A program made the position numbers and the translations under genes. Below are positions 1 to 64,000 of a stretch of 64,000 nt of DNA, one piece after another. Numbering within the stretch: position 1 is the stretch's first letter; the number at the start of each line of letters is the position of its first letter. The DNA comes from Halorussus gelatinilyticus (GTDB taxonomy: Archaea > Halobacteriota > Halobacteria > Halobacteriales > Haladaptataceae): contig NZ_CP096658.1 of assembly GCF_023238445.1 (NCBI RefSeq), positions 1,922,001-1,986,000 on the forward strand. Reading direction: 5' to 3'. Below the pieces are notes generated by a model. That model saw only the letters and a list, made by a program, of their open reading frames with translations, searched no databases and had not been told where the DNA came from.

Positions 1-754
1 ACTCGGCGTAGGCCAGCAGGGCACCGCAAGCCCGGATTTCGGCGTCGGCGGCCAGCAGCGCGTCCGGCGACCCGAAGTACGACTCGACGCGCTCGCGGGC
101 CGCCTCCGACTCGAAGGCCGCCGCGTCGTAGGGCGAGACCAGGCAGTCCGCGTCGAAGCACTCGGTCGCCGTCTCGTCGGCCGCACCGGGTTCCACGATG
201 GCCTCGGCGGGCGCGAACCGACTCACCTCGTCGGCGATGGCCCCGGTTCGGCGGGCGCTGGTCGCGTAGAAGTCGCCGGTCGAGACGTCCAGCAGGGCGA
301 GTCCGTACCGCTCGTAGTCTTCGGTCAGGCAGGCGACGAAGTTGTTGTCGTCGGTGTCGAGCAGTTCGTCTTCCGTCAGGGTGCCCGGCGTGACGATGCG
401 GGTCACGGCACGGTCCACGACGGTCGTGGTCTCCTCGGGGTCCTGTACCTGGTCGGCGACCGCGACCCGGTAGCCCGCGTCGAGCAGGGTCTCGATGTAC
501 GACTCGGCGTTGTCGATGGGGATGCCCGCCATCGGGTAGGTGCCCGTCGAGTCCTCGCGCTGGGTCAGCGCGATTTCGAGCAGTCGGGCGGTCTTCTCGG
601 CGGCCTCGCAGAACGTCTCGTAGAAGTCCCCGACCTGAAACAGCACGAGCGAGTCGTCGTACTCCCGGCAGAGTTCGAAGTACTGACTCATCATCGGCGT
701 CAACTCGTCCTCGTTTTCGGCCATCTTCTCGGGTGCCCCCAGCGCCGCGTCCAT
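1..754 (-). CDS. mutS: DNA mismatch repair protein MutS, N-terminal part (cut by window edge)
   Basis: Only the first 251 residues are inside the window. MutS binds mismatched or looped DNA and starts repair as an ATP-dependent clamp. The visible part holds the mismatch-recognition domain: the [10 protein letters not shown] segment near residue 40 has the conserved Phe-x-Glu-type contact region, followed by PMAGIP and the [10 protein letters not shown] segment typical of MutS1 proteins. The connector domain begins near residue 130. The ATPase and clamp domains lie beyond base 1. The ATG at 754 is chosen because upstream sequence is not MutS-like. The divergent thioredoxin gene starts about 145 bp away, so both promoters share this gap. 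The identification is secure; whether it belongs to the MutS1A or MutS1B haloarchaeal group is not determined. Confidence 0.95.
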
Positions 755-899
755 GCGTAGAGTACACGAACTGCGGCCCGAAATACCTCTCGGAACCGAG
801 CGACGGCGCGGGTCCGGGTCGTTCTCGGCGTTCTCCTCGGAACCGCGCGAACCCGCCGTGGACGAAACGGCTAACCGCGATAACCGACTACGAACCGAC

Positions 900-1247
900 G
901 TGACCGACTCCATCACTCCCGAGAAGCCAGTCCACCTCGCGGACGCCGACGAACTGGACGCCTTCGTCGCCGAGAACGACCTCGCGCTGGTCGATTTCTA
1001 CACGAAGGGCTGTTCGCTCTGTCAAGCCATCGAACCCGTGGTCGGCAACGTCGCCCGCGCGACCGACGCCGCGGTCGCGCTCTGCAACCCCCGCGACGAC
1101 CCGCAACTCATCGACCGATTCGAGGTGCGGAGCGTGCCGACGCTCCTGCTGTTCGAGGACGGCGAGTTGGTCGGCGAGATGGCGGAGGGCTTTCGGGGGA
1201 CCGAGGCGGTGGTCGAGTTCGTGGAGTCGCGCGGACGGGCCGACTGA
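900..1247 (+). CDS. thioredoxin-family protein
   Basis: A 115-aa single-domain thioredoxin fold. It probably carries out thiol-disulfide exchange in the cytoplasm. The redox motif is CSLC, in [14 protein letters not shown], instead of the usual WCGPC, so the tryptophan is missing and the intervening pair is unusual. The cis-proline region [12 protein letters not shown] and the C-terminal G-x-x-G segment fit the family. The GTG at 900 is preferred. An in-frame ATG at 753 would add a 49-residue Arg-rich tail reading out of the mutS start region, which looks noncoding. The gene is divergent from mutS and followed 92 bp later by a small membrane protein. The fold is sure; the physiological partner is unknown. 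Confidence 0.85.
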
Positions 1248-1339
1248 GCGCCGCGAGCGGGGCGAGCGTCCGATTCCACGGATGGGCTTTTGACCACGCG
1301 GCCCGAACTCTCGGGGACCGTCCGGGAGACCGACTCACG

Positions 1340-1645
1340 ATGAACGACGCACTGCTCGCGCTCGCCGCGAACGAAGGTATCTTCGGCGTCCCCCACGACG
1401 TCCTCTCGTCGCGCGACGAGTGGCTCGCGCTGGGAATCGGACTGATAGCCGTCGCCTTCGCGGTCCTCTACGACGGCGACTTCGACCTCCGCCCGCTCCG
1501 GACCGCTGCGGTGGTCGGTATCGTCGTCTCGCTCGGTCTCTCGGCGCTGGCTCCGCCGATAGTCACCGACGAGTGGCACATTCCGCGGGTCGTCCTCGTC
1601 CTCGCGCTGGGGGCGGCGTACGCCTATCGCCGCCGGGACCGATAG
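1340..1645 (+). CDS. small three-helix membrane protein, unknown function
   Basis: A 101-aa protein with three predicted membrane helices, at roughly residues 29-45, 54-72 and 82-96, and a basic C-terminal YRRRDR tail that should stay cytoplasmic. The N-terminal 25 residues are polar and not a signal peptide. No catalytic motif is visible. It is followed 55 bp downstream by the DsbA/FrnE-like gene on the same strand, so it may be cotranscribed with the redox genes either side, though this is inference. The bounded reading frame, acidic and helical composition and haloarchaeal codon use support a real gene, but the family was not recognised. Confidence 0.65.
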   Translation: MNDALLALAANEGIFGVPHDVLSSRDEWLALGIGLIAVAFAVLYDGDFDLRPLRTAAVVGIVVSLGLSALAPPIVTDEWHIPRVVLVLALGAAYAYRRRDR

Positions 1646-1700
1646 CGGAAATCCCGGCCGTCGGTGGGTCGCTTTTGAGGCTTCGTCTCGAAACGAGACC

Positions 1701-2333
1701 ATGAGCCAGCATCCCGACGACGCGTTAGTGGTCTACTCCGATTACGTCTGCCCGTTCTGCTACCTCGGGAAGGCCGCCATGGAACGCTACCGCGAAGAGA
1801 CCGACGACCCGCCCGAAGTCGAGTGGCGCTTCTACGACCTCCGGGGGTACAAGCGCGGACCAGACGGGAGCATCGACCACGACGTGGACGACGGCAAGGA
1901 CGACGACTACTTCGCCCAGGTCCGCGAGAACGTCGAGCGCCTGAAAGACCAGTACGACGTGGAGATGGACCTCGACTTCTCGAAGGACGTGGACTCGTGG
2001 AACGCCCAGCAGGCCGCGCTCTACGTCCGACAGACCGAGGGCGAGGAGACGTTCCTCGCCTTCCACGAGGCGCTGTTCGAGGCGCTCTGGCAGGACGGCC
2101 GGAACATCGGCGACCCGGACGTGCTGGCCGAGATAGCGGACGAACTGGGTCTCGCGCCCGACGAGATTCGGGACGCGACCGCCGACGAGACGCTGGAAGC
2201 GGAACTCCGCGAGCGGTTCGAGAGCGCCCAGCAGGCCGGCGTGTCGGGCATCCCGACGTTCGTCTACGAGGGCCACGCGGCGCGGGGCGCGATTCCGCCC
2301 GAGCAGTTCGAGCGACTGGTGGACGGGGCGTAG
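1701..2333 (+). CDS. DsbA-family (FrnE-like) thiol oxidoreductase
   Basis: A 210-aa protein of the DsbA/FrnE/2-hydroxychromene-2-carboxylate isomerase group: a thioredoxin fold with an inserted helical domain. The active site CPFC lies near residues 15-18 (YVCPFCYLGKA). The helical insertion runs about residues 60-160, and the cis-Pro loop is SGIPTFVYEGH near the C terminus. There is no signal peptide, so it acts in the cytosol, unlike periplasmic DsbA. Such proteins oxidise or isomerise thiols or reduce small molecules; the substrate cannot be told from sequence. The start at ATG 1701 gives the usual family N terminus. It lies on the same strand as the thioredoxin-like protein upstream. Confidence 0.85.
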   Translation: MSQHPDDALVVYSDYVCPFCYLGKAAMERYREETDDPPEVEWRFYDLRGYKRGPDGSIDHDVDDGKDDDYFAQVRENVERLKDQYDVEMDLDFSKDVDSWNAQQAALYVRQTEGEETFLAFHEALFEALWQDGRNIGDPDVLAEIADELGLAPDEIRDATADETLEAELRERFESAQQAGVSGIPTFVYEGHAARGAIPPEQFERLVDGA

Positions 2334-2351
2334 CGAGTTCGAGACGAGCGA

Positions 2352-2477
2352 TTACTCGTAGCGTTCGCGTATTCGCGTTTTGGCGTCGTCTATCGCCGCT
2401 TCGACGTTCGCCGCTCGCTCGTGCTCCCGTACCGGACGGAGAGCGACCCGATAGCGGACATCGAACGGTTCGACCAC
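2352..2477 (-). CDS. possible 41-aa protein
   Basis: A short frame with a GTG start between a TAG just upstream and a TAA at 2352-2354. The translation begins VVEPFDVRYRVALRP and ends EAAIDDAKTRIRERYE, with an amphipathic, charge-balanced helix at the end, unlike the Arg-rich noise of other frames here. A TATA-like ACTATAGC lies about 17-20 bp upstream, overlapping the stop codon of the upstream membrane-protein gene, which is a little close for a leaderless promoter. It could be a genuine small protein cotranscribed with the 2496-3605 gene or the remnant of a longer one. Confidence 0.3.
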   Translation of the reverse strand: MVEPFDVRYRVALRPVREHERAANVEAAIDDAKTRIRERYE

Positions 2478-2495
2478 AGGCCGACCCCCGACTGG

Positions 2496-3605
2496 CTATA
2501 GTTCTGCCGTCCCGGCCCGCGCCAGATTCCCCGTGAGAAGGGCCACGCTCGCCACGAAGAAGAGCGCGCCGAGCGGCGACGCCAAGTCCACGAACAGCCA
2601 GTAGAGCGGCGCGGCCGCGGCGGGACCGACCGAGACGACCGCCAACTCCGCGACGACCGGGCCACAGCAACAGCAGGCGTTCGGGGCGGCCACTGCCGCG
2701 GTGCCCGTGGTGACCTCCGCGCTCCCGGTCGCGTCGTTCGCGCGCCACTGGTAGCCGAGCAGCGCGGCGTTCAATCCGACCAGCACGGCGACCAAGCCGA
2801 CCATCCCGACCATCCCGACCGAGAGGACGCCGCTGAGCGGCGTCGTCCCGAGGAAGTCGTGGAGGTGGAACTCGAGGCCCGGCCAGTAGACCAGCGGGTT
2901 GGCGACCCGCGCGGTCGTGACGAAGCTCTCCGAGAGGTCCACGTTGCCGCCGGGTTCGGGCACGAAGGTCAGCATGCCCATCGAGAACGCGAAGAACAGG
3001 CCCGCCACGACGCCCGTGCCCGCGCCGAACCACTTGCTCGGGCGGTCGGCGAGCGCGCGTTCGAGCAGGCCGCCGGCGTCCCGCCGGACGACGTAGCCGA
3101 CAGCGAGGAGGACCGCCGCGACGAGCAGGTAGCCGACCGGATTGGTCAGCGACCCCGGCACGAGGACGGGGTAGGTGACCCAAAGGCCCAGCAGCATCCC
3201 GAGCGCGGCGTAGCGCGGTCTGTCGGGCCACCGCATCCGACCGACGACGAGGCTCCCGACGACGACAGCGAGACCGATGCCGAGCGTCAGCGGGCCGAAC
3301 CACGCCCGCGCAATCGCGGGTTGGCTGGCCGCGAGCGTCTCGACCGGCGAGAGTTGGACGAGGCCGACCGCGCCGGTCGCGGCGACGACCAATCCGGCGA
3401 ACGCGCCGCCGAGCGCGACGGTCGCGGAAGTCCGGTCCCGGACGGCGGCGCTCCCGACCGCGGCGACGACGCCGACCAGCAGGACCGCCAGCGCGAACCA
3501 CTGGGGCATCGGTGGGGCCGCCTCGCCGCCGTGTGCCGACGCGACGGGGACCGCTCCGAGCGCGGCGGCCAGCGTCCCGCCGCGGGCTATCGAACGAGTG
3601 TGCAT
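2496..3605 (-). CDS. polytopic membrane protein, unknown function
   Basis: A 369-aa protein with a cleavable-looking N-terminal signal (residues 1-25, ending ASAHGG) and about 8-9 further hydrophobic helices. A conspicuous CCCCGP cluster lies near residue 312 in a loop, and there are several His residues (LEFHLHDF near residue 248), so metal binding or thiol chemistry is possible but unproven. The fold was not recognised. Neighbours give little help: a DsbA-like gene convergent at its 3' end and a secreted alpha-amylase behind it. The ATG at 3605 is the first start that includes the signal sequence. It is a real gene judging by length and composition. Confidence 0.7.
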   Translation of the reverse strand: MHTRSIARGGTLAAALGAVPVASAHGGEAAPPMPQWFALAVLLVGVVAAVGSAAVRDRTSATVALGGAFAGLVVAATGAVGLVQLSPVETLAASQPAIARAWFGPLTLGIGLAVVVGSLVVGRMRWPDRPRYAALGMLLGLWVTYPVLVPGSLTNPVGYLLVAAVLLAVGYVVRRDAGGLLERALADRPSKWFGAGTGVVAGLFFAFSMGMLTFVPEPGGNVDLSESFVTTARVANPLVYWPGLEFHLHDFLGTTPLSGVLSVGMVGMVGLVAVLVGLNAALLGYQWRANDATGSAEVTTGTAAVAAPNACCCCGPVVAELAVVSVGPAAAAPLYWLFVDLASPLGALFFVASVALLTGNLARAGTAEL

Positions 3606-3678
3606 ACGCTACGGTCGGGTTCGCGTAGGTATGTATGCGTTGGATTCGGAGACCCGGTCGTCGTGTTGCGGCTCCGCG

Positions 3679-4989
3679 CTACGGTGCGAGCGCGACGTAG
3701 CCCTCCGGTGGGATGGAGGCCTCGACGTAGCCGTTTCCGTCGGCGCGGGCGTTCTGGTCGCCCGTGTAGTCGTTGAGGTCGCGATTGCGCCAACTGGTGT
3801 AGGCGGTTCGAGTCTGCCAACTGGTCGAGTTGTTGATGCCGACGAGGAGGTTGCCGTACCGCTCGAAGGCGTACACGTCCGCGTCGGTCACGCGGTCGTA
3901 GGCCGCGCCGCTGGCGAGGTTGTTTCGAATCCACAGGAGGTTACGGATGCTGTCGTCGCCGACGCCGTAGTCCTCGCTGTAGACGCGCGGGTAGCCCTCG
4001 TAGGTGAGGATGTAGGCGTGTGCGAGCAGCGACTGGGCCGGGTCGGGGCTGTCGTGGTTGCCCGCGAAGGTCAGCGCCCGGTAGGAGTCGCGGTTGACGA
4101 AGCCGGCGCCCGACAGCTTGCTCATGTCGCCGCCGGGACCGGAGAACGCCTCGTACTTCATCACGTTGTACAGCCGGTAGTCGGTGACGGACATCCCGGT
4201 GTCGGCGTATCCTTGCAGGTAGTCGAGCTTGGACTTCCCGTCGTACGATTCGGGGATGACCTCCCCGACGGTGTAGAGGTCGCTGGCCCACTGGTTGGCG
4301 TAGTCGGCGAAGAAGGACTCGGGGACGTGCTTGGCGGCGTCCCACCGGATGCCGTCCACGCCGAGACTGCGGTACTTATCGACGTACTTCTTCAACTCGC
4401 CGCGGACGTACGACGATTCGTGCTTCAGATCCCGGAGGCCGACGAGCCAGCACCCCTCAACGGAGTAGTCGCTGGAGTAGTCGATGCTACACTCCGGGTG
4501 AAAGTCGTCGCTACCGAACTGCGGGATATCGGCGAGGCTCACCTTCCGTTCGAAGGCGTCCCCGCCCGCGGCCATGTGGTTGACGACGGCGTCGGCGATG
4601 ACCTCCAACCCCTGACTGTGGGCCTCCCGTATCATCGACTCGTACTCGGCTTCGGTCCCGAACTCGCTGTCGAAGTCGAGCAAGTCGATGGGCTGGTAGC
4701 CCAGTGGCGGGTCGTACTTCTCGCCCGTGTACTCGCGTTCGTACTCGTAGACCCGACTGAACTGGGCGGGCGGGACCTGAATCGCGTCGTACCCCTGGTC
4801 GGCGAGCGTCGAGAGGTCGGACTCGATGGTCGTCCAGTCGGTGTGGTAGTACTGGTACACCGCACCCGAACCGAGAGCGGCCGCGTTTCCGGTCGCGAAT
4901 CCCGCGCCCGCGGCGACAGCACCGAGCGCACCGATTCCTTTCAGCACGTTTCTTCGAGAGTGACTATCTCCCGTGGGTATCTCTGGCAT
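3679..4989 (-). CDS. Tat-exported alpha-amylase, GH13
   Basis: A 436-aa glycoside hydrolase family 13 enzyme that hydrolyses internal alpha-1,4 bonds of starch-like polymers outside the cell. The twin-arginine signal SRRNVLKGIG (residues 11-20) precedes a hydrophobic stretch ending near residue 38, so it is exported folded. All four GH13 regions are readable: DAVVNH (133-138), GIRWDAAKH with nucleophile Asp217, acid/base Glu243 in VGEVI, and NHDS with transition-state Asp313. The C-terminal beta domain is short and no starch-binding module is present. It is divergent from the Gfo6-type sugar dehydrogenase across a 168-bp AT-rich gap that carries both promoters. The call is secure. Confidence 0.95.
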   Translation of the reverse strand: MPEIPTGDSHSRRNVLKGIGALGAVAAGAGFATGNAAALGSGAVYQYYHTDWTTIESDLSTLADQGYDAIQVPPAQFSRVYEYEREYTGEKYDPPLGYQPIDLLDFDSEFGTEAEYESMIREAHSQGLEVIADAVVNHMAAGGDAFERKVSLADIPQFGSDDFHPECSIDYSSDYSVEGCWLVGLRDLKHESSYVRGELKKYVDKYRSLGVDGIRWDAAKHVPESFFADYANQWASDLYTVGEVIPESYDGKSKLDYLQGYADTGMSVTDYRLYNVMKYEAFSGPGGDMSKLSGAGFVNRDSYRALTFAGNHDSPDPAQSLLAHAYILTYEGYPRVYSEDYGVGDDSIRNLLWIRNNLASGAAYDRVTDADVYAFERYGNLLVGINNSTSWQTRTAYTSWRNRDLNDYTGDQNARADGNGYVEASIPPEGYVALAP

Positions 4990-5157
4990 CCGTTCGTGAA
5001 TTTGTGAGGAAATATTATAACATTATCTTACGATTACTTCAACTTTCGTTAAAGAATTCTCTTGATTTATCATGTCCTGACGTTTCGGGACGGACGACAC
5101 CCCGTCGTCGTCGCTCCACGCCGAAACTTACGTCAAAGTGGGCCCCGACCCTCCGCT
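4990..5157. promoter_or_regulatory. divergent AT-rich promoter region, amylase / gfo6
   Basis: This gap separates the two divergent starts and is far more A+T-rich than its surroundings between about 5000 and 5075 (for example AATATTATAACATTATC). TATA-like stretches are present for both directions. A long 5' leader is implied for the dehydrogenase if the box near 5065-5075 is used. No clear operator palindrome was found by eye. Confidence 0.5.
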
Positions 5158-6231
5158 ATGGACGCACGCGCCCTCTCGGAGTTCGGCCGCCGCGACTGGG
5201 AGACCGACACCGACCACGAACCCGTCCGGTTCGCCATGATCGGACTCGGGTGGTGGACCCGCGAGGAGGCAATCCCCGCGACCGAGGAGAGCGACCGCTG
5301 TGAGACCACCGTGGTCGTCAGCGGCGACCGCGACAAGGCCGCGGACGTGGCCGAGGCGTCCGCGAACGCCGAGACCGCCGTCACCTACGAGGAGTTCCAC
5401 GACGGCGCGGCGACCGACGAGTACGACGCCGTGTACATTGCTACGCCGAACGCCAAGCACGTCGAATTCGTGGAGTCGGCCGCCGAGTTCGGGAAAGCGG
5501 TCCTCTGCGAGAAACCGATGGAGGCGACGCCCGAGCGCGCCCGCCGGATAGTCGAGGCCTGCGAGGGCGAGGTGCCGCTGATGGTCGCCTACCGGATGCA
5601 CACCGAACCGGCCGTCCGCCGGGCGCGCGAACTCGTCGCCGAGGGTGCCATCGGCGACCCGATGCTCGTCCACGGGAGCATGTCTCAGGACCTGCTGGAG
5701 ATATTCTCGAACCCCGACCAGTGGCGACTCGACCCCGACCTCTCGGGTCCGGGCGCGTCGGTGATGGACTTGGGCATCTACCCGCTCAACACCGCGCGGT
5801 TCGTCCTCGACGCCGACCCCGTCGAGGTCTCGGCGCTCGCGCGCTCGGACGGCGAGGCGTTCTCGGACGTGCCCGACGAGGTGGCCACCTTCGAGGTCCG
5901 GTTCGACGACGGCACGCTCGCGGCCTGTTCGGCCAGTCAGAACGCCAACCGGTCGAGCCACCTCAAGGTCGTCGGCACCGACGGCGAGGTGAGCATCGAA
6001 CCCGCGTTCTTCGACCGCCAGAGCCGCCAATTCGAACTCGAAGTAAACGGGACCCGCGCGGCCGTCGAACCCGAGCAGGTAGACCAGATGCTCGAAGAGT
6101 TCGACTACTTCGCCCATCAGGTCCGGACCGACCGCGACCTCTACGCCGACGGTCGCCACGGACTCGTGGACATCGAGACGCTGCACGCCATCTACGAGAG
6201 CGCAGAACAGGGGTCGGTCGTGGAACTGTAG
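5158..6231 (+). CDS. gfo6: Gfo/Idh/MocA oxidoreductase, D-xylose 1-dehydrogenase type
   Basis: A 357-aa NADP-type dehydrogenase. The N-terminal Rossmann fold starts at FAMIGLGWW (about residues 24-32), and the family Lys lies in CEKPME (about residues 118-123). The C-terminal alpha/beta domain carries [11 protein letters not shown] and the [10 protein letters not shown] segment. These match the haloarchaeal Gfo6/xylose dehydrogenase group, which oxidises D-xylose to xylonolactone in the oxidative pentose pathway. Substrate identity within Gfo/Idh/MocA is hard to fix, so glucose or another aldose remains possible. ATG 5158 is chosen over the in-frame start at 5062 because the extra 32 residues are not conserved-looking. 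It is divergent from the alpha-amylase, consistent with sugar use. Confidence 0.8.
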
Positions 6232-6309
6232 TCCGATCGTCGGTCCGGTCGAATTTCTCGCCGTCGTCTCGGGTTCCGCGGTCGTCGTTCTCCGCCGAAA
6301 AAAGAGCGT

Positions 6310-6879
6310 TCAACCGAGGACGTAGCGCAGTTTCGGGTACTTCTCGACCAGCGTTTCGCCGCCGAGGTCGTACTGCTCGATGATGGCGTCGAGTCCGAGG
6401 ATGCGGCCCGCGCCGAACGCCGCGACCGAGAGGAAGACGAGCATGTACGCGAAGTCCCCGTTGATGAGGCCGTGAGCGACGTCCCAGTTGCCGAAGTAGA
6501 ACATCAGCATCATGAACGCGCCGAAGAACGCCGCGAGGCGGGTCAGCGCGCCGACCAACAGGCCGAGACCGATGAGGAGTTCACCCCACGGCACGGCGAC
6601 GCTGAGGAAGTCGGCGAACCACGGCGTCGAGCCCATCCAGTGGAACAGGCCGACCAGCGGGCTCTCGGCCGGGACCGCGTTCATGAGATAGCCCGTCGCG
6701 CTAAACGGTTCGGCCGCGGTAATCTTCGTGAATCCGGAGTACGCGAAGGCGTACCCCATCATGAGCCGTAACGCGAGGACGAACCACGCGCTCAGGCTGT
6801 GGGCCTTGCCGTTGACCGTGACGCCGCCGATCGTGCTCTCGAACTCGTTGACTCGGGTTTTGATGTCGTTAGTAGCCAT
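6310..6879 (-). CDS. DoxX family membrane protein
   Basis: A 189-aa protein with four membrane helices (about residues 28-50, 80-100, 107-125 and 140-160) and the family pattern LRLMMGYAFAYSGFTKI at helix 1, followed by a loop with the F-x-W-M region. DoxX relatives include the small subunit of thiosulfate:quinone oxidoreductase and many quinone- or redox-associated membrane proteins of unknown substrate. A TATA-like TTTATATG lies at about 6918-6926, giving a short leader. It is downstream of and convergent with gfo6 and has no obvious functional partner beside it. The family call is good; the role is unknown. Confidence 0.8.
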   Translation of the reverse strand: MATNDIKTRVNEFESTIGGVTVNGKAHSLSAWFVLALRLMMGYAFAYSGFTKITAAEPFSATGYLMNAVPAESPLVGLFHWMGSTPWFADFLSVAVPWGELLIGLGLLVGALTRLAAFFGAFMMLMFYFGNWDVAHGLINGDFAYMLVFLSVAAFGAGRILGLDAIIEQYDLGGETLVEKYPKLRYVLG

Positions 6880-7014
6880 CGTCGTTCACCTTACACTCGA
6901 ACAGACGACCGGATAGCGCATATAAACCGGGCGTGGTTCTCACGTTCCGAGAACGAAAGGATGGCGACGAACACGTTCGACGCGGGGCGGACTCGATCCG
7001 CACGACGGGGTCGC

Positions 7015-7848
7015 TCAGTCGGCGTTCACCGGGCACGACTCGTCGGCGTACTCGACCTGCGCGACCGAGTCGATGGGGTCTTCGCCGCAGACCGGACACT
7101 CGGGATTCCGTCGGAACTCGACCTCCTCGAAGGACATCGCCATCGCGTCGTAGAATATCATCCGGCCGTCGAGGAGGTCGCCCGTGTCGAGGACTCCGCC
7201 CTCGCAGAGTAGGAACTTCACGGTCTCGGTGGCCTGAATACAGCCGAGCGTACCCGGAAGCACGCCCAACACGCCGGTACTCGCGCAGTCGGCGACCATC
7301 CCCTCCGGCGGCGCTTCGGGGAACAGACACCGGTAGCACGGTCCCTCGGTCGTGAACGTCGTGACCTGTCCCTCGAACTTGTAGATGGCGCCGTGGGAGA
7401 ACGGCGTCCCCGAGAGCGTGCAGGCGTCGTTGACGAGGTAGCGCGTCCGGAAGTTGTCGGTCGCGTCCACCACGAAGTCGTAGTCGGCGAGTAGTGACTC
7501 GACGTTCTCGGGTTCGACCCGGACCTCGTGGGTCCGCACGTCCACGTCGGGGTTCAGGTCGGCCACGAAGTCGGCCGCCGACTCGACTTTCGGTCGGCCC
7601 ACGTCGTCGTTCCCGTGGATAATCTGGCGCTGGAGGTTGCTCAGTTCCACCTCGTCGTCGTCGGCGACGCCGAGGGTGCCAACGCCCGCGGCCGCGAGGT
7701 ACTGGATGGCCGGCGCGCCGAGTCCGCCCGCGCCGATTACCAGCACGGCGGCGTCGAGCAGGGCCTGCTGTCCGTCGGGACCCACCTCGTCCATGATGAT
7801 GTGCCGGGAGTAGCGGTCGAGTTGGGTCGCGTCGAGCGAGAGGCTCAT
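7015..7848 (-). CDS. ubaA: UbaA, E1-like SAMP/sulfur-carrier activating enzyme
   Basis: A 277-aa HesA/MoeB/ThiF protein. It adenylates the C-terminal Gly-Gly of ubiquitin-like SAMP proteins and passes sulfur, serving protein samylation, tRNA 2-thiolation and molybdopterin synthesis in haloarchaea. The nucleotide-binding GAGGLG is at residues 39-44, the catalytic cysteine is Cys188 in ADCASTGVLG, and two zinc CxxC pairs lie at 171-174 (CYRC) and 251-254 (CPVC). It lacks the rhodanese domain of MOCS3-type enzymes, as expected for UbaA. It sits beside rpl15e on the same strand with a gap of about 117 bp. NcsA, its partner in tRNA thiolation, is about 24 kb away in this window. Confidence 0.93.
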   Translation of the reverse strand: MSLSLDATQLDRYSRHIIMDEVGPDGQQALLDAAVLVIGAGGLGAPAIQYLAAAGVGTLGVADDDEVELSNLQRQIIHGNDDVGRPKVESAADFVADLNPDVDVRTHEVRVEPENVESLLADYDFVVDATDNFRTRYLVNDACTLSGTPFSHGAIYKFEGQVTTFTTEGPCYRCLFPEAPPEGMVADCASTGVLGVLPGTLGCIQATETVKFLLCEGGVLDTGDLLDGRMIFYDAMAMSFEEVEFRRNPECPVCGEDPIDSVAQVEYADESCPVNAD

Positions 7849-7965
7849 GGCCGGGAGTTGGGCGGTCGCGTGCTTAAATCCGCGGTCGAACGACTCCGCC
7901 GTGCGGTCGGTTGCTCCGATAAAAAGCGACGTTTTCGCGAGTGCGAAGCGTGCGGAGAATCCGCG

Positions 7966-8556
7966 CTACTTCGCGCGACCCTGACCGCCGTTGTTGCTCG
8001 GGCGGTTGTGTTCCGTGCCCTTGCCGCGCTGCTGGAGGCCGCGGTTGCTCTGGCCCGCACTGGTCAGGCCGCGGAAGGCCCGACCCTTGTGGGAGTCGTC
8101 GCAGATCCAGTTGAGGTCGTCGTCGTTCTCGATGGCCGGATGCTCGGGGTCCAGCAGAATCACTTCGAACCACTTCTGGCTACCGTCTTCGCCGACCCAG
8201 TAGGAGTTGAGCACGCGCAGGTTCTTGAACTTCCGACTGGCGCGCTCCTCGCCGATGCGCTGGAGGTTCTTGCGCCGGTAGACGCGGTTGACACCCTGTC
8301 GCTTCGAGCGTCGGCCGGCCTTGAACCGCTCCTTTCGAGCCGAGCCCTTGCGCACGCTGACGCGAGCGACGACGACGCCCTGCTTCGCCTTGTAGCCCAG
8401 TTCGCGGGCCTTGTCGAGGCGAGTCGGGCGCTCGATGCGCTCGATAGCGCCTTGGTCGCGCCATTCCTGCTTTCGCTGCCACTGGAGTTCGGCGAGGTCG
8501 CCGTCCTCCGGGTCCTTCCACGCGTCCTTGATGTGTGAGTAGAAGCTCTTTGCCAT
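7966..8556 (-). CDS. rpl15e: 50S ribosomal protein L15e
   Basis: A 196-aa basic ribosomal protein of the large subunit, shared by archaea and eukaryotes. The N terminus AKSFYSHIKDAWK, the internal YKAKQGVVVARVSVRKG and the C-terminal HNRPSNNGGQGRAK tail are characteristic. The start is ATG 8556. The open frame continues far upstream only because the leader happens to lack stops, and that upstream peptide is not ribosomal. The leader from about 8735 to 8557 folds into several hairpins, which hints at control of translation or transcript stability. The call is secure. Confidence 0.97.
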   Translation of the reverse strand: MAKSFYSHIKDAWKDPEDGDLAELQWQRKQEWRDQGAIERIERPTRLDKARELGYKAKQGVVVARVSVRKGSARKERFKAGRRSKRQGVNRVYRRKNLQRIGEERASRKFKNLRVLNSYWVGEDGSQKWFEVILLDPEHPAIENDDDLNWICDDSHKGRAFRGLTSAGQSNRGLQQRGKGTEHNRPSNNGGQGRAK

Positions 8557-8735
8557 GGTTATCACCACGGGCGTTGCGTGGTTCAGCCCGCGAATCGTCA
8601 CGATTCGCGGGCCACATTCCGTCCTGCGGCCGCGTGCGAGCAGTTCTTCGCTCGCGTCTTCACCGCTCGCAATCGCGGTGGGAAGCACCGCGCGGCCCAC
8701 AGGTGCCCGCTGGTGCCCGTCTCCCAGCGAGTTAC
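8557..8735 (-). promoter_or_regulatory. hairpin-rich 5' leader of rpl15e (or an embedded ncRNA)
   Basis: Four inverted repeats are visible in a row. They are a 12-bp perfect stem GCCCGCGAATCG/CGATTCGCGGGC with a 3-nt loop at 8586-8612, a 6-bp stem GCGAGC/GCTCGC at 8636-8655, a 6-bp stem CACCGC/GCGGTG at 8661-8680, and GCACC/GGTGC at 8685-8706. The TATA-like box at 8757-8765 would start transcription near 8735, so all stems would be in the RNA. Haloarchaeal mRNAs are usually leaderless, which makes a structured leader of about 180 nt stand out. It may be an autoregulatory element or a separate small RNA. Confidence 0.5.
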
Positions 8736-8756
8736 GCAGAAATTCTCGTCGTCGGG

Positions 8757-8765
8757 GTTTAAGGG
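8757..8765 (-). promoter_or_regulatory. TATA-like box of rpl15e leader transcript
   Basis: CCCTTAAAC on the minus strand resembles the haloarchaeal TTWAWA box. It is about 25 bp upstream of the inferred transcript start near 8735. Transcription was not demonstrated. Confidence 0.45.
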
Positions 8766-8958
8766 CTTCGTCTTCTCCCGAGTCCTCCGCCTCCGCAGAG
8801 GTCCCATCCCCGTCGGAGTTCCGTCTCCGGCCGAGTTCTGTCCGTTGCACGCGCAAGTAATGGGTTGCAGACCGTTTCGTACGCGCCGCGTTCGCTGTAT
8901 CTATGCGGCGGTTCGTTAGTCGGCGGATAACAAAGAGCCCCCGCACAGTACGGAACGT

Positions 8959-9027
8959 ATGGCACGAATCAGCGCCACGGAAGCGTTCGGACCCGACGGA
9001 CACGCCGCCGCCGACGGAGGGCGATAG
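8959..9027 (+). CDS. possible 22-aa leader peptide upstream of DUF1328 gene
   Basis: ATG 8959 opens a 22-codon frame ([15 protein letters not shown]...) that stops at 9027, one base before the ATG of the next gene. A TATA-like GGATAACAAAG lies about 25-30 bp upstream, so the mRNA would start at or next to this ATG. Ribosomes loading on a leaderless mRNA would first read this frame and could re-initiate at the DUF1328 start. The peptide has no recognisable domain. Confidence 0.3.
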
Positions 9028-9028
9028 C

Positions 9029-9181
9029 ATGGCGATTCTCGAACTCGCCATCGCGTTCGCCGTCCTCGCCATCATCGCCGCCGCACTCGGTGCGGGCGGC
9101 GTCGCGGGCCTGTCGATGGACATCGCCAAGTGGCTGGTCATCGTCTTCCTCGTCCTCGCGGTGGTCTCGTTAGTCCTCTGA
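9029..9181 (+). CDS. DUF1328-type small membrane protein
   Basis: A 50-aa protein made almost entirely of two hydrophobic helices (about residues 2-24 and 30-49) with a small glycine-rich turn [14 protein letters not shown] between them. This is the DUF1328/YtjA pattern of tiny inner-membrane proteins, linked in bacteria to stress regulons but without a known activity. ATG 9029 is used because it directly precedes the hydrophobic helix. The in-frame extension back to 8903 is not membrane-like. The neighbours rpl15e and rio2 are unrelated. Confidence 0.7.
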
Positions 9182-9310
9182 CGAGACCCCGGGAGACCGC
9201 GTGAGAAGCGTCCGGCGTCGTCCGGAGACGACGCTGGCAGGCCACTCGTCGAGCCGTCGGCGGCGTAGCCCGAGCCGTCGGCTACGTCCACGTCGTCGGT
9301 GAAGTAGACG

Positions 9311-10225
9311 CTACTCGGAGGCGTAGTCGCGGACCGTCTCGAACTCGCCGTCCGCGAGCGCAGTCGCGAGCGACTGAGTATGCACGCTATCGGGCACGAG
9401 TTGGGGGTACTTCCGCCGGAAGTAGCCGACCACGTTGTCCACGTCGCGTTCGAGGAACTCGTCGGCGTTCTCGTGGTCGGTCGGGGTGGCCTGCGGCCAG
9501 TCGAAGATGGTGATGCCCTCGGTGTTGACGAAGACGTTGTACTCGCTCATGTCGGCGTGGACGAAGCCCTCGGCGTAGGCGTCGGCCATCTCCGAGAGTA
9601 TCAGGTCGAGAATCGGGACCACCTGCTCGTCTTCGAGTCTCGTGCGGGACAGCTCCACGCCGTCTATCTTCTCCATCACGATGGCGTGGCGGTTGTGGTC
9701 CACGGGCCGGGGAACCTTCACGTCGGGGTAGAGCGTCTCGAGGGCCTCGTACTCGCGTTCGGCGGCCTTCCGGGCGGTGTAGAACCACGAGACGTGTTCG
9801 CGGTCGGACGTGTAGTCGCGCTCCTTCATCACCTCGCGGAAGTTGGTGTAGCCCTCGCGGTGGTACTTCAGCGCGAGCGGCTTGTACGACTGGACCTCGT
9901 AGACGTCGCTCTCCTTGCCGACGCCGAGGGGCGACCCGAACCCCTCCACGCTCTCGCGTTCCGCGAAGGTGTGGAGCGCCAGCGCGTCGTACCCCTCGAA
10001 CTTGAGTCGGTACCCCTCGTACTGAATGGTCTGGCGCTCGATGAGTTCGCGGTCGAGACAGCGGTCGATGCGGTAATCGACCTCCTCGGCGGTCAGCCGC
10101 GAGAATTCGGGAATCTTCTCGCGGGCGACCCACTCCGAGAACCGCATCCCCTGCTCGATGCCCGACAGCAGATGGAAGTCCTCGGGTTCCAACTCCGTCA
10201 GCATGCCCGCGACGTTCTGAACCAT
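9311..10225 (-). CDS. rio2: Rio2 serine/threonine protein kinase
   Basis: A 304-aa atypical kinase/ATPase that acts in late maturation of the small ribosomal subunit in archaea and eukaryotes. An N-terminal winged-helix domain (about residues 1-85, ending before LKFEGYDAL) is diagnostic for Rio2 rather than Rio1. The kinase core follows, with the nucleotide loop GVGKESDVYE, the catalytic loop HADMSEYN and the metal-binding Asp in IFDWPQ. ATG 10225 (MVQNVAGM) gives the usual Rio2 N terminus; the frame upstream is Arg-rich noise. It is convergent with the DUF1328 gene. Confidence 0.93.
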   Translation of the reverse strand: MVQNVAGMLTELEPEDFHLLSGIEQGMRFSEWVAREKIPEFSRLTAEEVDYRIDRCLDRELIERQTIQYEGYRLKFEGYDALALHTFAERESVEGFGSPLGVGKESDVYEVQSYKPLALKYHREGYTNFREVMKERDYTSDREHVSWFYTARKAAEREYEALETLYPDVKVPRPVDHNRHAIVMEKIDGVELSRTRLEDEQVVPILDLILSEMADAYAEGFVHADMSEYNVFVNTEGITIFDWPQATPTDHENADEFLERDVDNVVGYFRRKYPQLVPDSVHTQSLATALADGEFETVRDYASE

Positions 10226-10374
10226 CACGGTCACGTAGTCGCCCGGCGGATAAAAGCCCCGCGCAAGCGAACCTCGCCGGTCGTGTTGGAGGTTCCGACG
10301 ACGGCGGGGAGCGCGGACGCCGACCGGAGCGAAGGTTCGGCCGGGGGCATCGCCCGGTCCGATGGAGACGACGG

Positions 10375-11283
10375 TCAGACCTCGTAAGTCCGCTGCCACC
10401 TGAGGAGGGGGTTGTAGAAGTGGATGCCTCGGCCGTCGTAGTTGCCCTTCGGCGGGCTGCTGTCGATGTTGTCGAGGACGGTCGCGGTGGCCCACTCGCC
10501 CTCGTCGTAGAAACTCAGTGGGGAGTCGGTACTTCCCTCCAGGTTCTGAATCTCAACTGTCACGACGTAGGGTTTGCTACTGAAGGTCCTCCCCCAGAGG
10601 TTGCTTCCGTCCTGCATCGCCTGTTCCGCCGATTCTCTCACCTTCGACTCGGCGTCCGCGTACGCCATCACGTCGATTTCGTCCACGCGAGCGTGGTCTC
10701 TGACGTTTCGCGTCTTGGCCATCTCGTTCTGGGTCCACCAGTCTCGCCACGCGATAGAGAGGGTCACGCCGTTGAAGCTACTGTTCTGCTCGATATGGTC
10801 GAGCAACGTCTCGTAGTTGTCGAGGAAGGCACCGAGGTCGTTGCCGCTCGGTTCGATGTCGAGATGAACGCCGTCGGCCGAGTAGTCGTCCAAGTAAGCC
10901 GACAGTGCGGACAGATACCGGTCGCTGAACACGAGAGGTGCGTCCGTACGCTGGTCGACCTGCCCCGAGAGGAGACGCACGTCGTAGCCGTTGTCGTTCG
11001 CGCCGACCACGAACTCGTCGAGGTCGGAACTCGGGACCGACCGTTTCTGAATCTCGCCCCACGAGAAGTAGACGTACGACCCCGACATCGCGCTCATCAC
11101 GTCGTAGAACGTGCTTCGCGCGGTGCTATCCTGAACGATGTCTTCGGCACGCCCCCACACGTACGTAGTGTCCGCTTTTGGCTGTAGTGTCCCGGCACTC
11201 GCCATGCCGCTTCCCAAAAGCGTCGTCCCGACAGTGCCCGTTACAATTCGCTTCAGGTACGCTCGCCGAGTCGAATCAAGCAT
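10375..11283 (-). CDS. Tat-exported GH18-like TIM-barrel protein
   Basis: A 302-aa secreted protein. The Tat signal TRRAYLKRIVTGTVG (about residues 5-19) leads to cleavage after MASA, near residue 30. The segment ADGVHLDIEP aligns with the DxxDxDxE catalytic motif of GH18 chitinase-like barrels, keeping the terminal Glu but with His at the second Asp position. Later strands (EIDVMAYADAES, SIAWRDWW) also fit a barrel with an MxYD-like segment. It may be a glycosidase acting on an unusual polymer or a non-catalytic binding protein. It is followed by rio2 and divergent from a substrate-binding protein. The fold is inferred; the substrate is unknown. Confidence 0.6.
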   Translation of the reverse strand: MLDSTRRAYLKRIVTGTVGTTLLGSGMASAGTLQPKADTTYVWGRAEDIVQDSTARSTFYDVMSAMSGSYVYFSWGEIQKRSVPSSDLDEFVVGANDNGYDVRLLSGQVDQRTDAPLVFSDRYLSALSAYLDDYSADGVHLDIEPSGNDLGAFLDNYETLLDHIEQNSSFNGVTLSIAWRDWWTQNEMAKTRNVRDHARVDEIDVMAYADAESKVRESAEQAMQDGSNLWGRTFSSKPYVVTVEIQNLEGSTDSPLSFYDEGEWATATVLDNIDSSPPKGNYDGRGIHFYNPLLRWQRTYEV

Positions 11284-11615
11284 GATACGTATTATTTAAT
11301 GTTGAATAAAAAATATATTCCGGAATAAAGGCGCCGGATTTAATATCGCTACTTCGCTCCACGCGTATCGTTCACCGTAGAAGGGGGAGACAGTCGTCGA
11401 GGTCTACGGCTGACAGATCCACGACGGACACCGTCGACCGTACGTTCTAGAAGCGATAAACTAAAATCTGATATAGAAAATCCGTGCCAGAGGGGCAATG
11501 CCGTTTCCGCCGAACCGGACTCGAAATACGTTCCGAGTGGCGGTTTTACCAACCACGACCTATTAGTCAACTGACACGGGAATAAATAGATACGAACGTA
11601 TTGAGCTAGAGTGCT
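11284..11615. promoter_or_regulatory. 332-bp intergenic region between divergent secreted-protein genes
   Basis: AT-rich patches at about 11284-11345 (including ATAAAAAATATATTCCGGAATAAAG, which holds the palindrome TTCCGGAA) and at 11575-11615 (GGGAATAAATAGATACG) look like promoters for the GH18-like gene and for the solute-binding protein respectively. The middle part shows no convincing gene on either strand. Confidence 0.4.
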
Positions 11616-13457
11616 ATGTCTGAACAAGACACGACCCGTCGCTCCTTCTTGGCGGCGACCGGGGGAGCGGCGTCGGCAGTCGCGCTCGGGAGCGGATTGG
11701 CGGGGGCCAGTGCCGGGCAAGAGACGACGACCGAAGGGGGCGAGCAGGGGACGCAGACCGGTCAAGGGCAGGGCCAGCGGAGCGGCGGAACGCTCAACCT
11801 CATCAACTCGACGATGAGTACGCTGGACCCCATCAAGGCGACCGACACCGCTTCCGGTGAGGTCATCCAGCAGGTGTTCGACGCCCTGATGAACTACCCG
11901 GACGGGAACATCGAGGTCCAACCCCTCCTGGCGAAGAACTACGAGGTCTCCGACGACTTCACGACGTACACCTTCACGATTCGGGAGGGCGCGACGTTCC
12001 ACGACGGGTCCCCGGTCACGGCACAGGACTTCGTCTACTCGTTCGAGCGACTCGCGCAGTCGGACAACTCCCGGCGGTCGTACTTCATCCTCCAATCCAT
12101 CGGCGTCAAGCACTCGACCGACGCGGACGGAAACTACCAACCGGACACGCTGGGGGTCACGGCCCAGAACGACCGTACCCTCCAGATTCAACTACAGGAA
12201 CCGTTCCACGCCACGCTCGAAATGCTGGCGTACACCTCATTCGCCGCCGTGCCCGAAGGCATCGTCGGCGACATCAACGGGTACGACGGCGAACTCAACT
12301 ATCAGGAGTTCTCCACGAGCGCGCCCGTCGGGTGCGGTCCCTTCGAGTTCGAGAAGTGGGAGTCGAACACCGAGGCGGCGGTAACGCGGTTCGACAACTA
12401 CTACGGAAAGAAGGCCGAGGTGGACCGGGTTCACTGGCGGATAATGTCCGACGCGAACGCTCGGTACACCTACGCGATGAACAAGAACGCCGACGCGTTC
12501 TCCATCCCGACCCAGTTCTACAACCCGAACAAGGTCAACGTGACGAAGACCGACAACCGGGGGCGGAAGGTGGGGACCTACGGGCCGGTTCGGAACGGCG
12601 AGACGCTGAACTTCCTCGCGGTTCCGACCATCAACACCTTCTACATAGGGTTCAACACGAACCAGGTCGAAGCGGCCGCCCGGAAGGCCGCGGCGTACGC
12701 CATGAACAAGGAACAACTGGTCGAACAGGTGTTCAAGGGCCGCGGCAGACCGGCCTACCACTTCACGCCGCCGGCCATCTACCCCGGCGGTAACGACGCC
12801 TACCAGAAGCACGCCCAGCAGGAGTACCCCTACAGCTACCGACAGACCGACCTCCAGAAGGCCCGGCAGGTGATGAAGGAGGCCGGATACGGCCCGAACA
12901 ACCGGTACAGCTTCACGTTCACGGTCTATCAGCGCTCGAACACGTGGCCGCAGGTGGGTCAACTCCTACGCGACAAACTCTCCAGCGCCTACATCGACAT
13001 GAACATCGAGACCGCGCCGTTCTCGACGCTGCTCCAGCGCGGCCGCGAGGGGAACCTGCAGGCGTACTCGCTCGGGTGGGTCATGGACTGGCCCGCGCCC
13101 GATAACTTCCTGCAACTGCTCAATCCGCCGCTGACCGACACCTCCCAGAGCGCGCCCATCTCGTACGTCAACTGGTCGGGAACCGAGGCGTCCCAGCGGG
13201 CCAGGCAGGCGTGGACCACGGTTCAAAACAATCCCGCACCGACCGACAAGGCCGAGAGACTCCGGAATCAGGCGTACATCGAGATGGAGGAGGCCAACTG
13301 GCAGGACTGCGTCTTCCTCAACGTCTACCACGAGACCGACCAGCGGTTCTGGTACGACTACGCCCAGATTCCGAAGTTCGGCGCGGCCGGAACCAGCCGT
13401 CAGATGTTCAACGGAGTGACGCTGAACGAACCGAACGCCGGCGGCGGGTCGAACTGA
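11616..13457 (+). CDS. ABC transporter substrate-binding protein, family 5 (peptide type)
   Basis: A 613-aa extracytoplasmic receptor of the DppA/OppA family, which captures oligopeptides or other organic solutes for an ABC importer. The Tat signal is TRRSFLAATGG (about residues 5-15). A low-complexity Gly/Gln/Thr linker (about residues 30-68) precedes the mature domain, which begins SGGTLNLINSTMSTLDP. The family signature around FHDGSPVTAQDFVYSFER is clear. There is no lipobox Cys, unlike many haloarchaeal binding proteins. No permease or ATPase gene is beside it, so it is an orphan in this window. The frame ends just before a 15-bp hairpin. Confidence 0.88.
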   Translation: MSEQDTTRRSFLAATGGAASAVALGSGLAGASAGQETTTEGGEQGTQTGQGQGQRSGGTLNLINSTMSTLDPIKATDTASGEVIQQVFDALMNYPDGNIEVQPLLAKNYEVSDDFTTYTFTIREGATFHDGSPVTAQDFVYSFERLAQSDNSRRSYFILQSIGVKHSTDADGNYQPDTLGVTAQNDRTLQIQLQEPFHATLEMLAYTSFAAVPEGIVGDINGYDGELNYQEFSTSAPVGCGPFEFEKWESNTEAAVTRFDNYYGKKAEVDRVHWRIMSDANARYTYAMNKNADAFSIPTQFYNPNKVNVTKTDNRGRKVGTYGPVRNGETLNFLAVPTINTFYIGFNTNQVEAAARKAAAYAMNKEQLVEQVFKGRGRPAYHFTPPAIYPGGNDAYQKHAQQEYPYSYRQTDLQKARQVMKEAGYGPNNRYSFTFTVYQRSNTWPQVGQLLRDKLSSAYIDMNIETAPFSTLLQRGREGNLQAYSLGWVMDWPAPDNFLQLLNPPLTDTSQSAPISYVNWSGTEASQRARQAWTTVQNNPAPTDKAERLRNQAYIEMEEANWQDCVFLNVYHETDQRFWYDYAQIPKFGAAGTSRQMFNGVTLNEPNAGGGSN

Positions 13458-13477
13458 CGCTTTTCGGGGCGTAACGC

Positions 13478-13509
13478 GGCCGAATCGACTCGTTCGAGTC
13501 GATTCGGCC
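13478..13509 (+). terminator. 15-bp perfect hairpin after the solute-binding protein
   Basis: GGCCGAATCGACTCG and its exact reverse complement are separated only by TT, giving a very stable hairpin 21 bp after the stop codon. There is no downstream T-tract, so it may act in mRNA 3'-end stability as much as in termination. It also faces the small minus-strand gene at 13647. Confidence 0.6.
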
Positions 13510-13646
13510 GGACGCGCCGGGTATCCTACTCGACCGAACTCTCCGAGTTCGAGAGTAGCCTCGCGCGCCGAACGGAGACGGGGAATCGTCCCGAGCGATT
13601 CCACGCCCGGTTTGAGAGTAGTGACGGCCCGCGGAACGCCCGCGGA

Positions 13647-13757
13647 CTACTGCGCGTCGTCTCGGTCGTCGGCCGCGCCGCCGAACAGTCCGGCGCACAC
13701 CGCCGCCCACGTCCGAGTTCGCCTCGACCGCTTGCCGCCGAGTCGGTTCAGGTCCAT
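13647..13757 (-). CDS. 36-aa basic protein under a palindromic operator
   Basis: The frame starts at ATG 13757 (MDLNRLGGKRSRRTRTW) and continues through AAVCAGLFGG to an acidic end DDRDDAQ. A TATA-like TTAAGTA is centred about 28 bp before the ATG, so the mRNA should be leaderless. A perfect 9-bp inverted repeat sits between that box and the ATG. The combination of exact promoter spacing and operator strongly suggests a regulated gene in spite of its size. The sequence was not recognised. The Arg-rich half could bind RNA or membrane, and the single Cys is too little for a metal site. The neighbour is lipoate ligase, divergent. Confidence 0.55.
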   Translation of the reverse strand: MDLNRLGGKRSRRTRTWAAVCAGLFGGAADDRDDAQ

Positions 13758-13760
13758 ACC

Positions 13761-13782
13761 TAGTTTAGGCCGACCTAAACTA
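13761..13782. promoter_or_regulatory. perfect inverted repeat, DtxR/IdeR-type operator candidate
   Basis: TAGTTTAGG-CCGA-CCTAAACTA is a flawless palindrome (9-bp arms, 4-bp spacer). TTAGG/CCTAA half-sites are typical of iron- or manganese-responsive DtxR-family repressors, which haloarchaea use for iron homeostasis. It overlaps the expected transcription start of the 36-aa gene and could also influence the divergent lplA gene. Confidence 0.65.
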
Positions 13783-13900
13783 CTTAATCCTTCCGCTCGA
13801 CGTCGAACCGTCGGTTCGACGCTCGATTCCTCCTCGCGTCTCGCTTCGGGCCTCTCCGCGCTCCGCAATCCACTTGGTCCCCTCGCGCGAACGGTCCGGC

Positions 13901-14716
13901 ATGGCGCTGTCCGACCGGGAGTGGCGACTGATTCGAGAGGAGTCCCGACGCGGCCCGCTGAACATGGCCCTGGACGAGATCGCCGCGGAAACCGCGGCCG
14001 AGGAGGGAGTTCGGACGGTCCGGGTCTACCAGTGGAACCCCAGCACGCTCTCGCTGGGCTACCGTCAGGACCCCGACACCGTGGCGTGGGACTACTGCGA
14101 GCGCGAGGGCATCACCGTCACGCGCCGACCCACGGGCGGCGGCGGCATCTACCACGACCGGCACGGCGATATCTCCTACTCCATCGTCGCGCCCGCCGAC
14201 GAACTGCCGGGCGACCTGATGGAGACCTACGAGACGCTCTGCGAACCGGTCTTCGACGCCTTCGAGCGCCTCGGCATCGACGCCCGGTTCACCGACGAGA
14301 AACTGCCCGAAATCCACCAACCGGCGTGCTACCTGCGGGAACTCCACCCGGCCCACGACATCGTGGCCGGGGCGGAGGGGCGAAAGATCTCGGGCAACGC
14401 CCAGTACCGCCGGAAGGACGCAGTCATCCAGCACGGGTCGCTGACGTTCGACCTCGACGCCGAGCGCCACTTGGCGACGTTCGCGGCCCCCGACACCACG
14501 CCCGCACGGTTCCGCGAGCGCGTGACGGCGATGAATCGAGAAGCGGACGTGACTCGACGGGAGGCCGTCGAAGCGGTCGAGGAGGCCCTGCGCGAGTGGG
14601 CCGACGCCGAGGGGGGCGCGTGGTCCGACGAGGAACTGGCCCGCGCGGAAGCGCGCGCCGAGGCGAAGTTCGAGAGCGAGGCGTGGGTCCGGGATCGCGA
14701 AGACCCGACCGCCTGA
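13901..14716 (+). CDS. lplA: lipoate-protein ligase (BPL/LplA family)
   Basis: A 271-aa member of the biotin/lipoate ligase fold. It attaches lipoate to E2 or GcvH proteins through lipoyl-AMP. The lipoate-binding segment RRPTGGGGIYHDRHGD (about residues 73-88) and the lysine motif GRKISGNAQYR (about residues 158-170) are intact. The C-terminal 70 residues form an accessory helical domain rich in Ala/Glu. ATG 13901 (MALSDREWRL) is chosen; the frame could extend nine residues upstream. The gene is divergent from the 36-aa gene across the palindromic operator, so metal-dependent control is possible. An octanoyltransferase role cannot be excluded. Confidence 0.88.
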   Translation: MALSDREWRLIREESRRGPLNMALDEIAAETAAEEGVRTVRVYQWNPSTLSLGYRQDPDTVAWDYCEREGITVTRRPTGGGGIYHDRHGDISYSIVAPADELPGDLMETYETLCEPVFDAFERLGIDARFTDEKLPEIHQPACYLRELHPAHDIVAGAEGRKISGNAQYRRKDAVIQHGSLTFDLDAERHLATFAAPDTTPARFRERVTAMNREADVTRREAVEAVEEALREWADAEGGAWSDEELARAEARAEAKFESEAWVRDREDPTA

Positions 14717-14841
14717 ACGCCAGTCGGCGCCGATTTCGCCATCGCGAGTGGCTGTTCTTCGACTCCACGCGACAAATGACACACGTCTTATAATGTCTGC
14801 GTGAAAAGATATAAGATAATTTACCGAGACGTTCGGATATC

Positions 14842-17757
14842 GTGGTTCACCTCGGTACATTCCACAACGCGACGACCGGCCTCCCGCTCGAACGGACCGA
14901 CGACGGCCACCTCGTCCCCGACGCCTCCGTCGAAGAGATACACGAGGACGCGAAGCGCGCGATGCGCGACCAGATTCGCCACGGCGTGCTGGCAGACGAC
15001 CTCGGCTACGACTCGCTGTTCCTCTCCGAACACCACGCCCAGACGATGGGCCAGGAGGTCAGCACCAACCCGCTCCAGACGCTGACCGCAATCGCGGCCC
15101 GGACCGACTCGCTGCGTCTCGGACAGGCGTCCTGCATCCTCCCGTGGTACGAACCGGTCCGATTCGCGGAGCAGGCCGCCCTCCTCGACGTGGTCAGCGA
15201 CGGACGCGCCGAAATTGGCATCGGGCGCGGGTATCAGCCCCGCGAGGCCGAACTCATGGGACAGTACTGGGGCGGCGGCGTCCAGAACCAGCCACAGAAC
15301 TACGAGTCGTTCGAGGAGAAGTACGAAATCGTCCGGAAGGCGTGGACAGAGGACGTGTTCTCCTACGACGGCGAGTACCACAGCGTCCCACCGAAGGGGA
15401 CCAAGTGGCACCACGAACAGGAGAAGGCATACTACGAGAGCGACGCCTGCGAGTACGACCTCGACGACGTCATCGACTGGACCGACTCTAACCTCTACGC
15501 CAGCGACGGGCCGAACGAAGTCGTCTCTGGCGGTTCGACGCTCGACGCGGTGTCGGTCTACCCGCAACCCGAACAGTCACCCCATCCGCAACTCTGGCAA
15601 CCCGCGTTCTCGCCGCGCTCGATGAAGTTCGCCGCCGAGCGCGGCATCAACGGCTTCTACATCGGCCTGCCCAACGACGCGCTCGAAGACGCCATCGGGG
15701 CTTACTATCAGTTCGCCGAGCAGGCGGGCTGGCCGGACCACCGCCCGGAGTACGACGGCGAACCCTTCGCCTTCGGGTGGGACGAGCGACGCAATCGCGG
15801 CGTCGCGGTCACTCGCTACGTGTTCAACACCGACGCCGCCGACGCGGAGACGCTCGACCGCTGGAAGCGCGGACTGGAGAACCAGTGGAACTACTACGCG
15901 CCGCTGGGTCTGCTCGGGGCGGTCTCGGGACTCGATTACGAAGAAGCGACGGCGGCGTTGCGCGAACACGGGGCGGACCTGTTCGTGGAGAAGGGCGTCG
16001 CTATCGTCGGTGACGCCGACCACATCCGGGACGAGGTGTCGAGCATCGTCGAGGAGTGCGGACTCGACGGCCTGAACTTCCAACCGGCGTTCGAGGTCAA
16101 CGGCGTCGGCGGCGAGGCGGTGGACGACCAGTTGCGCGCGTTCGGCGAGGACGTCGCGCCGTACCTCCGCGAACAGTTCCCGGGACCGACCGAGGAGGCG
16201 ACGACCGGAAGCGCCGCGGCCGCCGACGGCGGGAGCGTCGAGACGGCGAGCGCGTCCACCGCATCCACCGAGAGCAGTCCGGAGCGGTCGGCCGCGTCCG
16301 CCGACTTGGCGTCCGACCGACCCGACGCCCCGACCGACGGCGAAGCGGACACGTCGCTCGACGCCGACGAACTCGTGGCCGGTGTCGTCGCCCGGGCCGA
16401 GCGAGCGATGGACGCGATTGCCGACTACGACCAGGCCGCGACCGACGAACTGGTCCGAGCGGTCGGGTGGGCCGCGTATCGGGACGACCACGTCGAACCG
16501 GTCGCACGCGCCGCCGTGGAGGACACCGCCATCGGCAACGTCTCGGACAAAGTCTACAAGGTGAAACGACAGGTGGAAGGGACGCTGGCCGACCTCCGTG
16601 ACGCCCCGTCGGTCGGCGTCGTGGAGCGCGACCCCGAGCGCGGCGTCCGCGAGGTCGCCAAGCCGGTCGGCGTCGTCGGCGCGTTCACCCCCTCGACCAA
16701 CCCCGTGGCGACGGTGCCGCAACTGGCGATGCTCGCGCTGAAGGGACGAAACGCCGTCGTCTTCTCGCCGTCGCCTCAGACTCGGCGGGCCTGCGCGGAG
16801 TTGGTCGAGCACGTCCGCGAGGAGTTAGCGGCGGTCGGCGCGCCCGCCGACCTCGTGCAGGTGGTGCCCGGCGAGATAGACAAGCCGAAGGCCCACGCGT
16901 TGATGGAACGGGCAGACCTGTTGCAGGTCACCGGTTCGCAGAACAACGTCGAGGCCGGGCAGTCGTCGGGGACGCCCAACTACAGCGTCGGCGCGGGCAA
17001 CGTCGTCAGCGTGGTGGACGAGACTGCTGACATCGCGCAGGTCGCGGAGTTCGTCGGGGTCAGCAAGCCGCTGGACGACGGCGCGACCTGCGTCAACGTC
17101 AACTCGCTCGTCGCGGAGTCGTCGGTCGCCGACGAACTCCGAACGGCGCTCGAAGTCGCGGGCGGGTACTACTGCGACGACGCCGAACGCGACCGAGTCG
17201 AGGAAACGCTCTTCCGCGACGGACATCTCGACCGACGGGCCATCGCCTCGGACGCGGGGACGCTGGCCGAGATGGCGGGCATCGACCGCGCCGCTGACGC
17301 CGACTTCCTGGTGGTAGACGGCGAGGGCGTCGGCGAACGCCACCCCCTCTCGGGCGAGAAGCTCGCGCCCGTCCTGACGGTGTACGAAGCGCCGGACTTC
17401 TCCGCGGCGCTGGACCTCACCCAGTCGATAGTCGAGTACGAGGGCATCGGCCACTCGTGTACGATTCACACGTCGGAGGACGACCGCGCCGAGCGCATGG
17501 GGAAGGCCATCGACGTAGGGCGCGTGCTGGTCAACCAGCCCTCGCTCTGTCTCGCCGGTGCGGAGAACAACGACCTCGATTTCACCCTCTCGCTCGGCGG
17601 CGGTACGTGGGCGGGCAACCAGTTCGACGACAACCTCGGCTACGAGTACTTCCTGAACTTCACGACCGTCGCCGAGGACGACGGCGGCCGCCTCCCGGAC
17701 CGCGAGGACCTGTTCGGCGACTACCCCGTCGCGGAGGAGCGACCTCCCGAACTGTAG
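14842..17757 (+). CDS. fusion: luciferase-like flavin monooxygenase + CoA-acylating aldehyde dehydrogenase
   Basis: A 971-aa two-enzyme fusion. Residues 1 to about 450 are an LLM-class flavin-dependent monooxygenase (ADDLGYDSLFLSEHHAQTM, AEIGIGRGYQPREAEL, and WQPAFSPRSMKFAAERG) with a long insertion at about residues 150-250. Residues about 450-510 are an Ala/Ser/Asp linker. Residues about 515-960 match acylating aldehyde dehydrogenases of the AdhE/EutE type: GVVGAFTPSTNPVATV, catalytic Cys750 in DDGATCVNVNS, and the AdhE-like end FTLSLGGGTWAGN followed by FLNFTTVA. This suggests channelling of an aldehyde between the flavin site and the CoA site. The GTG at 14842 lies about 28 bp after a TATA-like AAGATATAAG, so the mRNA is probably leaderless. 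A small HTH regulator is convergent downstream. Confidence 0.85.
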   Translation: MVHLGTFHNATTGLPLERTDDGHLVPDASVEEIHEDAKRAMRDQIRHGVLADDLGYDSLFLSEHHAQTMGQEVSTNPLQTLTAIAARTDSLRLGQASCILPWYEPVRFAEQAALLDVVSDGRAEIGIGRGYQPREAELMGQYWGGGVQNQPQNYESFEEKYEIVRKAWTEDVFSYDGEYHSVPPKGTKWHHEQEKAYYESDACEYDLDDVIDWTDSNLYASDGPNEVVSGGSTLDAVSVYPQPEQSPHPQLWQPAFSPRSMKFAAERGINGFYIGLPNDALEDAIGAYYQFAEQAGWPDHRPEYDGEPFAFGWDERRNRGVAVTRYVFNTDAADAETLDRWKRGLENQWNYYAPLGLLGAVSGLDYEEATAALREHGADLFVEKGVAIVGDADHIRDEVSSIVEECGLDGLNFQPAFEVNGVGGEAVDDQLRAFGEDVAPYLREQFPGPTEEATTGSAAAADGGSVETASASTASTESSPERSAASADLASDRPDAPTDGEADTSLDADELVAGVVARAERAMDAIADYDQAATDELVRAVGWAAYRDDHVEPVARAAVEDTAIGNVSDKVYKVKRQVEGTLADLRDAPSVGVVERDPERGVREVAKPVGVVGAFTPSTNPVATVPQLAMLALKGRNAVVFSPSPQTRRACAELVEHVREELAAVGAPADLVQVVPGEIDKPKAHALMERADLLQVTGSQNNVEAGQSSGTPNYSVGAGNVVSVVDETADIAQVAEFVGVSKPLDDGATCVNVNSLVAESSVADELRTALEVAGGYYCDDAERDRVEETLFRDGHLDRRAIASDAGTLAEMAGIDRAADADFLVVDGEGVGERHPLSGEKLAPVLTVYEAPDFSAALDLTQSIVEYEGIGHSCTIHTSEDDRAERMGKAIDVGRVLVNQPSLCLAGAENNDLDFTLSLGGGTWAGNQFDDNLGYEYFLNFTTVAEDDGGRLPDREDLFGDYPVAEERPPEL

Positions 17758-17767
17758 CACCGCGGAC

Positions 17768-18082
17768 TCACATCGCTCGCGTCCGATAGTAGCTCCGCTC
17801 GCCATCTCCGGTGTCGATGACCCTGCGCTCCAGCGCACCGTGGTCGACGAGTCGGTCCAGAATCGAACTCACGGTCGCCACGTCGATGATACAGCCCATG
17901 AGTTCGTCGTCCTCGACGGCGTACGACACGTTGGCTTCCGACCAACCGGTCTCCATCACGGCCTCGGTTATCTCTCGGACGTTGTACGCCTGCCGGTCGT
18001 TTTCGTGCAGGAACTGGACGATTCGCTCCTCGATGGAGTAGCGCTCGCTCCCCTCCTCGAAGGTATCGGTGGTGATTGGCAC
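17768..18082 (-). CDS. small winged-helix regulator
   Basis: A 104-aa DNA-binding protein with a winged helix-turn-helix. Helices run RIVQFLHENDRQAYNVREITEAVME, then SILDRLVDHGALERRVID and the wing GDGERSYYRTRA. A variable acidic segment in the middle (VEDDELMGCIIDVAT) separates the first helix pair from the recognition helix. The GTG start at 18082 is supported by a TATA-like CTTATTGG about 25-28 bp upstream. It is convergent with the monooxygenase/aldehyde dehydrogenase fusion, only 10 bp from its stop, so it may or may not regulate it. The target is unknown. Confidence 0.65.
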   Translation of the reverse strand: MPITTDTFEEGSERYSIEERIVQFLHENDRQAYNVREITEAVMETGWSEANVSYAVEDDELMGCIIDVATVSSILDRLVDHGALERRVIDTGDGERSYYRTRAM

Positions 18083-18216
18083 ACCCCGCGTAGGCCCCGG
18101 ATTCCAATAAGGGTGTGGCCCGGCAGAACGCCGCGCGGTCGGGTCCGCGACCGACCCACCGGTAATCCGACCCCGGTTCCGAAGCGCCTTTGACCCCTCC
18201 ATCCCTGTCCGAAGAC

Positions 18217-19044
18217 ATGAGAGTTGGCGCGCACGAATCCATCGCTGGCGGCGTCTACAACGCCGTAGACGCCCAGATAGACGACGGCGGGAACTGCGGA
18301 CAGATATTCACCCACTCGCCGCAGGTGTGGCAGGACCCGAACATCGGCGACGACGAGGCCGAGCAGTTCCGAACCGTCTCGGCCGACAACGACGTCGGTC
18401 CGTGGGTCATCCACTCGTCGTACCTCGTGAACCTCTGTACGCCGAAAGACGACCTCCGCGAGAAGTCCATCGACTCGATGCAGAAGGAGGTGGACGCCGC
18501 CGACAAGTTGGACATCCCCTACGTCAACGTCCACCTCGGCGCGCACACCGGCGCGGGCGTGGACGGCGGTCTCGACAACGCCGCGAGCGCGCTGGACGAG
18601 TTGGATATCCCGGAGGGCGTCACCGTTCTCATCGAGAGCGACGCCGGGTCGGGCACGAAACTGGGCGGCGACTTCGAGCATCTCGCGGAGGTCCTCGCGC
18701 GCTCCGAGCAGGACCTCGACGTGTGCATCGACACCGCTCACGCGTTCGCGGCGGGCTACGACCTCTCGACCGAAGAGGCGGTCCACGACACCATCGCGGA
18801 GTTCGACGAGGTGGTCGGACTGGAGCATCTCGAATGCGTCCACCTCAACGACTCGAAGCACGAGTGCGGCACGAACAAGGACGAACACGCCCACATCGGC
18901 GAGGGTCTCATCGGCGAGGAAGGCATGCGCGCGTTCGTCAACCATCCGGACCTCGAAGACGTGCCCCTCGTCCTCGAAACGCCCCACGAGGACGGCAAGG
19001 GCTTCGCGTGGAACATCGAGCGCGTGAAGGAACTGCGCGAGTAA
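18217..19044 (+). CDS. nfo: endonuclease IV (AP endonuclease)
   Basis: A 275-aa zinc TIM-barrel nuclease of base-excision repair that cuts 5' of abasic sites. Family metal ligands are visible in order: [20 protein letters not shown]-like [54 protein letters not shown] with DEHAHIGEG, and the final LETPHEDG. The length and the N-terminal MRVGAHES fit the family exactly. ATG 18217 is used; nine codons more upstream are not conserved. It is divergent from the small HTH gene with about 134 bp between them. The call is secure. Confidence 0.95.
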
Positions 19045-19069
19045 GGCGTTCCGAACTCCGTCCGGTTTT

Positions 19070-19411
19070 CTATCCGAACGCGAACGTCAGGAGCCACAGG
19101 CCCGCCATTCCGGCGACGAGCGTCGCCAGAACGTCCTCGGTCCGCCACGCCACCAGCGCCGCGAGCGCGCCCGCCAGGAGTCGCGGATTCGCGGGCGAGA
19201 GCGCGACCGACCCGTCTACGACGACCAGTTGGGGTGCGACCAGCGCCGCCAGCACCGCCGCGGGGACGAATCGGAGGGCGCGCTCGACCACCGCCGGCAC
19301 GTCGTCGAGGAGGCCGAACAGGCCGATGAACGAGAAGCGGATGAGGAAGGTCCCGACCCCCGCCGCGAGGATGACGAGCCACAGCGTCACCGACCCGTAG
19401 TCGGTCGCCAT
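19070..19411 (-). CDS. azlD: AzlD-type branched-chain amino acid exporter subunit
   Basis: A 113-aa membrane protein with three to four helices and the AzlD pattern GVGTFLIRFSFIGL near the N terminus and ALRFVPAAVLAALVAPQL in the middle. AzlD is the small partner of AzlC. The pair exports branched-chain amino acids or related compounds such as azaleucine. The start codon follows the azlC stop directly (TAG then ATG), so translation is coupled. The ATG is at 19411. Confidence 0.85.
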   Translation of the reverse strand: MATDYGSVTLWLVILAAGVGTFLIRFSFIGLFGLLDDVPAVVERALRFVPAAVLAALVAPQLVVVDGSVALSPANPRLLAGALAALVAWRTEDVLATLVAGMAGLWLLTFAFG

Positions 19412-20092
19412 CTACGCCACCTCCTCGGCCAGCAGTCCGGCCGCGATGCCGACGACGGCGGCGGTTATCAGTCCCAGATTGAACGGGAGTCCGGTGGCGG
19501 CGACACCGACCGACCCGCCGACGAGCGCGGCGACGCCGGTCGCCCGGTCGGTGACCGCCGGGACCAGCACCGCGAGGAACACCAGCGGGACCGCGAACTC
19601 GAGTCGCCAGCCGTCGGGGACGCTCGCGCCGAGGGCGATACCGACGACCGTGGCGAGTTGCCACGTCACCCACAGCGCGCTCCCGACGCCGAGGTAGTAC
19701 CACCGCCGGGAGACGCTCTCGTCGTTCTCGAACCGCAACAGCGACACCGCGTAGGCCTGGTCGGTGAGCAGGTACGCCAGCGCGCCCTTCCACCGGGTCG
19801 ATTCGCGCTGGAAGTACGGCGCGATGGAGGCGCTGTACATCATCATCCGGAGGTTGATGACGAGGACGGTGAACACGACCACGACGGCCGGCGCGTTCCG
19901 GCCGACGAGTTCGGCCGCCGCGAGTTGGGAGGCTCCGGCGAAGATGACGACCGACATCGCGACCGCCCCGACCGGAGGGATGCCCGCGTTGACCGCGGCC
20001 ACGCCGGCCACCATCCCGAACGGAACGATACCGAGGAGAATCGGGAGGGCGACGCGAACGCCCGCACGGAAATCTGTACGTGGAGATGTCAC
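19412..20092 (-). CDS. azlC: AzlC-type branched-chain amino acid exporter subunit
   Basis: A 226-aa membrane protein, the large subunit of the AzlCD exporter. It has about seven helices. The family features PILLGIVPFGMVAGVAAVNAG and MSVVIFAGASQLAAAEL at residues about 15-65 and NLRMMMYSASIAPYF near residue 85 are intact. The start is GTG at 20092. It is in one transcript with azlD, no gap. The two genes converge with nfo and diverge from a methyltransferase gene about 190 bp away. No regulator is adjacent. Confidence 0.88.
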   Translation of the reverse strand: MTSPRTDFRAGVRVALPILLGIVPFGMVAGVAAVNAGIPPVGAVAMSVVIFAGASQLAAAELVGRNAPAVVVVFTVLVINLRMMMYSASIAPYFQRESTRWKGALAYLLTDQAYAVSLLRFENDESVSRRWYYLGVGSALWVTWQLATVVGIALGASVPDGWRLEFAVPLVFLAVLVPAVTDRATGVAALVGGSVGVAATGLPFNLGLITAAVVGIAAGLLAEEVA

Positions 20093-20284
20093 TGTCCGTT
20101 CGTAGGCGCACCGAGGGGTATCATCCTTGGTTTTCCGGCGAAGCGTTCGACCCGAGCGCCCCCGGCGCGCTCGGCCGGCGACTCTCTCTCCTCGCTCGTC
20201 CGGCGTCTCGTTCGGCCGGTAACTCGCTCGCCCGGACCGCCCCGCTTTTCACCGCGGACCGCCAACCCCGAGCCAGAATCAGCC

Positions 20285-21100
20285 GTGCGACAGTTCTCCG
20301 CCGACTACCTCCGAGACACGCGCCGCGGGATGTGGGACGACCGCGCCGCGCTGGCCGACCTCGAACTGGACTCCCGAGAGCGCGTCCTCGACGTGGGATG
20401 CGGCACGGGCGAACTCTCCCGCGTCCTCGCCGAAGAGTCGGCCGCCGACGGGACGCCCGCCGACGTCGTCGGGGTGGACGCCGACCCGGACCTGCTGGCG
20501 GTCGCCCGCGAGGAGGCCGGCATCGAGACCGTCGCCGGCGACGCGCTCCGCCTGCCGTTCCCCGACGACTGCTTCGACCTCGTGGTCTGTCAGGCCCTGC
20601 TCATCAACCTCCCGGACCCCGCCGCCGCCGTGCGGGAGTTCCGGCGCGTTTCCACGGCTCGCGTGGCCGCGGTCGAACCCGACAACGCCGCGGTGTCCGT
20701 CGAATCGACCGTCGAGACCGAGAGCGACCTCGCGGCCCGCGCCCGGCGAGCCTATCTGTCGGGCGTCGAGACCGACGTGACCTTGGGCGGGGCGGGCACC
20801 CGCGAGGCGTTCGAGGCGGCCGGACTCTCCGAGGTGTCCACGCGCCGCCACGTCCACGCCCGGACGGTCGAACCGCCCTACGCCGACCGGGACCTGCGCG
20901 CGGCCCGTCGGAAGGCCAGCGGCGAGGCACTGGCCGACGACCGCGCGACCCTGCTGGCGGGCGACCTCTCGGCCGAGGAGTACGACGACCTCCGGAACGA
21001 CTGGCGCGAGATGGGCCGGAGCGTGGTCGAGCAGATGAGCGCGGGCGAGTACCGCCGTGCAGAGGTCGTCCCCTTCTACGTGACCGTCGGGTCGGTCTGA
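20285..21100 (+). CDS. class I SAM-dependent methyltransferase
   Basis: A 271-aa methyltransferase. Motif I is VLDVGCGTGELSRVL (about residues 34-48), the acidic end of strand 2 is VVGVDADPDLL, and motif IV is FDLVVCQALLINLPDP. The C-terminal third is helical and carries the conserved-looking ARTVEPPYADRDLR. The substrate is not evident; the family includes ubiquinone/menaquinone-type and small-molecule methyltransferases. The GTG at 20285 is selected because the open frame upstream is low-complexity. The gene is divergent from azlC and followed by a Usp protein after 56 bp. Confidence 0.8.
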   Translation: MRQFSADYLRDTRRGMWDDRAALADLELDSRERVLDVGCGTGELSRVLAEESAADGTPADVVGVDADPDLLAVAREEAGIETVAGDALRLPFPDDCFDLVVCQALLINLPDPAAAVREFRRVSTARVAAVEPDNAAVSVESTVETESDLAARARRAYLSGVETDVTLGGAGTREAFEAAGLSEVSTRRHVHARTVEPPYADRDLRAARRKASGEALADDRATLLAGDLSAEEYDDLRNDWREMGRSVVEQMSAGEYRRAEVVPFYVTVGSV

Positions 21101-21156
21101 AGGCCCGTCTCCGCCGTGCCAACCTCTTTGGTCTCTCTCGCCGACGTTCGAACGTC

Positions 21157-22020
21157 ATGTTCGAGCAGATTCTGGTCCCGGTCGATGGCAGCGACGGGTC
21201 CGATGCCGCGGTCGGGCACGCCGCCGACGTCGCCGACCGGTTCGACGCGGCCGTTCACGTCCTGTTCGTCGCCAGCACGAACCGCGACAGCGTGACCGTG
21301 GTCGGGAGTGACGTAGTGGACGCCTTGGAGAGCGAGGGCGCGGCGGTCGTGGACTCCGCGGAAGAGGACCTCCGAGAGCGCGGCGTCGCGTGCGAGTCGG
21401 AAGTCGTGCAGGGCGACCCCGCGACGACCATCGCCGACTACGCCGACTCGCGGGGGATGGACCTCGCGGTGATGGCGACCCGCGGTCGGACCGGCCTCTC
21501 GCGGTACCTGCTCGGGAGCGTCACGGAGAAAGTCGTCCGCCTCTCGGACGTGCCGGTCCTCACGGTCCGAACTCACGACGACGCGCGCACGTCGTTCCCC
21601 TACGAGAACGTCCTCGCGCCGACCGACGGGAGCAGAGTCGCGAACGCGGCCGCCGACCGCGCCGTCGACCTCGCTGCCGCGTTGGACGCCACGCTCCACG
21701 CCGTCTCGGTCGTGGACGACACGTCGCTCGGGTTCGACGTGCGCTCGGCGGCCGCCGCCGACGAACTTCGGGAGGCCGCCGAGGACGCCATCGCGGAGGT
21801 GACCGCCAGTGCCGACGACGCTGGCGTCGAACAGGTCCGCGAGGAGGTCCTCCGCGGGTCGGTCCACCGGGCGATTCTCGACTACGTGGACGAGGAGGAC
21901 GTGGACGTAATCGTCGTGGGCACCCGCGGCCGGGGCGGCACCGACCGAATCCTCCTCGGGAGCGTCACCGAGCGACTCGTCCGCACGTCGCCGGTGCCCG
22001 TGCTGACGGTGCGTCGGTAG
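21157..22020 (+). CDS. tandem universal stress protein (UspA x2)
   Basis: A 287-aa protein with two Usp domains: residues 1 to about 140 (start MFEQILVPVDGSDGSDAAV) and about 150-287 (FPYENVLAPTDGSRVANAA). Both keep the ATP-binding G-x2-G-x9-GS pattern (TRGRTGLSRYLLGSVTEK and TRGRGGTDRILLGSVTER), so it probably binds ATP. Usp proteins act in stress tolerance or transporter regulation in the cytoplasm. The start at ATG 21157 is unambiguous. No transporter gene is adjacent. Confidence 0.93.
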   Translation: MFEQILVPVDGSDGSDAAVGHAADVADRFDAAVHVLFVASTNRDSVTVVGSDVVDALESEGAAVVDSAEEDLRERGVACESEVVQGDPATTIADYADSRGMDLAVMATRGRTGLSRYLLGSVTEKVVRLSDVPVLTVRTHDDARTSFPYENVLAPTDGSRVANAAADRAVDLAAALDATLHAVSVVDDTSLGFDVRSAAAADELREAAEDAIAEVTASADDAGVEQVREEVLRGSVHRAILDYVDEEDVDVIVVGTRGRGGTDRILLGSVTERLVRTSPVPVLTVRR

Positions 22021-22129
22021 CCGCGTCACACGACGGTCTGCCAGCGTCGCGTCGCACCGACGACGCACTGGAAGGGCCCGCTGGCGCGTCTCGAAAAGAC
22101 ATATCGGTCCGGTCGGCGTCGGTGTTCGT

Positions 22130-23221
22130 ATGGACCCGCGAATCCGAAATCACGCCGACATTCTCGTCGACCACTGCACCGACCTCGACCCGAGCGACGA
22201 CGTGGTCGTTCGGGCCCCGCCCGTCGCCGAGGACCTCGCGGTCGCCGTCGCCGAGCGAGTCGGCGAGGTGGGCGCCAACCCCTCGATTTCGCTCCAGAGC
22301 GAGCGCGCGACGCAGGCGTACCTCCGGTCCAGCGACCCCGACGACTTCGAGACGCCCGAGCATCGACTGGCGATGATGGAGGCGGCCGACGCGTTCGTCC
22401 TCATCAAAGGCGACCGGAACACCGCCGAGATGAGCGATGTCCCCTCAGAGACGCTCGCCGCCTTCCGCCGGGCGCTCCAACCGCTGCAGGAGGCCCGCAT
22501 GGGCAAGCGCTGGGTCGGCACGCAGTTCCCGGCACCGGGCAACGCCCAGAAGGCCGAGATGAGCACCGCGGCGTACGAGGAGTTCGTCTACGAGGCGGTC
22601 GATAAGGACTGGGACGCTCAGAAGGACCACCAACAGCAGATGGTCGAGATTCTCGACCCCGCCGACGAGGTCCGCGTCGTCTCGGGCGACACGACCGACC
22701 TCCGCATGAGCGTCGAGGGCATGAAGACGGTCAACGACTACGGCGAGAAGAACCTCCCCGGCGGCGAGGTGTTCACCGCGCCGGTCCCCGACTCCGTGGA
22801 GGGCGAGGTCCTGTTCGACAAACCGCTCCTCCGCCACGGCCGGGAGATTCACGACGCGTACCTCCGATTCGAGGACGGCGAAGTCGTGGACCACGACGCC
22901 TCGAAGAACGCCGACCTGCTCGAAAGCATCCTCAATACCGACGAGGGCGCGCGCCGCCTCGGGGAACTCGGCATCGGGATGAACCGCGACATCGACCGGT
23001 TCACCTACAACATGCTCTTCGACGAGAAGATGGGCGACACGGTCCACATGGCCGTCGGGAAGGCCATCGCGGAGACGGTGCCCGAGGGCCGACCGCGCAA
23101 CGAGAGCGCGGTCCACACCGACATGATAGTGGACATGAGCGAGGACTCCTACATCGAGGTGGACGGGGAAATCGTCCAGCGAAACGGCACGTTCCGGTTC
23201 GAAGACGGGTTCGAGGGGTAA
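22130..23221 (+). CDS. M29-family aminopeptidase
   Basis: A 363-aa metallopeptidase of the thermophilic aminopeptidase group (AmpS/AmpT, M29), which releases N-terminal residues from peptides in the cytosol. Typical segments are VAEDLAVAVAERVGEVGANP near residue 30, the WVGTQFPAPGNAQKAEMS middle region, and the C-terminal metal site region GELGIGMN, FDEKMGDTVHMAVG and HTDMIVDMS, which carry the conserved Glu, His and Asp ligands. The ATG at 22130 gives the usual N terminus. It is followed by a hairpin/T-tract terminator. Confidence 0.9.
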   Translation: MDPRIRNHADILVDHCTDLDPSDDVVVRAPPVAEDLAVAVAERVGEVGANPSISLQSERATQAYLRSSDPDDFETPEHRLAMMEAADAFVLIKGDRNTAEMSDVPSETLAAFRRALQPLQEARMGKRWVGTQFPAPGNAQKAEMSTAAYEEFVYEAVDKDWDAQKDHQQQMVEILDPADEVRVVSGDTTDLRMSVEGMKTVNDYGEKNLPGGEVFTAPVPDSVEGEVLFDKPLLRHGREIHDAYLRFEDGEVVDHDASKNADLLESILNTDEGARRLGELGIGMNRDIDRFTYNMLFDEKMGDTVHMAVGKAIAETVPEGRPRNESAVHTDMIVDMSEDSYIEVDGEIVQRNGTFRFEDGFEG

Positions 23222-23272
23222 ACTGCACCCCCGCGTGCGGCGCGAGGTCGTCCCAACTCCACTCCGAGCATA

Positions 23273-23333
23273 CGGCGCGAAGCGCCGTTTCACCGCGAGC
23301 GAAGCGAGCGGGGCTTTTTCATCGACGTTTTTC
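23273..23333 (+). terminator. hairpin plus T-tracts after the M29 aminopeptidase
   Basis: CGGCGC-GAA-GCGCCG followed by TTT at 23273-23290, then two T-tracts (CTTTTTC near 23314 and GTTTTTC near 23328). Archaeal terminators are T-rich, so this is a plausible end for the peptidase transcript. Confidence 0.5.
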
Positions 23334-23401
23334 GACGAGTGGTACCCGCAGGGCGCGAACGCAGTTCGCGCCCGAGGATACCCGAGGAGAAAAAGGTCGG
23401 G

Positions 23402-24049
23402 CTACACCACGTCGCCGCGGACCGTCGCGCCCTCCTGGCGCTTCCGGTAGGACTCGACGGCTTCGGCGGCCTCGTCGGTCTTCTCGGCGTCCAAGCCGAG
23501 CATCCCTAGCGCGTCGGGGAGCGTCGGAAACGGGAGTTCGCTCTCGCGGAGTTTGCGCAGGGCCTCGTCGCTCCGCTGGCCCTCCGCCCAGAGGCAGACG
23601 CCCCGCGGGTCGAGAATCTGCTCGTAGGCCTCGCGCTGGATGGCACCCTGTAACCGCTGGGTCACGTTGTCCTCGAAACTGGAGTTGCAGACTTCGAGGT
23701 GGACGGGTTCGTCCTCGGGCAGGAGGTGGGCCGCCAGACACTGCTCGGGCGCGGCGTGCCCGCTGTCGTTGGCGCGGATGTACTCCGGGAACTGCTCGGC
23801 CCACTCCGCCCGGACGGTCTTGCCGACGCCCTCGACGCCGTGCGATTTCCGGAATCGTTCGGCGGCGTCGCCGTCGTCGCCCCGCAGGAGGATGTCCTTC
23901 GTGACGTACACGTCCAGTCGCTCCACGGGGTCGAGTCCGAGCGCCACGTCGCCGTAGACCCACAGCTCGCGGACCGGTACGGGCATCGTCTCGTTCTCGA
24001 CGGTGTGGAGTATCTCCTCGACCCGCTCGATGGCCTCGTCTCGGTTCAT
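23402..24049 (-). CDS. conserved haloarchaeal protein, unknown function
   Basis: A 215-aa soluble acidic protein. The N terminus MNRDEAIERVEEILHTVENE is helical, followed by ELWVYGDVALGLDPVERLDVYVTKDILL, which resembles the nucleotidyltransferase-like pattern of a G-D beta-hairpin with later Asp residues. This resemblance is weak. The middle has VHLEVCNSSFEDNVTQRLQGA and WAEGQRSDEALRKLRESELPFPTL. No catalytic motif could be confirmed. It appears to be a monocistronic gene, convergent with the M29 peptidase. The even composition and clean bounds support a real gene. Confidence 0.7.
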   Translation of the reverse strand: MNRDEAIERVEEILHTVENETMPVPVRELWVYGDVALGLDPVERLDVYVTKDILLRGDDGDAAERFRKSHGVEGVGKTVRAEWAEQFPEYIRANDSGHAAPEQCLAAHLLPEDEPVHLEVCNSSFEDNVTQRLQGAIQREAYEQILDPRGVCLWAEGQRSDEALRKLRESELPFPTLPDALGMLGLDAEKTDEAAEAVESYRKRQEGATVRGDVV

Positions 24050-24287
24050 TGGTCGCGTGTTGGTGGTCGGGCAGGTTAACGGTGGCGTGTCGGGACTCGA
24101 AATCGGGGGCAGCGCGTCCGCCGAGCGTCGAGGCCACTACGTGTGACCGACGGCGACGCCGCGAGTTGCTCGTCTAACTGCCCGGCTCGATTTTCCGTTC
24201 GCGTCGCCACCGACCCGACTAGTCTTGCACTGTATTTACATTGGCAATCGGGATTGAGGCGCGGGCGACCGGATTTCCGGTGGGACC

Positions 24288-24488
24288 ATGCCAGCGAAAG
24301 TGACTCCCCGGCGGTCGGCGGACACGCTCGACTCGGGCGAGGACGAGTTCGTCGAGCGCCTGACGAGCGGTGACTGCGAGAAACCGCCGAACTTCGAGCG
24401 GATCGTCGCCGTCAACCGCGGCGCCGAGTCCGTCGAAGCGGAGGAGGCGACCGTACTTGAGACGGGGCCGAACCGCTGTTCGGCCTGA
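24288..24488 (+). pseudogene. C-terminal remnant of an MBL-fold hydrolase
   Basis: A 66-aa frame whose last 50 residues (EDEFVERLTSGDCEKPPNFE, then a stretch ending VLETGPNRCSA) look like the extreme C terminus of haloarchaeal metallo-beta-lactamase-fold proteins related to sulfur dioxygenase/glyoxalase II, where KPPNYERI, an N-x-G and a final GPNNCAA are usual. The metal-binding HxHxDH region and roughly 300 upstream residues are absent, and the sequence before 24288 does not contain them in another frame. It is best read as a gene remnant, although the short frame itself is open and might still be expressed. Confidence 0.6.
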
Positions 24489-24668
24489 GGTCGCGGTAGA
24501 AGGCTTCTCGCTCCGTTCTCCGCTCCAGCGTAGCTACAGTACTCTCCCTCTGGCGGCGGGCATAAATAATATAGCGCAATACAGAACGCTGCTACTCCCG
24601 TGATTTGTCGGCTCACGCGGCGACCCGAAGCGCTCCCGACTCGTCCGAAAATCGGTCGTAGACGGCTC

Positions 24669-25604
24669 TCACCGAACCAAGAGGTCGAGTTGGTGTGCGC
24701 AGTAGACGAGTTTCGCATCCGTTATCTGCTCGCGCCGTCGGTCGGCCCACGCCGCGACGCGCTCGGCGTCGATTTTCCCTTCCTTCCGGACCGCTCCGGC
24801 GACCATCTCCACGATGCAGTCGAGGAAGTAGGCTTCGTCGGCGGGGTAGCCACCGTCGCGCGGGTAGACCACCCAGTCGGAGCCCGCCGCCGCGAGGACC
24901 TCGCCGGTGGCGCTGGCCGTCGCGAGGAGGTGGCGTCCGGCCCTGCTGTCGCCCGAGGCGTCCAGATGGCGGTGGAACGTATCGAGCAGCCGTGCCTCGA
25001 GGTCGGGGTCGCTCACGGGGTCGAAGCCCGTCTCACCGTCGAAGGTGATGGGGCAGTACGCTAACCCGTCGGGCGCGAGGGCGCGTCTGAACGCCGCGAG
25101 CGCGTCGGCGGGGTCCACGAGGTCCACGAACGCGTGGGCCACCACGAGGTCGAACTCGCGGTCGGTCTCGGCGAGAAAGTCGAAGGCGTCGGCGGTCCGG
25201 AACCGCACCTCGGCCCGGCGCTGGCCCCGCGAGAGGACGAAGCGGTCGTCCGCTCGCGCTCTCGGCCTCGCGCTTCCGTCTGCACTCCCGTCCGCGCTCT
25301 CGCCCGCACGCCGGACCGCGAACCCGCGCGCGGCGGCCCACGAGGGCAGGCGCTCGCGCGCGGCCGCGACGTTCTCGCTCCTGATGTCGAGCGCGGTGTA
25401 GTCCACGCGGTCGGGGAACCACGACCGGTCGAGGAGTCGTGTGACGGTCGAGCCGATTCCCGACCCGACCTCCAATACGCACAGGGCGTCGCGGTCGGGA
25501 GCGTCGCGGCCGCGCAACTCCTCGGCGAGTCGGGCCTCGACGCCCCGGTCGATGGCGCGCTCGTCCACCGTCCGCTTGGCCGAGAGGTAGCGCTGGAAGT
25601 TCAC
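24669..25604 (-). CDS. class I SAM-dependent methyltransferase, end of pterin-like operon
   Basis: A 311-aa methyltransferase: LCVLEVGSGIGSTVTRLLDR (motif I, about residues 42-61), VDYTALDIRSENV (strand 2 acid), and FDLVVAHAFVDLVDP (motif IV). The middle has an Arg/Asp-rich insert (about residues 100-130). The GTG start at 25604 overlaps the stop of the glycosyltransferase (GTGA), so translation is coupled. Position at the end of an MDR-PTPS-GT4 set suggests it methylates the product of that set, but this is inference. The final segment KLVYCAHQLDLLVR is typical of a group of haloarchaeal methyltransferases with the C-terminal helical lid. Confidence 0.78.
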   Translation of the reverse strand: MNFQRYLSAKRTVDERAIDRGVEARLAEELRGRDAPDRDALCVLEVGSGIGSTVTRLLDRSWFPDRVDYTALDIRSENVAAARERLPSWAAARGFAVRRAGESADGSADGSARPRARADDRFVLSRGQRRAEVRFRTADAFDFLAETDREFDLVVAHAFVDLVDPADALAAFRRALAPDGLAYCPITFDGETGFDPVSDPDLEARLLDTFHRHLDASGDSRAGRHLLATASATGEVLAAAGSDWVVYPRDGGYPADEAYFLDCIVEMVAGAVRKEGKIDAERVAAWADRRREQITDAKLVYCAHQLDLLVR

Positions 25605-26719
25605 GGCGCGACCTCCGTCGCCGCGGCTTCCGACCCGGCGGCGACTCGTTCGAGGAACTGCCGGGCCGTCGCCATCGACTCGTCCCAACCGGGATGGCGC
25701 TCGAATCGGCGGCGGGCGGCGAGCGCCATCTCTCGCAGGGTCGCGCGGTCGTCGCGGAGCGTCCGGACGGCCGCGGCGACCGCCTCGCTACTGCCCGGCG
25801 GAATCAGGAAGCCGTCCTCGCCGTCCGTGACGAGTTCGGTCGCGCCGCCCGCGCTCGACGCGAGAGCGGGCAAGCCGAAGCCCATCCCCTCCAAGTAGAC
25901 GATGCCGTAGCCCTCGAACCGCGAGGGAACCGCCAACAGGTGGCTCGCCGCGAGGCGGTCGGCGAGCGCGCCGTCCGAGAGGCGGCCCTCGAACCGGGTT
26001 CGGTCGGCGACGCCGAGGTCTCGGGCCTGTTCGCGGACTCGCTCGGCGTACTCCTCGTCCGTCGCGTTCCCGACGACCGAGAGTCGCCAGTCGCCATCGA
26101 CGCGGGCCAGTCCGTCGAGCAGAACGTCGAGGCCCTTTCGCGGGACGAGACTGCCGACGAAGCAGATTCGGAGCGGGTCGCGCTCGGCGCGCGCGGCGAT
26201 TTCCCCGTCCGTGAGTCCGGGGTCGAAGCGGTCGCCCGCGGGCCGGGCGACCGCGGACGGTCGGGGTCCGGCGAGCCGTTCGGCGGCCCGGCGGGTCGCC
26301 TCGCTGGCGTACACCGCGGCGTCGGTCGATTCGAGGTACCGACGCTCTATCGTGCGGTAGACGGGTTTCTGCCACGCGGGCCACCGCTCGCTCGCGCGGA
26401 GGTGGTGGACGACGGTGACTATCGGCGTCTCGATTGCTCGGTTGTGCCCGACCAGCGAGGGATGGCAGAGTTCGTCTTGGAGGAGGAGGTCGAACCCCTC
26501 GCGGCGACCGCGGCGGTCGGAACCACGGCGACCGCGGAGTTTCCGGCGGACGCGCGGGTCGAGGTTGTCGGCGAGCGCGCGGGGGTAGTCGCGCCACGGC
26601 AGGGAGACGACGGTGACGCGGTGGCCCGCCGCGCGGAGCGCCCCGGCGAGTCTCCGGTCGTAGCGGAACCCGCCGGTCGTGGCGGTGAGGTCGCCGTACA
26701 CCACCAGTCCGACGTGCAT
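25601..26719 (-). CDS. GT4-family glycosyltransferase
   Basis: A 372-aa GT-B retaining glycosyltransferase. The N-terminal acceptor domain starts MHVGLVVYGDLTATTGGFRYD with the Gly-rich loop. The C-terminal donor domain has ICFVGSLVPRKGLDVLLDGL and the E-x7-E motif in PSRFEGYGIVYLEGMGFGLP. The donor is a nucleotide sugar; the acceptor is unknown. It starts 2 bp after the PTPS-like stop and its stop overlaps the methyltransferase start, a tightly coupled arrangement. Cyanobacterial pterin glucosyltransferases belong to the same superfamily, so a pterin acceptor is a reasonable hypothesis. Confidence 0.85.
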   Translation of the reverse strand: MHVGLVVYGDLTATTGGFRYDRRLAGALRAAGHRVTVVSLPWRDYPRALADNLDPRVRRKLRGRRGSDRRGRREGFDLLLQDELCHPSLVGHNRAIETPIVTVVHHLRASERWPAWQKPVYRTIERRYLESTDAAVYASEATRRAAERLAGPRPSAVARPAGDRFDPGLTDGEIAARAERDPLRICFVGSLVPRKGLDVLLDGLARVDGDWRLSVVGNATDEEYAERVREQARDLGVADRTRFEGRLSDGALADRLAASHLLAVPSRFEGYGIVYLEGMGFGLPALASSAGGATELVTDGEDGFLIPPGSSEAVAAAVRTLRDDRATLREMALAARRRFERHPGWDESMATARQFLERVAAGSEAAATEVAP

Positions 26720-26721
26720 CG

Positions 26722-27099
26722 TCAGACCTCGCGGCGGTGGGAGGCCCACGCGATACTGTCTTCTTGCAGTTTCACGGTCACGGCCTCGATTTCGGGCGCG
26801 TCGAGGTCCCGCCGGAACCGCTCGCCGAAGATTCGCGCGAAGTGTTCGAGGCTCGGGTTCAGGCCCTCGAACGCCGGCAGGTCGTTCAGCGTGGCGTCCC
26901 GGAACCGGGCGACCGTGGCGTCGATGCGCTCCTCGACGGCGTCGATATCCGCGAGGTAGCCGTACCGGTTCAACTCCTCGCCGGCCAACTCGACTTTCGC
27001 GGTGTAGCGGTGGGAGTGGAGGTCGCCCTCGGGACCGGGGTCGGGGACCGTCAGGAAGTGCTGTGCCACGAACTCGCGCTCGACCGTGACTGTGTACAT
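26722..27099 (-). CDS. 6-pyruvoyl/6-carboxy-tetrahydropterin synthase-like protein, atypical active site
   Basis: A 125-aa PTPS/QueD-fold protein. Zinc ligands His14 (VAQHFL), His28 and His30 (LHSHRY) are kept. The position of the usual catalytic Cys (CxxxHGH) is Glu, and the usual DHxxLND His is also absent (FRDATLND). The C-terminal Glu region is VTVKLQEDSIAW. It may therefore catalyse a different side-chain reaction on a dihydroneopterin phosphate than QueD or PTPS; PTPS-III proteins likewise use Glu for Cys. The gene is second in an operon between an MDR dehydrogenase and a glycosyltransferase. Confidence 0.85.
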   Translation of the reverse strand: MYTVTVEREFVAQHFLTVPDPGPEGDLHSHRYTAKVELAGEELNRYGYLADIDAVEERIDATVARFRDATLNDLPAFEGLNPSLEHFARIFGERFRRDLDAPEIEAVTVKLQEDSIAWASHRREV

Positions 27100-27176
27100 G
27101 ACACGGAGACACGACGGCGACGCGTATCAAAGCCGGGGGCGGACGGCGAGGCGGAGGTTCGCCCGGAAACCCCGAT

Positions 27177-28229
27177 TCAGTACTCGAAAACCACGCCGAG
27201 CGCCTCGTCGGGACGCTCGTCCAGCAGTTCGTACGCCGCCGCCGCGTCCTCGATGTCGAACTCGTGGGTCACGAACCGTTCGACGTCCACCTCGCACAGC
27301 CGGTTCCACGCGACGTCCAGCCGGCGCTCCTTCGACCACCGGCCCCGGAGGTCCGGCGAGATGGTGCTGACCTGACTGCTCTCGACGCTGACGCGGCTCC
27401 GGTGGAATCGCCCGCCGAGGTCCAGTTCGGTCGGTTTCGTCCCGTACCACGACCCGACGACGACCCGGCCGTCGTAGCCCGTCGCGGCGATGGCCGAATC
27501 GAGCGCGTCCGGACAGCCAGAGAGTTCGTAGGTCAGGTCCGCGCCTGCGACATCGCCGTCGTCCGGGTCGCAGCACTCCTCGGGTTCGCCCGCAGTTCCG
27601 AGTCGGTCTCGAAGTCGCTCGCCCGCGTCGCCTTCGGGGTCGAGCGCGGCGTCGGCACCGAGTTCGCGCGCCAACTCGCGCCGGTCGGGGTAGCGGTCCA
27701 GCGTCACCAACTCCGCGAGCGGAAAGCGTCCGAGAAGCGCGGTCGTGAGCAGGCCGACCACGCCCTGCCCGAAGACGACTGCGCGCTCGCCGAGGCGGGG
27801 CGCGCCGTCCTGTACGAGGTTCACCGCGGTCTCGACGTTCGGTAAGTAGGTGGCTTCGGTCGCTGAGCAGTCCTCGGGCACGGCCAGCACGTCCTCGACC
27901 GGCGCGCAGAAGTGGCTCTCGTGGGGGTTGAACCCGAACACGCGCCGGTCGAGCCACGCGGAATCGACGCTCGGCCCGACCGCCTCGACGCGCCCGACGG
28001 CGGCGTAGCCGTACCGAAGCGGGAACTCGAAGGTGTCCGCGAGCGCGTCGATGGTCGCGTCGGCGGCCATCTCGGTCGGGACCTCGCCGCGGTAGACCAG
28101 CAGTTCCGTGCCGGGACTGACCGCCGACCGCTCGACGCCGACGCGGACCTCGCCCTCCTCGGGGTCGCGTCGCTCGCGCTCGTGCACCTCCACTGCCCGC
28201 GGTTCCGTGAAGTAGAGTGACCGTGGCAT
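27177..28229 (-). CDS. MDR-family (zinc-type) dehydrogenase
   Basis: A 350-aa medium-chain dehydrogenase/reductase. The N-terminal GroES-like domain has SAVSPGTELLVYRGEVP, LRYGYAAVGRVEAVG and NPHESHF. The Rossmann domain has VVFGQGVVGLLTTALL and VTLDRYPDRRELA. The catalytic zinc Cys of classic alcohol dehydrogenases is replaced by Ser in SPGTE, as in the BchC-like and some sugar/pterin-cluster MDRs, so it may be zinc-free. It opens the MDR-PTPS-GT4-methyltransferase transcript, 77 bp before the PTPS gene. The substrate is presumably the modified pterin or its sugar. Confidence 0.8.
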   Translation of the reverse strand: MPRSLYFTEPRAVEVHERERRDPEEGEVRVGVERSAVSPGTELLVYRGEVPTEMAADATIDALADTFEFPLRYGYAAVGRVEAVGPSVDSAWLDRRVFGFNPHESHFCAPVEDVLAVPEDCSATEATYLPNVETAVNLVQDGAPRLGERAVVFGQGVVGLLTTALLGRFPLAELVTLDRYPDRRELARELGADAALDPEGDAGERLRDRLGTAGEPEECCDPDDGDVAGADLTYELSGCPDALDSAIAATGYDGRVVVGSWYGTKPTELDLGGRFHRSRVSVESSQVSTISPDLRGRWSKERRLDVAWNRLCEVDVERFVTHEFDIEDAAAAYELLDERPDEALGVVFEY

Positions 28230-28337
28230 GTTCTCCCGACGGCGCTGGGCCGTCCGACAGTCGTACGGCAGGGTGGATTATCGTTCTTTGGCCCCTCGGG
28301 GGCTGTTTTCTCCGGGTAATCGGCGTTACTGCCCGAG

Positions 28338-28922
28338 TTACTCCTCGAAGAGACACCGGAAGCCCCCGCAGAGTCGTTCGAGCAGCGGTTTCGCCACCGG
28401 ATTCGCGCCGACGCCGAGGTACGCGCGCTGGGGCGAAAACTCCCCCGAGCGTATCCGGAGCGCCAGCGCCACCGCGCGGTGGTTCCCGTCGGCGACGTAG
28501 CGGGGCACGCACCCCTCGCGCGTCGAGACGACCAGCGGTCCGTCCGGCATCTCGTCCACGAACTCCAGCACGGTCTCGACGTCCACGCCCGTCTCGGCGG
28601 ACAGTTTCTCGGGGTCCTCGCTGGCGACGCGGTCGGCCGCGCCCCGAATCGTGCCGTCCGGCGAGAGGTCCCGCCAGCGGAGGTCGGTCGGTCCCTCGAC
28701 GACTCGCAACTCCGCGAAGTCCGCGCGGTCCAGCGTCGTCTCGTACCACGTCACCGGGGCGTCGCGCCAGACGAACGCCGCCGCGCCGGGTTTCCGGTCC
28801 AGGAGTTCGTCCAGCGCCGCCCGCTCGGACAGCGAGTCGATGGGGAACCACTCGACATCGGGGTGCGAGCGCTCGACTCGGAGCCACTCGCGGAGGACCT
28901 CGACCTGCGAGACGCGATGCAT
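28338..28922 (-). CDS. ParB/sulfiredoxin-like domain protein
   Basis: A 194-aa protein with the element YVADGNHRAVALALRI (about residues 136-151), similar to the DGNHR motif of the ParB/Srx superfamily, preceded by PLVVSTREGCVP. The N-terminal half (EWFPIDSLSERAALDELLDR) contains a parallel I-D-x-L segment often found before this domain. Members range from ParB CTPases to nucleases and sulfiredoxins, so function cannot be assigned. ATG 28922 (MHRVSQVEVL) is preferred; the in-frame upstream 57 residues are Arg-rich. It precedes the MDR gene by 108 bp on the same strand. Confidence 0.6.
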   Translation of the reverse strand: MHRVSQVEVLREWLRVERSHPDVEWFPIDSLSERAALDELLDRKPGAAAFVWRDAPVTWYETTLDRADFAELRVVEGPTDLRWRDLSPDGTIRGAADRVASEDPEKLSAETGVDVETVLEFVDEMPDGPLVVSTREGCVPRYVADGNHRAVALALRIRSGEFSPQRAYLGVGANPVAKPLLERLCGGFRCLFEE

Positions 28923-29095
28923 CGCCGGAACTACGCGCCGAACCCACTCAATTCCACTCCCCGTTCGGCCGGCGCTCGCGGTGAGTCGGCGTCGTGACCC
29001 TCGCCGCGACCGAACCGATTTTGAGGACCTGTTACCAACCCCGCGAACGGACACGGAGCGGACGTATCGAACTGCGGACCGCTCCGCCGACACTC

Positions 29096-29998
29096 ATGCC
29101 GGATTCGCTCACCTACGTCGAGTTCCTGTCGGTCTTCCTCGCGGTGCCAGTCGCGGCGCTGGCGGTCGCGGTGGCCCGGACGACCGGCGAGTCGCGGCGC
29201 GTCCTCGCGGGTCTCCTCGCGCTGGTCTGCATCGCGGTCGGCTACACCGCGCCGTGGGACAGCTACCTCGTCGGCCGGGGCGTCTGGACCTACGGCGAAG
29301 GCGTGGTCGCGGCCCGGTTCGCCCGCGTGCCGCTCGGCGAGTGGCTGTTCTTCGTCCTCCAGACGGTGGCGACCGGTCTCTGGTATCACCTGTTCGCGCC
29401 CGTCATCGACCCCGCGCTCCCCGGCCGGGACGCGCCCGACGACCCCGAATCCGTCGCCGGCCCGCGCGCTCGCAGTGCGAGCGCGCGGACCGCGGGCGCG
29501 GCCGGTTGGCTCGCCGTCGCCGCGGGCGGCGCGGTTCTCACCGTCGCCGCGCCCCGGACCTACTACCTCGGGATGATTCTGCTGTGGGCCGCGCCGGTCC
29601 TCGCGTTCCTCTGGGCGGTCGGCGGGCCGGTCCTCTGGCGGGAGCGCCGCGTCGTCGCCGCCGCGGTCGCGGTCCCCTCGCTGTACCTCTGGGTCGCCGA
29701 CCGGTACGCCATCCGGACCGGTCTCTGGGCCATCGCGCCGGAGTACAGCACGGGACTGCTCGCGCTCGGGTTGCCGATAGAGGAGGCGGTCTTCTTCCTC
29801 CTGACGAACCTGCTGGTGGTGCAGGGACTCCTGCTGTTCGACTGGACGGTCGCCCGCGCGGTCGAACGCGACGCGCTCTACGCGCTCGCGGGCCTCGTGC
29901 CGGGGGTCTCCCGGCGCGTGCCCGAGTCGGTCGTGCGACTCGCGGGGTCGGTCGCGGGCCGACTGCCCGGCGTCGCGGAGGTGCGCCGCCGATGGTAG
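29096..29998 (+). CDS. crtY: CrtYcd-type lycopene beta-cyclase
   Basis: A 300-aa membrane protein with two tandem lycopene-cyclase domains of the archaeal/fungal heterodimer type (fused CrtYc-CrtYd). It cyclises lycopene ends to make beta-carotene. About seven helices. The PWDSYLVGRGVWTYG and RVPLGEWLFFVLQT pair is repeated in the second half as DRYAIRTGLWAIAPEYSTG and GLPIEEAVFFLLTNLLVVQG, the conserved PxE(E/x)xxFF motif. ATG 29096 is used. It overlaps the start of the Brp/Blh gene by 7 bp. The product beta-carotene is the substrate of that neighbour. Confidence 0.93.
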   Translation: MPDSLTYVEFLSVFLAVPVAALAVAVARTTGESRRVLAGLLALVCIAVGYTAPWDSYLVGRGVWTYGEGVVAARFARVPLGEWLFFVLQTVATGLWYHLFAPVIDPALPGRDAPDDPESVAGPRARSASARTAGAAGWLAVAAGGAVLTVAAPRTYYLGMILLWAAPVLAFLWAVGGPVLWRERRVVAAAVAVPSLYLWVADRYAIRTGLWAIAPEYSTGLLALGLPIEEAVFFLLTNLLVVQGLLLFDWTVARAVERDALYALAGLVPGVSRRVPESVVRLAGSVAGRLPGVAEVRRRW

Positions 29999-31122
29999 CG
30001 ACCGACGACGGCGATTCGGCCGCAGCCGAATCCGCCTCGCGCGACGGGGAAGGGTTCTCTCGCGCGCTCGTCCGCGTCGCGGGCGCGCCCGCGTGGACTG
30101 CGCTCGCGCTCGTCGCCCTGCTCTTCGGCGTCGGGTTGGGGGCCGACCTCCCGGCGAGCGTGCGCTATCTCCCGTTTCTGGCCAGCCTCGTCGTCTTCGG
30201 ACTGCCCCACGGCGCGGCCGACCACCTCGCCGTCGAGCGGTTAGGCGGGAAGCGCCCGCTGCTCTCGGTCGGTGCGGCTTACCTCGTCGGCGGCGGGCTG
30301 TACCTCGCGGTCTGGCTGGTCGCGCCCGCGGTCGGATTCGCCTCGTTCGTCGCGCTGACGTGGTACCACTGGGGGCAGGGCGACTGCTACGTCCTGCTGG
30401 CCGTCGGCGACCACCTCCGGACGCGCGGCCAGCGCGCGCTGGCGATAGCGGTCCGGGGCGGCATCCCGATGGTGGTCCCGCTGGTCGCGTTCCCCGAAGT
30501 TTACCGGTCGGTCGCCGACGCGACGCTTCGGCTGTTCGACGCCCGGCCCGTCGCGGTCGGCGCTCTCGACGCCACCGTCTTCGACGCCACCGCCCTCGAC
30601 GCCGCCTTCCGACCCGAGGCTCGACTCGCGGCCGGGGGCGGACTGGCCGCGCTCTCGCTCGGCGCGCTCGCGCTCGGGGCGGTCCGCGGAGGATGGACGG
30701 ACCGCGGCTGGCGGGCCGACGCGCTCGAAACGGCCCTACTGTGGGCGTACTTCTGGGTCGTGCCGCCGATTCTCGCGGTCGGACTCTACTTCTGCCTCTG
30801 GCACTCGGTGCGCCACGTCCTCCGGTTGCTGACGGTCGCGGAGGACGGAGAAGTGGGCGAGGCGATACTGGCGCGCGACGGACTCGGGGCCGAACTCGCG
30901 GGGTTCGCTCGGGACGCGCTCCCGAACACGGTCGGCGCGCTGGTCGTCCTCGGCGGACTCGCGCTCGTCGCGCCTCCCGAAGGTGGGTTCCTGTCGCTAC
31001 TCGCGCTGTATCTGGTGCTGTTGGCGGTGCTGACGCTCCCCCACGCCGCCGTCGTCACGTGGATGGACTGGCGCGAGGGCGTCTGGTCGGTCGAACCGGC
31101 GGGGACGCGGACGCGCGACTAA
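29992..31122 (+). CDS. blh: Brp/Blh beta-carotene 15,15'-dioxygenase
   Basis: A 376-aa polytopic membrane oxygenase that cleaves beta-carotene into two retinals. Conserved His-rich helices are visible: LPHGAADHLAVE (about residue 67), LTWYHWGQGDCYV, YFCLWHSVRHVLR and LPHAAVVTW. These His residues bind the iron. The ATG lies 7 bp inside the crtY frame, so the two proteins are made together. No opsin gene is present in this window, so the retinal is for rhodopsins encoded elsewhere. The N-terminal 30 residues are acidic and poorly conserved. Confidence 0.92.
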   Translation: MVATDDGDSAAAESASRDGEGFSRALVRVAGAPAWTALALVALLFGVGLGADLPASVRYLPFLASLVVFGLPHGAADHLAVERLGGKRPLLSVGAAYLVGGGLYLAVWLVAPAVGFASFVALTWYHWGQGDCYVLLAVGDHLRTRGQRALAIAVRGGIPMVVPLVAFPEVYRSVADATLRLFDARPVAVGALDATVFDATALDAAFRPEARLAAGGGLAALSLGALALGAVRGGWTDRGWRADALETALLWAYFWVVPPILAVGLYFCLWHSVRHVLRLLTVAEDGEVGEAILARDGLGAELAGFARDALPNTVGALVVLGGLALVAPPEGGFLSLLALYLVLLAVLTLPHAAVVTWMDWREGVWSVEPAGTRTRD

Positions 31123-31331
31123 CTCGCGGCGTCCTCGTCGCCGACGCTCTCGTCTTTCCGGAGCAACTCGTGGATGTCCTCCTCGTCCAAGAGGTCCAGT
31201 AGACTCTCGCCGTTCTCCCACTGCGCGATCTCCTCGGCAGTGAGCCAGTTCGAGGGGTCGCGTCCCTTCGCGTCCATCAGTTCCGAGAGCTTCTCGTCTA
31301 AGTCGTCGGGGTCGTACCCACCCACAGGCAT
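31119..31331 (-). CDS. small acidic protein, unknown
   Basis: A 70-aa acidic protein (MPVGGYDPDDLDEKLSELMD...) predicted to be all helical, with an LTAEEIAQWENGESLLDLLD segment near the middle and no Cys. It overlaps the 3' end of blh by 4 bp tail to tail. ATG 31331 is preferred to the GTG four codons upstream. The even helical pattern and clean bounds support a gene; it was not recognised as a known family. Confidence 0.6.
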   Translation of the reverse strand: MPVGGYDPDDLDEKLSELMDAKGRDPSNWLTAEEIAQWENGESLLDLLDEEDIHELLRKDESVGDEDAAS

Positions 31332-31586
31332 GTTCGCGTCCACGGGTCGGACTCCCTTGGCTGTTCGGGCGCGGCCAGTTCTCCGTTTTCGCCTTCAGAC
31401 GGTCTGAAAGCGGGGAAAATGGACGTATCGAGTTCTGAAACCAATATTCGGCGGAGATAGCGCGCTTTCTCGACGCCCGGAAATCGGACCGCCGATTCCC
31501 GCGCCGAGACGAATTTGCTATAGCGATGATTGATTTATCAGTCCGAGGCGAAACCGACAAACGCCCGGACTCGAAAGTCGTACTCG

Positions 31587-32558
31587 ATGGACTGCGACAA
31601 ATGCGACCGCGAGTCGGTCATGCACGCCGCGTACTCGGGGTTGCACCTCTGCGAGGACCACTTCGTCGCCTCCGTGGACAAGCGCGTCCGGCGGCGCATC
31701 CGCGAGGACGACCTCGTTCCGAGCGACGCCACGCCGGAGGACCCTCAGACGTGGGTGATAGGGCTGTCTGGCGGGAAGGACAGCGTCGTGCTGACCGACA
31801 TCCTCCACCGGACGTTCGAGAAGGACCCCCGAATCGAACTGGTCGCGCTGACGATTCACGAGGGCATCGAGGGCTACCGCGACGAGAGCGTGGACGCCTG
31901 CGAGGAGTTGACCGAGCGACTGGACATCCGCCACGAACTGGTGACCTACGAAGACGAGTTCGACGTGCGGATGGACGACGTGGTGGAGAAAGACCCCGAG
32001 GGGATGGCCGCCTGCGCGTACTGCGGGGTGTTCCGCCGGGACCTGCTCTCGAAGTACGCCGAGCGGTTCGACGCCGACAAACTCCTGACCGGCCACAATC
32101 TGGACGACGAGGCCGAGACCGCGCTGATGAACTTTCTGGAAGGCGACGTGGCCCAGATCGCCAAGCACTTCGACGCGAGTCTGGGCAACTTCGAAGAACG
32201 CGGCGAGCAGGACGACTTCGTTCCGCGCGCGAAACCGCTCCGCGACGTGCCCGAGAAGGAGGTCGCGCTCTACGCCCACGTCAAGGACCTCCCGGCTCAC
32301 ATCACGGAGTGTCCCCACGCCGAGGAGGCCTACCGCGGCGAGATTCAGGAACTGCTCTACCAGCTCGAAGAGAACCACCCCGGCACGCGCCACTCCATTA
32401 TGTCGGGCTACGAGGAGTTGGCCGCCCTCGCGGCCGAGGAGTTCGGCGCGCGCGACGGCGGTTCGACCGACCTCGGCGAGTGCGAGCAGTGCGGCGCTTC
32501 GACGACCCGCGACGTCTGCCGGAAGTGTTCGCTACTGGAGTCGATTCACGCGGTCTGA
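31587..32558 (+). CDS. ncsA: NcsA/Ncs6, tRNA 2-thiouridine synthetase subunit
   Basis: A 323-aa TtuA/Ncs6 (TIGR00269-type) enzyme that activates U34 of certain tRNAs as an adenylate and inserts sulfur from SAMP2 thiocarboxylate. The PP-loop SGGKDS lies at residues 61-66. The N-terminal zinc ribbon (CDKC at residues 3-6, then H/C in LHLCEDH), the Cys pair in AACAYCGVFRRD, the GHNLDDEAET segment, and a C-terminal zinc ribbon (CEQC... CRKC) are all present. ATG 31587 starts just at the zinc ribbon. UbaA, which loads SAMP2 with sulfur, is encoded at 7.0-7.8 kb. An iron-sulfur cluster may sit on the middle cysteines. Confidence 0.93.
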   Translation: MDCDKCDRESVMHAAYSGLHLCEDHFVASVDKRVRRRIREDDLVPSDATPEDPQTWVIGLSGGKDSVVLTDILHRTFEKDPRIELVALTIHEGIEGYRDESVDACEELTERLDIRHELVTYEDEFDVRMDDVVEKDPEGMAACAYCGVFRRDLLSKYAERFDADKLLTGHNLDDEAETALMNFLEGDVAQIAKHFDASLGNFEERGEQDDFVPRAKPLRDVPEKEVALYAHVKDLPAHITECPHAEEAYRGEIQELLYQLEENHPGTRHSIMSGYEELAALAAEEFGARDGGSTDLGECEQCGASTTRDVCRKCSLLESIHAV

Positions 32559-32809
32559 GGCGACGGTCGAGTTCTTCTCTCGGCCCCGCAGTCGGCGACG
32601 GCCGACTGCGGGCGCGCTCGGTGCAACGGACCACTGGGACGCGCCCGGCGACACGTCTACCGGGGACGCGTCTACCCGGATGCGCTCGGTAATACGTTCC
32701 ACTGCGCCCGATTTGGCACCCTCGAAGACCACGCCGAGACGTCACTCTTCACGATTCAGTGGGACTTTCACGAAAACACGAAACCGAAACTCGGAAAATC
32801 GAAGCGCCG

Positions 32810-34045
32810 TCAGCGAATTACGTCGAGCCCGTTGCTCTGTTCGACCTGGTCCTGTCCGCCGTCGCTCTGGGTGCCCCACGCGTCCGACGACTGGTCGGTC
32901 GCCTCGTGAGTGCCCCCGGAGTCGCCGAGACCGTCGATGCCCTCGACGTTCTGGCTGGCGTCGAACGACTGGGCGTCCACGTCCCGCATCTCCTGGCGGG
33001 ACTTGTCGGCCTGCTTCTGGGTTGAGGGTCCGAGGACCTGCGCGCTCTGAACGCCGGTCATGATGGCCATGACCCGGACCTTGCCCTTGTAGTTGTCTTG
33101 GATGCGCGCGCCCCAGATGACGTTCGCGCTGGCTTCGAGGCGCTCGGTGATGTTGCTGGCGATGGACTCGGCCTCCTTGAGCGTGAGGTCCGGGCCGCCC
33201 GTGATGTGGACCAGTCCGCCCGACGCGCCCCTGTAGTCCACGTCGAGCAGCGGGTGGTTCATCGCGTCGCGGACGACTTCCTCGGTCTTGTTCTTGTCTT
33301 GGGTTTCGCCGACGAGCATCACCGCGACGCCGCCCTGATTCATGATAGAGGTCATGTCGGCGTAGTCGAGGTTGATGAGCGACGGTTGGGTGATGGTCTC
33401 CGAGATGCCCTTGACGGTCTCGGCGATGATCTGGTCCATCACCGAGAACGCCTTGCCGATGGGCAGGTTCGGCACGTAGTCGAGCAGTCGGTTGTTGTCC
33501 AGCACGATGATGGAGTCCGCTTCGTTGCGAAGTTTTTCGAGGCCCTCCTCGGCCTTCACCGTGCGGGCGCGCTCGACGTTGAACGGCGTCGAGACCATCC
33601 CGACGACGATTGCGCCCTGCTCTTTGGCGATTTTGGAGACGACCGGTGCCGCACCGGTGCCCGTGCCGCCGCCCATGCCTGCTGTGACGAACACGAGGTC
33701 TGCGTCGCCGAGAACCTCTTTGATGGTGCCTTGGGCCATCTCGGTGGCGCGCTCGCCCATCGAGGGGTCGCCACCAGCACCGAGACCGTTGGTCAGGCTC
33801 TTGCCGACCAGAATCTTCGTGTCGGCCTCGATCATCTTGAGGTGCTGTTTGTCGGTGTTGATGGCGACGGTGTCCGCGCCTTCGACGCCGATGTTGTAGA
33901 GCCGGTTGACCGTGTTGTTCCCGGCACCGCCACAGCCGACGATGACGATTCGGGGGTCGCCGAACTCGTCGCCGTCCGCCGAGGCGTCCATCTCGCGGCT
34001 CTCCTCTTCGGCGTTCTCCAGCGCGTCCTGAACGATATCCTGCAT
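32810..34045 (-). CDS. ftsZ2: cell division protein FtsZ2
   Basis: A 411-aa tubulin-superfamily GTPase. The N terminus [19 protein letters not shown] is characteristic of archaeal FtsZ2, which drives constriction while FtsZ1 scaffolds the ring. GTP-binding GMGGGTGTG is at residues 123-131. The synergy (T7) loop is in INLDYADM. The C-terminal tail after residue about 360 is acidic and disordered and ends with the conserved-looking GLDVIR peptide. The gene starts 3 bp after cdrS and should be co-transcribed with it. Known biology in Halobacterium and Haloferax: CdrS regulates ftsZ2 expression. The call is secure. Confidence 0.96.
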
Positions 34046-34048
34046 TGT

Positions 34049-34231
34049 CTACACCTTGGCCCACGAGCGCTTGTTGGTCGTCTGCTCGGTCTGGCCGTCT
34101 TCGTGTTCGTTCAGCATGTCTCGAACGGCGGCCCGAATCGCCTCGCTGCGGTTCGGGAACTCCCCGGTCTCGACCATCTGTTCGACTTCCTCGATCTGCT
34201 GTTTCGGAATGCGAAGTGTCACACGCTCCAT
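34049..34231 (-). CDS. cdrS: CdrS, ribbon-helix-helix regulator of cell division
   Basis: A 60-aa RHH transcription factor: beta strand MERVTLRIP, helix [10 protein letters not shown], and the turn [17 protein letters not shown] short polar tail ends in KRSWAKV. Its stop is 3 bp before ftsZ2, which matches the conserved cdrS-ftsZ2 operon of haloarchaea where CdrS controls ftsZ2. Repeated GTAAGAC/GTCTTAC elements upstream (34256-34421) are candidate binding sites. The short length kept it distinct from the longer paralog CdrL just upstream. Confidence 0.93.
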
Positions 34232-34255
34232 ATTTTGTAATCCCCTGTTGGTAGA

Positions 34256-34293
34256 GTAAGACGGCGCGCAGTTTCTTGCACGTACTGTCTTAC
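34256..34293. promoter_or_regulatory. inverted GTAAGAC...GTCTTAC pair, wide spacing, near cdrS start
   Basis: GTAAGAC at 34256-34262 and GTCTTAC at 34287-34293 face each other with 24 bp between them, 25-62 bp upstream of cdrS. The same 7-bp word recurs twice more upstream. A candidate operator for the RHH proteins encoded on both sides. Confidence 0.5.
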
Positions 34294-34341
34294 ACCGCGT
34301 AACCGGTTAACACGGGCGAGACGCCCGTTCTGCGGCCGGGT

Positions 34342-34359
34342 GTAAGACAACCGTCTTAC
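34342..34359. promoter_or_regulatory. perfect palindrome GTAAGAC-aacc-GTCTTAC
   Basis: A flawless 7-bp inverted repeat with a 4-bp spacer between cdrL and cdrS. It shares its half-site with the flanking elements. It is a strong candidate operator for CdrS or CdrL, since RHH dimers read short repeated half-sites. Confidence 0.6.
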
Positions 34360-34404
34360 GCGGCCATACCCACATACTCAAAAGTTAAATAGTTAACGGC
34401 GGGT

Positions 34405-34421
34405 GTAAAACACCGTCTTAC
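34405..34421. promoter_or_regulatory. near-palindrome GTAAAAC-acc-GTCTTAC overlapping cdrL stop
   Basis: The third copy of the motif, with one mismatch and a 3-bp spacer, overlaps the last codon of cdrL. TATA-like TTAAATAGTTAA sits just downstream at 34385-34396, so binding here could block or place the promoter of the cdrS-ftsZ2 transcript. Confidence 0.5.
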
Positions 34422-35122
34422 GAGCGGTCGAGGACGTCGGCGGCGGGCGTCCGACGGCCGCAACTCGGGCAGAAACCCCAGTCCGACCGCACTTCGTCGC
34501 CGCACTCGCAGAAGACGCGCCGGGACGCCTTCTCGCCGCAGTTCGGACAGTAAACGTGGTCGTCCGACAGCGTCTCCCCGCACTGCCCGCAATCGTTCTC
34601 GCGGTCGGCGGGGTCGGCGGTGGCGCGGTCGTCGGGACGGTCCGCGGCGCGACCGTCGGACCCCTGCGAGGCGGTCACGTCTCTGTCCGACGACCCGTCT
34701 GACGCGTTCGCACCTCGGCCCGCGTCGGCTCGCGCGTCGCGTTCGAGCGTCACGTTGACGTTCACGTCCTGCGCGCGCTCGGCGGTGCGGTCGCGGGCCT
34801 CCCACGCGGCGAGTCGCTCGGCCACGAGTTCGTCCACGCGCTCGGCGAGGAGCGCGTCGAGACTGTCGGCGCGTCCGGATTCGCGGTGAGTGACGTCGCC
34901 GCGTCCGTCGTCACGCCGACGCGGGCGCTCCTCGCGGGATTCACGGGCCGCGGACGGCGTGCGCCCGTCTCGCGGCGCACGCTCCGGGCCGCTGTCGGCA
35001 CGCCGGTCGCCCGCGTCGAGGTACTCGCGGAGCGCCTCGCGCATGATCTCGCTCTTGGAGGCGTCGCGGGCCTCGATGCGCTCGACCAGTTCCTCGTCCG
35101 CGCGGAAGGTTATCTTGCTCAT
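34418..35122 (-). CDS. cdrL: CdrL, ribbon-helix-helix protein with C-terminal zinc ribbons
   Basis: A 234-aa protein. The N-terminal RHH domain MSKITFRADEELVERIEARD and SEIMREALREYLD (about residues 1-40) is the DNA-binding part. A long disordered Arg/Asp linker follows (about residues 45-175). The C terminus has two zinc ribbons: CGQCG with CPNCG, and CECG with CPSCG. This is the domain order of the haloarchaeal CdrL, known to act with CdrS at the ftsZ2 locus. A TATA-like TTAAAATAC at about 35154-35164 would give a leader of roughly 10-15 nt. The gene sits 186 bp upstream of cdrS, with repeated operator-like words in the gap. Confidence 0.85.
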   Translation of the reverse strand: MSKITFRADEELVERIEARDASKSEIMREALREYLDAGDRRADSGPERAPRDGRTPSAARESREERPRRRDDGRGDVTHRESGRADSLDALLAERVDELVAERLAAWEARDRTAERAQDVNVNVTLERDARADAGRGANASDGSSDRDVTASQGSDGRAADRPDDRATADPADRENDCGQCGETLSDDHVYCPNCGEKASRRVFCECGDEVRSDWGFCPSCGRRTPAADVLDRS

Positions 35123-35222
35123 CTGGCGGTTCGGCTCTGACTATCACAGCCACGGTATTTTAATCTTCGGCCACCCGGATGACACAGAGAAGACAGGTGC
35201 CGCGGCTGTCGGATAATCCGGC

Positions 35223-35702
35223 TCAATTGCCGCTCTCGCCCTCGATTTGCCGCTGGGTCGCGTCCGACAGGTTTCGCTCCGCGAGCGGTACGTCGTCCTC
35301 CCAGAGCCAGAACGTGACCAGCGAGTAGTGGACGCCGCACTCGACGGCGATCCACCAGAGCGTCTGCTCGCGCTCCCAGAACAGCTCTCGGAGCCGTTCG
35401 GCCGACGGTCGCCGCTCGACTAGCGACCCCTGCGGCGCGTCCGACAGGTCGATCACGCCCTCGCGTTCGAGGAGGTACGCGACGACGAACGCGGCGGCTT
35501 GGTCGGACAGCGCGCGGTCCTCGCCTCGGTCGGTCTTCCACGCGTCGTAGGCCGTTTTGACCGTCTCGAAGCCGTCCCGGTCGGCCTCCGCGTCGGACAC
35601 TTCGCCCGTCATCTCCGCGACGTACTCCCGAACCTCGGTCGCCGTCGGCGGTCCGGTGGCCGCTTCGAGGTCCTCCCACGGGACCGGCGTCAGTTCGGTC
35701 AT
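35223..35702 (-). CDS. haloarchaeal protein with HTH-like C terminus, unknown
   Basis: A 159-aa acidic protein. Residues about 45-90 (ETVKTAYDAWKTDRGE and DQAAAFVVAYLLEREGVI) are helical. The C-terminal segment AERLRELFWEREQTLWWIAVECGVHYSLVTFWLWEDD has the spacing of a helix-turn-helix whose recognition helix would be VHYSLVTFWLWEDD, like MerR or resolvase-type HTHs (the pattern often annotated as 'MarR/HTH in homeodomain-like'). A regulatory role is possible but not proven. It precedes cdrL on the same strand, 100 bp away, and might be part of that transcript. Confidence 0.65.
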   Translation of the reverse strand: MTELTPVPWEDLEAATGPPTATEVREYVAEMTGEVSDAEADRDGFETVKTAYDAWKTDRGEDRALSDQAAAFVVAYLLEREGVIDLSDAPQGSLVERRPSAERLRELFWEREQTLWWIAVECGVHYSLVTFWLWEDDVPLAERNLSDATQRQIEGESGN

Positions 35703-35917
35703 AGTGGCGTCTCGACGAGCAGGGCTATAGTTCTCGTGGTGTCACGCATACGCGCATGCGAAGGCGATTACGGAAATCGTAAACATTGCTTAGAAGTGAC
35801 TATGGGTTCTGTAAGAAAATATTTTCGTTGCTCTATCGACGGAGACGGGCGCACTGGCGAGGTTCGCGTCGCGCCGCGGCGTTCGCTGGTCGGTGCCACG
35901 GTCCCGTCGAATAATAA

Positions 35918-35927
35918 CCCTTAAGTC
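35918..35927 (+). promoter_or_regulatory. tRNA-Tyr promoter TATA box
   Basis: CCCTTAAGTC, followed by CGGCAG, lies about 30-35 bp upstream of the tRNA 5' end. This is the typical haloarchaeal stable-RNA promoter form. Confidence 0.7.
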
Positions 35928-35956
35928 CGGCAGACCTCCTACGTGAAACTGCGTGC

Positions 35957-36030
35957 CCGCCCTTAGCTCAGACTGGTAGAGCAGTCGACTGTAGATCGAC
36001 TTGCCCCCCGTTCAAATCGGGGAGGGCGGA
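35957..36030 (+). tRNA. tRNA-Tyr (anticodon GUA)
   Basis: A complete 74-nt cloverleaf with no intron. Acceptor CCGCCCU pairs with AGGGCGG; the discriminator base is A36030. D arm GCUC/GAGC, anticodon stem GUCGA/UCGAC with loop CUGUAGA (anticodon GUA), T arm CCCCG-UUCAAAU-CGGGG. The C1-G72 pair is the archaeal tyrosine identity element. The 3' CCA is not encoded. The 3' half is duplicated about 106 bp downstream. Confidence 0.97.
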
Positions 36031-36033
36031 CTT
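36010..36033 (+). repeat. tRNA-Tyr 3'-end repeat, copy 1 (att-like)
   Basis: These 24 bases span the T loop, the 3' acceptor strand and 3 bp beyond the tRNA. The identical 24 bases recur at 36116-36139. Archaeal integrases commonly recombine at exactly this portion of tRNA genes. Confidence 0.75.
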
Positions 36034-36115
36034 TTCCTGCGAAAATCCGACCGATACGAGTTGAGGTTGTGAGTCGCACGCCCGCGCAGCGGAGCGAGCA
36101 GGAACGTCTCACAGT

Positions 36116-36139
36116 GTTCAAATCGGGGAGGGCGGACTT
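36116..36139 (+). repeat. tRNA-Tyr 3'-end repeat, copy 2 (att-like scar)
   Basis: A perfect copy of 36010-36033, 106 bp downstream in the same orientation, with nothing but about 80 bp of noncoding sequence between them. It fits an attachment-site scar left by an excised or decayed integrative element. Confidence 0.7.
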
Positions 36140-36159
36140 CTTCCCCGGTCGATTCGTAC

Positions 36160-36178
36160 TTGACTGTTGATCGGCTTG
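36160..36178 (+). repeat. degenerate copy of the tRNA-Tyr anticodon arm
   Basis: TTGACTGTTGATCGGCTTG matches the anticodon-arm segment TCGACTGTAGATCGACTTG of the tRNA at 16 of 19 bases. It lies 20 bp after the second 3'-end repeat, so more than one piece of the tRNA gene was copied into this spot. Between it and 36275 there is no gene. Confidence 0.45.
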
Positions 36179-36274
36179 TCTTCAGTCCCCGGAGCGTAGC
36201 GAGTGAAAGCTTGGAAGCCGCGTGTAGCGGCCGAAAGCTCCCGCTGACTTCGTATAGCGAGTAAACACGAGGCG

Positions 36275-36985
36275 TCAGTCGGCTCCCGTGACGACGAACA
36301 CCCACGCGAGTCGGGTGCGCTGGTCGAAGCAGACGTACGTGACGTCCCACGCTGCTACCGACTCGAACCAGTCGCACCACCGGTCGAACGTCGCGGAGGC
36401 GGAGAACTCGCCGTAACGTTCGCCGAAGACGGCTTCGACGAACCGTTCGCCGAGTCGCTTTGCGTCGCCTCGGTCGCCGTACGACTCCGGGACGTGTTCG
36501 TAGCCGGGGATCTCGGCGTCGACGTCGTGGAAGGGCGGTTCGAGGAAGTTGTAGTACGCGCCACCGCCGACGAGGTGACGAGCGAGGTGGCCGTCGAGCG
36601 TGTACGCCGAGTAGTGCTCCCAGTCGAGGTCGGTGTAGTCCTGCGGATGGCGGTCCGGCGACAGGTCCAGCGCGGGGAGCGCATCGGAGAGCGCGTCCGA
36701 CGCGAGGACGTCCCGATACAACCACTCCTTTCGGCCGCCTCGCGAGAGATGCCAGTCGAGCGCGTCGTTCGGCGGCACCCGCACGACGCCGAGGTGTGCG
36801 TCGCCGTTGACGTGGATGTCGCTCATGACGGTCCCGAGTTCGCGAGCGGCGTCCGGAACCACCTCGTCTCGGTCGACCGACTGTAGCGTCGTCTCCATGC
36901 GCGCGTCCGCGAGTTCGGCGTCTGACGGCGAGTCACCCCAATCGACCTCGAGCAGCGCGTCCTCGCCGTCGAACTCCTCGGCCAT
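36275..36985 (-). CDS. conserved protein of unknown function
   Basis: A 236-aa acidic soluble protein. The N-terminal half has DIHVNGDAHLGVVRVPPND and WHLSRGGRKEWLYRD; the C-terminal part has WHL- and Trp-rich strands (ATFDRWCDWFESVAAWDVTYVCFDQRTRLAWVFVV) suggesting a beta-sandwich end. No known motif was found. It lies downstream of tRNA-Tyr and its duplicated 3' end, so it could be cargo of a former integrative element, but its composition does not differ visibly from the host. Confidence 0.6.
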   Translation of the reverse strand: MAEEFDGEDALLEVDWGDSPSDAELADARMETTLQSVDRDEVVPDAARELGTVMSDIHVNGDAHLGVVRVPPNDALDWHLSRGGRKEWLYRDVLASDALSDALPALDLSPDRHPQDYTDLDWEHYSAYTLDGHLARHLVGGGAYYNFLEPPFHDVDAEIPGYEHVPESYGDRGDAKRLGERFVEAVFGERYGEFSASATFDRWCDWFESVAAWDVTYVCFDQRTRLAWVFVVTGAD

Positions 36986-37088
36986 GACTCGTCGGAGACG
37001 TCACCGGGTGAAAAAGCTCCGGGAACGAACTTCGTGAACGGATGCGCCCGGAGTGCGGGTCCGTTCTTCGACGCCGGAACCGACCGCC

Positions 37089-37286
37089 TCAGTCCTCGGA
37101 ATCCCCCACCAACGAAGGAGGACACTCGTGGTTCTCCACGCGGTACTTCGAGTACTTGATGCCGCAGCGCGGACACTGCACCGTCACTCGATTGGTGTAC
37201 CAGATACCGCCGTAGAGCAGGACGACCAGATAGAGGAAGTTCACGAAGAGGATGCCCAAGTAGACGCTCGCGTAGTCGATTGCCAT
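37089..37286 (-). CDS. small single-span membrane protein with zinc-finger-like motif
   Basis: A 65-aa protein. One helix at about residues 5-25 (ASVYLGILFVNFLYLVVLLY) is followed by a cytoplasmic metal-site-like segment CPRCGIKYSKYRVENHEC (residues 37-54), with CxxC plus a His-x-Cys spacing. ATG 37286 is preferred because it starts just before the helix; an in-frame start six codons upstream is possible. Unknown role; no neighbour on the same strand within 100 bp. Confidence 0.6.
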   Translation of the reverse strand: MAIDYASVYLGILFVNFLYLVVLLYGGIWYTNRVTVQCPRCGIKYSKYRVENHECPPSLVGDSED

Positions 37287-37537
37287 TCCTCCCTGCTCAC
37301 CCACCTAGTCACGGTACGTGGTTGGCCATGTTAGTACTTACCGCACACTCCCTCCGCGGTCGAGTCGGGCCTGCCGATACCCGGTCGGGTCGTCACAGGT
37401 TCGTCCACGCGCTCGGTGCGTCGGGTGCGGCGGCGGGACCGTCCGAATGACCGGATCGACGAAGAGGGAGCGGTCGGCGACTTCTGCCTCCCGCACCGAC
37501 CCGGAGCTATTTATCGAACCTGTTCGTAGTATGTCGT

Positions 37538-37762
37538 ATGGACTACCAGCAGAACGTCGGCGGTATCGACCGCATCGTTCGGGGCGTCCTCGGCATCTGG
37601 CTCGTCGCCGTCGCCATCAGCGCGTTCCTCGACGAGAAGCGCGTGACGGCCGCGACCGCGGCCATCGCGGGCGCTGGACTCCTCCGCAACGCCCAAGCAC
37701 AGCACTGCGGCGGGAACGCGCTGTTGGGCATCGACACGACCTCCGACGAATCGGCGGAGTGA
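37538..37762 (+). CDS. DUF2892-type membrane protein
   Basis: A 74-aa protein with the DUF2892 (YgaP C-terminal) pattern: an N-terminal QNVGGIDRIVRGVLGIWLV helix and a second helix after residue 35, then QHCGGNALLG. In haloarchaea it is common as a free-standing small membrane protein. TATA-like CTATTTATC at 37508-37516 is 25-30 bp before the ATG, so the mRNA is probably leaderless. Function unknown. Confidence 0.8.
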   Translation: MDYQQNVGGIDRIVRGVLGIWLVAVAISAFLDEKRVTAATAAIAGAGLLRNAQAQHCGGNALLGIDTTSDESAE

Positions 37763-37798
37763 CCCGCCGCGGGCGGGTAGTCGAGCGACGGCCGCTGG

Positions 37799-38125
37799 TC
37801 AGGGGCTTCGGTCCTGAACTTCGATGATCTCGGCGTTGTCCACGTACTCCTCGCCGCCGCCCTTCCGGACCTGAATCGTCTTGCTCGGCAGGTCCTCGTG
37901 GGTCTGTTCTTGAGGCACCGACACCGCGGTCACCTCCTCCAGGGTCACCGAACGCCGGAGGAACGTCTCGCCATCCTCGGTCACGCGCTCCCACTCGTCG
38001 GCGTCCCCGTCGAACTCGTCGGTGCCGAAGTACTCCTCGGGGTCGCGGTCCGGGGACACGTCGCCCTCCGAGCGCACCGCGTCGTCGGCCTCGTCGTGCT
38101 GGTACTGTTCGAGGTGTACGAGCAT
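37799..38125 (-). CDS. small acidic haloarchaeal protein, unknown
   Basis: A 108-aa very acidic protein. The core WERVTEDGETFLRRSVTLEEVTAVSVPQE looks like a small beta-barrel domain and the C terminus TIQVRKGGGEEYVDNAEII ends in more strands. No catalytic residue pattern. It is convergent with the DUF2892 gene and divergent from the DUF21 gene. Real-gene support comes from even amino acid composition and a clean ATG at 38125. Confidence 0.6.
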   Translation of the reverse strand: MLVHLEQYQHDEADDAVRSEGDVSPDRDPEEYFGTDEFDGDADEWERVTEDGETFLRRSVTLEEVTAVSVPQEQTHEDLPSKTIQVRKGGGEEYVDNAEIIEVQDRSP

Positions 38126-38286
38126 GGCGGTGTTTGGAGACGTGTGGGGATAATTGGCGTGGCCAGATTACGCGGTTACACGGCACCAAACCGGACTCCT
38201 CGGGCTCGCTGGCGCGACGACCCCGCGTCTGCAGTCCGAGCCGCTTTCCCGCCAACTTTTGTCAGGGACCGCCGAACCTGCCGACC

Positions 38287-38805
38287 ATGCTCGAACTTCC
38301 ACGGTCGTTGCTGGCCGCCGGAGCGGTCGTCGTACTCCTCGCGCTCAGTGCCTTCTTCTCCAGCAGCGAGACGGCCATCTTCTCGCTCTCCGTCGAGTGG
38401 ATGGCCGAGCGCGCGGCCGCGGGCGACCGACGCGCGGCCCTGCTCTCGGCGTTGCGCGAGGACCCACACCGGCTGCTCGTGACCCTGCTCGTCGGCAACA
38501 ACCTCGTGAACGTCGCGCTCTCCAGCGTCGTGACGGTCGTCCTCGTGGGCGCGCTTCCGGCGGGACTGGCCGTCACCGCCGCGACGGTCGTCGTCACCTC
38601 GCTGGTCCTGATATTCGGCGAGATCATCCCGAAGTCGTACGGACTCGGCAACGGCGAACGGTGGTCGCTCCGGGTCGCCCGGCCCCTGTCGCTCGTCGAG
38701 CGCGCTCTCTACCCTCTCGTCGTGCTGTTCGACGCGCTCACCCGCGGTACGAGTCAGCGCCTCGGCGGCGACACGGACATCGAGGAGCAGTACCTCGACG
38801 ACTGA
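38287..38805 (+). CDS. DUF21/CNNM transmembrane domain protein, short form
   Basis: A 172-aa membrane protein with the DUF21 (CNNM) signature: LSAFFSSSETAIFSLSVEWM and LVGNNLVNVALSSVVTVVL, then FGEIIPKSYGLGNGERWSL. Four helices. The CBS pair and CorC_HlyC domains that normally follow are missing, so this is a stand-alone membrane module as also seen in some haloarchaea. CNNM proteins are linked to Mg or Na ion transport. ATG 38287 is used. Confidence 0.8.
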   Translation: MLELPRSLLAAGAVVVLLALSAFFSSSETAIFSLSVEWMAERAAAGDRRAALLSALREDPHRLLVTLLVGNNLVNVALSSVVTVVLVGALPAGLAVTAATVVVTSLVLIFGEIIPKSYGLGNGERWSLRVARPLSLVERALYPLVVLFDALTRGTSQRLGGDTDIEEQYLDD

Positions 38806-38835
38806 GACCGACTCGCGCCGCCAGCGGCGGTCCCG

Positions 38836-39369
38836 TCAGGCGAAGCCGAAGCTCTCGATCTCTGGCCGACCCAGCACGTCCATCACGGTCTCGTAGAGGT
38901 CCCGGACCTGCGGGCGGACCCGGCCGGTCCGGTTCCGGTCGCCGACCCAGCGGTACCGAATCGTCCCCTCGGGGTCCACGAAGAAGCAGGCCGGGCGCGC
39001 CCGCCGGGCGACGCCGAACGCCCGGTAGGTGACGCCGTAGGACTCGGCGATAGAGAGGTCGCGGTCCGAGCAGAAGGGGTAGGTCACGTCGAGGTAGTCG
39101 GCGAACTCCCGGTCGGTTCGCGGTCTGGCGCGGTTCACGCCGACGACGCGGAGCCGGTCGTCGGCGGTGAACCAGTCGTACTCGCCGAGCGCGTGTCGCT
39201 GGGCGAACGACTCGGATTCGAAGTCGGTCGGTTGGAACACCAGCAACACCGCGCCGTCCAAGCGCAGCGACGACAGCGACACCTCCGACACCGACCCGTC
39301 GGGCGTCGCCAGCGGCGCGGTGAACGCCGGGGCCTGCGAGCCGACGGTCGGACCGCCCGATTCTCCCAT
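38836..39369 (-). CDS. AhpC/TSA-type redoxin lacking the peroxidatic cysteine
   Basis: A 177-aa peroxiredoxin-fold protein: VGSQAPAFTAPLATPDG at the N terminus, LSSLRLDGAVLLVFQPTDF strand, and the C-terminal FFVDPEGTIRYRWVGD. In peroxiredoxins the loop after the F-x-P strand holds the catalytic Cys in PxxxTxxC. Here it reads PTDFESES, with Ser at that position, and the only Cys residues (YPFCSDRD and ARPACFFVD) do not replace it. So the fold is kept but the classic peroxidase reaction is unlikely. No partner reductase is adjacent. Confidence 0.8.
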   Translation of the reverse strand: MGESGGPTVGSQAPAFTAPLATPDGSVSEVSLSSLRLDGAVLLVFQPTDFESESFAQRHALGEYDWFTADDRLRVVGVNRARPRTDREFADYLDVTYPFCSDRDLSIAESYGVTYRAFGVARRARPACFFVDPEGTIRYRWVGDRNRTGRVRPQVRDLYETVMDVLGRPEIESFGFA

Positions 39370-39495
39370 CGTTCACGACGATTCGGCGAATCAATTTAAA
39401 GTTTCCTCAGATGCGCCGCGGTCGGCAGTCGGACTCGAACTCGTCGGTCGCTCTTTTCGACCGATTTATATCGTCGGAATCGCAACGCATGCGCC

Positions 39496-39849
39496 GTGAG
39501 TTCTCCGCTCGTCGCCGACGCGCTGGTCGTCGTGGCGCTGTTCGGCTTCTACGCAGGGCTGGCGTGGGACCTCGGCGCGACCACCGAGGTCATCGACCCG
39601 CGGCTCGGACTGGGGCTGTCGCTCGGCGGCTACGTCTCGGGCGGCGTCGGCGTCCTGTTGGCGGTAGCGACCGTCGCGGTAGAGGCCTCGACCGCGGGAC
39701 CGGACGCGGTCGCCGTGGCCGCGATTGTCGCCGGTCTCGGCCCGCTGTTCGCGGTCGTGTTCGGACTCTGCGTTCGGTTGGGCATCGCCGTCTACGCGGT
39801 GTTGCTCCGAATCGGATTCCGGCTGTCGCGGGTTAGCGAGTTCGATTGA
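39496..39849 (+). CDS. small membrane protein, unknown
   Basis: A 117-aa protein with three to four helices (about residues 5-25, 38-62, 69-91 and 92-110) and a GTG start at 39496. TATA-like GATTTATATC at about 39461-39470 is 26-30 bp upstream, supporting this start and a near-leaderless mRNA. No family was recognised. It lies between a redoxin gene (divergent) and the M24 peptidase-like gene (same strand, 71 bp). Confidence 0.6.
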   Translation: MSSPLVADALVVVALFGFYAGLAWDLGATTEVIDPRLGLGLSLGGYVSGGVGVLLAVATVAVEASTAGPDAVAVAAIVAGLGPLFAVVFGLCVRLGIAVYAVLLRIGFRLSRVSEFD

Positions 39850-39920
39850 GTCGTTACTCCTCGCCGACGAGTTGCCCCCATGTCAATACTTAACCGGCCG
39901 CATTGCGTGGGTTCGGCCGT

Positions 39921-41123
39921 ATGCCGACGCGAGTACCCGACAGCGAGTTCCGAGCCCGACTCGCCGCCGTCCGCGAGCGAATCGCCGACGAGGGCGCGGA
40001 CGCGGGGGTCTGGTTCGGCGCGACGAGTATCGAGTATCTGACAGGATTCGGCCACATCCAGACCGAGCGCCCGGTCGTCCTCGCCGTGACCGACGACCGC
40101 GTGGCCGTAACGGTTCCCCGACTCGAAGTCGAGCGCGTCGAGACCAACCCGCGCATCGACGCGGTGCATCACTACTTCGACTACCCCGGCGGCGACCCCA
40201 TCGAGACCGCGGCCGGGATGCTCGCCGAGTTGGACGTCGAGTCGGTCGCGGCCGACGCCGACGGCGCGCCGGGCGTGATGGGCTACGAGGGACCAAACCT
40301 CTCGAAGTTCGTGGACGTGGAGACCCAGAGCTGGGTCGATCGGATGCGGTGGGCCAAGTCCGACGCGGAGGTCGAGTTGGTCCGCGAGTCCGCGCGGTGG
40401 GGCAACCTCGCCCACCGCTATCTGGCCGACTACACCGAGGTCGGCGAGCATCCGGCGACCGTGAGCCAGCGCGCCTCGCTGGAGGCCTCGCGCGCGATGC
40501 TCGACACGCTGGGCGACGAGTACGTTCCGCGCACGCGCGGCGACGGCCCGGCGATGGCGGGGTTCATCACCGGCGAGCAGACCGCCCTGCCCCACGGCCA
40601 CACCGCCAACCGGCGCTTGCAGGAGGGCGACGTGCTGGTCACCGGCGCGAGCGCGAACGTGGACGGCTACCGCTCGGAACTGGAGCGCACGATGTTTCTC
40701 GGCGAACCGACCGACGAGCAGGCCCACTACTTCGAGGTGATGCTCGAAGCCCAGACCATCGCCATCGACGCGCTCGGGCCGGGCGTCGAACTGTCCTACG
40801 TGGACCGGCAGGTCTGGGACTACTTCGAGGAACAGGGCGTGACCGACCTCGCGCAACACCACGTCGGGCACAACATCGGGCTGGGCGCGCACGAACCGCC
40901 GTACATCGACCGGGGCTGGACGACCCACTGCGCCGAACGGGACGGCCGCGAGGACGGCGACGCCGAGATGGAACCCGGCCACATCTACACCATCGAACCG
41001 GGCATCTACACCGACGAGTACGGCTATCGCCACTCCGACACCATCGCCGTCACCGAGGACGGCGTGGACTGGCTGACCTACTTCCCGCGGGACTTGGAGT
41101 CGAACACGATTCGCGTGGAGTAG
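39921..41123 (+). CDS. M24 (Xaa-Pro peptidase/creatinase) family protein with altered metal ligands
   Basis: A 400-aa pita-bread-fold protein. The N-terminal creatinase-like domain (residues 1 to about 140) has IEYLTGFGHIQTERPVVLAV. The C-terminal half has the His of QHHVGHNIGLGAHE, the Glu of YTIEPGIY, and the GYRHSDTIAVTEDGV end. The usual two metal-binding Asp in DAG...SDxTRT read GAS...SELERT, and the last Glu (V-R-x-E-D) reads Ser. Three of five metal ligands are changed, so it may be metal-free like creatinase. ATG 39921 is chosen over the start six codons upstream. Confidence 0.85.
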   Translation: MPTRVPDSEFRARLAAVRERIADEGADAGVWFGATSIEYLTGFGHIQTERPVVLAVTDDRVAVTVPRLEVERVETNPRIDAVHHYFDYPGGDPIETAAGMLAELDVESVAADADGAPGVMGYEGPNLSKFVDVETQSWVDRMRWAKSDAEVELVRESARWGNLAHRYLADYTEVGEHPATVSQRASLEASRAMLDTLGDEYVPRTRGDGPAMAGFITGEQTALPHGHTANRRLQEGDVLVTGASANVDGYRSELERTMFLGEPTDEQAHYFEVMLEAQTIAIDALGPGVELSYVDRQVWDYFEEQGVTDLAQHHVGHNIGLGAHEPPYIDRGWTTHCAERDGREDGDAEMEPGHIYTIEPGIYTDEYGYRHSDTIAVTEDGVDWLTYFPRDLESNTIRVE

Positions 41124-41297
41124 CGGCGGTCACAGCGACGGGCCCGTCGAACCTGGCCGAAACTACCCGAGGCCACTACGGATTCCTCACGAGAATCTAT
41201 AGAGTCTGAGAGACGTACGGAGTCACTCTGAAACGATTTCTGCACCGTCTCAGCCGCGAACGCAAGTTACGTAAGACGCCCCTCCCAACCGACGCCA

Positions 41298-41864
41298 ATG
41301 ACCGACTCGACGCGCCGCCGGTTCCTCCGCCGGGCGACGACGGCCGCCGCGACCGCTTCGCTCGCCGGTCTCGCCGGATGCACCGGCGCTCTCTCCGAGC
41401 GGTCCGAGCAGACGCCGACGATAGACTACACGCTCCCCGAGGCGACCGCCAGCGCCGAGGTCCGGATGGGACCCGACGCCTCGAACCGCTTCGACCCCGC
41501 CATCGTCCGCGTGGAGACGGGCGGTACCGTGACGTGGACCAACGTCTCGCGGAACCACTCCGCGACGGCCTACGCGCCGGCCAACGACTACTCGTGCCGG
41601 ATTCCGGAGGGTGCGGAGTCGTGGGACACCGGCGTCTTCGTGGAGAACGGCAAGTCGTCCTCCCACACCTTCGAGACGCCGGGCGTCTACGACTACTACT
41701 GCACGCCCCACGAACCGCTCGGGATGGTCGGCACCGTGGTCGTCGGCGACCCCGACCCGGCGGACCAACCCGGTCTGCAACCGCCTGACGACGGGCGCTC
41801 GGACAGGGCGGCGTCGAAACTCGAAGCGCTGAACCACCGCGTTCGCTCGGGACTGAAAGACTAA
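41298..41864 (+). CDS. halocyanin-type blue copper lipoprotein
   Basis: A 188-aa plastocyanin-fold protein. The Tat motif STRRRFLRR leads to a lipobox, LAGLAGC, so the mature protein begins at Cys and is held in the membrane by lipid. The copper ligands are readable: His in SRNHSATAY, then Cys, His and Met in YYCTPHEPLGM. Halocyanins carry electrons at the outer face of the membrane. The C-terminal 45 residues are an acidic extension. No terminal oxidase gene is adjacent. Confidence 0.9.
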   Translation: MTDSTRRRFLRRATTAAATASLAGLAGCTGALSERSEQTPTIDYTLPEATASAEVRMGPDASNRFDPAIVRVETGGTVTWTNVSRNHSATAYAPANDYSCRIPEGAESWDTGVFVENGKSSSHTFETPGVYDYYCTPHEPLGMVGTVVVGDPDPADQPGLQPPDDGRSDRAASKLEALNHRVRSGLKD

Positions 41865-42301
41865 TTCGGTCGATCGGGGATTCGCGGTTAGAATCTCGGT
41901 TTCTGCTTCGGTCGGGCGAGTTCCGAGGGAGTCGAGTGAGAATGGCCGGTGGAGTCGGATGAGAAGACCGGTAGAGTTACGGAGGAAGTCGAGAAGCGGC
42001 TAGCTTCAGGCTTGAGCGCAGGAGTCTGCCGCACGGCACCACGTCCTCCCCACCCGATTGCGTTGCTCAATCGTCACTCCCTTCGGTCGTTCCTCCCTGC
42101 GCTACTCATCCACCGTCGGACAAACCGCGTCCGACGAGTCGTGCTTCGCTCCGCTCAACACGACCTCGCACGGATGGGCGCGACCTCACACCGCGAGGTC
42201 GCGCCCGCACGGGCCGGGTGGAGAATCTGACTCTGGCGATTCTCCACAGACGGTCTATCGACTCCGACCGATTCAAGCCGATAGGCGCGAACGCAGAGGT
42301 A
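41865..42301. other. 437-bp noncoding stretch
   Basis: No credible gene was found in any frame. The segment 42115-42247 contains three perfect inverted repeats described separately. The part 41900-42110 has a purine-rich then pyrimidine-rich composition (GGAGTCGAGTGAGAATGG... CCCTTCGGTCGTTCCTCCC). A TATA-like stretch near 42267 (GATTCAAGCCGATAG) precedes the HAD gene start at 42302. Confidence 0.5.
42115..42247. ncRNA. chain of three strong hairpins, possible structured RNA
   Basis: GTCGGAC/GTCCGAC with a 7-nt loop (42115-42135), a 12-bp perfect stem GGGCGCGACCTC/GAGGTCGCGCCC with a 7-nt loop (42176-42206), and a 10-bp perfect stem GTGGAGAATC/GATTCTCCAC with a 10-nt loop (42218-42247). Three exact stems in 133 bp with no gene could encode a structured RNA, a terminator for halocyanin, or a mobile repeat. 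The strand is not determined. Confidence 0.4.
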
Positions 42302-42925
42302 GTGGCAGTCTCCTTCGACCTCTTCGGGACGCTCGTGGACGCCGACCTGCCCGACGACCCGGCGAGCGCTATCGCCGCGGAACTGAGCGCGCGCGACGTG
42401 GCAGTCCCCGACGACTGGGCCGCGGCCTACCGCGAGGACCACGTCGAAGCGCCCGAGGGCGCGGTGGTCCCGCTGATGGCCCACGTCGGCGCGGCGCTGG
42501 CGAGTCGGGGCGTCGAGACGCCGGGCAACGCCGCGCGCCGGGCGGTCGTCGCCGCCTTCGACCCCGCGGTCGAGACCCGCGAGGGCGCTGTCGAGGCGGT
42601 CGCGGCCGCCGCGGAACGCGGGCCGGTCGCCGTCCTCTCGAACTGCGCGGTGCCGCAACTCGCCCGGAAGGCCCTGATTCGCTCGGCCCTCGACCGCGAG
42701 ACGTTCGACGCCGTCGTCACCGGCGTCGCCTGCGGGTGGGCGAAACCCGACCCGCGGGCGTTCGAGACCTGCGCAGACCGCCTCGGCGTGCCTGTCGCCG
42801 ACCTCACGCACGTCGGCGACGACCCGGCGACCGACGCCGGAATCGAGGACTGCGGCGGCGAGGCGGTTCTCCTCGGCGACGTGTCGCTCGCCGATTTTCC
42901 GGCGTGGGTCGCAGGACGAGCGTAG
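42302..42925 (+). CDS. HAD-superfamily hydrolase
   Basis: A 207-aa haloacid-dehalogenase-fold phosphatase. Motif I is SFDLFGTLVDA with the nucleophile Asp near residue 6. Motif II lies in VAVLSNCAVPQ, motif III Lys in GWAKPDPRAFE, and motif IV in HVGDDPATDAG. The GTG at 42302 is preferred: it starts two residues before the first strand and lies about 28 bp after a TATA-like TTCAAGCCGATAG. A GTG at 42218 would add 28 residues that read through the last intergenic hairpin. The phosphate substrate is not evident. Confidence 0.82.
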   Translation: MAVSFDLFGTLVDADLPDDPASAIAAELSARDVAVPDDWAAAYREDHVEAPEGAVVPLMAHVGAALASRGVETPGNAARRAVVAAFDPAVETREGAVEAVAAAAERGPVAVLSNCAVPQLARKALIRSALDRETFDAVVTGVACGWAKPDPRAFETCADRLGVPVADLTHVGDDPATDAGIEDCGGEAVLLGDVSLADFPAWVAGRA

Positions 42926-43018
42926 CCGACTGGTAGCACCGAGCCATCGACCGCCGAACCCGCGCCGCCCACCGAGCGATTTACGTAGGAGGGCCGAGCG
43001 GTAGTAGCCAACCCAACG

Positions 43019-43360
43019 ATGGCTGACGACGAGACCGGCGTGGACCTGCACTTCGCCGGCAGACGGATTCGGGCACAGACCGCGGACACGTTCCTCCAGA
43101 AGCTCAAGGGCCTGCGGTTCGCCGACTCGGGCCGGATGTTCTTCCGGTTCGACTCGCCGACTCGGACGACGGTCGATACCATCTTCGTTCGGGACGTGCA
43201 GTACCTGTACTTCTTCGACGGCGACCGGACGCTGGTCGAGCAGGCGGAACTGACGCCCAACCGGTTCTACCGGCCGAGCCACTCCTACCGGTACCTGCTC
43301 GAAACGTTCGAAGACCTCGGCGTCGAAACCGGCGAGCGACTCGAAATCGTAGACGAGTAG
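43019..43360 (+). CDS. DUF192-family protein
   Basis: A 113-aa protein of the DUF192 family: QKLKGLRFADSGRMFFRFDS, VDTIFVRDVQYLYFF and DGDRTLVEQAELTP follow the family's pattern (K-x-x-G-L-M, then D-x-x-F-V/I, and V-x-x-x-x-L-x-P). The function of DUF192 is unknown; many members are secreted but this one has no signal. TATA-like GATTTACGT at about 42981-42989 is 30 bp upstream. It is on the same strand as the HAD gene but probably transcribed separately. Confidence 0.82.
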   Translation: MADDETGVDLHFAGRRIRAQTADTFLQKLKGLRFADSGRMFFRFDSPTRTTVDTIFVRDVQYLYFFDGDRTLVEQAELTPNRFYRPSHSYRYLLETFEDLGVETGERLEIVDE

Positions 43361-43468
43361 TCGGTTGCGACGGATTCGAGGAGCGGAAAGAGAGGCCCGG
43401 AAGCGAGTGGAGAGTCGAACGTCGGCGGGGTGGAGGGCCGAAGCGACCGGTAGTGTCGAGCGGCCCGC

Positions 43469-46009
43469 TCAGTCCTGCCGTCCGGCCGGCGCGCCGGTCG
43501 GCGACGACGCTCCCTCCGGCGTCGCGTGGACGTAGCGCGTCCAGACCGACAGCAGACTCGGCAGGACGAAGATGCTCACGACGAACGACAGCGACAGCGC
43601 GAGGACGACCAGCGCGCCGAAGCTCCGGAGTTGCGGCGAGGGAGCCAACAGGAGCGCGCTGAACGCGCCGGTCGAGGTCAGCGTGCTGCCGAACAGCGCG
43701 CCGCCGGTGCCCGTCACGGCCTCGCGGAGCGCGCGATAGGCGTCCCCGTCGCGGGATAGCTCTCTGGCGAACCGGTCGCTGATGTGGATGTTGTAGTCGA
43801 TGCCCAACCCGACGACCAGACTCATCAACAGCGACGTGAACAGCGTCAGCGGGATGTCGAGCAGGTACATCCCGCCGACGACGAACGCGGTGACGAGCGC
43901 GATGGGGACGACCGTGATCGCGCCGAGCGTGGCGCTCCCCTCGGCGATTCGGTAGACCGCCATCAGCATGACGAACACCGCCAGCAGCGCGACGACCAGC
44001 GTGGTCAGGATGCTGTCGGCGGTCTGGGCCGACTCGGCCTCGCTGACGGTCGCCGGGCCGACCGCGGTCGCGGTCAGCGCGTCGCCGTCGCTTTCCACGG
44101 CGGCCGCGACGGCGCGCATCTCGTCGGCTTGAGTCTCGTACTTCGCGTCGGGCTGGATGGGGACGACCATCCGGAGCGACCGGAACTCGCCGTCAGTTCG
44201 TTCGACGACCCGACTCGCGCGCTCGGGTGCGGTGTCGTAGAGCGCGGCGTACACCGCGTCGAGATTCCGGTCGGGCACGCCGTCGCCGTCGGTGTCGGCC
44301 TCCCGGAACGTCTCGGCGAACGCGTCGTTTCGGGCGGCGACCGACTCCATGACCGTCACCGGCGAGACGAACGGAACTTCACCGGCGCGCTCGAAGACGG
44401 CCTCGCTCTCGGCGGCGCGCTCGCGGCCGCTCTGAAGGCGTTCGAGCGTCCGCGGGTCGGTCACGTCGCCCTCGACGAGAATCTGGGAGGTGCGCCGGTC
44501 GCTCTCGTCGGGCGACCGGTAGCGTTCGTTCACGAACTCGCTGTCGCGGTCGTAGGCGGTGGTCTCCCACGCGAGCGGTCCGGGCAGGTCCTGCTTCCAC
44601 TCGGCCACGTCGCCGTCGCCCTGCTGGAAGGCCTTCCGGTCGAGTTCGGTCCACGCGAGACCGCTGGCCGCGCCCGCCACGAGCGCGAGGACGATGACGA
44701 CCGGCGCGGCCTTCCGCGCGAGGTCGGCACCGCTGGCGAGCGGGGGTTCGAGCAGCCGCGTCTTGCCCAGCGGTTGCTTGCGCCGGTCGAAGCCGACGCG
44801 TTCGAGCAGCCCGTCCACGCTCACCTTCAGCGCGGGGACGACCGTCACGAAGATGACGAACGCCGAAGCCACGCCGAGCGTGATGCCGACGGCGAGGTCC
44901 TTTATGAGGTCGAACTCGTTGGTGACGTTCGACAGGAAGCCGACCGCGGTCGTCACCGTGACCAGTCCGACCGCGACCGCGACCGACGACAGCGCCCGCG
45001 TCATCGGTTCGCGGATGCCCTCGTCCTCGCCGCGCTCCTCGCGGTAGCGCATGAAGACGTGGAGTCCGTAGTCCACGCTCAGGCCGACGATGAGGACCGG
45101 GCCGATGATGAGTGTGACCCCGGCGGGAATCTCGAGCCACCCGAGGATGCCGAACATCCAGACGACCGAGAGGACGACGCCGACGAAGCCGACGATAACG
45201 TCCGCGAGGTCGCGGTACGAGAACGCGAGGACGGCCAAGATAGCTACCAGCGCGGCGGGAAGCACCAACTCGAAGAGGTCCTGCTGGAACTGCTCGTTCG
45301 AGACGGTCCGGGCGTGGGGACCGATGGTGAAGTGAGTCTCCACGCCGTCGGCCTGCTCGTAGAGCGCCCGCGTCGCGGGCGTTCCGGCGAATCGCCGACC
45401 GCTCTCGCCGCCGTCACCGCCCTCGCCCGCGGACCGGAACTGGAACACCATCCGGCGACTCGTCGCGCTCGCGGTGCCGGGGTCGTACTCCTTGGGAAGC
45501 AGGTCGAGCGCGGGCGACCCCTTCGAGAGGGTCCGTTTCACCGTCGCCCTGACCTCGCTCTCGCTGGCGGATTCGAGCGCCGAGATCTGGTCGGCGAGCG
45601 AGGCGGACTGGCTCCCGGCCAACCGCTTGGCGACGAGGTTCGAGACGCCGACGACGCCGCCCCGGTCGGGGAGCGCCGCGGCGACCGACTCGTTGTCCCG
45701 GACCGCCCGCTGGTAGCGAAGCGAGTCCAGCAGCGACCGCTTCGAGAGGACGTTGCCGTCCGGGTCCCTGACGTAGACCGCCGCCGGCCGCCCGCCGCTG
45801 TCGTTTCGCTGGGCGTAGTGGCTCTGGATGTAGCTCTGCTTCTGTGCGACGGTGGTGTCGCCCACGGCGTCGCCGCCGCCCGCCGTACTCCCCATCTGGA
45901 GTTGGGTCACGCCCGACCCGACCCCGGCGGTCAGCAGGAGCATGACGAGGACGACGATTCGGTTGTGGTCGGTGACGAACCGGGCCGACTTCTCGAACAG
46001 CCCCTTCAT
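43469..46009 (-). CDS. RND-superfamily (MMPL/SSD) exporter
   Basis: An 846-aa membrane transporter with 12 predicted helices in two halves, each beginning with a single helix (about residue 20 and residue 430), a large outer domain, then five helices. Typical SSD/MMPL segments are GLSVDYGLHVFMRYREER and GLGIDYNIHISDRFARELS, repeated in both halves, showing the internal duplication. It is in the hydrophobe/amphiphile exporter group with proton coupling through Asp in these helices. Possible cargos are lipids or membrane-active compounds. ATG 46009 (MKGLFEKSARF) is selected over upstream Arg-rich frame. The TATA box CTTTTATAC near 46140 leaves a leader of roughly 100 nt. Confidence 0.88.
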   Translation of the reverse strand: MKGLFEKSARFVTDHNRIVVLVMLLLTAGVGSGVTQLQMGSTAGGGDAVGDTTVAQKQSYIQSHYAQRNDSGGRPAAVYVRDPDGNVLSKRSLLDSLRYQRAVRDNESVAAALPDRGGVVGVSNLVAKRLAGSQSASLADQISALESASESEVRATVKRTLSKGSPALDLLPKEYDPGTASATSRRMVFQFRSAGEGGDGGESGRRFAGTPATRALYEQADGVETHFTIGPHARTVSNEQFQQDLFELVLPAALVAILAVLAFSYRDLADVIVGFVGVVLSVVWMFGILGWLEIPAGVTLIIGPVLIVGLSVDYGLHVFMRYREERGEDEGIREPMTRALSSVAVAVGLVTVTTAVGFLSNVTNEFDLIKDLAVGITLGVASAFVIFVTVVPALKVSVDGLLERVGFDRRKQPLGKTRLLEPPLASGADLARKAAPVVIVLALVAGAASGLAWTELDRKAFQQGDGDVAEWKQDLPGPLAWETTAYDRDSEFVNERYRSPDESDRRTSQILVEGDVTDPRTLERLQSGRERAAESEAVFERAGEVPFVSPVTVMESVAARNDAFAETFREADTDGDGVPDRNLDAVYAALYDTAPERASRVVERTDGEFRSLRMVVPIQPDAKYETQADEMRAVAAAVESDGDALTATAVGPATVSEAESAQTADSILTTLVVALLAVFVMLMAVYRIAEGSATLGAITVVPIALVTAFVVGGMYLLDIPLTLFTSLLMSLVVGLGIDYNIHISDRFARELSRDGDAYRALREAVTGTGGALFGSTLTSTGAFSALLLAPSPQLRSFGALVVLALSLSFVVSIFVLPSLLSVWTRYVHATPEGASSPTGAPAGRQD

Positions 46010-46153
46010 CGTCTCCCTCGCTCGCCGTCGTCGGTCGCGGGTCGATATGCTTTCCACCCGCCGTCTCCGCGAGGCGGGTCGGTCTCGCGTCGTACGAAGT
46101 GTCTCATCGGTACACCGAACACTGGAATCCGACACACCGTATAAAAGGCCCCA

Positions 46154-46174
46154 CAGTTGCCGGCGGCGCAACTG
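46154..46174. promoter_or_regulatory. inverted repeat next to exporter promoter
   Basis: CAGTTGC-CGGCGGC-GCAACTG has 7-bp arms and a 7-bp spacer and lies 7-30 bp upstream of the TATA-like box (GTATAAAAG, 46139-46147) of the exporter gene. Position fits an operator for a TetR- or MarR-like regulator or an activator site. Confidence 0.4.
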
Positions 46175-46217
46175 CGGCAAAGATTTATGTACTACGCTCC
46201 GGCGTCTCGCCCGACGG

Positions 46218-46997
46218 TCACACCTCGGGCGTCTCCATGACGCGGGGCACGCCCGCCGCGGTGACGGTCTCGCCGACCACGTACGACGCCGCGGGACTGG
46301 CGAGGAACTGGGCGAGGTCGGCGATCTCCTCGGTGGTGCCGATGCGCCGTTCGACCTCGCGGCGGTCGATGTCGTCGGCGCTGACGCCCATCTGACTCTC
46401 GACGCCCGGCGTGGCGACGAACCCCGGCGCGATGCAGTTGACCCGCACGTCGTCGCTCGCCCACTCGAACGAGAGCGTCGAGGTGAGGTTGATGATACCC
46501 GCCTTCGCCGCGCCGTAGTGGCTCATGTGAGGCGACCCCTTCTGTCCCGCGACGCTGGCCACGTTTATCACCGAGCCGCCGCCGTCCTCGCGCATCCGTT
46601 CCCCGGCGACCTGCGTGCAGTGGAACGTCCCGTTCAGGTTGATGTCCACGATGGTCTCCCAGCCGTTCTCGCTGATGTCCTCGAACGGAGCCATGAAGCT
46701 GGCCCCGGCGTTGTTGACCAGCACGTCGAGCCCGCCGAACTCCTCGACGGTCGCGTCCACGAGCGCCTCCACGGCGTCGCGGTCGGTCACGTCGCACTCG
46801 ACCGCCAAGGCCGACCCCTCGCGGTCGCTCTCCTCGATTCCCTCGGCGACCGGGTCCACGTTCTCCTGTTCGCGCGAGCAGACCACGACGTTCGCGCCGT
46901 CGTCGGCGAACTGCTCGGCGATGGTCTGCCCGATGCCGGAACTCGCGCCCGTCACGATGGCGGTCCGCCCGGCGACGCTGAACTGTTCGAGGCTCAC
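46218..46997 (-). CDS. short-chain dehydrogenase/reductase (SDR)
   Basis: A 259-aa SDR of the FabG-like class. Cofactor-binding TGASSGIG at residues 17-24, NNAG at about 92-95, the catalytic Ser in INVASVAGQ, Tyr/Lys in SHYGAAKAG, and PG motif CIAPGFVATPG. The start is GTG 46997. It follows the ACAD10/11-like gene on the same strand (143 bp) and may share a role with it. Levulinate/4-hydroxy acid pathways in bacteria include an SDR (LvaD) that reduces the 4-keto acyl-CoA. A classic 3-ketoacyl reductase role is equally possible. TATA-like ATATTTATTAAC lies near 47072-47085. Confidence 0.85.
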   Translation of the reverse strand: MSLEQFSVAGRTAIVTGASSGIGQTIAEQFADDGANVVVCSREQENVDPVAEGIEESDREGSALAVECDVTDRDAVEALVDATVEEFGGLDVLVNNAGASFMAPFEDISENGWETIVDINLNGTFHCTQVAGERMREDGGGSVINVASVAGQKGSPHMSHYGAAKAGIINLTSTLSFEWASDDVRVNCIAPGFVATPGVESQMGVSADDIDRREVERRIGTTEEIADLAQFLASPAASYVVGETVTAAGVPRVMETPEV

Positions 46998-47139
46998 GCC
47001 GACCCCTCCGTCGCCGGTCGATAGTTCGATTCGATTTCCATTGTTAACATCGGGATGGAATTACGCTCCTCTGTTAATAAATATGGGTGTGTATCTGTAA
47101 TCGTTGTCAGTAGCTGGGGGTGAGAGAGCGCCCGATGAG

Positions 47140-48357
47140 CTACGAGGAGTCGAACCGCGTCAGGTGTTCGACCTCGCTCGGGTCCGTGTCCTCGAACGCG
47201 TTCCGCGCGATGACTCGCTTGTGAACCTCGTCCGCGCCGTCGATGATGCGGAACTGCCGGACGTTCTCGTAGAAGTCCGCGAGCGGCAGGTCCTTCCCGA
47301 TGCCGTTGCCGCCACATATCTGGACGGCGGTGTCGATGGCGTCCTGCGTGACGTTCGCCGCGAAGGTCTTGCTCATCGCCACCTCGACGCGGGCCTCCTC
47401 GCCCGCGGCTATCTGCCGGGCGGCGTGTCGGACCATCGACCGGACGGCGTGCAGGCGGGTCTCGGCCTCCGCGACTTCGAATCGGAGCGCCTGCTTGTCC
47501 GAGAGGGGACCGTCGAACGCCCGTCGCTCGGCGGCGTAGGCCTTAGCCACGTCGAGCGCACGCTCGGCCATCCCCGAGAAGCGCATGCAGTGGGTGAGTC
47601 GGGCTGGGCCGAGGCGCTGTTGGGCGATGGCGAACCCCGCGTTCTCCTCGCCGAGCAGGTTCTCCTCGGGCACGCGGACGTCGTCGTAGCGAATTTCGGC
47701 GTGACTCGCGCCGGTGAGACCGCCGCCGAGATGGGGGATGTCGCGGACGATTTCCACGCCGGGCGTGTCGGCGGGCACGAGGAAGATGGAACAGCCCTGA
47801 TACGGGTGGGCCTCGTCGTCGGTCCGCGCCATCACCAGTAGCACGTCGGCCTCGCTTCCCTGCGTGGTCCACCACTTGTGACCGTCGATGACCCACTCGT
47901 CGCCGTCCTTCTCCGCCGTGGTCCGAATCATCTTCGGGTCCGAACCCGCGCCCGGATTGGGTTCGGTCATCGAGAATCCCGACTTGGCCTCGCCCGCCGC
48001 GAGCGGGCGGAGCCACCGCTCTCTCTGCTCGTCGGTCCCCACCAGTTCGAGCGTGTGCATGTTACCCTCGTCCGGGGCGTTCGCGCGGATGGCCGCCGGA
48101 CCGAGGAGGCTCCGACCGGCCGCCTCGAAGACGGGGAGCAGTTCCCGGAAGTCCATCCCGAGTCCGCCGTACTCCTCGGGGACTTGGGGCGCGTACAGGT
48201 CGCGCTCGCGGGCCAGTTCCCGGAGTTCTCGCACGGTCTCGTCGGGGACGCGCCCCTCGCCGAGGTGGTCGCGTTCGACCGGGACGACCTCCTCGCGAAC
48301 GAAGCTCTCGACGCGGTCGGCTACCTCCCGGCCCCGCTGGGGGTCGTCGTACTTCAT
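47140..48357 (-). CDS. acyl-CoA dehydrogenase, ACAD10/11-like
   Basis: A 405-aa FAD acyl-CoA dehydrogenase. N-terminal helices to residue about 120, beta domain with FSMTEPNPGAGSDP and GHKWWTTQGSEADV, and C-terminal helices with QICGGNGIGKDLPL and RIIDGADEVHKRVI. The last segment differs from the usual catalytic YEGTSEIQ and instead resembles the DGPDEVH of the ACAD10/ACAD11 and LvaC group. That group, with a partner phosphotransferase, converts 4-hydroxyacyl-CoAs. A gene for that phosphotransferase lies divergently next door at 48519. A TATA-like GCTTTTACATC about 25 bp upstream supports the ATG at 48357 and a leaderless mRNA. Confidence 0.88.
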   Translation of the reverse strand: MKYDDPQRGREVADRVESFVREEVVPVERDHLGEGRVPDETVRELRELARERDLYAPQVPEEYGGLGMDFRELLPVFEAAGRSLLGPAAIRANAPDEGNMHTLELVGTDEQRERWLRPLAAGEAKSGFSMTEPNPGAGSDPKMIRTTAEKDGDEWVIDGHKWWTTQGSEADVLLVMARTDDEAHPYQGCSIFLVPADTPGVEIVRDIPHLGGGLTGASHAEIRYDDVRVPEENLLGEENAGFAIAQQRLGPARLTHCMRFSGMAERALDVAKAYAAERRAFDGPLSDKQALRFEVAEAETRLHAVRSMVRHAARQIAAGEEARVEVAMSKTFAANVTQDAIDTAVQICGGNGIGKDLPLADFYENVRQFRIIDGADEVHKRVIARNAFEDTDPSEVEHLTRFDSS

Positions 48358-48518
48358 ACCTCAACCTCTCCGCAACGATGTAAAAGCATTTCCCCGATTT
48401 TATTTCCCTCGTAAGTTCTATAGGGGAGTTATCCGTACAATCGACGCAGGAGGCGCGGGCGACGCGACGGCTTCGCGCCGGACCGCCGCCGACGGACAGA
48501 ACGCGGAAGGACGAACAC

Positions 48519-49589
48519 ATGACAGACGACGAACGAGACTATTTCGAACGACTGGTCGATCAGAACGCGCTCCGAGAGTACCTCGCGGACCGATTGGGAG
48601 CGGTCGAAGACTACGCCGTCAGACACCACGAGGAGGGCCACTCGAACGAGACGCTGTTCGTGACGTGGGGCGACCGGGAACTCGTCGTCCGGCGGCCACC
48701 TCCCGGCGAGACGGCCGACACCGCCCACGACGTGCTCCGGGAGTACCGCGTGATGGACGCGCTTCAGGACACCGCCGTCCCGCTTCCGACGACCGTGCTG
48801 GCCTGCGAGGACCACGCCGTCCTCGGGAGCGACTTCTACGTGATGGAGCGCGTCGAAGGCGACGTCCTCCGCGAGAGCGAACCCGACCGCTTCGGGACGG
48901 CCGACGCCCGCCGCGGCGTCGGCGAGGAGTTGGTCGATACGCTCGCGGCGATTCACGCCGTGGACTACGAGGCGGTCGGACTCGGCGAGTTCGGCCGCCC
49001 CGCGGGGTACACCGAGCGGCAGGTCGAGCGCTGGACCAAGCAACTCGACTGGGCGTTCGGGCGGACCGCCGACGAGCGAGCGGTGCCGGAACTGCGGGAG
49101 GTCGGCGACTGGCTCGCCGACGAGTGCCCGACCGACCGCGAACGCGCGCTGGTTCACGGCGACTACAAACTCGACAACGTGCTGTTCGCGCCGGGCACGC
49201 CCCCGGAACTGGCCGCGGTGCTCGACTGGGAGATGGCGACGCTCGGCGACCCGCTGGCGGACCTCGGGTGGATGCTGTCGTACTGGCGCGACCCCGGCGA
49301 CCCGGACCCCGCCACGCCCGAACTGACTGCCACGTTCATGGCGGCCGAGGAGTACCCGACTCGGCGGGAATTGGTCGAGCGCTACGAGCGCGCGACCGGC
49401 ATCGAGTACGACCACGACCGGTTCTACCGGGCGCTCGCGGTGTACAAGCTCGCCGCGCTGGGCGAGATGTTCTACCGGCGGTACCTCGAAGGCAACAGCG
49501 ACGACCCGCTGTACCCGAAGATGGAACGCCGAGTGCCGGACCTCGCCGAACGCGCGCTGCGAATCATCGACGGCGACGAACCGCTCTGA
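48519..49589 (+). CDS. APH-type phosphotransferase, ACAD10/11 kinase-domain-like
   Basis: A 356-aa aminoglycoside-phosphotransferase-fold kinase. The glycine/Lys region is HHEEGHSNETLFVTWGDRELVVRRP, the catalytic loop is HGDYKLDNVLF, and the metal motif is VLDWEMATLGDPLADLGWM. This pair of motifs matches the kinase domains of ACAD10/ACAD11 and LvaA, which phosphorylate the 4-hydroxyl of hydroxyacyl-CoA, rather than drug-resistance enzymes. The gene is divergent from the ACAD10/11-like dehydrogenase across 161 bp, so together they would form the split version of the mammalian fusion protein. Confidence 0.87.
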   Translation: MTDDERDYFERLVDQNALREYLADRLGAVEDYAVRHHEEGHSNETLFVTWGDRELVVRRPPPGETADTAHDVLREYRVMDALQDTAVPLPTTVLACEDHAVLGSDFYVMERVEGDVLRESEPDRFGTADARRGVGEELVDTLAAIHAVDYEAVGLGEFGRPAGYTERQVERWTKQLDWAFGRTADERAVPELREVGDWLADECPTDRERALVHGDYKLDNVLFAPGTPPELAAVLDWEMATLGDPLADLGWMLSYWRDPGDPDPATPELTATFMAAEEYPTRRELVERYERATGIEYDHDRFYRALAVYKLAALGEMFYRRYLEGNSDDPLYPKMERRVPDLAERALRIIDGDEPL

Positions 49590-49775
49590 GGCTCCGCGAA
49601 GGATCTCGGAGGACCTCGGAGCGCGCCGCGCCGTTCAGCTCCGAGGGCAACTCGCCTAACAAAATTCGTCCATTCAGAGAAACGCGTTCCGATATTTCTC
49701 GAAGGCCCATAATAATTTACAGCGGTAACTTTTCCCGGTGGAGTTAAGATGGAATGTCACGAAACGGAGCATCGT

Positions 49776-51740
49776 ATGACCGTTTCTGACATCCAGAGCG
49801 TGACCGTCCTCGGAGCGGGGAACATGGGCCACGGCATCGCGGAGGTCGCCGCGATGGCCGGGTACGACGTGACGATGCGAGACGTCGAGGCGGACCTCGT
49901 CGAGGACGGCTACGACGACATCGAGTGGAGTCTGGAGAAACTGGCCGAGAAAGACCGACTCGACGAGTCCGTCGAGGAGGTACTGGCACGCATCGACACT
50001 ACGACCGACCTCGAAGCCGCGGTCGCGGAGGCGGACTTCGTAATCGAGGCCGCGCCCGAGCGGATGGACCTCAAGAAGGGCATCTTCGGCGACCTAGACG
50101 AGTTCGCGCCCGACGACGCGATACTGGCGTCGAACACCTCCAGTCTGAGTATCACCGAGATGGCGACCGCGACTTCCCGGCCCGAGCAGGTGGTGGGGAT
50201 GCACTTCTTCAACCCGCCGGTGCGGATGGACCTCGTGGAGGTCATCTACGGCGAGGAGACCAGCGACGACACCGCCGAGACGGCCTACGAGTTCGTGGAG
50301 TCGCTCGGCAAGACGCCCATCTACGTCCGGAAGGACGTGAACGGCTTCGTCGTCAACACGGTCCTCGGGCCGTTCACCGGCGAACCCGCATGGACGGTTT
50401 CGAACGGTGAGGCCGAGATACGCGAGGCCGACGCCGCGATGGTTCACCGCCGAGGCTACCCGATGGGTCCCTTCGAACTCGCGGACCTCACCGGCATCGA
50501 CGTGGGCTATCACGTTCGAGAAGAGGCGGGCCGACCGATTCCGCCGATTACGGAGCAGAAAGTCGAGGACGACGAACTCGGCCGGAAGACAGGGACGGGA
50601 TTCTACGACTACGAGGACGGCGACGGCGCGGACTACGAACCCGGCGACGGCGAGGAGTTCGACACCCTGCGCGTCGAGGCCCGGATGATAAACGAGGCCG
50701 CGCGACTCGTCGGCGACGGCGTGGCCACGCCCGACGAGGTCGATACCGGGGTCAAACTCGGTCTCGGTTTCCCGGAGGGCATCTGCCGGCGGGCTGACAA
50801 AATCGGCCTCGACGCGGTCCTCGACAAACTCCGGACCCTCCACGAGGAGACCGGCGACGACCGGTTCGCGCCCGACGACTACCTCGTGGAACTGGTCGAG
50901 TCGGGGAAGACGGGCGAAGACGCCGGCGCGGGCTTCCACGAGTACGGCGATTCGGGCGGCGACGGACCGGGCGACTACCGCCTGCTGAACTACGACCTGT
51001 CCGACGACGGCCTCCTCGAAGTCGAACTCGACCGGCCCGAACGCATGAACGCGCTCTCGGCGGACCTGCTGGGCGAGATAGACGACCTGCTCTCGTCGGT
51101 GGACGCCGACGAGGTTCGCTGTGTTACCTTCGAGGGCGCGGGCGACCGGGCGTTCAGCGCCGGGGCCGACATCGGCGGATTCGCCGACTTGGAACCGACC
51201 GACGCGATGGACGTGACGCCCGCGTTCGAGACGGTCAACGACTTCGAGCGTCCGGTAATCGCCAAAATCGACGGCTACTGCCTCGGCGCTGGACTGGAAC
51301 TCGCGCTGGCCTGCGACCTCCGTATCGCGACCGAGGACTCCCAGTTCGGGTCGCCCGAAATCGGGCTCGGACTCATCCCCGGCGGCGGCGGCACGCAGCG
51401 TCTGCTCCGAGTCCTCGGCGAGACGCGGGCCAAGGAACTCGTGTTCCGAGGCAATCGCATCGACGCCGACCGCGCCGAGGATTGGGGACTGGTCAACCGC
51501 GCCGTCCCCGAATCGGAGTTCGAGGACACCGTCTCCGAGTTCGTGGCGGACGTGCTGGAGGGGCCGCCGGTCGGACTCAAAGTCGCCAAGAAGGTGATGA
51601 ACGAGGGCGCGGACGCCAGCCTCGACGCCGCCCTCGCGATGGAGAGTCAGGGCTTCGGCCTGCTGATGAGCACCGACGACGTGCGCGAGGGGACCGCGGC
51701 GTTCCGCGACGACCGCGACCCCGAGTTCACCGGGGAGTGA
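49776..51740 (+). CDS. 3-hydroxyacyl-CoA dehydrogenase / enoyl-CoA hydratase fusion
   Basis: A 654-aa bifunctional beta-oxidation enzyme. Residues 1-290 are the NAD-binding dehydrogenase domain (VTVLGAGNMGHGIAEV, then catalytic His in VVGMHFFNPP). Residues about 295-385 are the C-terminal dehydrogenase repeat. From about residue 400 it is an enoyl-CoA hydratase (GAGDRAFSAGADIGGF and GLGLIPGGGGTQRLLRV). This order, dehydrogenase first, is the archaeal form and opposite to FadB. The ATG at 49776 has a good ribosome site (GGAG 6 bp upstream); the in-frame ATG 49749 is the alternative. It is followed by two hotdog-fold genes in one operon. Confidence 0.93.
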   Translation: MTVSDIQSVTVLGAGNMGHGIAEVAAMAGYDVTMRDVEADLVEDGYDDIEWSLEKLAEKDRLDESVEEVLARIDTTTDLEAAVAEADFVIEAAPERMDLKKGIFGDLDEFAPDDAILASNTSSLSITEMATATSRPEQVVGMHFFNPPVRMDLVEVIYGEETSDDTAETAYEFVESLGKTPIYVRKDVNGFVVNTVLGPFTGEPAWTVSNGEAEIREADAAMVHRRGYPMGPFELADLTGIDVGYHVREEAGRPIPPITEQKVEDDELGRKTGTGFYDYEDGDGADYEPGDGEEFDTLRVEARMINEAARLVGDGVATPDEVDTGVKLGLGFPEGICRRADKIGLDAVLDKLRTLHEETGDDRFAPDDYLVELVESGKTGEDAGAGFHEYGDSGGDGPGDYRLLNYDLSDDGLLEVELDRPERMNALSADLLGEIDDLLSSVDADEVRCVTFEGAGDRAFSAGADIGGFADLEPTDAMDVTPAFETVNDFERPVIAKIDGYCLGAGLELALACDLRIATEDSQFGSPEIGLGLIPGGGGTQRLLRVLGETRAKELVFRGNRIDADRAEDWGLVNRAVPESEFEDTVSEFVADVLEGPPVGLKVAKKVMNEGADASLDAALAMESQGFGLLMSTDDVREGTAAFRDDRDPEFTGE

Positions 51741-51741
51741 G

Positions 51742-52221
51742 ATGAGCGAGGAGTTCGCCGCGGGCGAGGACCCGCCCGCGGACGCGACGGCCGAGATGCA
51801 GGCGTTCGTGGACCGCCACGGCTACCTCTCGTGGCTCGGCGTGACCGTCGAGGCGGTCGAGCGCGGCCGACTCGTCATGTCCGTCCCGTACGACGAGAAG
51901 TTGGTCAACCCCGACCCCGACGGCACCGCCGTCGTCCACGGCGGCATCGCCGCGACGCTGGTGGACACCGCCAGCGGGTTCGCCCTGCGGACCACGTTCG
52001 AGGCCCCGGCCGAGGCCGCGCTCACGACCACCGACCTGAACGTCTCGTACCTCCGGCCCGCGACGGGCGACCTCCGGGCCGAGGCCGAGGTGGTACGGGC
52101 CGGCGGGTCGATGGGCGTGACCGAAGTCACCGTCACGAGCGAGCGACCCGACGACGAGGAACCGACCGAAGTCGCGGTCGGACGCGCGAGCTATCGGCTG
52201 TTCCGGGAGGGAGAGACGTGA
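51742..52221 (+). CDS. PaaI-family hotdog thioesterase
   Basis: A 159-aa hotdog-fold protein. The conserved HGGIAATLVDTASGFAL region (about residues 68-84) and TTDLNVSYLRPATGD are typical of PaaI thioesterases, which release CoA from stalled acyl or aryl-CoA intermediates. The ATG lies 1 bp after the preceding stop, and its own stop overlaps the GTG of the MaoC gene, so all three are cotranscribed. The N-terminal 20 residues are acidic and poorly conserved. Confidence 0.85.
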   Translation: MSEEFAAGEDPPADATAEMQAFVDRHGYLSWLGVTVEAVERGRLVMSVPYDEKLVNPDPDGTAVVHGGIAATLVDTASGFALRTTFEAPAEAALTTTDLNVSYLRPATGDLRAEAEVVRAGGSMGVTEVTVTSERPDDEEPTEVAVGRASYRLFREGET

Positions 52222-52655
52222 CGCTGTCGTTCGACGAACTCGACGTGGGCCGCCGGATTACCACCCCGTCCCGGACCGTCACCGAGGCCGACGTGACCAA
52301 CTTCGCGGGCGTGAGCGGCGATTTCAATCCCATCCACACGAGCGCGACCGAGGCGGCCGAGTCGGACTTCGGCGAGCGAGTCGCTCACGGCGCACTCGTG
52401 TTCTCGATGATGACCGGTCTCGTGCGGCGCGCGGGCGACCGGCGCGCCGACGTGGTGGCGTTCTACGGCGTGGACCGCCTCCGGTTCACCGCGCCGGTCG
52501 AGTTCGGCGACACGATTCGGGTCGAGATGGAACTGGTCGAGACGGAACCCAAGGAGCATCCGACCGCGAGCGGCGTCGTCCGGTACGACGCCGAGGTGCT
52601 GAACCAGCGCGACGAGACGGTGCTGTCGTGCGAACTGCTCTCGCTGGTGAAGTAG
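52218..52655 (+). CDS. MaoC-like (R)-hydratase
   Basis: A 145-aa hotdog-fold enoyl-CoA hydratase. The hydratase-2 motif is intact in FAGVSGDFNPIHTSATEA, with catalytic Asp and His, followed by FGERVAHGALVFSMM. It would hydrate trans-2-enoyl-CoA to the (R)-3-hydroxy form, complementing the (S)-specific hydratase domain of the fusion two genes upstream. The GTG at 52218 overlaps the PaaI stop codon (GTGA). This may serve polyhydroxyalkanoate precursor formation or degradation; which one is not evident here. Confidence 0.85.
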   Translation: MTLSFDELDVGRRITTPSRTVTEADVTNFAGVSGDFNPIHTSATEAAESDFGERVAHGALVFSMMTGLVRRAGDRRADVVAFYGVDRLRFTAPVEFGDTIRVEMELVETEPKEHPTASGVVRYDAEVLNQRDETVLSCELLSLVK

Positions 52656-52728
52656 GGACGATGGGAGCCTCACGGGGCGATCGTTCGGAACGGTCGCCCC
52701 GGCGCTCACCGAACGGTTCTCCGGGCGT

Positions 52729-55628
52729 TCACTCCCCGGAGACGGACCGGACGCTCGTGAACTCGAATCGCGCGCCGCCGGCCTCGCTCTCGGTGACGGC
52801 GTACTCCCACCCGTACACCGCCGCGAGTTTCCGGACGAACGCCAACCCGATTCCACTACCCCCGCTGTCCGCGCTGGTCGTGTACCCCTCCTCGAACACC
52901 GCGTCGCTGTCCTCGGCCGAGATGCCCGACCCGTCGTCGGCGACGTAGAAGCCACCGACGGACTCGTCCGTCGAGGCTCCACTCGCTCCACTCGCTTCGC
53001 TCGCGGAGCCGTCGGATAGCTCGCCGACCGTGACGGTCACGTCGGCCCCGCCGTGTTCGACCGCGTTCTCGAGGAGGTTGCGGAACAGGTGTTCGACGTA
53101 CGTCTCGTCGGCCTCGATTACGTCGTCGATTTCGGAGCGGAGTTCGGCGTCGGGCGCGTCCACGTCCGCCCACGCCCGTTCGGCGACGGCCGAGAGGTCC
53201 ACCGGCGCGCGCTCGCCGACCGCTTCGCGCCCCCTGGTCAGCACCAGCATCACGTCGACCATGTCCTCGATGCGGTCGAACGCCTCGGTCACGTACTCGA
53301 CCGCCTCGGACTCCGACTCGTCGGGTAGCTGTTGGCTGTAAATCTGGCCGATCATGGTCGGATTCCGGAGTTCGTGGGCGAGCATGCTGGCGAAGTTTTC
53401 GAGCCGACCGTTCTTCTGTTCGAGTTCCTCCTCGCGGTGGGTGCGTTCGAGTTCGTAGCTCATGCACTGGCCCATCAGTTCGAGGAACGTCTGTTCGGCG
53501 TCGGTGAACGACGCGTCCCGCGGCGAGAGGGCCGTGAAACAGATAGTGCCGTACGCGTCGTCGCCCACCGTCAGTTGCACCCCGGCGTAACACGCGAGGC
53601 CGAACTCGTGGTAGAGGGCGTCGCCCTCCCAGCCGGCGGCCTCGGCGTCGGCGACGCTGACCGGACTCCCCGTCTCGACGACCTTCCGACAGTAGTTGTC
53701 CGTCAGCGGTGGCGTGAGCGACCCTTCCCCGAGTTCGGGGTGGCTGCCGTGCATCTGCTTTATCTCGAACGCCTCCTCGCGTTCGCGGGTCACCATCCCC
53801 ACTGGGAGGTCGAGGTGTTCGCACCCCAACTCCAGCAGTCGCTGGAACTTCTCGTCGGTCGATAGCTCGTTGTCGGCCGTAATCTCGTAGAGTTCCCGCT
53901 GGGACTGCTTGTGTTCGCGGTGTTCGAGTTCGTAGCTCACCCACTGACCCATCAGTTCGATGAAGGTGCGCTCGGTGTCCGAGAACTGGCGGCTGCGCGC
54001 CTCCGTGCTCCCGAACCAGAGCGTCCCGTACGGGGAGGTCCCGCTCGACACCTTCGTGCCGAGGTAGCTCGTCAGCCCGAACTCCCGGTGAATCGAGTCC
54101 TCGGCCCAGTCGGTGCCGCCCACGTCCGCCACGCTGACCGGTTCCTCGCTCTCGATGGTCTGGCGACAGAAACAGCCGTAGCCTGGTTCCGACCAGAGTT
54201 CCTCGTCGTCGCCGACGCCGAGGCCGACCCCCTTCTCCAACCGGAACTCGCCGTCCCACGACGGGAGGTGGTTCAGCCCCGCCATCTCGAGACCGAATCG
54301 CTCGCGTCCCAACTCGAACAGCCGTTCGAGTTTCTCCTCGAACGATAGGTTGGGGTCGGACGTTATCTCGTAGCTCTCGCGCAGGAACGCTTCGCGCTGG
54401 CGGCGTCCGAGTTCGTTGCCCATCCACTGGCCTATCAGGTCGAGGAACGCCCGCTCTCCGCGGGTGTACTGCTGCTCGCGGGGCGACTCGGACGCGAAAC
54501 ACAGCGTCCCGTACTCCTCGCCGCCGGCGTGGACGGTGGTCCCGAAGTAGGCGTCCAGTCCGAACCGTTCGTAGGCCGGGCCGTCCTTCCACCCGGCGTT
54601 CGCGGCGTCTCGGACGGCTATGGAACCGGGCGACGCGAGCAACTTCTCGCAGTACGTGCCGCAGAGCGAGTCCGTGACGCCCGGCCGAATTTGCTCGCTG
54701 GGACCGACGGCGTCGACGATGGTGAACGTGTCGTCGCCGTCGGTGCGAGTGAAGTATCCGATTTCGAGGTCGAACCGCTCGGTTCCGAACTCCAGCAGAC
54801 GGCGTATCTTCTCCTCGAACGAGCGGGTCGCGTCGGACGTTATCTCGTAGAACCTCTGTTGGTCCCGCTCGCGTCGCCGGAGCGTGGCCTCCGCCACGGT
54901 TCGGTCCCGGAGCGTCCGGAGCATTCGCTCGTTCTCGCTGCCGGGCGCTTCCGGCCCGAAGAACTCCTCGGGCGGCGTGTAGTAGAAGTTGTGACAGACC
55001 TCCCCGTCGTAGACGAGATGGGGATGGGTTCGGATGACGTTTTGGATGGTCTCCGGCCCGAACTGCCCGCGGTCGTACTGACAGAGCGCGAGGCAGTCCT
55101 CGTCGGCGAAGAGGTCGTTGACCTTCGACTCGTACTCCATGAACTGCTCGACCGTCGCGGTGTCGTCCCGGAGCCACGTCGTTCCGGCGACGATGCGGAG
55201 CGCTTCGTACTCCTCGGTGGCGGCCGCGACGACGTCGGCGTAGAACTCGACCATCTCGTTCGGGGAGAACGACCCGTCGCGGAGATAGGTCTCCTGCACG
55301 GTGTGGAACGAGAGCGCTCCCGAATCGAGCGCGGTATCGAGGTCGAGTCCGGCGTCCCGCGCCGCCGCCCTGACCTCGGCTTCGGCGGTTTCGTCGACGA
55401 TGAACATGACGCGCTCGCCGCGTTCGAGGCCGCGACGGACGAGCGGGACGGCGGCGGCGAACCGCTCGTCGGTCGTCTCGTAGATGTGCGCGAAGTGGTC
55501 GTTGCAGGCGTGGTCGCTGAGTCGATCGACGGGCCCCCGAACGCCTGACTCGACTGATACGCCTCGAATTCGGTTCCGAGGGTTCGAGACGAGTTCGCTG
55601 TGGCGTTCGGGGATGCGTGTTCGCTCAC
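52729..55628 (-). CDS. sensor histidine kinase: MEDS, three GAF, HisKA-HATPase; probable frameshift near start
   Basis: From the ATG at 55407 the frame encodes 892 aa: the C-terminal part of a MEDS domain, three GAF-type domains (repeats starting FYEITSDATRSFEEKI, SYEITSDPNLSFEEKL, LYEITADNELSTDEKF), a HisKA dimer with LAHELRNP and the HATPase with LLENAVEHG, VADDGSGI and GGSGIGLAFV. The real MEDS N terminus (NDHFAHIYETTDERFAAAV) lies upstream in the same frame, but that frame has no start codon. A second frame supplies a start (GTG 55628, SEHASPNATANSSR) and joins at a five-C run at 55534-55538 if one base is added. So the gene is intact only with a one-base frameshift. No receiver or output domain; it would signal to a separate regulator. 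Confidence 0.8.
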
Positions 55629-55873
55629 GTCGCCGTCCCCCTCCTCGTCCGGCGAAACGTCTCCGACCACAGTGGTGTTCTCATAGGAACGAACAGTGGT
55701 TGGGCGGGGAAAAAGATACTGCAGGCCAGCGAAATTCGTTACCACGGACCACGACGAGGCGGTCGCCAACCGCCGGGGGTGCGCGCTGTACGCGGCGTTC
55801 GTCCGGCGCTCGGCGGCGGACGTGACGTCTGTCGGTACTCGACGGGAGAGAGACGAACGGTCCCGTGACGCCG

Positions 55874-56401
55874 CTACTCCGGATGTTCGCCGTTCAGTCC
55901 CTCGAATATCTCGGGGTCGGTGCCGAACTTCAGCACGTTGTGGATGACCGAGTTGCGGATGTTAGCGATGACGTCGCCGTGTTCCTTGTAGCACTCGTGA
56001 ATCCAGCGCGACTCGGCCTCCCGCGTGGGGAACATCATCACCGTCTTCCACTGGTACTCGCCGTCCGAGAGGAAGTAAAAGAGGGTGTGCGGGTCGTCGC
56101 GGATGTACTCCATCGCGTCGCGCCACCCGTCCTCGAAGTTCTCGGCGTTGAACTTGAACTCGAACAGCCCGAAGATGTAGTACTGCTCGTTGGGGATGAT
56201 GGCCTCCCGGAACACGCCCTCGTTGCGCATCTCCCGGATGGACTCGCTGACCGTGACGTGGGACACCTCGATGTCGTACTCCTCAGCGAGGATGGTCGTC
56301 AGTTCCCGCGAGGAGAGTTGCGGGTCCCGCGTCAACTCCCGCAGGATGGCGATGTCCCTGTCCTTGAAACTCCAGTTCGGTGATTCGGTTCCGTCGGTCA
56401 T
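55874..56401 (-). CDS. winged-helix transcriptional regulator
   Basis: A 175-aa protein. The N-terminal winged helix is FKDRDIAILRELTRD followed by LSSRELTTILAEEYDIEVSH and VSESIREMRNEGVFRE (about residues 12-70). The C-terminal half is an alpha/beta domain with YYIFGLFEFKFNAENFE and RDDPHTLFYFLSDGEYQWK, possibly a ligand-sensing or dimer domain, unlike the classic Lrp RAM domain. It is 23 bp downstream of the alpha/beta hydrolase gene and the last of a three-gene operon with it and an acyl-CoA dehydrogenase, so it probably controls that operon. Confidence 0.78.
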   Translation of the reverse strand: MTDGTESPNWSFKDRDIAILRELTRDPQLSSRELTTILAEEYDIEVSHVTVSESIREMRNEGVFREAIIPNEQYYIFGLFEFKFNAENFEDGWRDAMEYIRDDPHTLFYFLSDGEYQWKTVMMFPTREAESRWIHECYKEHGDVIANIRNSVIHNVLKFGTDPEIFEGLNGEHPE

Positions 56402-56424
56402 GGTCTTGGCTTCCCGCGAGCGGT

Positions 56425-57288
56425 TTATGACGCTTCCCCTTCGCTCAGGAACGACTCGAGTCGGTCGCGGTACGCCTCCGTGCGGTCCTCGACCACCCAG
56501 TGATAGGCCCGGTCCAGCGTGGACAACTCCGCGTCCTGCAGGTCGTCTTCGAGTCGTTCGGCGTACGAGACCGGTTGGAGCACGTCGTCGCCGCCCCACA
56601 GCAACAGCGTCTCGGCGGTGATGGCTCCGTAGTCGAGTTCCGTGGTGTGGTTGGTGTTGGTCGCCACCGCGTTCCGCGAGAGCGACAGTTTCCCCGCCTC
56701 GGTCTGCCACGGCGCTTTCATCCCGGCCACGAACTCCTCGTGGCCCTCGTCGTCGTAGAGGCCGTCGGCGAACGCGAAGTCGAGTTTGGCGTCGAGTTCC
56801 TCGTCGGTCGTCTCCTCAGCCGCGGAGGGGAGTCCCAGGTCGTTGACGAACTCGACCGGCCACGAGTCGTAGCAGACCGCGTTCGAGAGGACCAACTGGT
56901 CCACGACGTCCGGCTCGTGACTCGCGTACCGGAGCGCGACCCCGCCGCCGATGTCGTGGGCCACCAGCGCGACGGTCTCGACGCCGAGGCGGTCGAGCAG
57001 GGCGTCGAGCATCGCTTCCTGTGCACGGATGGACCGGTCGAACCCGTCGGCCATCGCGGAGTTGCCGTAGCCGAGCAGGTCGGGCGCGATTACGCGCCGG
57101 TCCTCGGCGATTTCGGGAGCGATATCGCGCCAGAGGAACGACCACGTCGGGATGCCGTGGACGAAGACGACCGGCGGTTCGTCGTCGTTGGATTCACCGT
57201 CGCTATAGTACGCCACCTCCAACTCGTGACCGTCCACGGTCACGGTCGCCGTCCCCTGTCGGTCGCTCCACTCCTCGTGTCCCGGCAT
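56425..57288 (-). CDS. alpha/beta hydrolase, haloalkane/haloacetate dehalogenase-like
   Basis: A 287-aa alpha/beta hydrolase. The oxyanion segment VVFVHGIPTWSFLWRDIAP and the nucleophile elbow VALVAHDIGGGVALRYA with Asp instead of Ser are typical of haloalkane dehalogenases, fluoroacetate dehalogenases and epoxide hydrolases. The acid and His of the triad are in LLLWGGDDVLQP and AYHWVVED. The second halide-binding Trp is consistent with HGxPTW. The start (ATG 57288) shares one base with the stop of the acyl-CoA dehydrogenase (TGATG), so the two are translationally coupled. An acyl-CoA-linked ester or epoxide may be the true substrate. Confidence 0.87.
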   Translation of the reverse strand: MPGHEEWSDRQGTATVTVDGHELEVAYYSDGESNDDEPPVVFVHGIPTWSFLWRDIAPEIAEDRRVIAPDLLGYGNSAMADGFDRSIRAQEAMLDALLDRLGVETVALVAHDIGGGVALRYASHEPDVVDQLVLSNAVCYDSWPVEFVNDLGLPSAAEETTDEELDAKLDFAFADGLYDDEGHEEFVAGMKAPWQTEAGKLSLSRNAVATNTNHTTELDYGAITAETLLLWGGDDVLQPVSYAERLEDDLQDAELSTLDRAYHWVVEDRTEAYRDRLESFLSEGEAS

Positions 57289-58475
57289 CACTGGAGGTTG
57301 TCGGCGATGATGTTCTTCTGAATCTCGCTGGTCCCCTCGTATATCTTCGTGATGCGGGCGTCGCGGTAGTAGCGCTCGACGGGGTGGTCGGTGACGAACC
57401 CGGCCCCGCCGTGGACCTGAATCGCCTCGTCGGCCACGTCCACGGCGTGTTCGCTGGCGAACAGTTTGGCCATGCTCGCGAACTGGGTCGCCATCTGGTC
57501 GTCGCCGCCCTCGACGTACGACGCCGCCCGGTAGGCGAGCGACCGGGCCGCCTCGACGTTGGTCGCCATCTCCGCGAGCTTGTGCTCGATTGCCTGAAAG
57601 TCGCCGATCTTCTGGCCGAACTGCTCGCGCTCGTCGGCGTAGTCGAGCGCCGCGTCGAGCGCGGCCTGCGCGGTTCCGACGGCTTGGGCCGCGACGCTGG
57701 TTCGCCCGCTGGCGAAGAAGTCCATCAACTGGTAGAACCCCTTGTCTACTTCGCCGATGACGTTCTCCTCGGGGACGCGCACGTCGTCGAGGACGACCTC
57801 CGCGAGGTCGGAGGCCCGGATGCCGAGTTTGTTGTCTATCTTCTCGGTCCGGAAGCCCTCCGCGTCGGTCGGGACGAGGAACGCGGTGATGCCGCGGTGG
57901 CCCTCGTCGGGCGAGGTCTTGGTCATCACGACCGCTACGTCGGCGACGGTGCCGTTGGTTATCCACATCTTGTTGCCGTTTATCACGTACTCGTCGCCGT
58001 CTTCCTCCGCGGTTGCACCGCTCCGGTTCGAGGCGCTTTGCGCCTCGCTCTTCTCCGCCCGCGTCTCGATGCCCGCGACGTTCGAGCCGTGGGCGGGTTC
58101 GGAGATGCAGCTACAGCACGCCGACTCGCCCGACGCGATGCGGGTCAGCCACTCGTCTTTCATCCACTCGTCGCCGTACTTCCGAATCATGTTCGAGCCG
58201 AACCCGCGGCTCCCGATGGCGCTCCCGATGCCGGGGTCGGCCCGCCAGAGTTCCTCGGTGACGATGATGGCCGACAACGTGTCCATCCCCGCGCCGCCGT
58301 ACTCCACCGGGATGGACGGGGCCACGAAGTCGAGGTCCGCCGCCTTCTGAACGAGGTCGGCTGGGTACTTCTTCTCCTCGTCGTGCTCTCGGGCGACCGG
58401 TCGAATCTCCTCCTCGCCGAACTCGCGAACGGCCTCGCGTATCGCACGCTGCTCGTCTGACAAGCGAAATGCCAT
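57288..58475 (-). CDS. acyl-CoA dehydrogenase
   Basis: A 395-aa FAD enzyme of the short/medium-chain acyl-CoA dehydrogenase type. N-terminal helical domain MAFRLSDEQRAIREAV; the FAD/substrate region CISEPAHGSNVAGIE and VINGNKMWITNGTVAD; C-terminal AIQVHGGAGFVTDHPVERYY and the catalytic Glu in IYEGTSEIQKNII. An insertion after the FAD region (RAEKSEAQSASNRSGATAEED) is a linker rich in Glu/Ser. It starts 7 bp after a palindrome GGATATATCC that also overlaps the transcription start. It is the first gene of an operon with the hydrolase and the HTH regulator. Confidence 0.92.
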   Translation of the reverse strand: MAFRLSDEQRAIREAVREFGEEEIRPVAREHDEEKKYPADLVQKAADLDFVAPSIPVEYGGAGMDTLSAIIVTEELWRADPGIGSAIGSRGFGSNMIRKYGDEWMKDEWLTRIASGESACCSCISEPAHGSNVAGIETRAEKSEAQSASNRSGATAEEDGDEYVINGNKMWITNGTVADVAVVMTKTSPDEGHRGITAFLVPTDAEGFRTEKIDNKLGIRASDLAEVVLDDVRVPEENVIGEVDKGFYQLMDFFASGRTSVAAQAVGTAQAALDAALDYADEREQFGQKIGDFQAIEHKLAEMATNVEAARSLAYRAASYVEGGDDQMATQFASMAKLFASEHAVDVADEAIQVHGGAGFVTDHPVERYYRDARITKIYEGTSEIQKNIIADNLQ

Positions 58476-58479
58476 ACCG

Positions 58480-58489
58480 GGATATATCC
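58480..58489. promoter_or_regulatory. palindrome GGATATATCC at the acyl-CoA dehydrogenase start
   Basis: A 10-bp perfect palindrome lies between the TATA-like CTTTTTATTGG (58493-58503) and the ATG at 58475. It covers the likely transcription start, so a repressor bound here would block the operon. The HTH protein encoded at the operon end is a candidate. Confidence 0.4.
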
Positions 58490-58598
58490 TTCCAATAAAA
58501 AGTATCTTGGGTGGTGCGGGAACTACTGTTAACGAAAATTGCCTCATTCGCGTACATCCGGGCACAGATTTATGTTCGCGAACGTTCACCGACTCGGT

Positions 58599-59660
58599 AT
58601 GCGAGCCGCAGTCTTGCGTGAATACGGCGAACCCCTCGAAATCGAGACCGTCGAACGCCCCGACCCCGACCCGGACGGGGTAGTCATCGAGACCGAAGCC
58701 TGCGGCATCTGTCGCAGCGACTGGCACGCGTGGCAGGGCGACTGGGACTGGATCGGCGCGAAGCCGCCGAGAGGACAGATTCTCGGCCACGAACCGGCCG
58801 GGACCGTCGTGGCGGTCGGCGAGGACGTGACCCGCCTCAGCGAGGGCGACAGCGTCGCCGTCCCGTTCAACCTCAGCGACGGCACCTGTCCGACGTGCCG
58901 CAACGGACACGCGAACGTCTGCGAGAACGTCGTGCCGCTGGGTCTCGCGGAGGCCGCGCCGGGCGCGTTCGCCGAGGAAGTCCACGTCCCGGTCGCCGAC
59001 CAGAACGCCGTCAGGCTCCCCGACGCCGTCTCGCCGGTCGCGATGGCGGGTCTCGGCTGTCGGTTCGTCACGGCGTTCCACGCGCTCGTTCACCGGGCGG
59101 ACGTGACCGCGGGCGACTGGGTCGCGGTCCACGGCTGTGGCGGCGTCGGCCTCTCGGCGGTCCACGTCGCCGACGCCGTCGGCGCGAACGTCGTGGCGGT
59201 CGATCTGGCCGACGAGAAGCTGTCGAAGGCCGAGGAGTTGGGGGCGGTCGAGACCGTGAACGCGTCCGAGACCGAGAACGTCCCTCGCGCTATCGCCGGT
59301 ATCACCGACGGCGGCGCGCACGTTTCGGTAGACGCGCTCGGCATCGCCGAGACCTGCCGCAACTCCGTGAGTTGTCTCCGTCGTCGGGGCCAGCACGTCC
59401 AAATCGGTCTCACGACGCAGGACGAACGGGGGAGCGTGACCCTCCCGACCGACGCGATGGTGATGAAGGAGATAGATTTCCTCGGGTCGTTCGGAATGCA
59501 ACCCCCGCGCTACGACGAGATATTCCGGATGGTCGAAACGGGGAGCCTCGACCCCAGCGCCGTCGTCTCCGAGACGGTGACGCTCGACGACGTGCCCGAC
59601 CGCCTCGCCGCGATGAGCGACTACGAGACGATGGGCATCCCGGTCGTGGACGAGTTCTGA
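58599..59660 (+). CDS. zinc-dependent alcohol dehydrogenase
   Basis: A 353-aa MDR enzyme. Catalytic zinc ligands: Cys in EACGICRSDWHAW, and GHEPAGTVVAVGEDV. The structural-zinc lobe is CPTCRNGHANVC. The Rossmann domain has AVHGCGGVGLSAVHVADAVGANVVAVD. It oxidises a primary or secondary alcohol with NAD(P). ATG 58599 (MRAAVLREYG) is chosen: TATA-like GATTTATGT is about 28 bp upstream, so the mRNA is leaderless, and the earlier in-frame ATG is outside the conserved region. It is divergent from the acyl-CoA dehydrogenase operon. Confidence 0.92.
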   Translation: MRAAVLREYGEPLEIETVERPDPDPDGVVIETEACGICRSDWHAWQGDWDWIGAKPPRGQILGHEPAGTVVAVGEDVTRLSEGDSVAVPFNLSDGTCPTCRNGHANVCENVVPLGLAEAAPGAFAEEVHVPVADQNAVRLPDAVSPVAMAGLGCRFVTAFHALVHRADVTAGDWVAVHGCGGVGLSAVHVADAVGANVVAVDLADEKLSKAEELGAVETVNASETENVPRAIAGITDGGAHVSVDALGIAETCRNSVSCLRRRGQHVQIGLTTQDERGSVTLPTDAMVMKEIDFLGSFGMQPPRYDEIFRMVETGSLDPSAVVSETVTLDDVPDRLAAMSDYETMGIPVVDEF

Positions 59661-59721
59661 GCATCGGAGACGGTGAGGACAGAAGTACCGACTCCGTCCC
59701 TCGAGCAGGGAGATGCGTCGC

Positions 59722-59901
59722 TCAGATATCGATTCTGCAACACGTCCCCTCGACGAGGTTTTCCTCGTCGATGTGCGCGGACAGGCAGGCGTAGTTACAG
59801 AACTGCCCCGTCGGTTCACGCTCGTCGCCTCGCTGTTCCGCCACGAACAGCGCGTCGTGTTCGGACACGTCGCTCCCGCAGTAGGTGCAGTCGTCGGTCA
59901 C
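59722..59901 (-). CDS. small zinc-ribbon-like protein
   Basis: A 59-aa protein, start GTG at 59901: VTDDCTYCGSDVSEHDALFV at the N terminus gives CxxC; the second half has CNYAC, a His six residues on and a final TCCRIDI. The four Cys plus His can form one zinc site; this is a familiar haloarchaeal small CxxC protein type. A weak TATA-like stretch lies 25-30 bp upstream. It is convergent with the alcohol dehydrogenase and downstream of the FlK-type thioesterase gene. Confidence 0.6.
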   Translation of the reverse strand: MTDDCTYCGSDVSEHDALFVAEQRGDEREPTGQFCNYACLSAHIDEENLVEGTCCRIDI

Positions 59902-59998
59902 GTCCGAACGGAGGTGACGAACGCAGTAAGTCGTTTTCCCGCCACCCGGATAGCGGACGGTTAACTTCTCCCGCGTCTCCGAGAAGGGTTCGTCGGTG

Positions 59999-60439
59999 TT
60001 ACTCCGCGTCGGCGTTCCGCGTCGCGTCGAGACGCCCGCGAACTCGCTCGGCGAACGCCTCGCGGTTCACGACCGCGTGGCGCATCCGGCCCTCGGCCGC
60101 GACGCCCCCGCGGTCCTCCACCGTCGCGCTGGAGGTTATCTGACCGCTCTCGGCGTCCACCTCCTCGACCTCGATAGCGACCGCGACCGCCTCGCCCGCG
60201 GGCGTCGGCGCGAGGTGGTCGCACTCGATTCGAACGCCGACGATGCGGTGGCCCTCGGGGAGTTTCGGAACCACGCCGTCGTAGACGGTCTGCTCCATGA
60301 AGCCGATTATCTCCGGCGTGGCGGCGACTTCGACGCCCTCGGCGACCGTCTGGGGTTCCATCTGCCCGGCCTCCCACGTCGATTCGTGTGCGAGTCCCTC
60401 GCCGACCGCCGAGAGCGGGTCGTCGGTGTCGTCGGCCAC
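59999..60439 (-). CDS. FlK-type hotdog thioesterase
   Basis: A 146-aa thioesterase of the fluoroacetyl-CoA-thioesterase (FlK) family. The catalytic set can be aligned: Thr in AATPEIIGFMEQ, Glu in the same helix (FMEQ), and His in VRIECDHLAPTPAGE. The final RMRHAVVNREAF fits the family's last strand and helix. The broad role is hydrolysis of an activated acyl-CoA, perhaps protecting CoA pools. The GTG start is at 60439, 1 bp after the enoyl-CoA hydratase stop in the same operon. Confidence 0.82.
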   Translation of the reverse strand: MADDTDDPLSAVGEGLAHESTWEAGQMEPQTVAEGVEVAATPEIIGFMEQTVYDGVVPKLPEGHRIVGVRIECDHLAPTPAGEAVAVAIEVEEVDAESGQITSSATVEDRGGVAAEGRMRHAVVNREAFAERVRGRLDATRNADAE

Positions 60440-60440
60440 G

Positions 60441-61235
60441 TCACCGCCCCTCGAATTTGGGTTCTCGGTCCTCGAGGAAGGCCCGCACGCCCTCTTCGTG
60501 ATCGTCGGTCTCGAAGACGATGCCCTGAGCGGTCGCCTCGTCGGTCATCGCGCGCTGGACCGACTTGTCGAGGCCCTCGCCGAGCAGGCGCTTGGCGTGG
60601 CGGAGCGCCACCGTCGGGCCGGTCGCGACGCGGTCGACGAATTGGTCGGCCCGCTCGTCGAATTCCTCGGCCGGGTAGACGCGGTTGACCAGTCCGAGGT
60701 CGAGCGCCCGTTCGGCACCGACGAGTTCGCCCGTGAACACCAGTTCCTTGGCGACGTTCTCGCCGACGATTCGCGGGAGCAAGTAGGAGGTCCCGGCGTC
60801 GATGGAGAGACCGACCTGCCGGAAGCCGAACCCGACCGAGGCGTCGTCGCTGGCGAGTTGCACGTCGCAGGCGATGGCGAGGTTCGCGCCCGCCCCGAAC
60901 GCCGCACCGTCTATCTTCGCGACCGTGGGGAGCGGGAAGGTGGCGAGGCGGGCGACGGTCTCGCTCGTCGTCCGTTCGAGTCGCCGGACCTGCTCGTCGA
61001 GCGACTCGTCGGACTCGAACCGCTCGCGCATCGCGGCGATGTCCCCGCCCGCCGAGAACGCCTCGCCCGCACCCTCGACGGCGACGCACCGGGCGTCGCT
61101 CTCGGCGATGTCGGCCAGCGCGTCGCGCACCTCGGCCGACATCTCGGTCGAGAGCGCGTTGCGCCGGTCCGGTTCGCTCAGGGTGACGGTCGCAACGCCG
61201 TCGGCGATGTCGAGAGCGACCGACTCCCCGGTCAC
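60441..61235 (-). CDS. enoyl-CoA hydratase/isomerase family protein
   Basis: A 264-aa crotonase-fold enzyme. The CoA and oxyanion segments are VEGAGEAFSAGGDIAAMRE and KIDGAAFGAGANLAIACDV, then FGFRQVGLSIDAGTSYLLPR. In classical hydratases two Glu are used; here the second (usually E/P-G-G-GTQR) reads SIDAGTSYLL, so isomerase or another crotonase reaction is possible. GTG 61235 overlaps the ligase stop codon (GTGA). It is the second gene of the ligase-ECH-thioesterase operon. Confidence 0.88.
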   Translation of the reverse strand: MTGESVALDIADGVATVTLSEPDRRNALSTEMSAEVRDALADIAESDARCVAVEGAGEAFSAGGDIAAMRERFESDESLDEQVRRLERTTSETVARLATFPLPTVAKIDGAAFGAGANLAIACDVQLASDDASVGFGFRQVGLSIDAGTSYLLPRIVGENVAKELVFTGELVGAERALDLGLVNRVYPAEEFDERADQFVDRVATGPTVALRHAKRLLGEGLDKSVQRAMTDEATAQGIVFETDDHEEGVRAFLEDREPKFEGR

Positions 61236-62866
61236 TCGGTCCCCTCCGTCGTCTCGCGCTCCCGGAGTTCGAACTTCTGGACCTTGCCGGTGGTCGTCCG
61301 CGGAAGCTCTTCGACGAACTCGACCTCGCGGGGGTGCTTGTACTCGGCGAGCCTGTCCAGACAGAACTGCCGTATCTCGTCGGGGGTCACGTCGGCGTCC
61401 GGAACCGGCACCACGAACGCCTTCACCGTCTCGCCCCGGCGGTCGTCCGGAATCCCGACCACGGCGGCGTCCGCGACCGCCTCGTGTTCGAAGAGCAACT
61501 CCTCGACCTCGCGCGGATACACGTTGTAGCCGGCGGTGTTTATCATGTGCTTCTTGCGGTCCACGACGTAGAAGAAGCCGTCCTCGTCCCAGTAGCCGAG
61601 GTCGCCGGTGTGGAACCACCGCGTCCCGTCGCGCTCGGTGAACGCCGACTCGTTGGCCTCGGGCAGGCCGGCGTACCCCTTCATCACGTTCGGCCCGGCG
61701 ACGACGAGTTCGCCCGTGACGCCGTCGAGGTCGGTCTCCTCCTCGTCTACGGGGCCCTTCTCGACCGGCGGGCGTTCCTCGAAGTCGTCGTCCACGATTT
61801 TCGCCTCGACGCCGGGAAGCGTCTTCCCGATGCTGCCGACCCGGCGACCCTGTTTCGGGCTGTTGAAGTGAGTCACCGGACTGGTCTCGGTCAGCCCGTA
61901 CCCCTCGTATATCTTCACGTCGTACAGGTCCTCGAACTGCCGGAGGACTTCGACGGGGATACCGGACCCGCCTACGCCGGCGAGGCGGAGCGACGAGAGG
62001 TCGAACTCCTCGGCGTTCGGTTGGTTGATGACGTCGTTGTACATCGCCGGGACGCCGTGCATCAGCGTGAGGCCCTCGTCCTCGACCAGCGAGACGGCCT
62101 CTTGGGCGTCCCACTCGGGGAGCGGGTAGTACTCGCCGCCGTTGAACAGCGTCGCGTTCATCACCACCGTCATGCCGTAGATGTGGAACAGCGGGAGGAC
62201 GCCCAGTTGCTTGTCGTTGGTCCGGATGCCCTCGGGCACGAGGTCCGCCGCCGTCTCGGCGTTCGACGCGAGATTCCGGTGGGTCAACTGCACGCCCTTC
62301 GGTTGCCCCGTCGTCCCGCTGGTGTACGGTTGGACTGCGACGTCGTCGTCGGCGCGGTCCACGACCGCGGGATTCTCGGCGCTGTCCGCGACCCCGGAAT
62401 CGTCGGCGCTGTCCGCGAGGGTCGGCTCGTGGTCGTCGCCGAGGAACGCCTCGAAGTCGGTTCCCGCTTCGGCCGCCTCGCCGACGGTGACGACGTGTTC
62501 GAGGTCGGTGTCGTCGCGGACCTCCTCGACGAACGGCACGAGGTCCGAGAGCGTCACGACGGCGCGCGCGCCGCTGTCGGACAGCAGGTGGGCGATCTCT
62601 CGGGATTTGTACTGGGGGTTCATCGGCACGACGACGCCGCCCGCCCGGAGCGTCCCGTGGAACGCGGTTACGAACTGAGGGACGTTCGGCAGGTACACCG
62701 CGACGCGGTCGCCCTCGCCGATGCCTCGGTCGTCCAGTCCCGCGGCGAACTGGCCGGTTCGCGCCCAGAACTCGCCGTAGGTTACGTCCCGTCCTCGGAA
62801 GGAGAGCGCGACCGCGTCCGGTTGCTCCGCCGCGACCGATTGAATGTTCGTGGCAAGGTTTGCCAT
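61232..62866 (-). CDS. acyl-CoA synthetase (AMP-dependent ligase)
   Basis: A 544-aa ANL-superfamily enzyme that activates a carboxylic acid to its CoA thioester through an acyl-AMP. The phosphate-binding loop is YTSGTTGQPKGVQLTHRN, the A5 motif is YEGYGLTETSPVTH, the A7 motif WFHTGDLGYWDEDG, and the A10 lysine in PRTTTGKVQKFELRE. An acidic insert follows YTSGTTGQ by an earlier stretch (DSADDSGVADSAENPAVVD). Broad medium/long-chain specificity is likely. TATA-like GAAATACGAT lies near 62877-62887. It begins the operon with enoyl-CoA hydratase and thioesterase. Confidence 0.92.
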   Translation of the reverse strand: MANLATNIQSVAAEQPDAVALSFRGRDVTYGEFWARTGQFAAGLDDRGIGEGDRVAVYLPNVPQFVTAFHGTLRAGGVVVPMNPQYKSREIAHLLSDSGARAVVTLSDLVPFVEEVRDDTDLEHVVTVGEAAEAGTDFEAFLGDDHEPTLADSADDSGVADSAENPAVVDRADDDVAVQPYTSGTTGQPKGVQLTHRNLASNAETAADLVPEGIRTNDKQLGVLPLFHIYGMTVVMNATLFNGGEYYPLPEWDAQEAVSLVEDEGLTLMHGVPAMYNDVINQPNAEEFDLSSLRLAGVGGSGIPVEVLRQFEDLYDVKIYEGYGLTETSPVTHFNSPKQGRRVGSIGKTLPGVEAKIVDDDFEERPPVEKGPVDEEETDLDGVTGELVVAGPNVMKGYAGLPEANESAFTERDGTRWFHTGDLGYWDEDGFFYVVDRKKHMINTAGYNVYPREVEELLFEHEAVADAAVVGIPDDRRGETVKAFVVPVPDADVTPDEIRQFCLDRLAEYKHPREVEFVEELPRTTTGKVQKFELRERETTEGTE

Positions 62867-62989
62867 GTAGTTGGGTATCGTATTTCAACCTCTAAAGAGT
62901 TACCCTCGCCAGAACCAATTTTTCTACTGAGTGCGGTATTCTCTAACAGTCGTAGTCATATCGTCCGGAACCCTTACGGTGGAAGGGAG

Positions 62990-63829
62990 CTACCCGCCGA
63001 GGTACGCGTCGCGGATGTACTCGTCCCCGCGGAGCGTGTCGGGCGTCCCCTCCCGCTCGAACCGGCCGTTTTCGAGGAGGTAGACCCGGTCGGCGTGGTC
63101 CATCGCGAACGTGACGTTCTGCTCGCACAGCACGACGGTCACGCCGGCGTCTCGTATCTCCTCGATGCCGTCACTGATGTCCTCCAGAATGACGGGCGCG
63201 AGACCGAGCGTCGGCTCGTCCAGCAACAGGAGGTCGGGGTCGCTCATCAGCGCGCGACCGATGGCGAGCATCTGCTGTTCGCCGCCGCTCATCGTCCGGG
63301 CGTTCTGCTCGGCGCGCTCTTCGAGCGTCGGGAACAGGTCGTAGACGAACTCCCGGCGCTCCTCGACGTCGTCGCGGTGGCGGTACGCCCCGAGGTCGAG
63401 GTTGTCGGCCACGCTCATGTAGCCGAACAGGTCGCGCGTCTCCGTGCAGTGAATCAGTCCCTCGGCGACGAGGTCGCTCGCGCTCGTCTCCGCGACCTCT
63501 CGTCCCCGGTACGTGACACTCCCCTCGTAGGGGCGATGCCCGGAGACGGCGTCGGCGAGCGTGGACTTCCCCGCGCCGTTCGGGCCGATGACGGCGACGA
63601 TTTCGCCGCCCTCGACGCGGAAGTCGAGACCGCGAAGCGCAGCCACCTGCCCGTACGAGACGCGCAGGTCCTCGGCGCGGAGGACCGCCTCGTCTCGCCC
63701 CGACGCCGCATCCCGCCCGGATGCCTCGTTTCGTCTCGACGCCGTGTCCCGTCCCGACGCCGCGTCCGAGGCGGACGCGGCGTCGTCGCCGTCCGCGTCA
63801 CCGGTCTCCGCGTCGGAATCCGCGCTCAC
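62990..63829 (-). CDS. livF: LivF-type ABC transporter ATP-binding protein
   Basis: A 279-aa ATPase of the branched-chain amino-acid-type (HAAT) importers. Walker A is GPNGAGKST, the signature is MSGGEQQML, and Walker B is LLLLDEPTLGLAP, all in the LivF arrangement. Residues 1-48 are a low-complexity repeat of (A/S)SGRD(E/T)A type, probably unstructured. The GTG start at 63829 overlaps the stop of the livG gene. HAAT importers take up branched-chain amino acids, urea, or short-chain amides; the membrane and binding subunits lie outside the window. Confidence 0.9.
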   Translation of the reverse strand: MSADSDAETGDADGDDAASASDAASGRDTASRRNEASGRDAASGRDEAVLRAEDLRVSYGQVAALRGLDFRVEGGEIVAVIGPNGAGKSTLADAVSGHRPYEGSVTYRGREVAETSASDLVAEGLIHCTETRDLFGYMSVADNLDLGAYRHRDDVEERREFVYDLFPTLEERAEQNARTMSGGEQQMLAIGRALMSDPDLLLLDEPTLGLAPVILEDISDGIEEIRDAGVTVVLCEQNVTFAMDHADRVYLLENGRFEREGTPDTLRGDEYIRDAYLGG

Positions 63830-64000
63830 ACCGTCTCACCCCCCAAGTAGGCCTCTTGGACCTGCTCGTCGGCTTTCAGCTCCTCGGGGCGGCCCTCGGC
63901 TATCTTCGACCCGAACTGGATGACGACTCCGCGGTCGATGAGCGAGAGGAGCCCTCGCATGTTGTGGTCCACGACGACCAGCGTGATGCCGTCGTCCCGG
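63826..64000 (-). CDS. livG: LivG-type ABC ATPase, C-terminal end (cut by window edge)
   Basis: Only about the last 57 codons are visible: DGITLVVVDHNMRGLLSLID (the H-loop), then GVVIQFGSKIAEGRPEELKA and the LivG-type end VQEAYLGGETV. Its stop overlaps the livF start (GTGA), the usual livG-livF coupling. The Walker motifs lie past base 64000. Confidence 0.85.
   Translation of the reverse strand, partial: RDDGITLVVVDHNMRGLLSLIDRGVVIQFGSKIAEGRPEELKADEQVQEAYLGGETV

Follow-up and report, generated by a model that had tools for sequence, protein, structure and literature searches.

A kinase and an acyl-CoA dehydrogenase (ACAD) of the haloarchaeon Halorussus gelatinilyticus very probably make up, as two unfused proteins, an ACAD10/11-type system for bringing 4-hydroxy acids into beta-oxidation; we put the probability of this reading at about 0.87. 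A general entry of 4-hydroxyacyl-CoA to beta-oxidation is its best supported form. How would such a pair work? The kinase would take 4-hydroxyacyl-CoA, with R74 and R167 holding the CoA, and use D215 in moving the ATP gamma-phosphate onto the 4-hydroxyl. The ACAD would take the 4-phosphoacyl-CoA: R248, H256, and R259 would hold the phosphate, D373 would abstract the C2 proton, and FAD would act as an internal electron relay; expulsion of the phosphate would leave 2-enoyl-CoA with no net oxidation. A 3-hydroxyacyl-CoA dehydrogenase/enoyl-CoA hydratase (HCDH/ECH) fusion encoded downstream would then carry the 2-enoyl-CoA through ordinary beta-oxidation. The mechanism of the ACAD10/11-type reaction has been described (PMC11342911), and ACAD11 biochemistry and structure set the diagnostic residues (PMC12440821); for the archaeal proteins, we infer the reactions of the kinase and the ACAD, the place of HCDH/ECH as the next step, and the oxidoreductase role of a neighboring SDR. 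The first-pass annotation of this DNA had proposed a split ACAD10/11-type kinase and ACAD in an archaeon, an idea that residues, trees, and co-occurrence all back.

The locus and its neighbors

The window, a 64,000-nt stretch of contig NZ_CP096658.1, had been described as carrying an SDR, a divergent ACAD, a kinase, and an HCDH/ECH together, and the ORFs and Pfam matches bear this out: all four genes lie at the positions given, with intact reading frames. On the minus strand are a classical SDR of 259 aa (46218..46997; TGASSGIG, NNAG, and YGAAK; Pfam adh_short, 213 bits) and the 405-aa ACAD, of ACAD10/11-LvaC type, with three Pfam Acyl-CoA_dh domains (47140..48357). A divergent promoter region of 161 bp (48358..48518) separates the ACAD from the 356-aa ACAD10/11-type kinase, which has an APH fold (48519..49589, plus strand; Pfam APH, 172 bits). 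The 654-aa HCDH/ECH fusion follows on the same strand (49776..51740; Pfam 3HCDH_N/3HCDH/ECH_1); its start is probably 49776, not 49749. Because the kinase is transcribed divergently, SDR, ACAD, kinase, and HCDH/ECH do not form one operon.

Further out, the plus strand encodes a hotdog (PaaI-like) acyl-CoA thioesterase (51742..52221) and a MaoC-like hydratase/dehydratase (52218..52655), and the minus strand a winged-helix (Lrp-like) protein (55874..56404), an ordinary ACAD with the YEGTSEIQ motif (57288..58475), and an AMP-forming acyl-CoA ligase (61232..62866), which may provide the CoA activation step. Some of these neighbors recur: among 52 haloarchaeal kinase loci, the winged-helix gene is near the kinase in 19, HCDH/ECH in 15, and the ordinary ACAD in 11. 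The winged-helix protein is a candidate regulator of the module. At the TATA position on the ACAD side of the intergenic region stands TTTTACATCG, where relatives have TTTACAATG, and a near-match, TTAACAATG, lies 50 nt upstream of the SDR start; this common promoter motif precedes ACAD, kinase, and SDR and hardly any other neighbor.

Residues and trees of the kinase and the ACAD

What ties the two proteins to ACAD10/11? The kinase contains both motifs claimed for it, HGDYKLDN and LDWEMATLGDP, and its R74, E75, R167, D215, and N220 correspond to ACAD11 R86, E87, R176, D220, and N225; the catalytic pair (D215/N220; ACAD11 D220/N225) and the CoA-contacting pair (R74/R167; ACAD11 R86/R176) are thus both present. 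The five-residue set is invariant in 56/56 haloarchaeal kinases, whereas in a sister haloarchaeal kinase group without an ACAD the CoA-holding residues of ACAD11 are not invariant. The best PDB sequence matches are 9o56, 3dxp, and ACAD11 (8v3v/8v3u, E 5e-50), and other kinases match at 3e-13 or worse. Foldseek likewise places 3dxp first, with the 25-hydroxysteroid kinase (25-HSK; 9fsg) second; choline and aminoglycoside kinases match weakly. The first-pass annotation had named clustering with macrolide/aminoglycoside or choline-type kinases as one outcome that would speak against its proposal; in the tree, ACAD-linked kinases and the kinase domain of ACAD11 are the group that the window kinase joins (support 100/97), and five other APH kinases of the same genome stand apart. 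KT2440 LvaA and LvaC were left out of the kinase and ACAD trees. We weighed weak kinase homologs in genomes lacking the pair (E 1e-36 to 1e-57) as possible module kinases but set them aside: they form a separate clade in which the CoA-contact residues are not conserved.

The ACAD ends its active site, as had been noticed, in IIDGADEVH in place of YEGTSEIQ. Its R248, R253, H256, R259, and D373 match ACAD11 R626, R631, H634, R637, and D753, and all five are invariant in 66/66 haloarchaeal orthologs. The D/R/H/R set occurs in 0/8 ordinary ACADs of the same genome, in which the position of D373 is E (7/8) or G (1/8). In the structural model, the phosphate-binding R248, H256, and R259 are all predicted to lie on one helix (241-277). 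The best PDB sequence matches are 4hr3 and ACAD11 (1.8e-71 to 5e-66; ordinary ACADs, 3e-55), and the best Foldseek matches are 4hr3, human ACAD11, and mouse ACAD11. In a tree with an outgroup, the protein joins the ACAD11/bacterial kinase-linked type at 100/100, with ordinary ACADs set apart at 96/90. Overall identity, by contrast, is no higher to ACAD11 (35%) than to ordinary ACADs (29-36%); the assignment rests on residues and tree. Together, these suggest that the protein is a 4-phosphoacyl-CoA to 2-enoyl-CoA eliminase. The haloarchaeal ACADs form a deep, long-branched clade of their own (100/100), and the shape of their substrate could therefore differ.

Mammalian ACAD11 and ACAD10 share the residues and the side of the tree with both window proteins; however, they are kinase-ACAD fusions, whereas the haloarchaeal proteins come from two separate divergent genes. 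A cluster on pTT27 of Thermus thermophilus HB8 (TTH_RS10060-RS10080) shares SDR-ACAD-kinase, with MaoC, thioesterase, ligase, and an ordinary ACAD nearby, and its ACAD has the same diagnostic residues; unlike the window, it has a small DUF6285 protein beside the kinase, a histidine phosphatase, and a very divergent kinase.

Levulinate, other substrates, or chance?

If the pair handles 4-hydroxyacyl-CoA, is it a dedicated levulinate module? The ligase would then make levulinyl-CoA, the SDR, in the role of LvaD, would turn it into 4-hydroxyvaleryl-CoA, and kinase and ACAD would act as LvaA and LvaC. The Pseudomonas putida lva operon (LvaA, LvaB, LvaC, LvaD, LvaE) also keeps kinase, ACAD, and SDR close together, and in the window a ligase lies in the wider neighborhood; yet lva is a single co-directional unit, whereas kinase and ACAD diverge here, and the window kinase is of ACAD10/11 type, unlike LvaA. 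The SDR adjoins the pair, lies within 8 kb of the kinase at 22/52 loci, has an ortholog in 132/145 genomes with the pair versus 31/147 without, and carries its promoter motif in genomes with the pair only (5/26 versus 0/18). But its frequency in genomes without the pair marks it as a general haloarchaeal SDR, and given those 31 genomes a role as 4-oxoacyl-CoA reductase, or 4-oxoacyl-CoA/4-hydroxyacyl-CoA oxidoreductase, is plausible at most. A DUF6285 (PF19802) protein, which may correspond to LvaB, is missing from the genome; it is also absent from eight Pseudomonas genomes taken as a positive control, each with a lone ACAD11-like ACAD and no second one. The P. citronellolis cluster, which does without lvaB, has the order kinase-phosphatase-LvaC-LvaD (PMC6692424), and this gene order favors the levulinate reading. 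Against it, LvaA is only 29% identical to the ACAD10/11 type to which the window kinase belongs (PMC11342911), ACAD10/11 accept many chain lengths, and neither a levulinate transporter nor an LvaR-type sigma54 regulator was seen. A dedicated levulinate module is thus unlikely. Of the earlier label, a levulinate-type 4-hydroxyacyl-CoA module, residues and trees uphold the 4-hydroxyacyl-CoA part; the levulinate part is not supported, with a kinase of ACAD10/11 type and no levulinate-specific feature found. The substrates are more likely to be 4-hydroxy acids of short to medium length, or gamma-lactones, in general than levulinate alone.

Could the kinase instead act on another hydroxylated molecule, and the ACAD on what the kinase makes from it or on some unrelated acyl-CoA? 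The second-ranking Foldseek match gives this some appeal: 25-HSK, from Sterolibacterium, also has an APH fold and follows the same logic, activating an alcohol by phosphorylation for elimination. However, its substrate is a free sterol, not an acyl-CoA, it is about 22% identical to the window kinase, and its match is far weaker (phmmer 3e-13) than those of 3dxp and ACAD11 (1e-49 to 1e-61); the CoA-holding residues, invariant in the haloarchaeal module kinases but not in the ACAD-less sister group, also argue against this reading, which we consider quite improbable. That an ordinary beta-oxidation ACAD lies by accident next to an APH kinase of antibiotic or choline type is suggested by the family names alone (APH, Acyl-CoA_dh) and is hardly credible in the face of both trees, the exact co-occurrence of the genes in 145 genomes, and an ACAD in which the catalytic Glu is Asp and three phosphate-binding residues are present.

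Distribution, a possible HAD partner, and significance

The co-occurrence of kinase and ACAD is obligate: among 292 Halobacteria genomes, the same 145 have both and 147 have neither, and the pairing is therefore not due to chance. At least ten genera mix species with and without the pair, and the two genes always travel together. They are also frequently adjacent. Among pairs listed within 6 kb, 71/85 are divergent, mostly 73-320 bp apart; among the 129 genomes with both genes listed, no two listed copies fall within 6 kb in 45. Bacterial relatives adjoin the same partners.

ACAD10 also bears a HAD domain, and haloarchaeal relatives encode a HAD protein as a separate gene. This protein, with an incomplete DxD motif (DIGG), is found in 99/145 genomes with the pair versus 1/147 without, the single match there being a fragment of 125 residues. 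The window genome has no ortholog, nor does its genus; a HAD encoded in the window at 42218-42925 was considered and is a different one. An incomplete DxD motif has also been reported for ACAD10, whose HAD domain restrains the ACAD10 kinase. Because the haloarchaeal HAD fits TIGR02253 best (101 bits) and TIGR02247, the epoxide-hydrolase-N-terminal type, poorly (45 bits), we do not propose that it shares ancestry with the HAD of ACAD10. It is conceivable, though we would give it somewhat less than even odds, that haloarchaea run the ACAD10 machine as three proteins, in which the HAD would be a brake on the kinase and not a phosphatase; lineages lacking it, such as the genus of the window, would be ACAD11-like.

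A literature search, with subscription papers mostly outside its scope, found no report of this pathway in haloarchaea or other archaea. Phosphorylation as a route for 4-hydroxy acids was worked out between 2017 and 2025 in mammals and Pseudomonas; it would extend to a third domain of life, by way of a pair that half of the sampled haloarchaea carry and that is annotated merely as “phosphotransferase” and “acyl-CoA dehydrogenase.” The role of the HAD domain in ACAD10 is puzzling, and the haloarchaeal HAD, being unfused, gives an independent system for studying it. Haloferax mediterranei carries a divergent kinase-ACAD pair, making the proposal directly testable; the pair may also be relevant to polyhydroxyalkanoate research in this species, where it would drain 4-hydroxyacyl-CoA.

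Genes, residues and phylogeny of the pair

The gene set described in the first-pass annotation is confirmed, each ORF being intact and its Pfam domains as expected: a short-chain dehydrogenase (SDR; 46218-46997, − strand), an acyl-CoA dehydrogenase (ACAD; 47140-48357, −), a kinase (48519-49589, +) and a 3-hydroxyacyl-CoA dehydrogenase/enoyl-CoA hydratase fusion (HCDH/ECH; 49776-51740, +), followed by a PaaI-like thioesterase and then a MaoC hydratase, also intact with the expected domains. Farther along the window lie a winged-helix regulator and an ordinary ACAD, and 56425-63829 holds more catabolic genes (alpha/beta hydrolase, zinc ADH, FlK-type thioesterase, ECH, acyl-CoA ligase and LivF-like ABC ATPase), which suggest that an acid-degradation cluster runs to or beyond the window end.

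What kind of ACAD is this? Identity by itself could not reveal the type, since the protein's 35% identity to ACAD11 falls within the 29-36% that it shows to ordinary ACADs. The top ranks of PDB searches are ACAD11 and unannotated bacterial relatives, 9o56 and 3dxp for the kinase and 4hr3 for the ACAD. Residues named in the ACAD11 kinase domain are R86, R176, D220 and N225; in its ACAD domain, R626, H634 and R637 bind phosphate and D753 is the base, all four common to ACAD10/11 and Pseudomonas putida LvaC but absent from conventional ACADs, while R631 is general among ACADs (PMC12440821). The window kinase carries the counterparts R74, R167, D215 and N220, and the ACAD carries R248, R253, H256, R259 and D373 (for R626, R631, H634, R637 and D753); all of these residues stay unchanged across the haloarchaeal orthologues compared, 56 for the kinase and 66 for the ACAD. 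None of eight other ACADs in the same genome has the ACAD set, their catalytic position being E in seven and G in one.

Phylogeny bears out these assignments, with long branches on several tree rows (tool warning). Haloarchaeal ACADs form a single clade (100/100) within the ACAD10/11-type side (100/100), opposite ordinary ACADs (96/90), in a tree rooted with a distant ACAD. Haloarchaeal kinases also form a single clade (99/98), nested among ACAD-linked kinases (100/97) together with 3dxp, 9o56 and the kinase domain of ACAD11; the genome's five other APH kinases in the tree fall outside. AlphaFold models (mean pLDDT 86 and 91 for the two proteins) best match 4hr3 and ACAD11 (ACAD) and 3dxp (kinase). 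Haloarchaea that lack the ACAD pair have a sister subfamily of the kinase (loci L253-L264), in which the catalytic D/N is retained and the CoA-contact arginines are not.

Proposed route and substrate

In the best-supported route, the kinase would convert 4-hydroxyacyl-CoA to 4-phosphoacyl-CoA, the ACAD would turn this into 2-enoyl-CoA, and HCDH/ECH would take over. The ACAD step would be redox-neutral, as proposed for ACAD10 (PMC11342911): D373 would deprotonate C2, hydride would pass briefly to FAD, phosphate would leave and hydride would return. The earlier reading was right as to kind, a split archaeal ACAD10/11 module, but levulinate was too specific: it is a possible substrate if the SDR plays the part of LvaD, yet no feature here singles it out, and gamma-lactones, 4-hydroxyvalerate and oxidised lipids are candidates on the same footing.

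Distribution, neighbours and relatives

Kinase orthologues occur in 145 of 292 Halobacteria genomes and ACAD orthologues in exactly those 145 (Fisher p about 1e-87, kinship ignored); one genome, G225, was scored kinase-present despite a weaker match (E 2.6e-83; the next weaker group begins at 4e-57). At least ten genera mix pair-bearing and pair-free species (listed as g1, g5, g7, g13, g17, g18, g20, g27, g48 and g52), and the two genes always change together. Among pairs listed within 6 kb, 71/85 are divergent, mostly with 73-320 bp between genes, and 0/85 are co-directional. Since no orthologue past 1e-75 was found outside Halobacteria in a phylum-wide sample and the nearest outside relatives found are bacterial, the pair was likely acquired by transfer from bacteria.

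Among bacteria, a histidine phosphatase gene sits between LvaA and LvaC homologues in P. citronellolis (PMC6692424) and near the kinases of Thermus and Deinococcus clusters. An uncharacterised cluster on Thermus thermophilus HB8 pTT27 (L267:5188-9089) reads SDR-ACAD-kinase-DUF6285-histidine phosphatase, its ACAD having diagnostic residues identical to those in the window. Pseudomonas (L224:5995-7224 and other loci) has a lone ACAD11-type ACAD with an adjoining LysR regulator and no kinase detectable alongside.

SDR orthologues are found in 132/145 pair-bearing versus 31/147 pair-free genomes, within 8 kb of the kinase at 22/52 loci. Other neighbours at the 52 loci are the winged-helix regulator (19), HCDH/ECH (15), a HAD protein (15) and an ordinary ACAD (11). 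The fullest match is on Haloferax mediterranei pHME132 (ligase, ACAD, regulator, HCDH/ECH, kinase, ACAD, HAD, SDR). With one mismatch allowed, the promoter element TTTACAATG precedes the ACAD at 16/48 loci (0.3 expected), nearly always 24-35 nt ahead of the start, the kinase at 8/52, and the SDR at 5/26 pair-bearing versus 0/18 pair-free loci; most other neighbours lack it, with none found before HCDH/ECH, HAD, MaoC or regulator genes. Intergenic comparison across haloarchaea places such elements in the window within 48358-48518 and, as a near-match, at 47047 (−). This hints at co-regulation, a lead only because numbers are small and loci related.

A HAD companion

The HAD adjoining the H. mediterranei pair has orthologues in 100/292 genomes (L069:9228-9950, −, among them), 99 of them pair-bearing; the single pair-free genome has a fragmentary match of 125 residues. 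Halorussus has no such HAD. Motif I reads [FW]DxGGV in 18 aligned sequences (duplicates of two loci included), which leaves DxD without its second Asp. The HAD domain of ACAD10 also has an incomplete DxD, is of negligible activity as a phosphatase and holds the kinase in check (PMC11342911); by analogy, the haloarchaeal HAD is a candidate kinase brake. The parallel lies in architecture and motif rather than in established descent, because the best-scoring family is TIGR02253, ahead of TIGR02247. Within a system defined only recently, the haloarchaeal pair is a new archaeal member with a wide distribution, and its HAD companion in relatives is unexpected.
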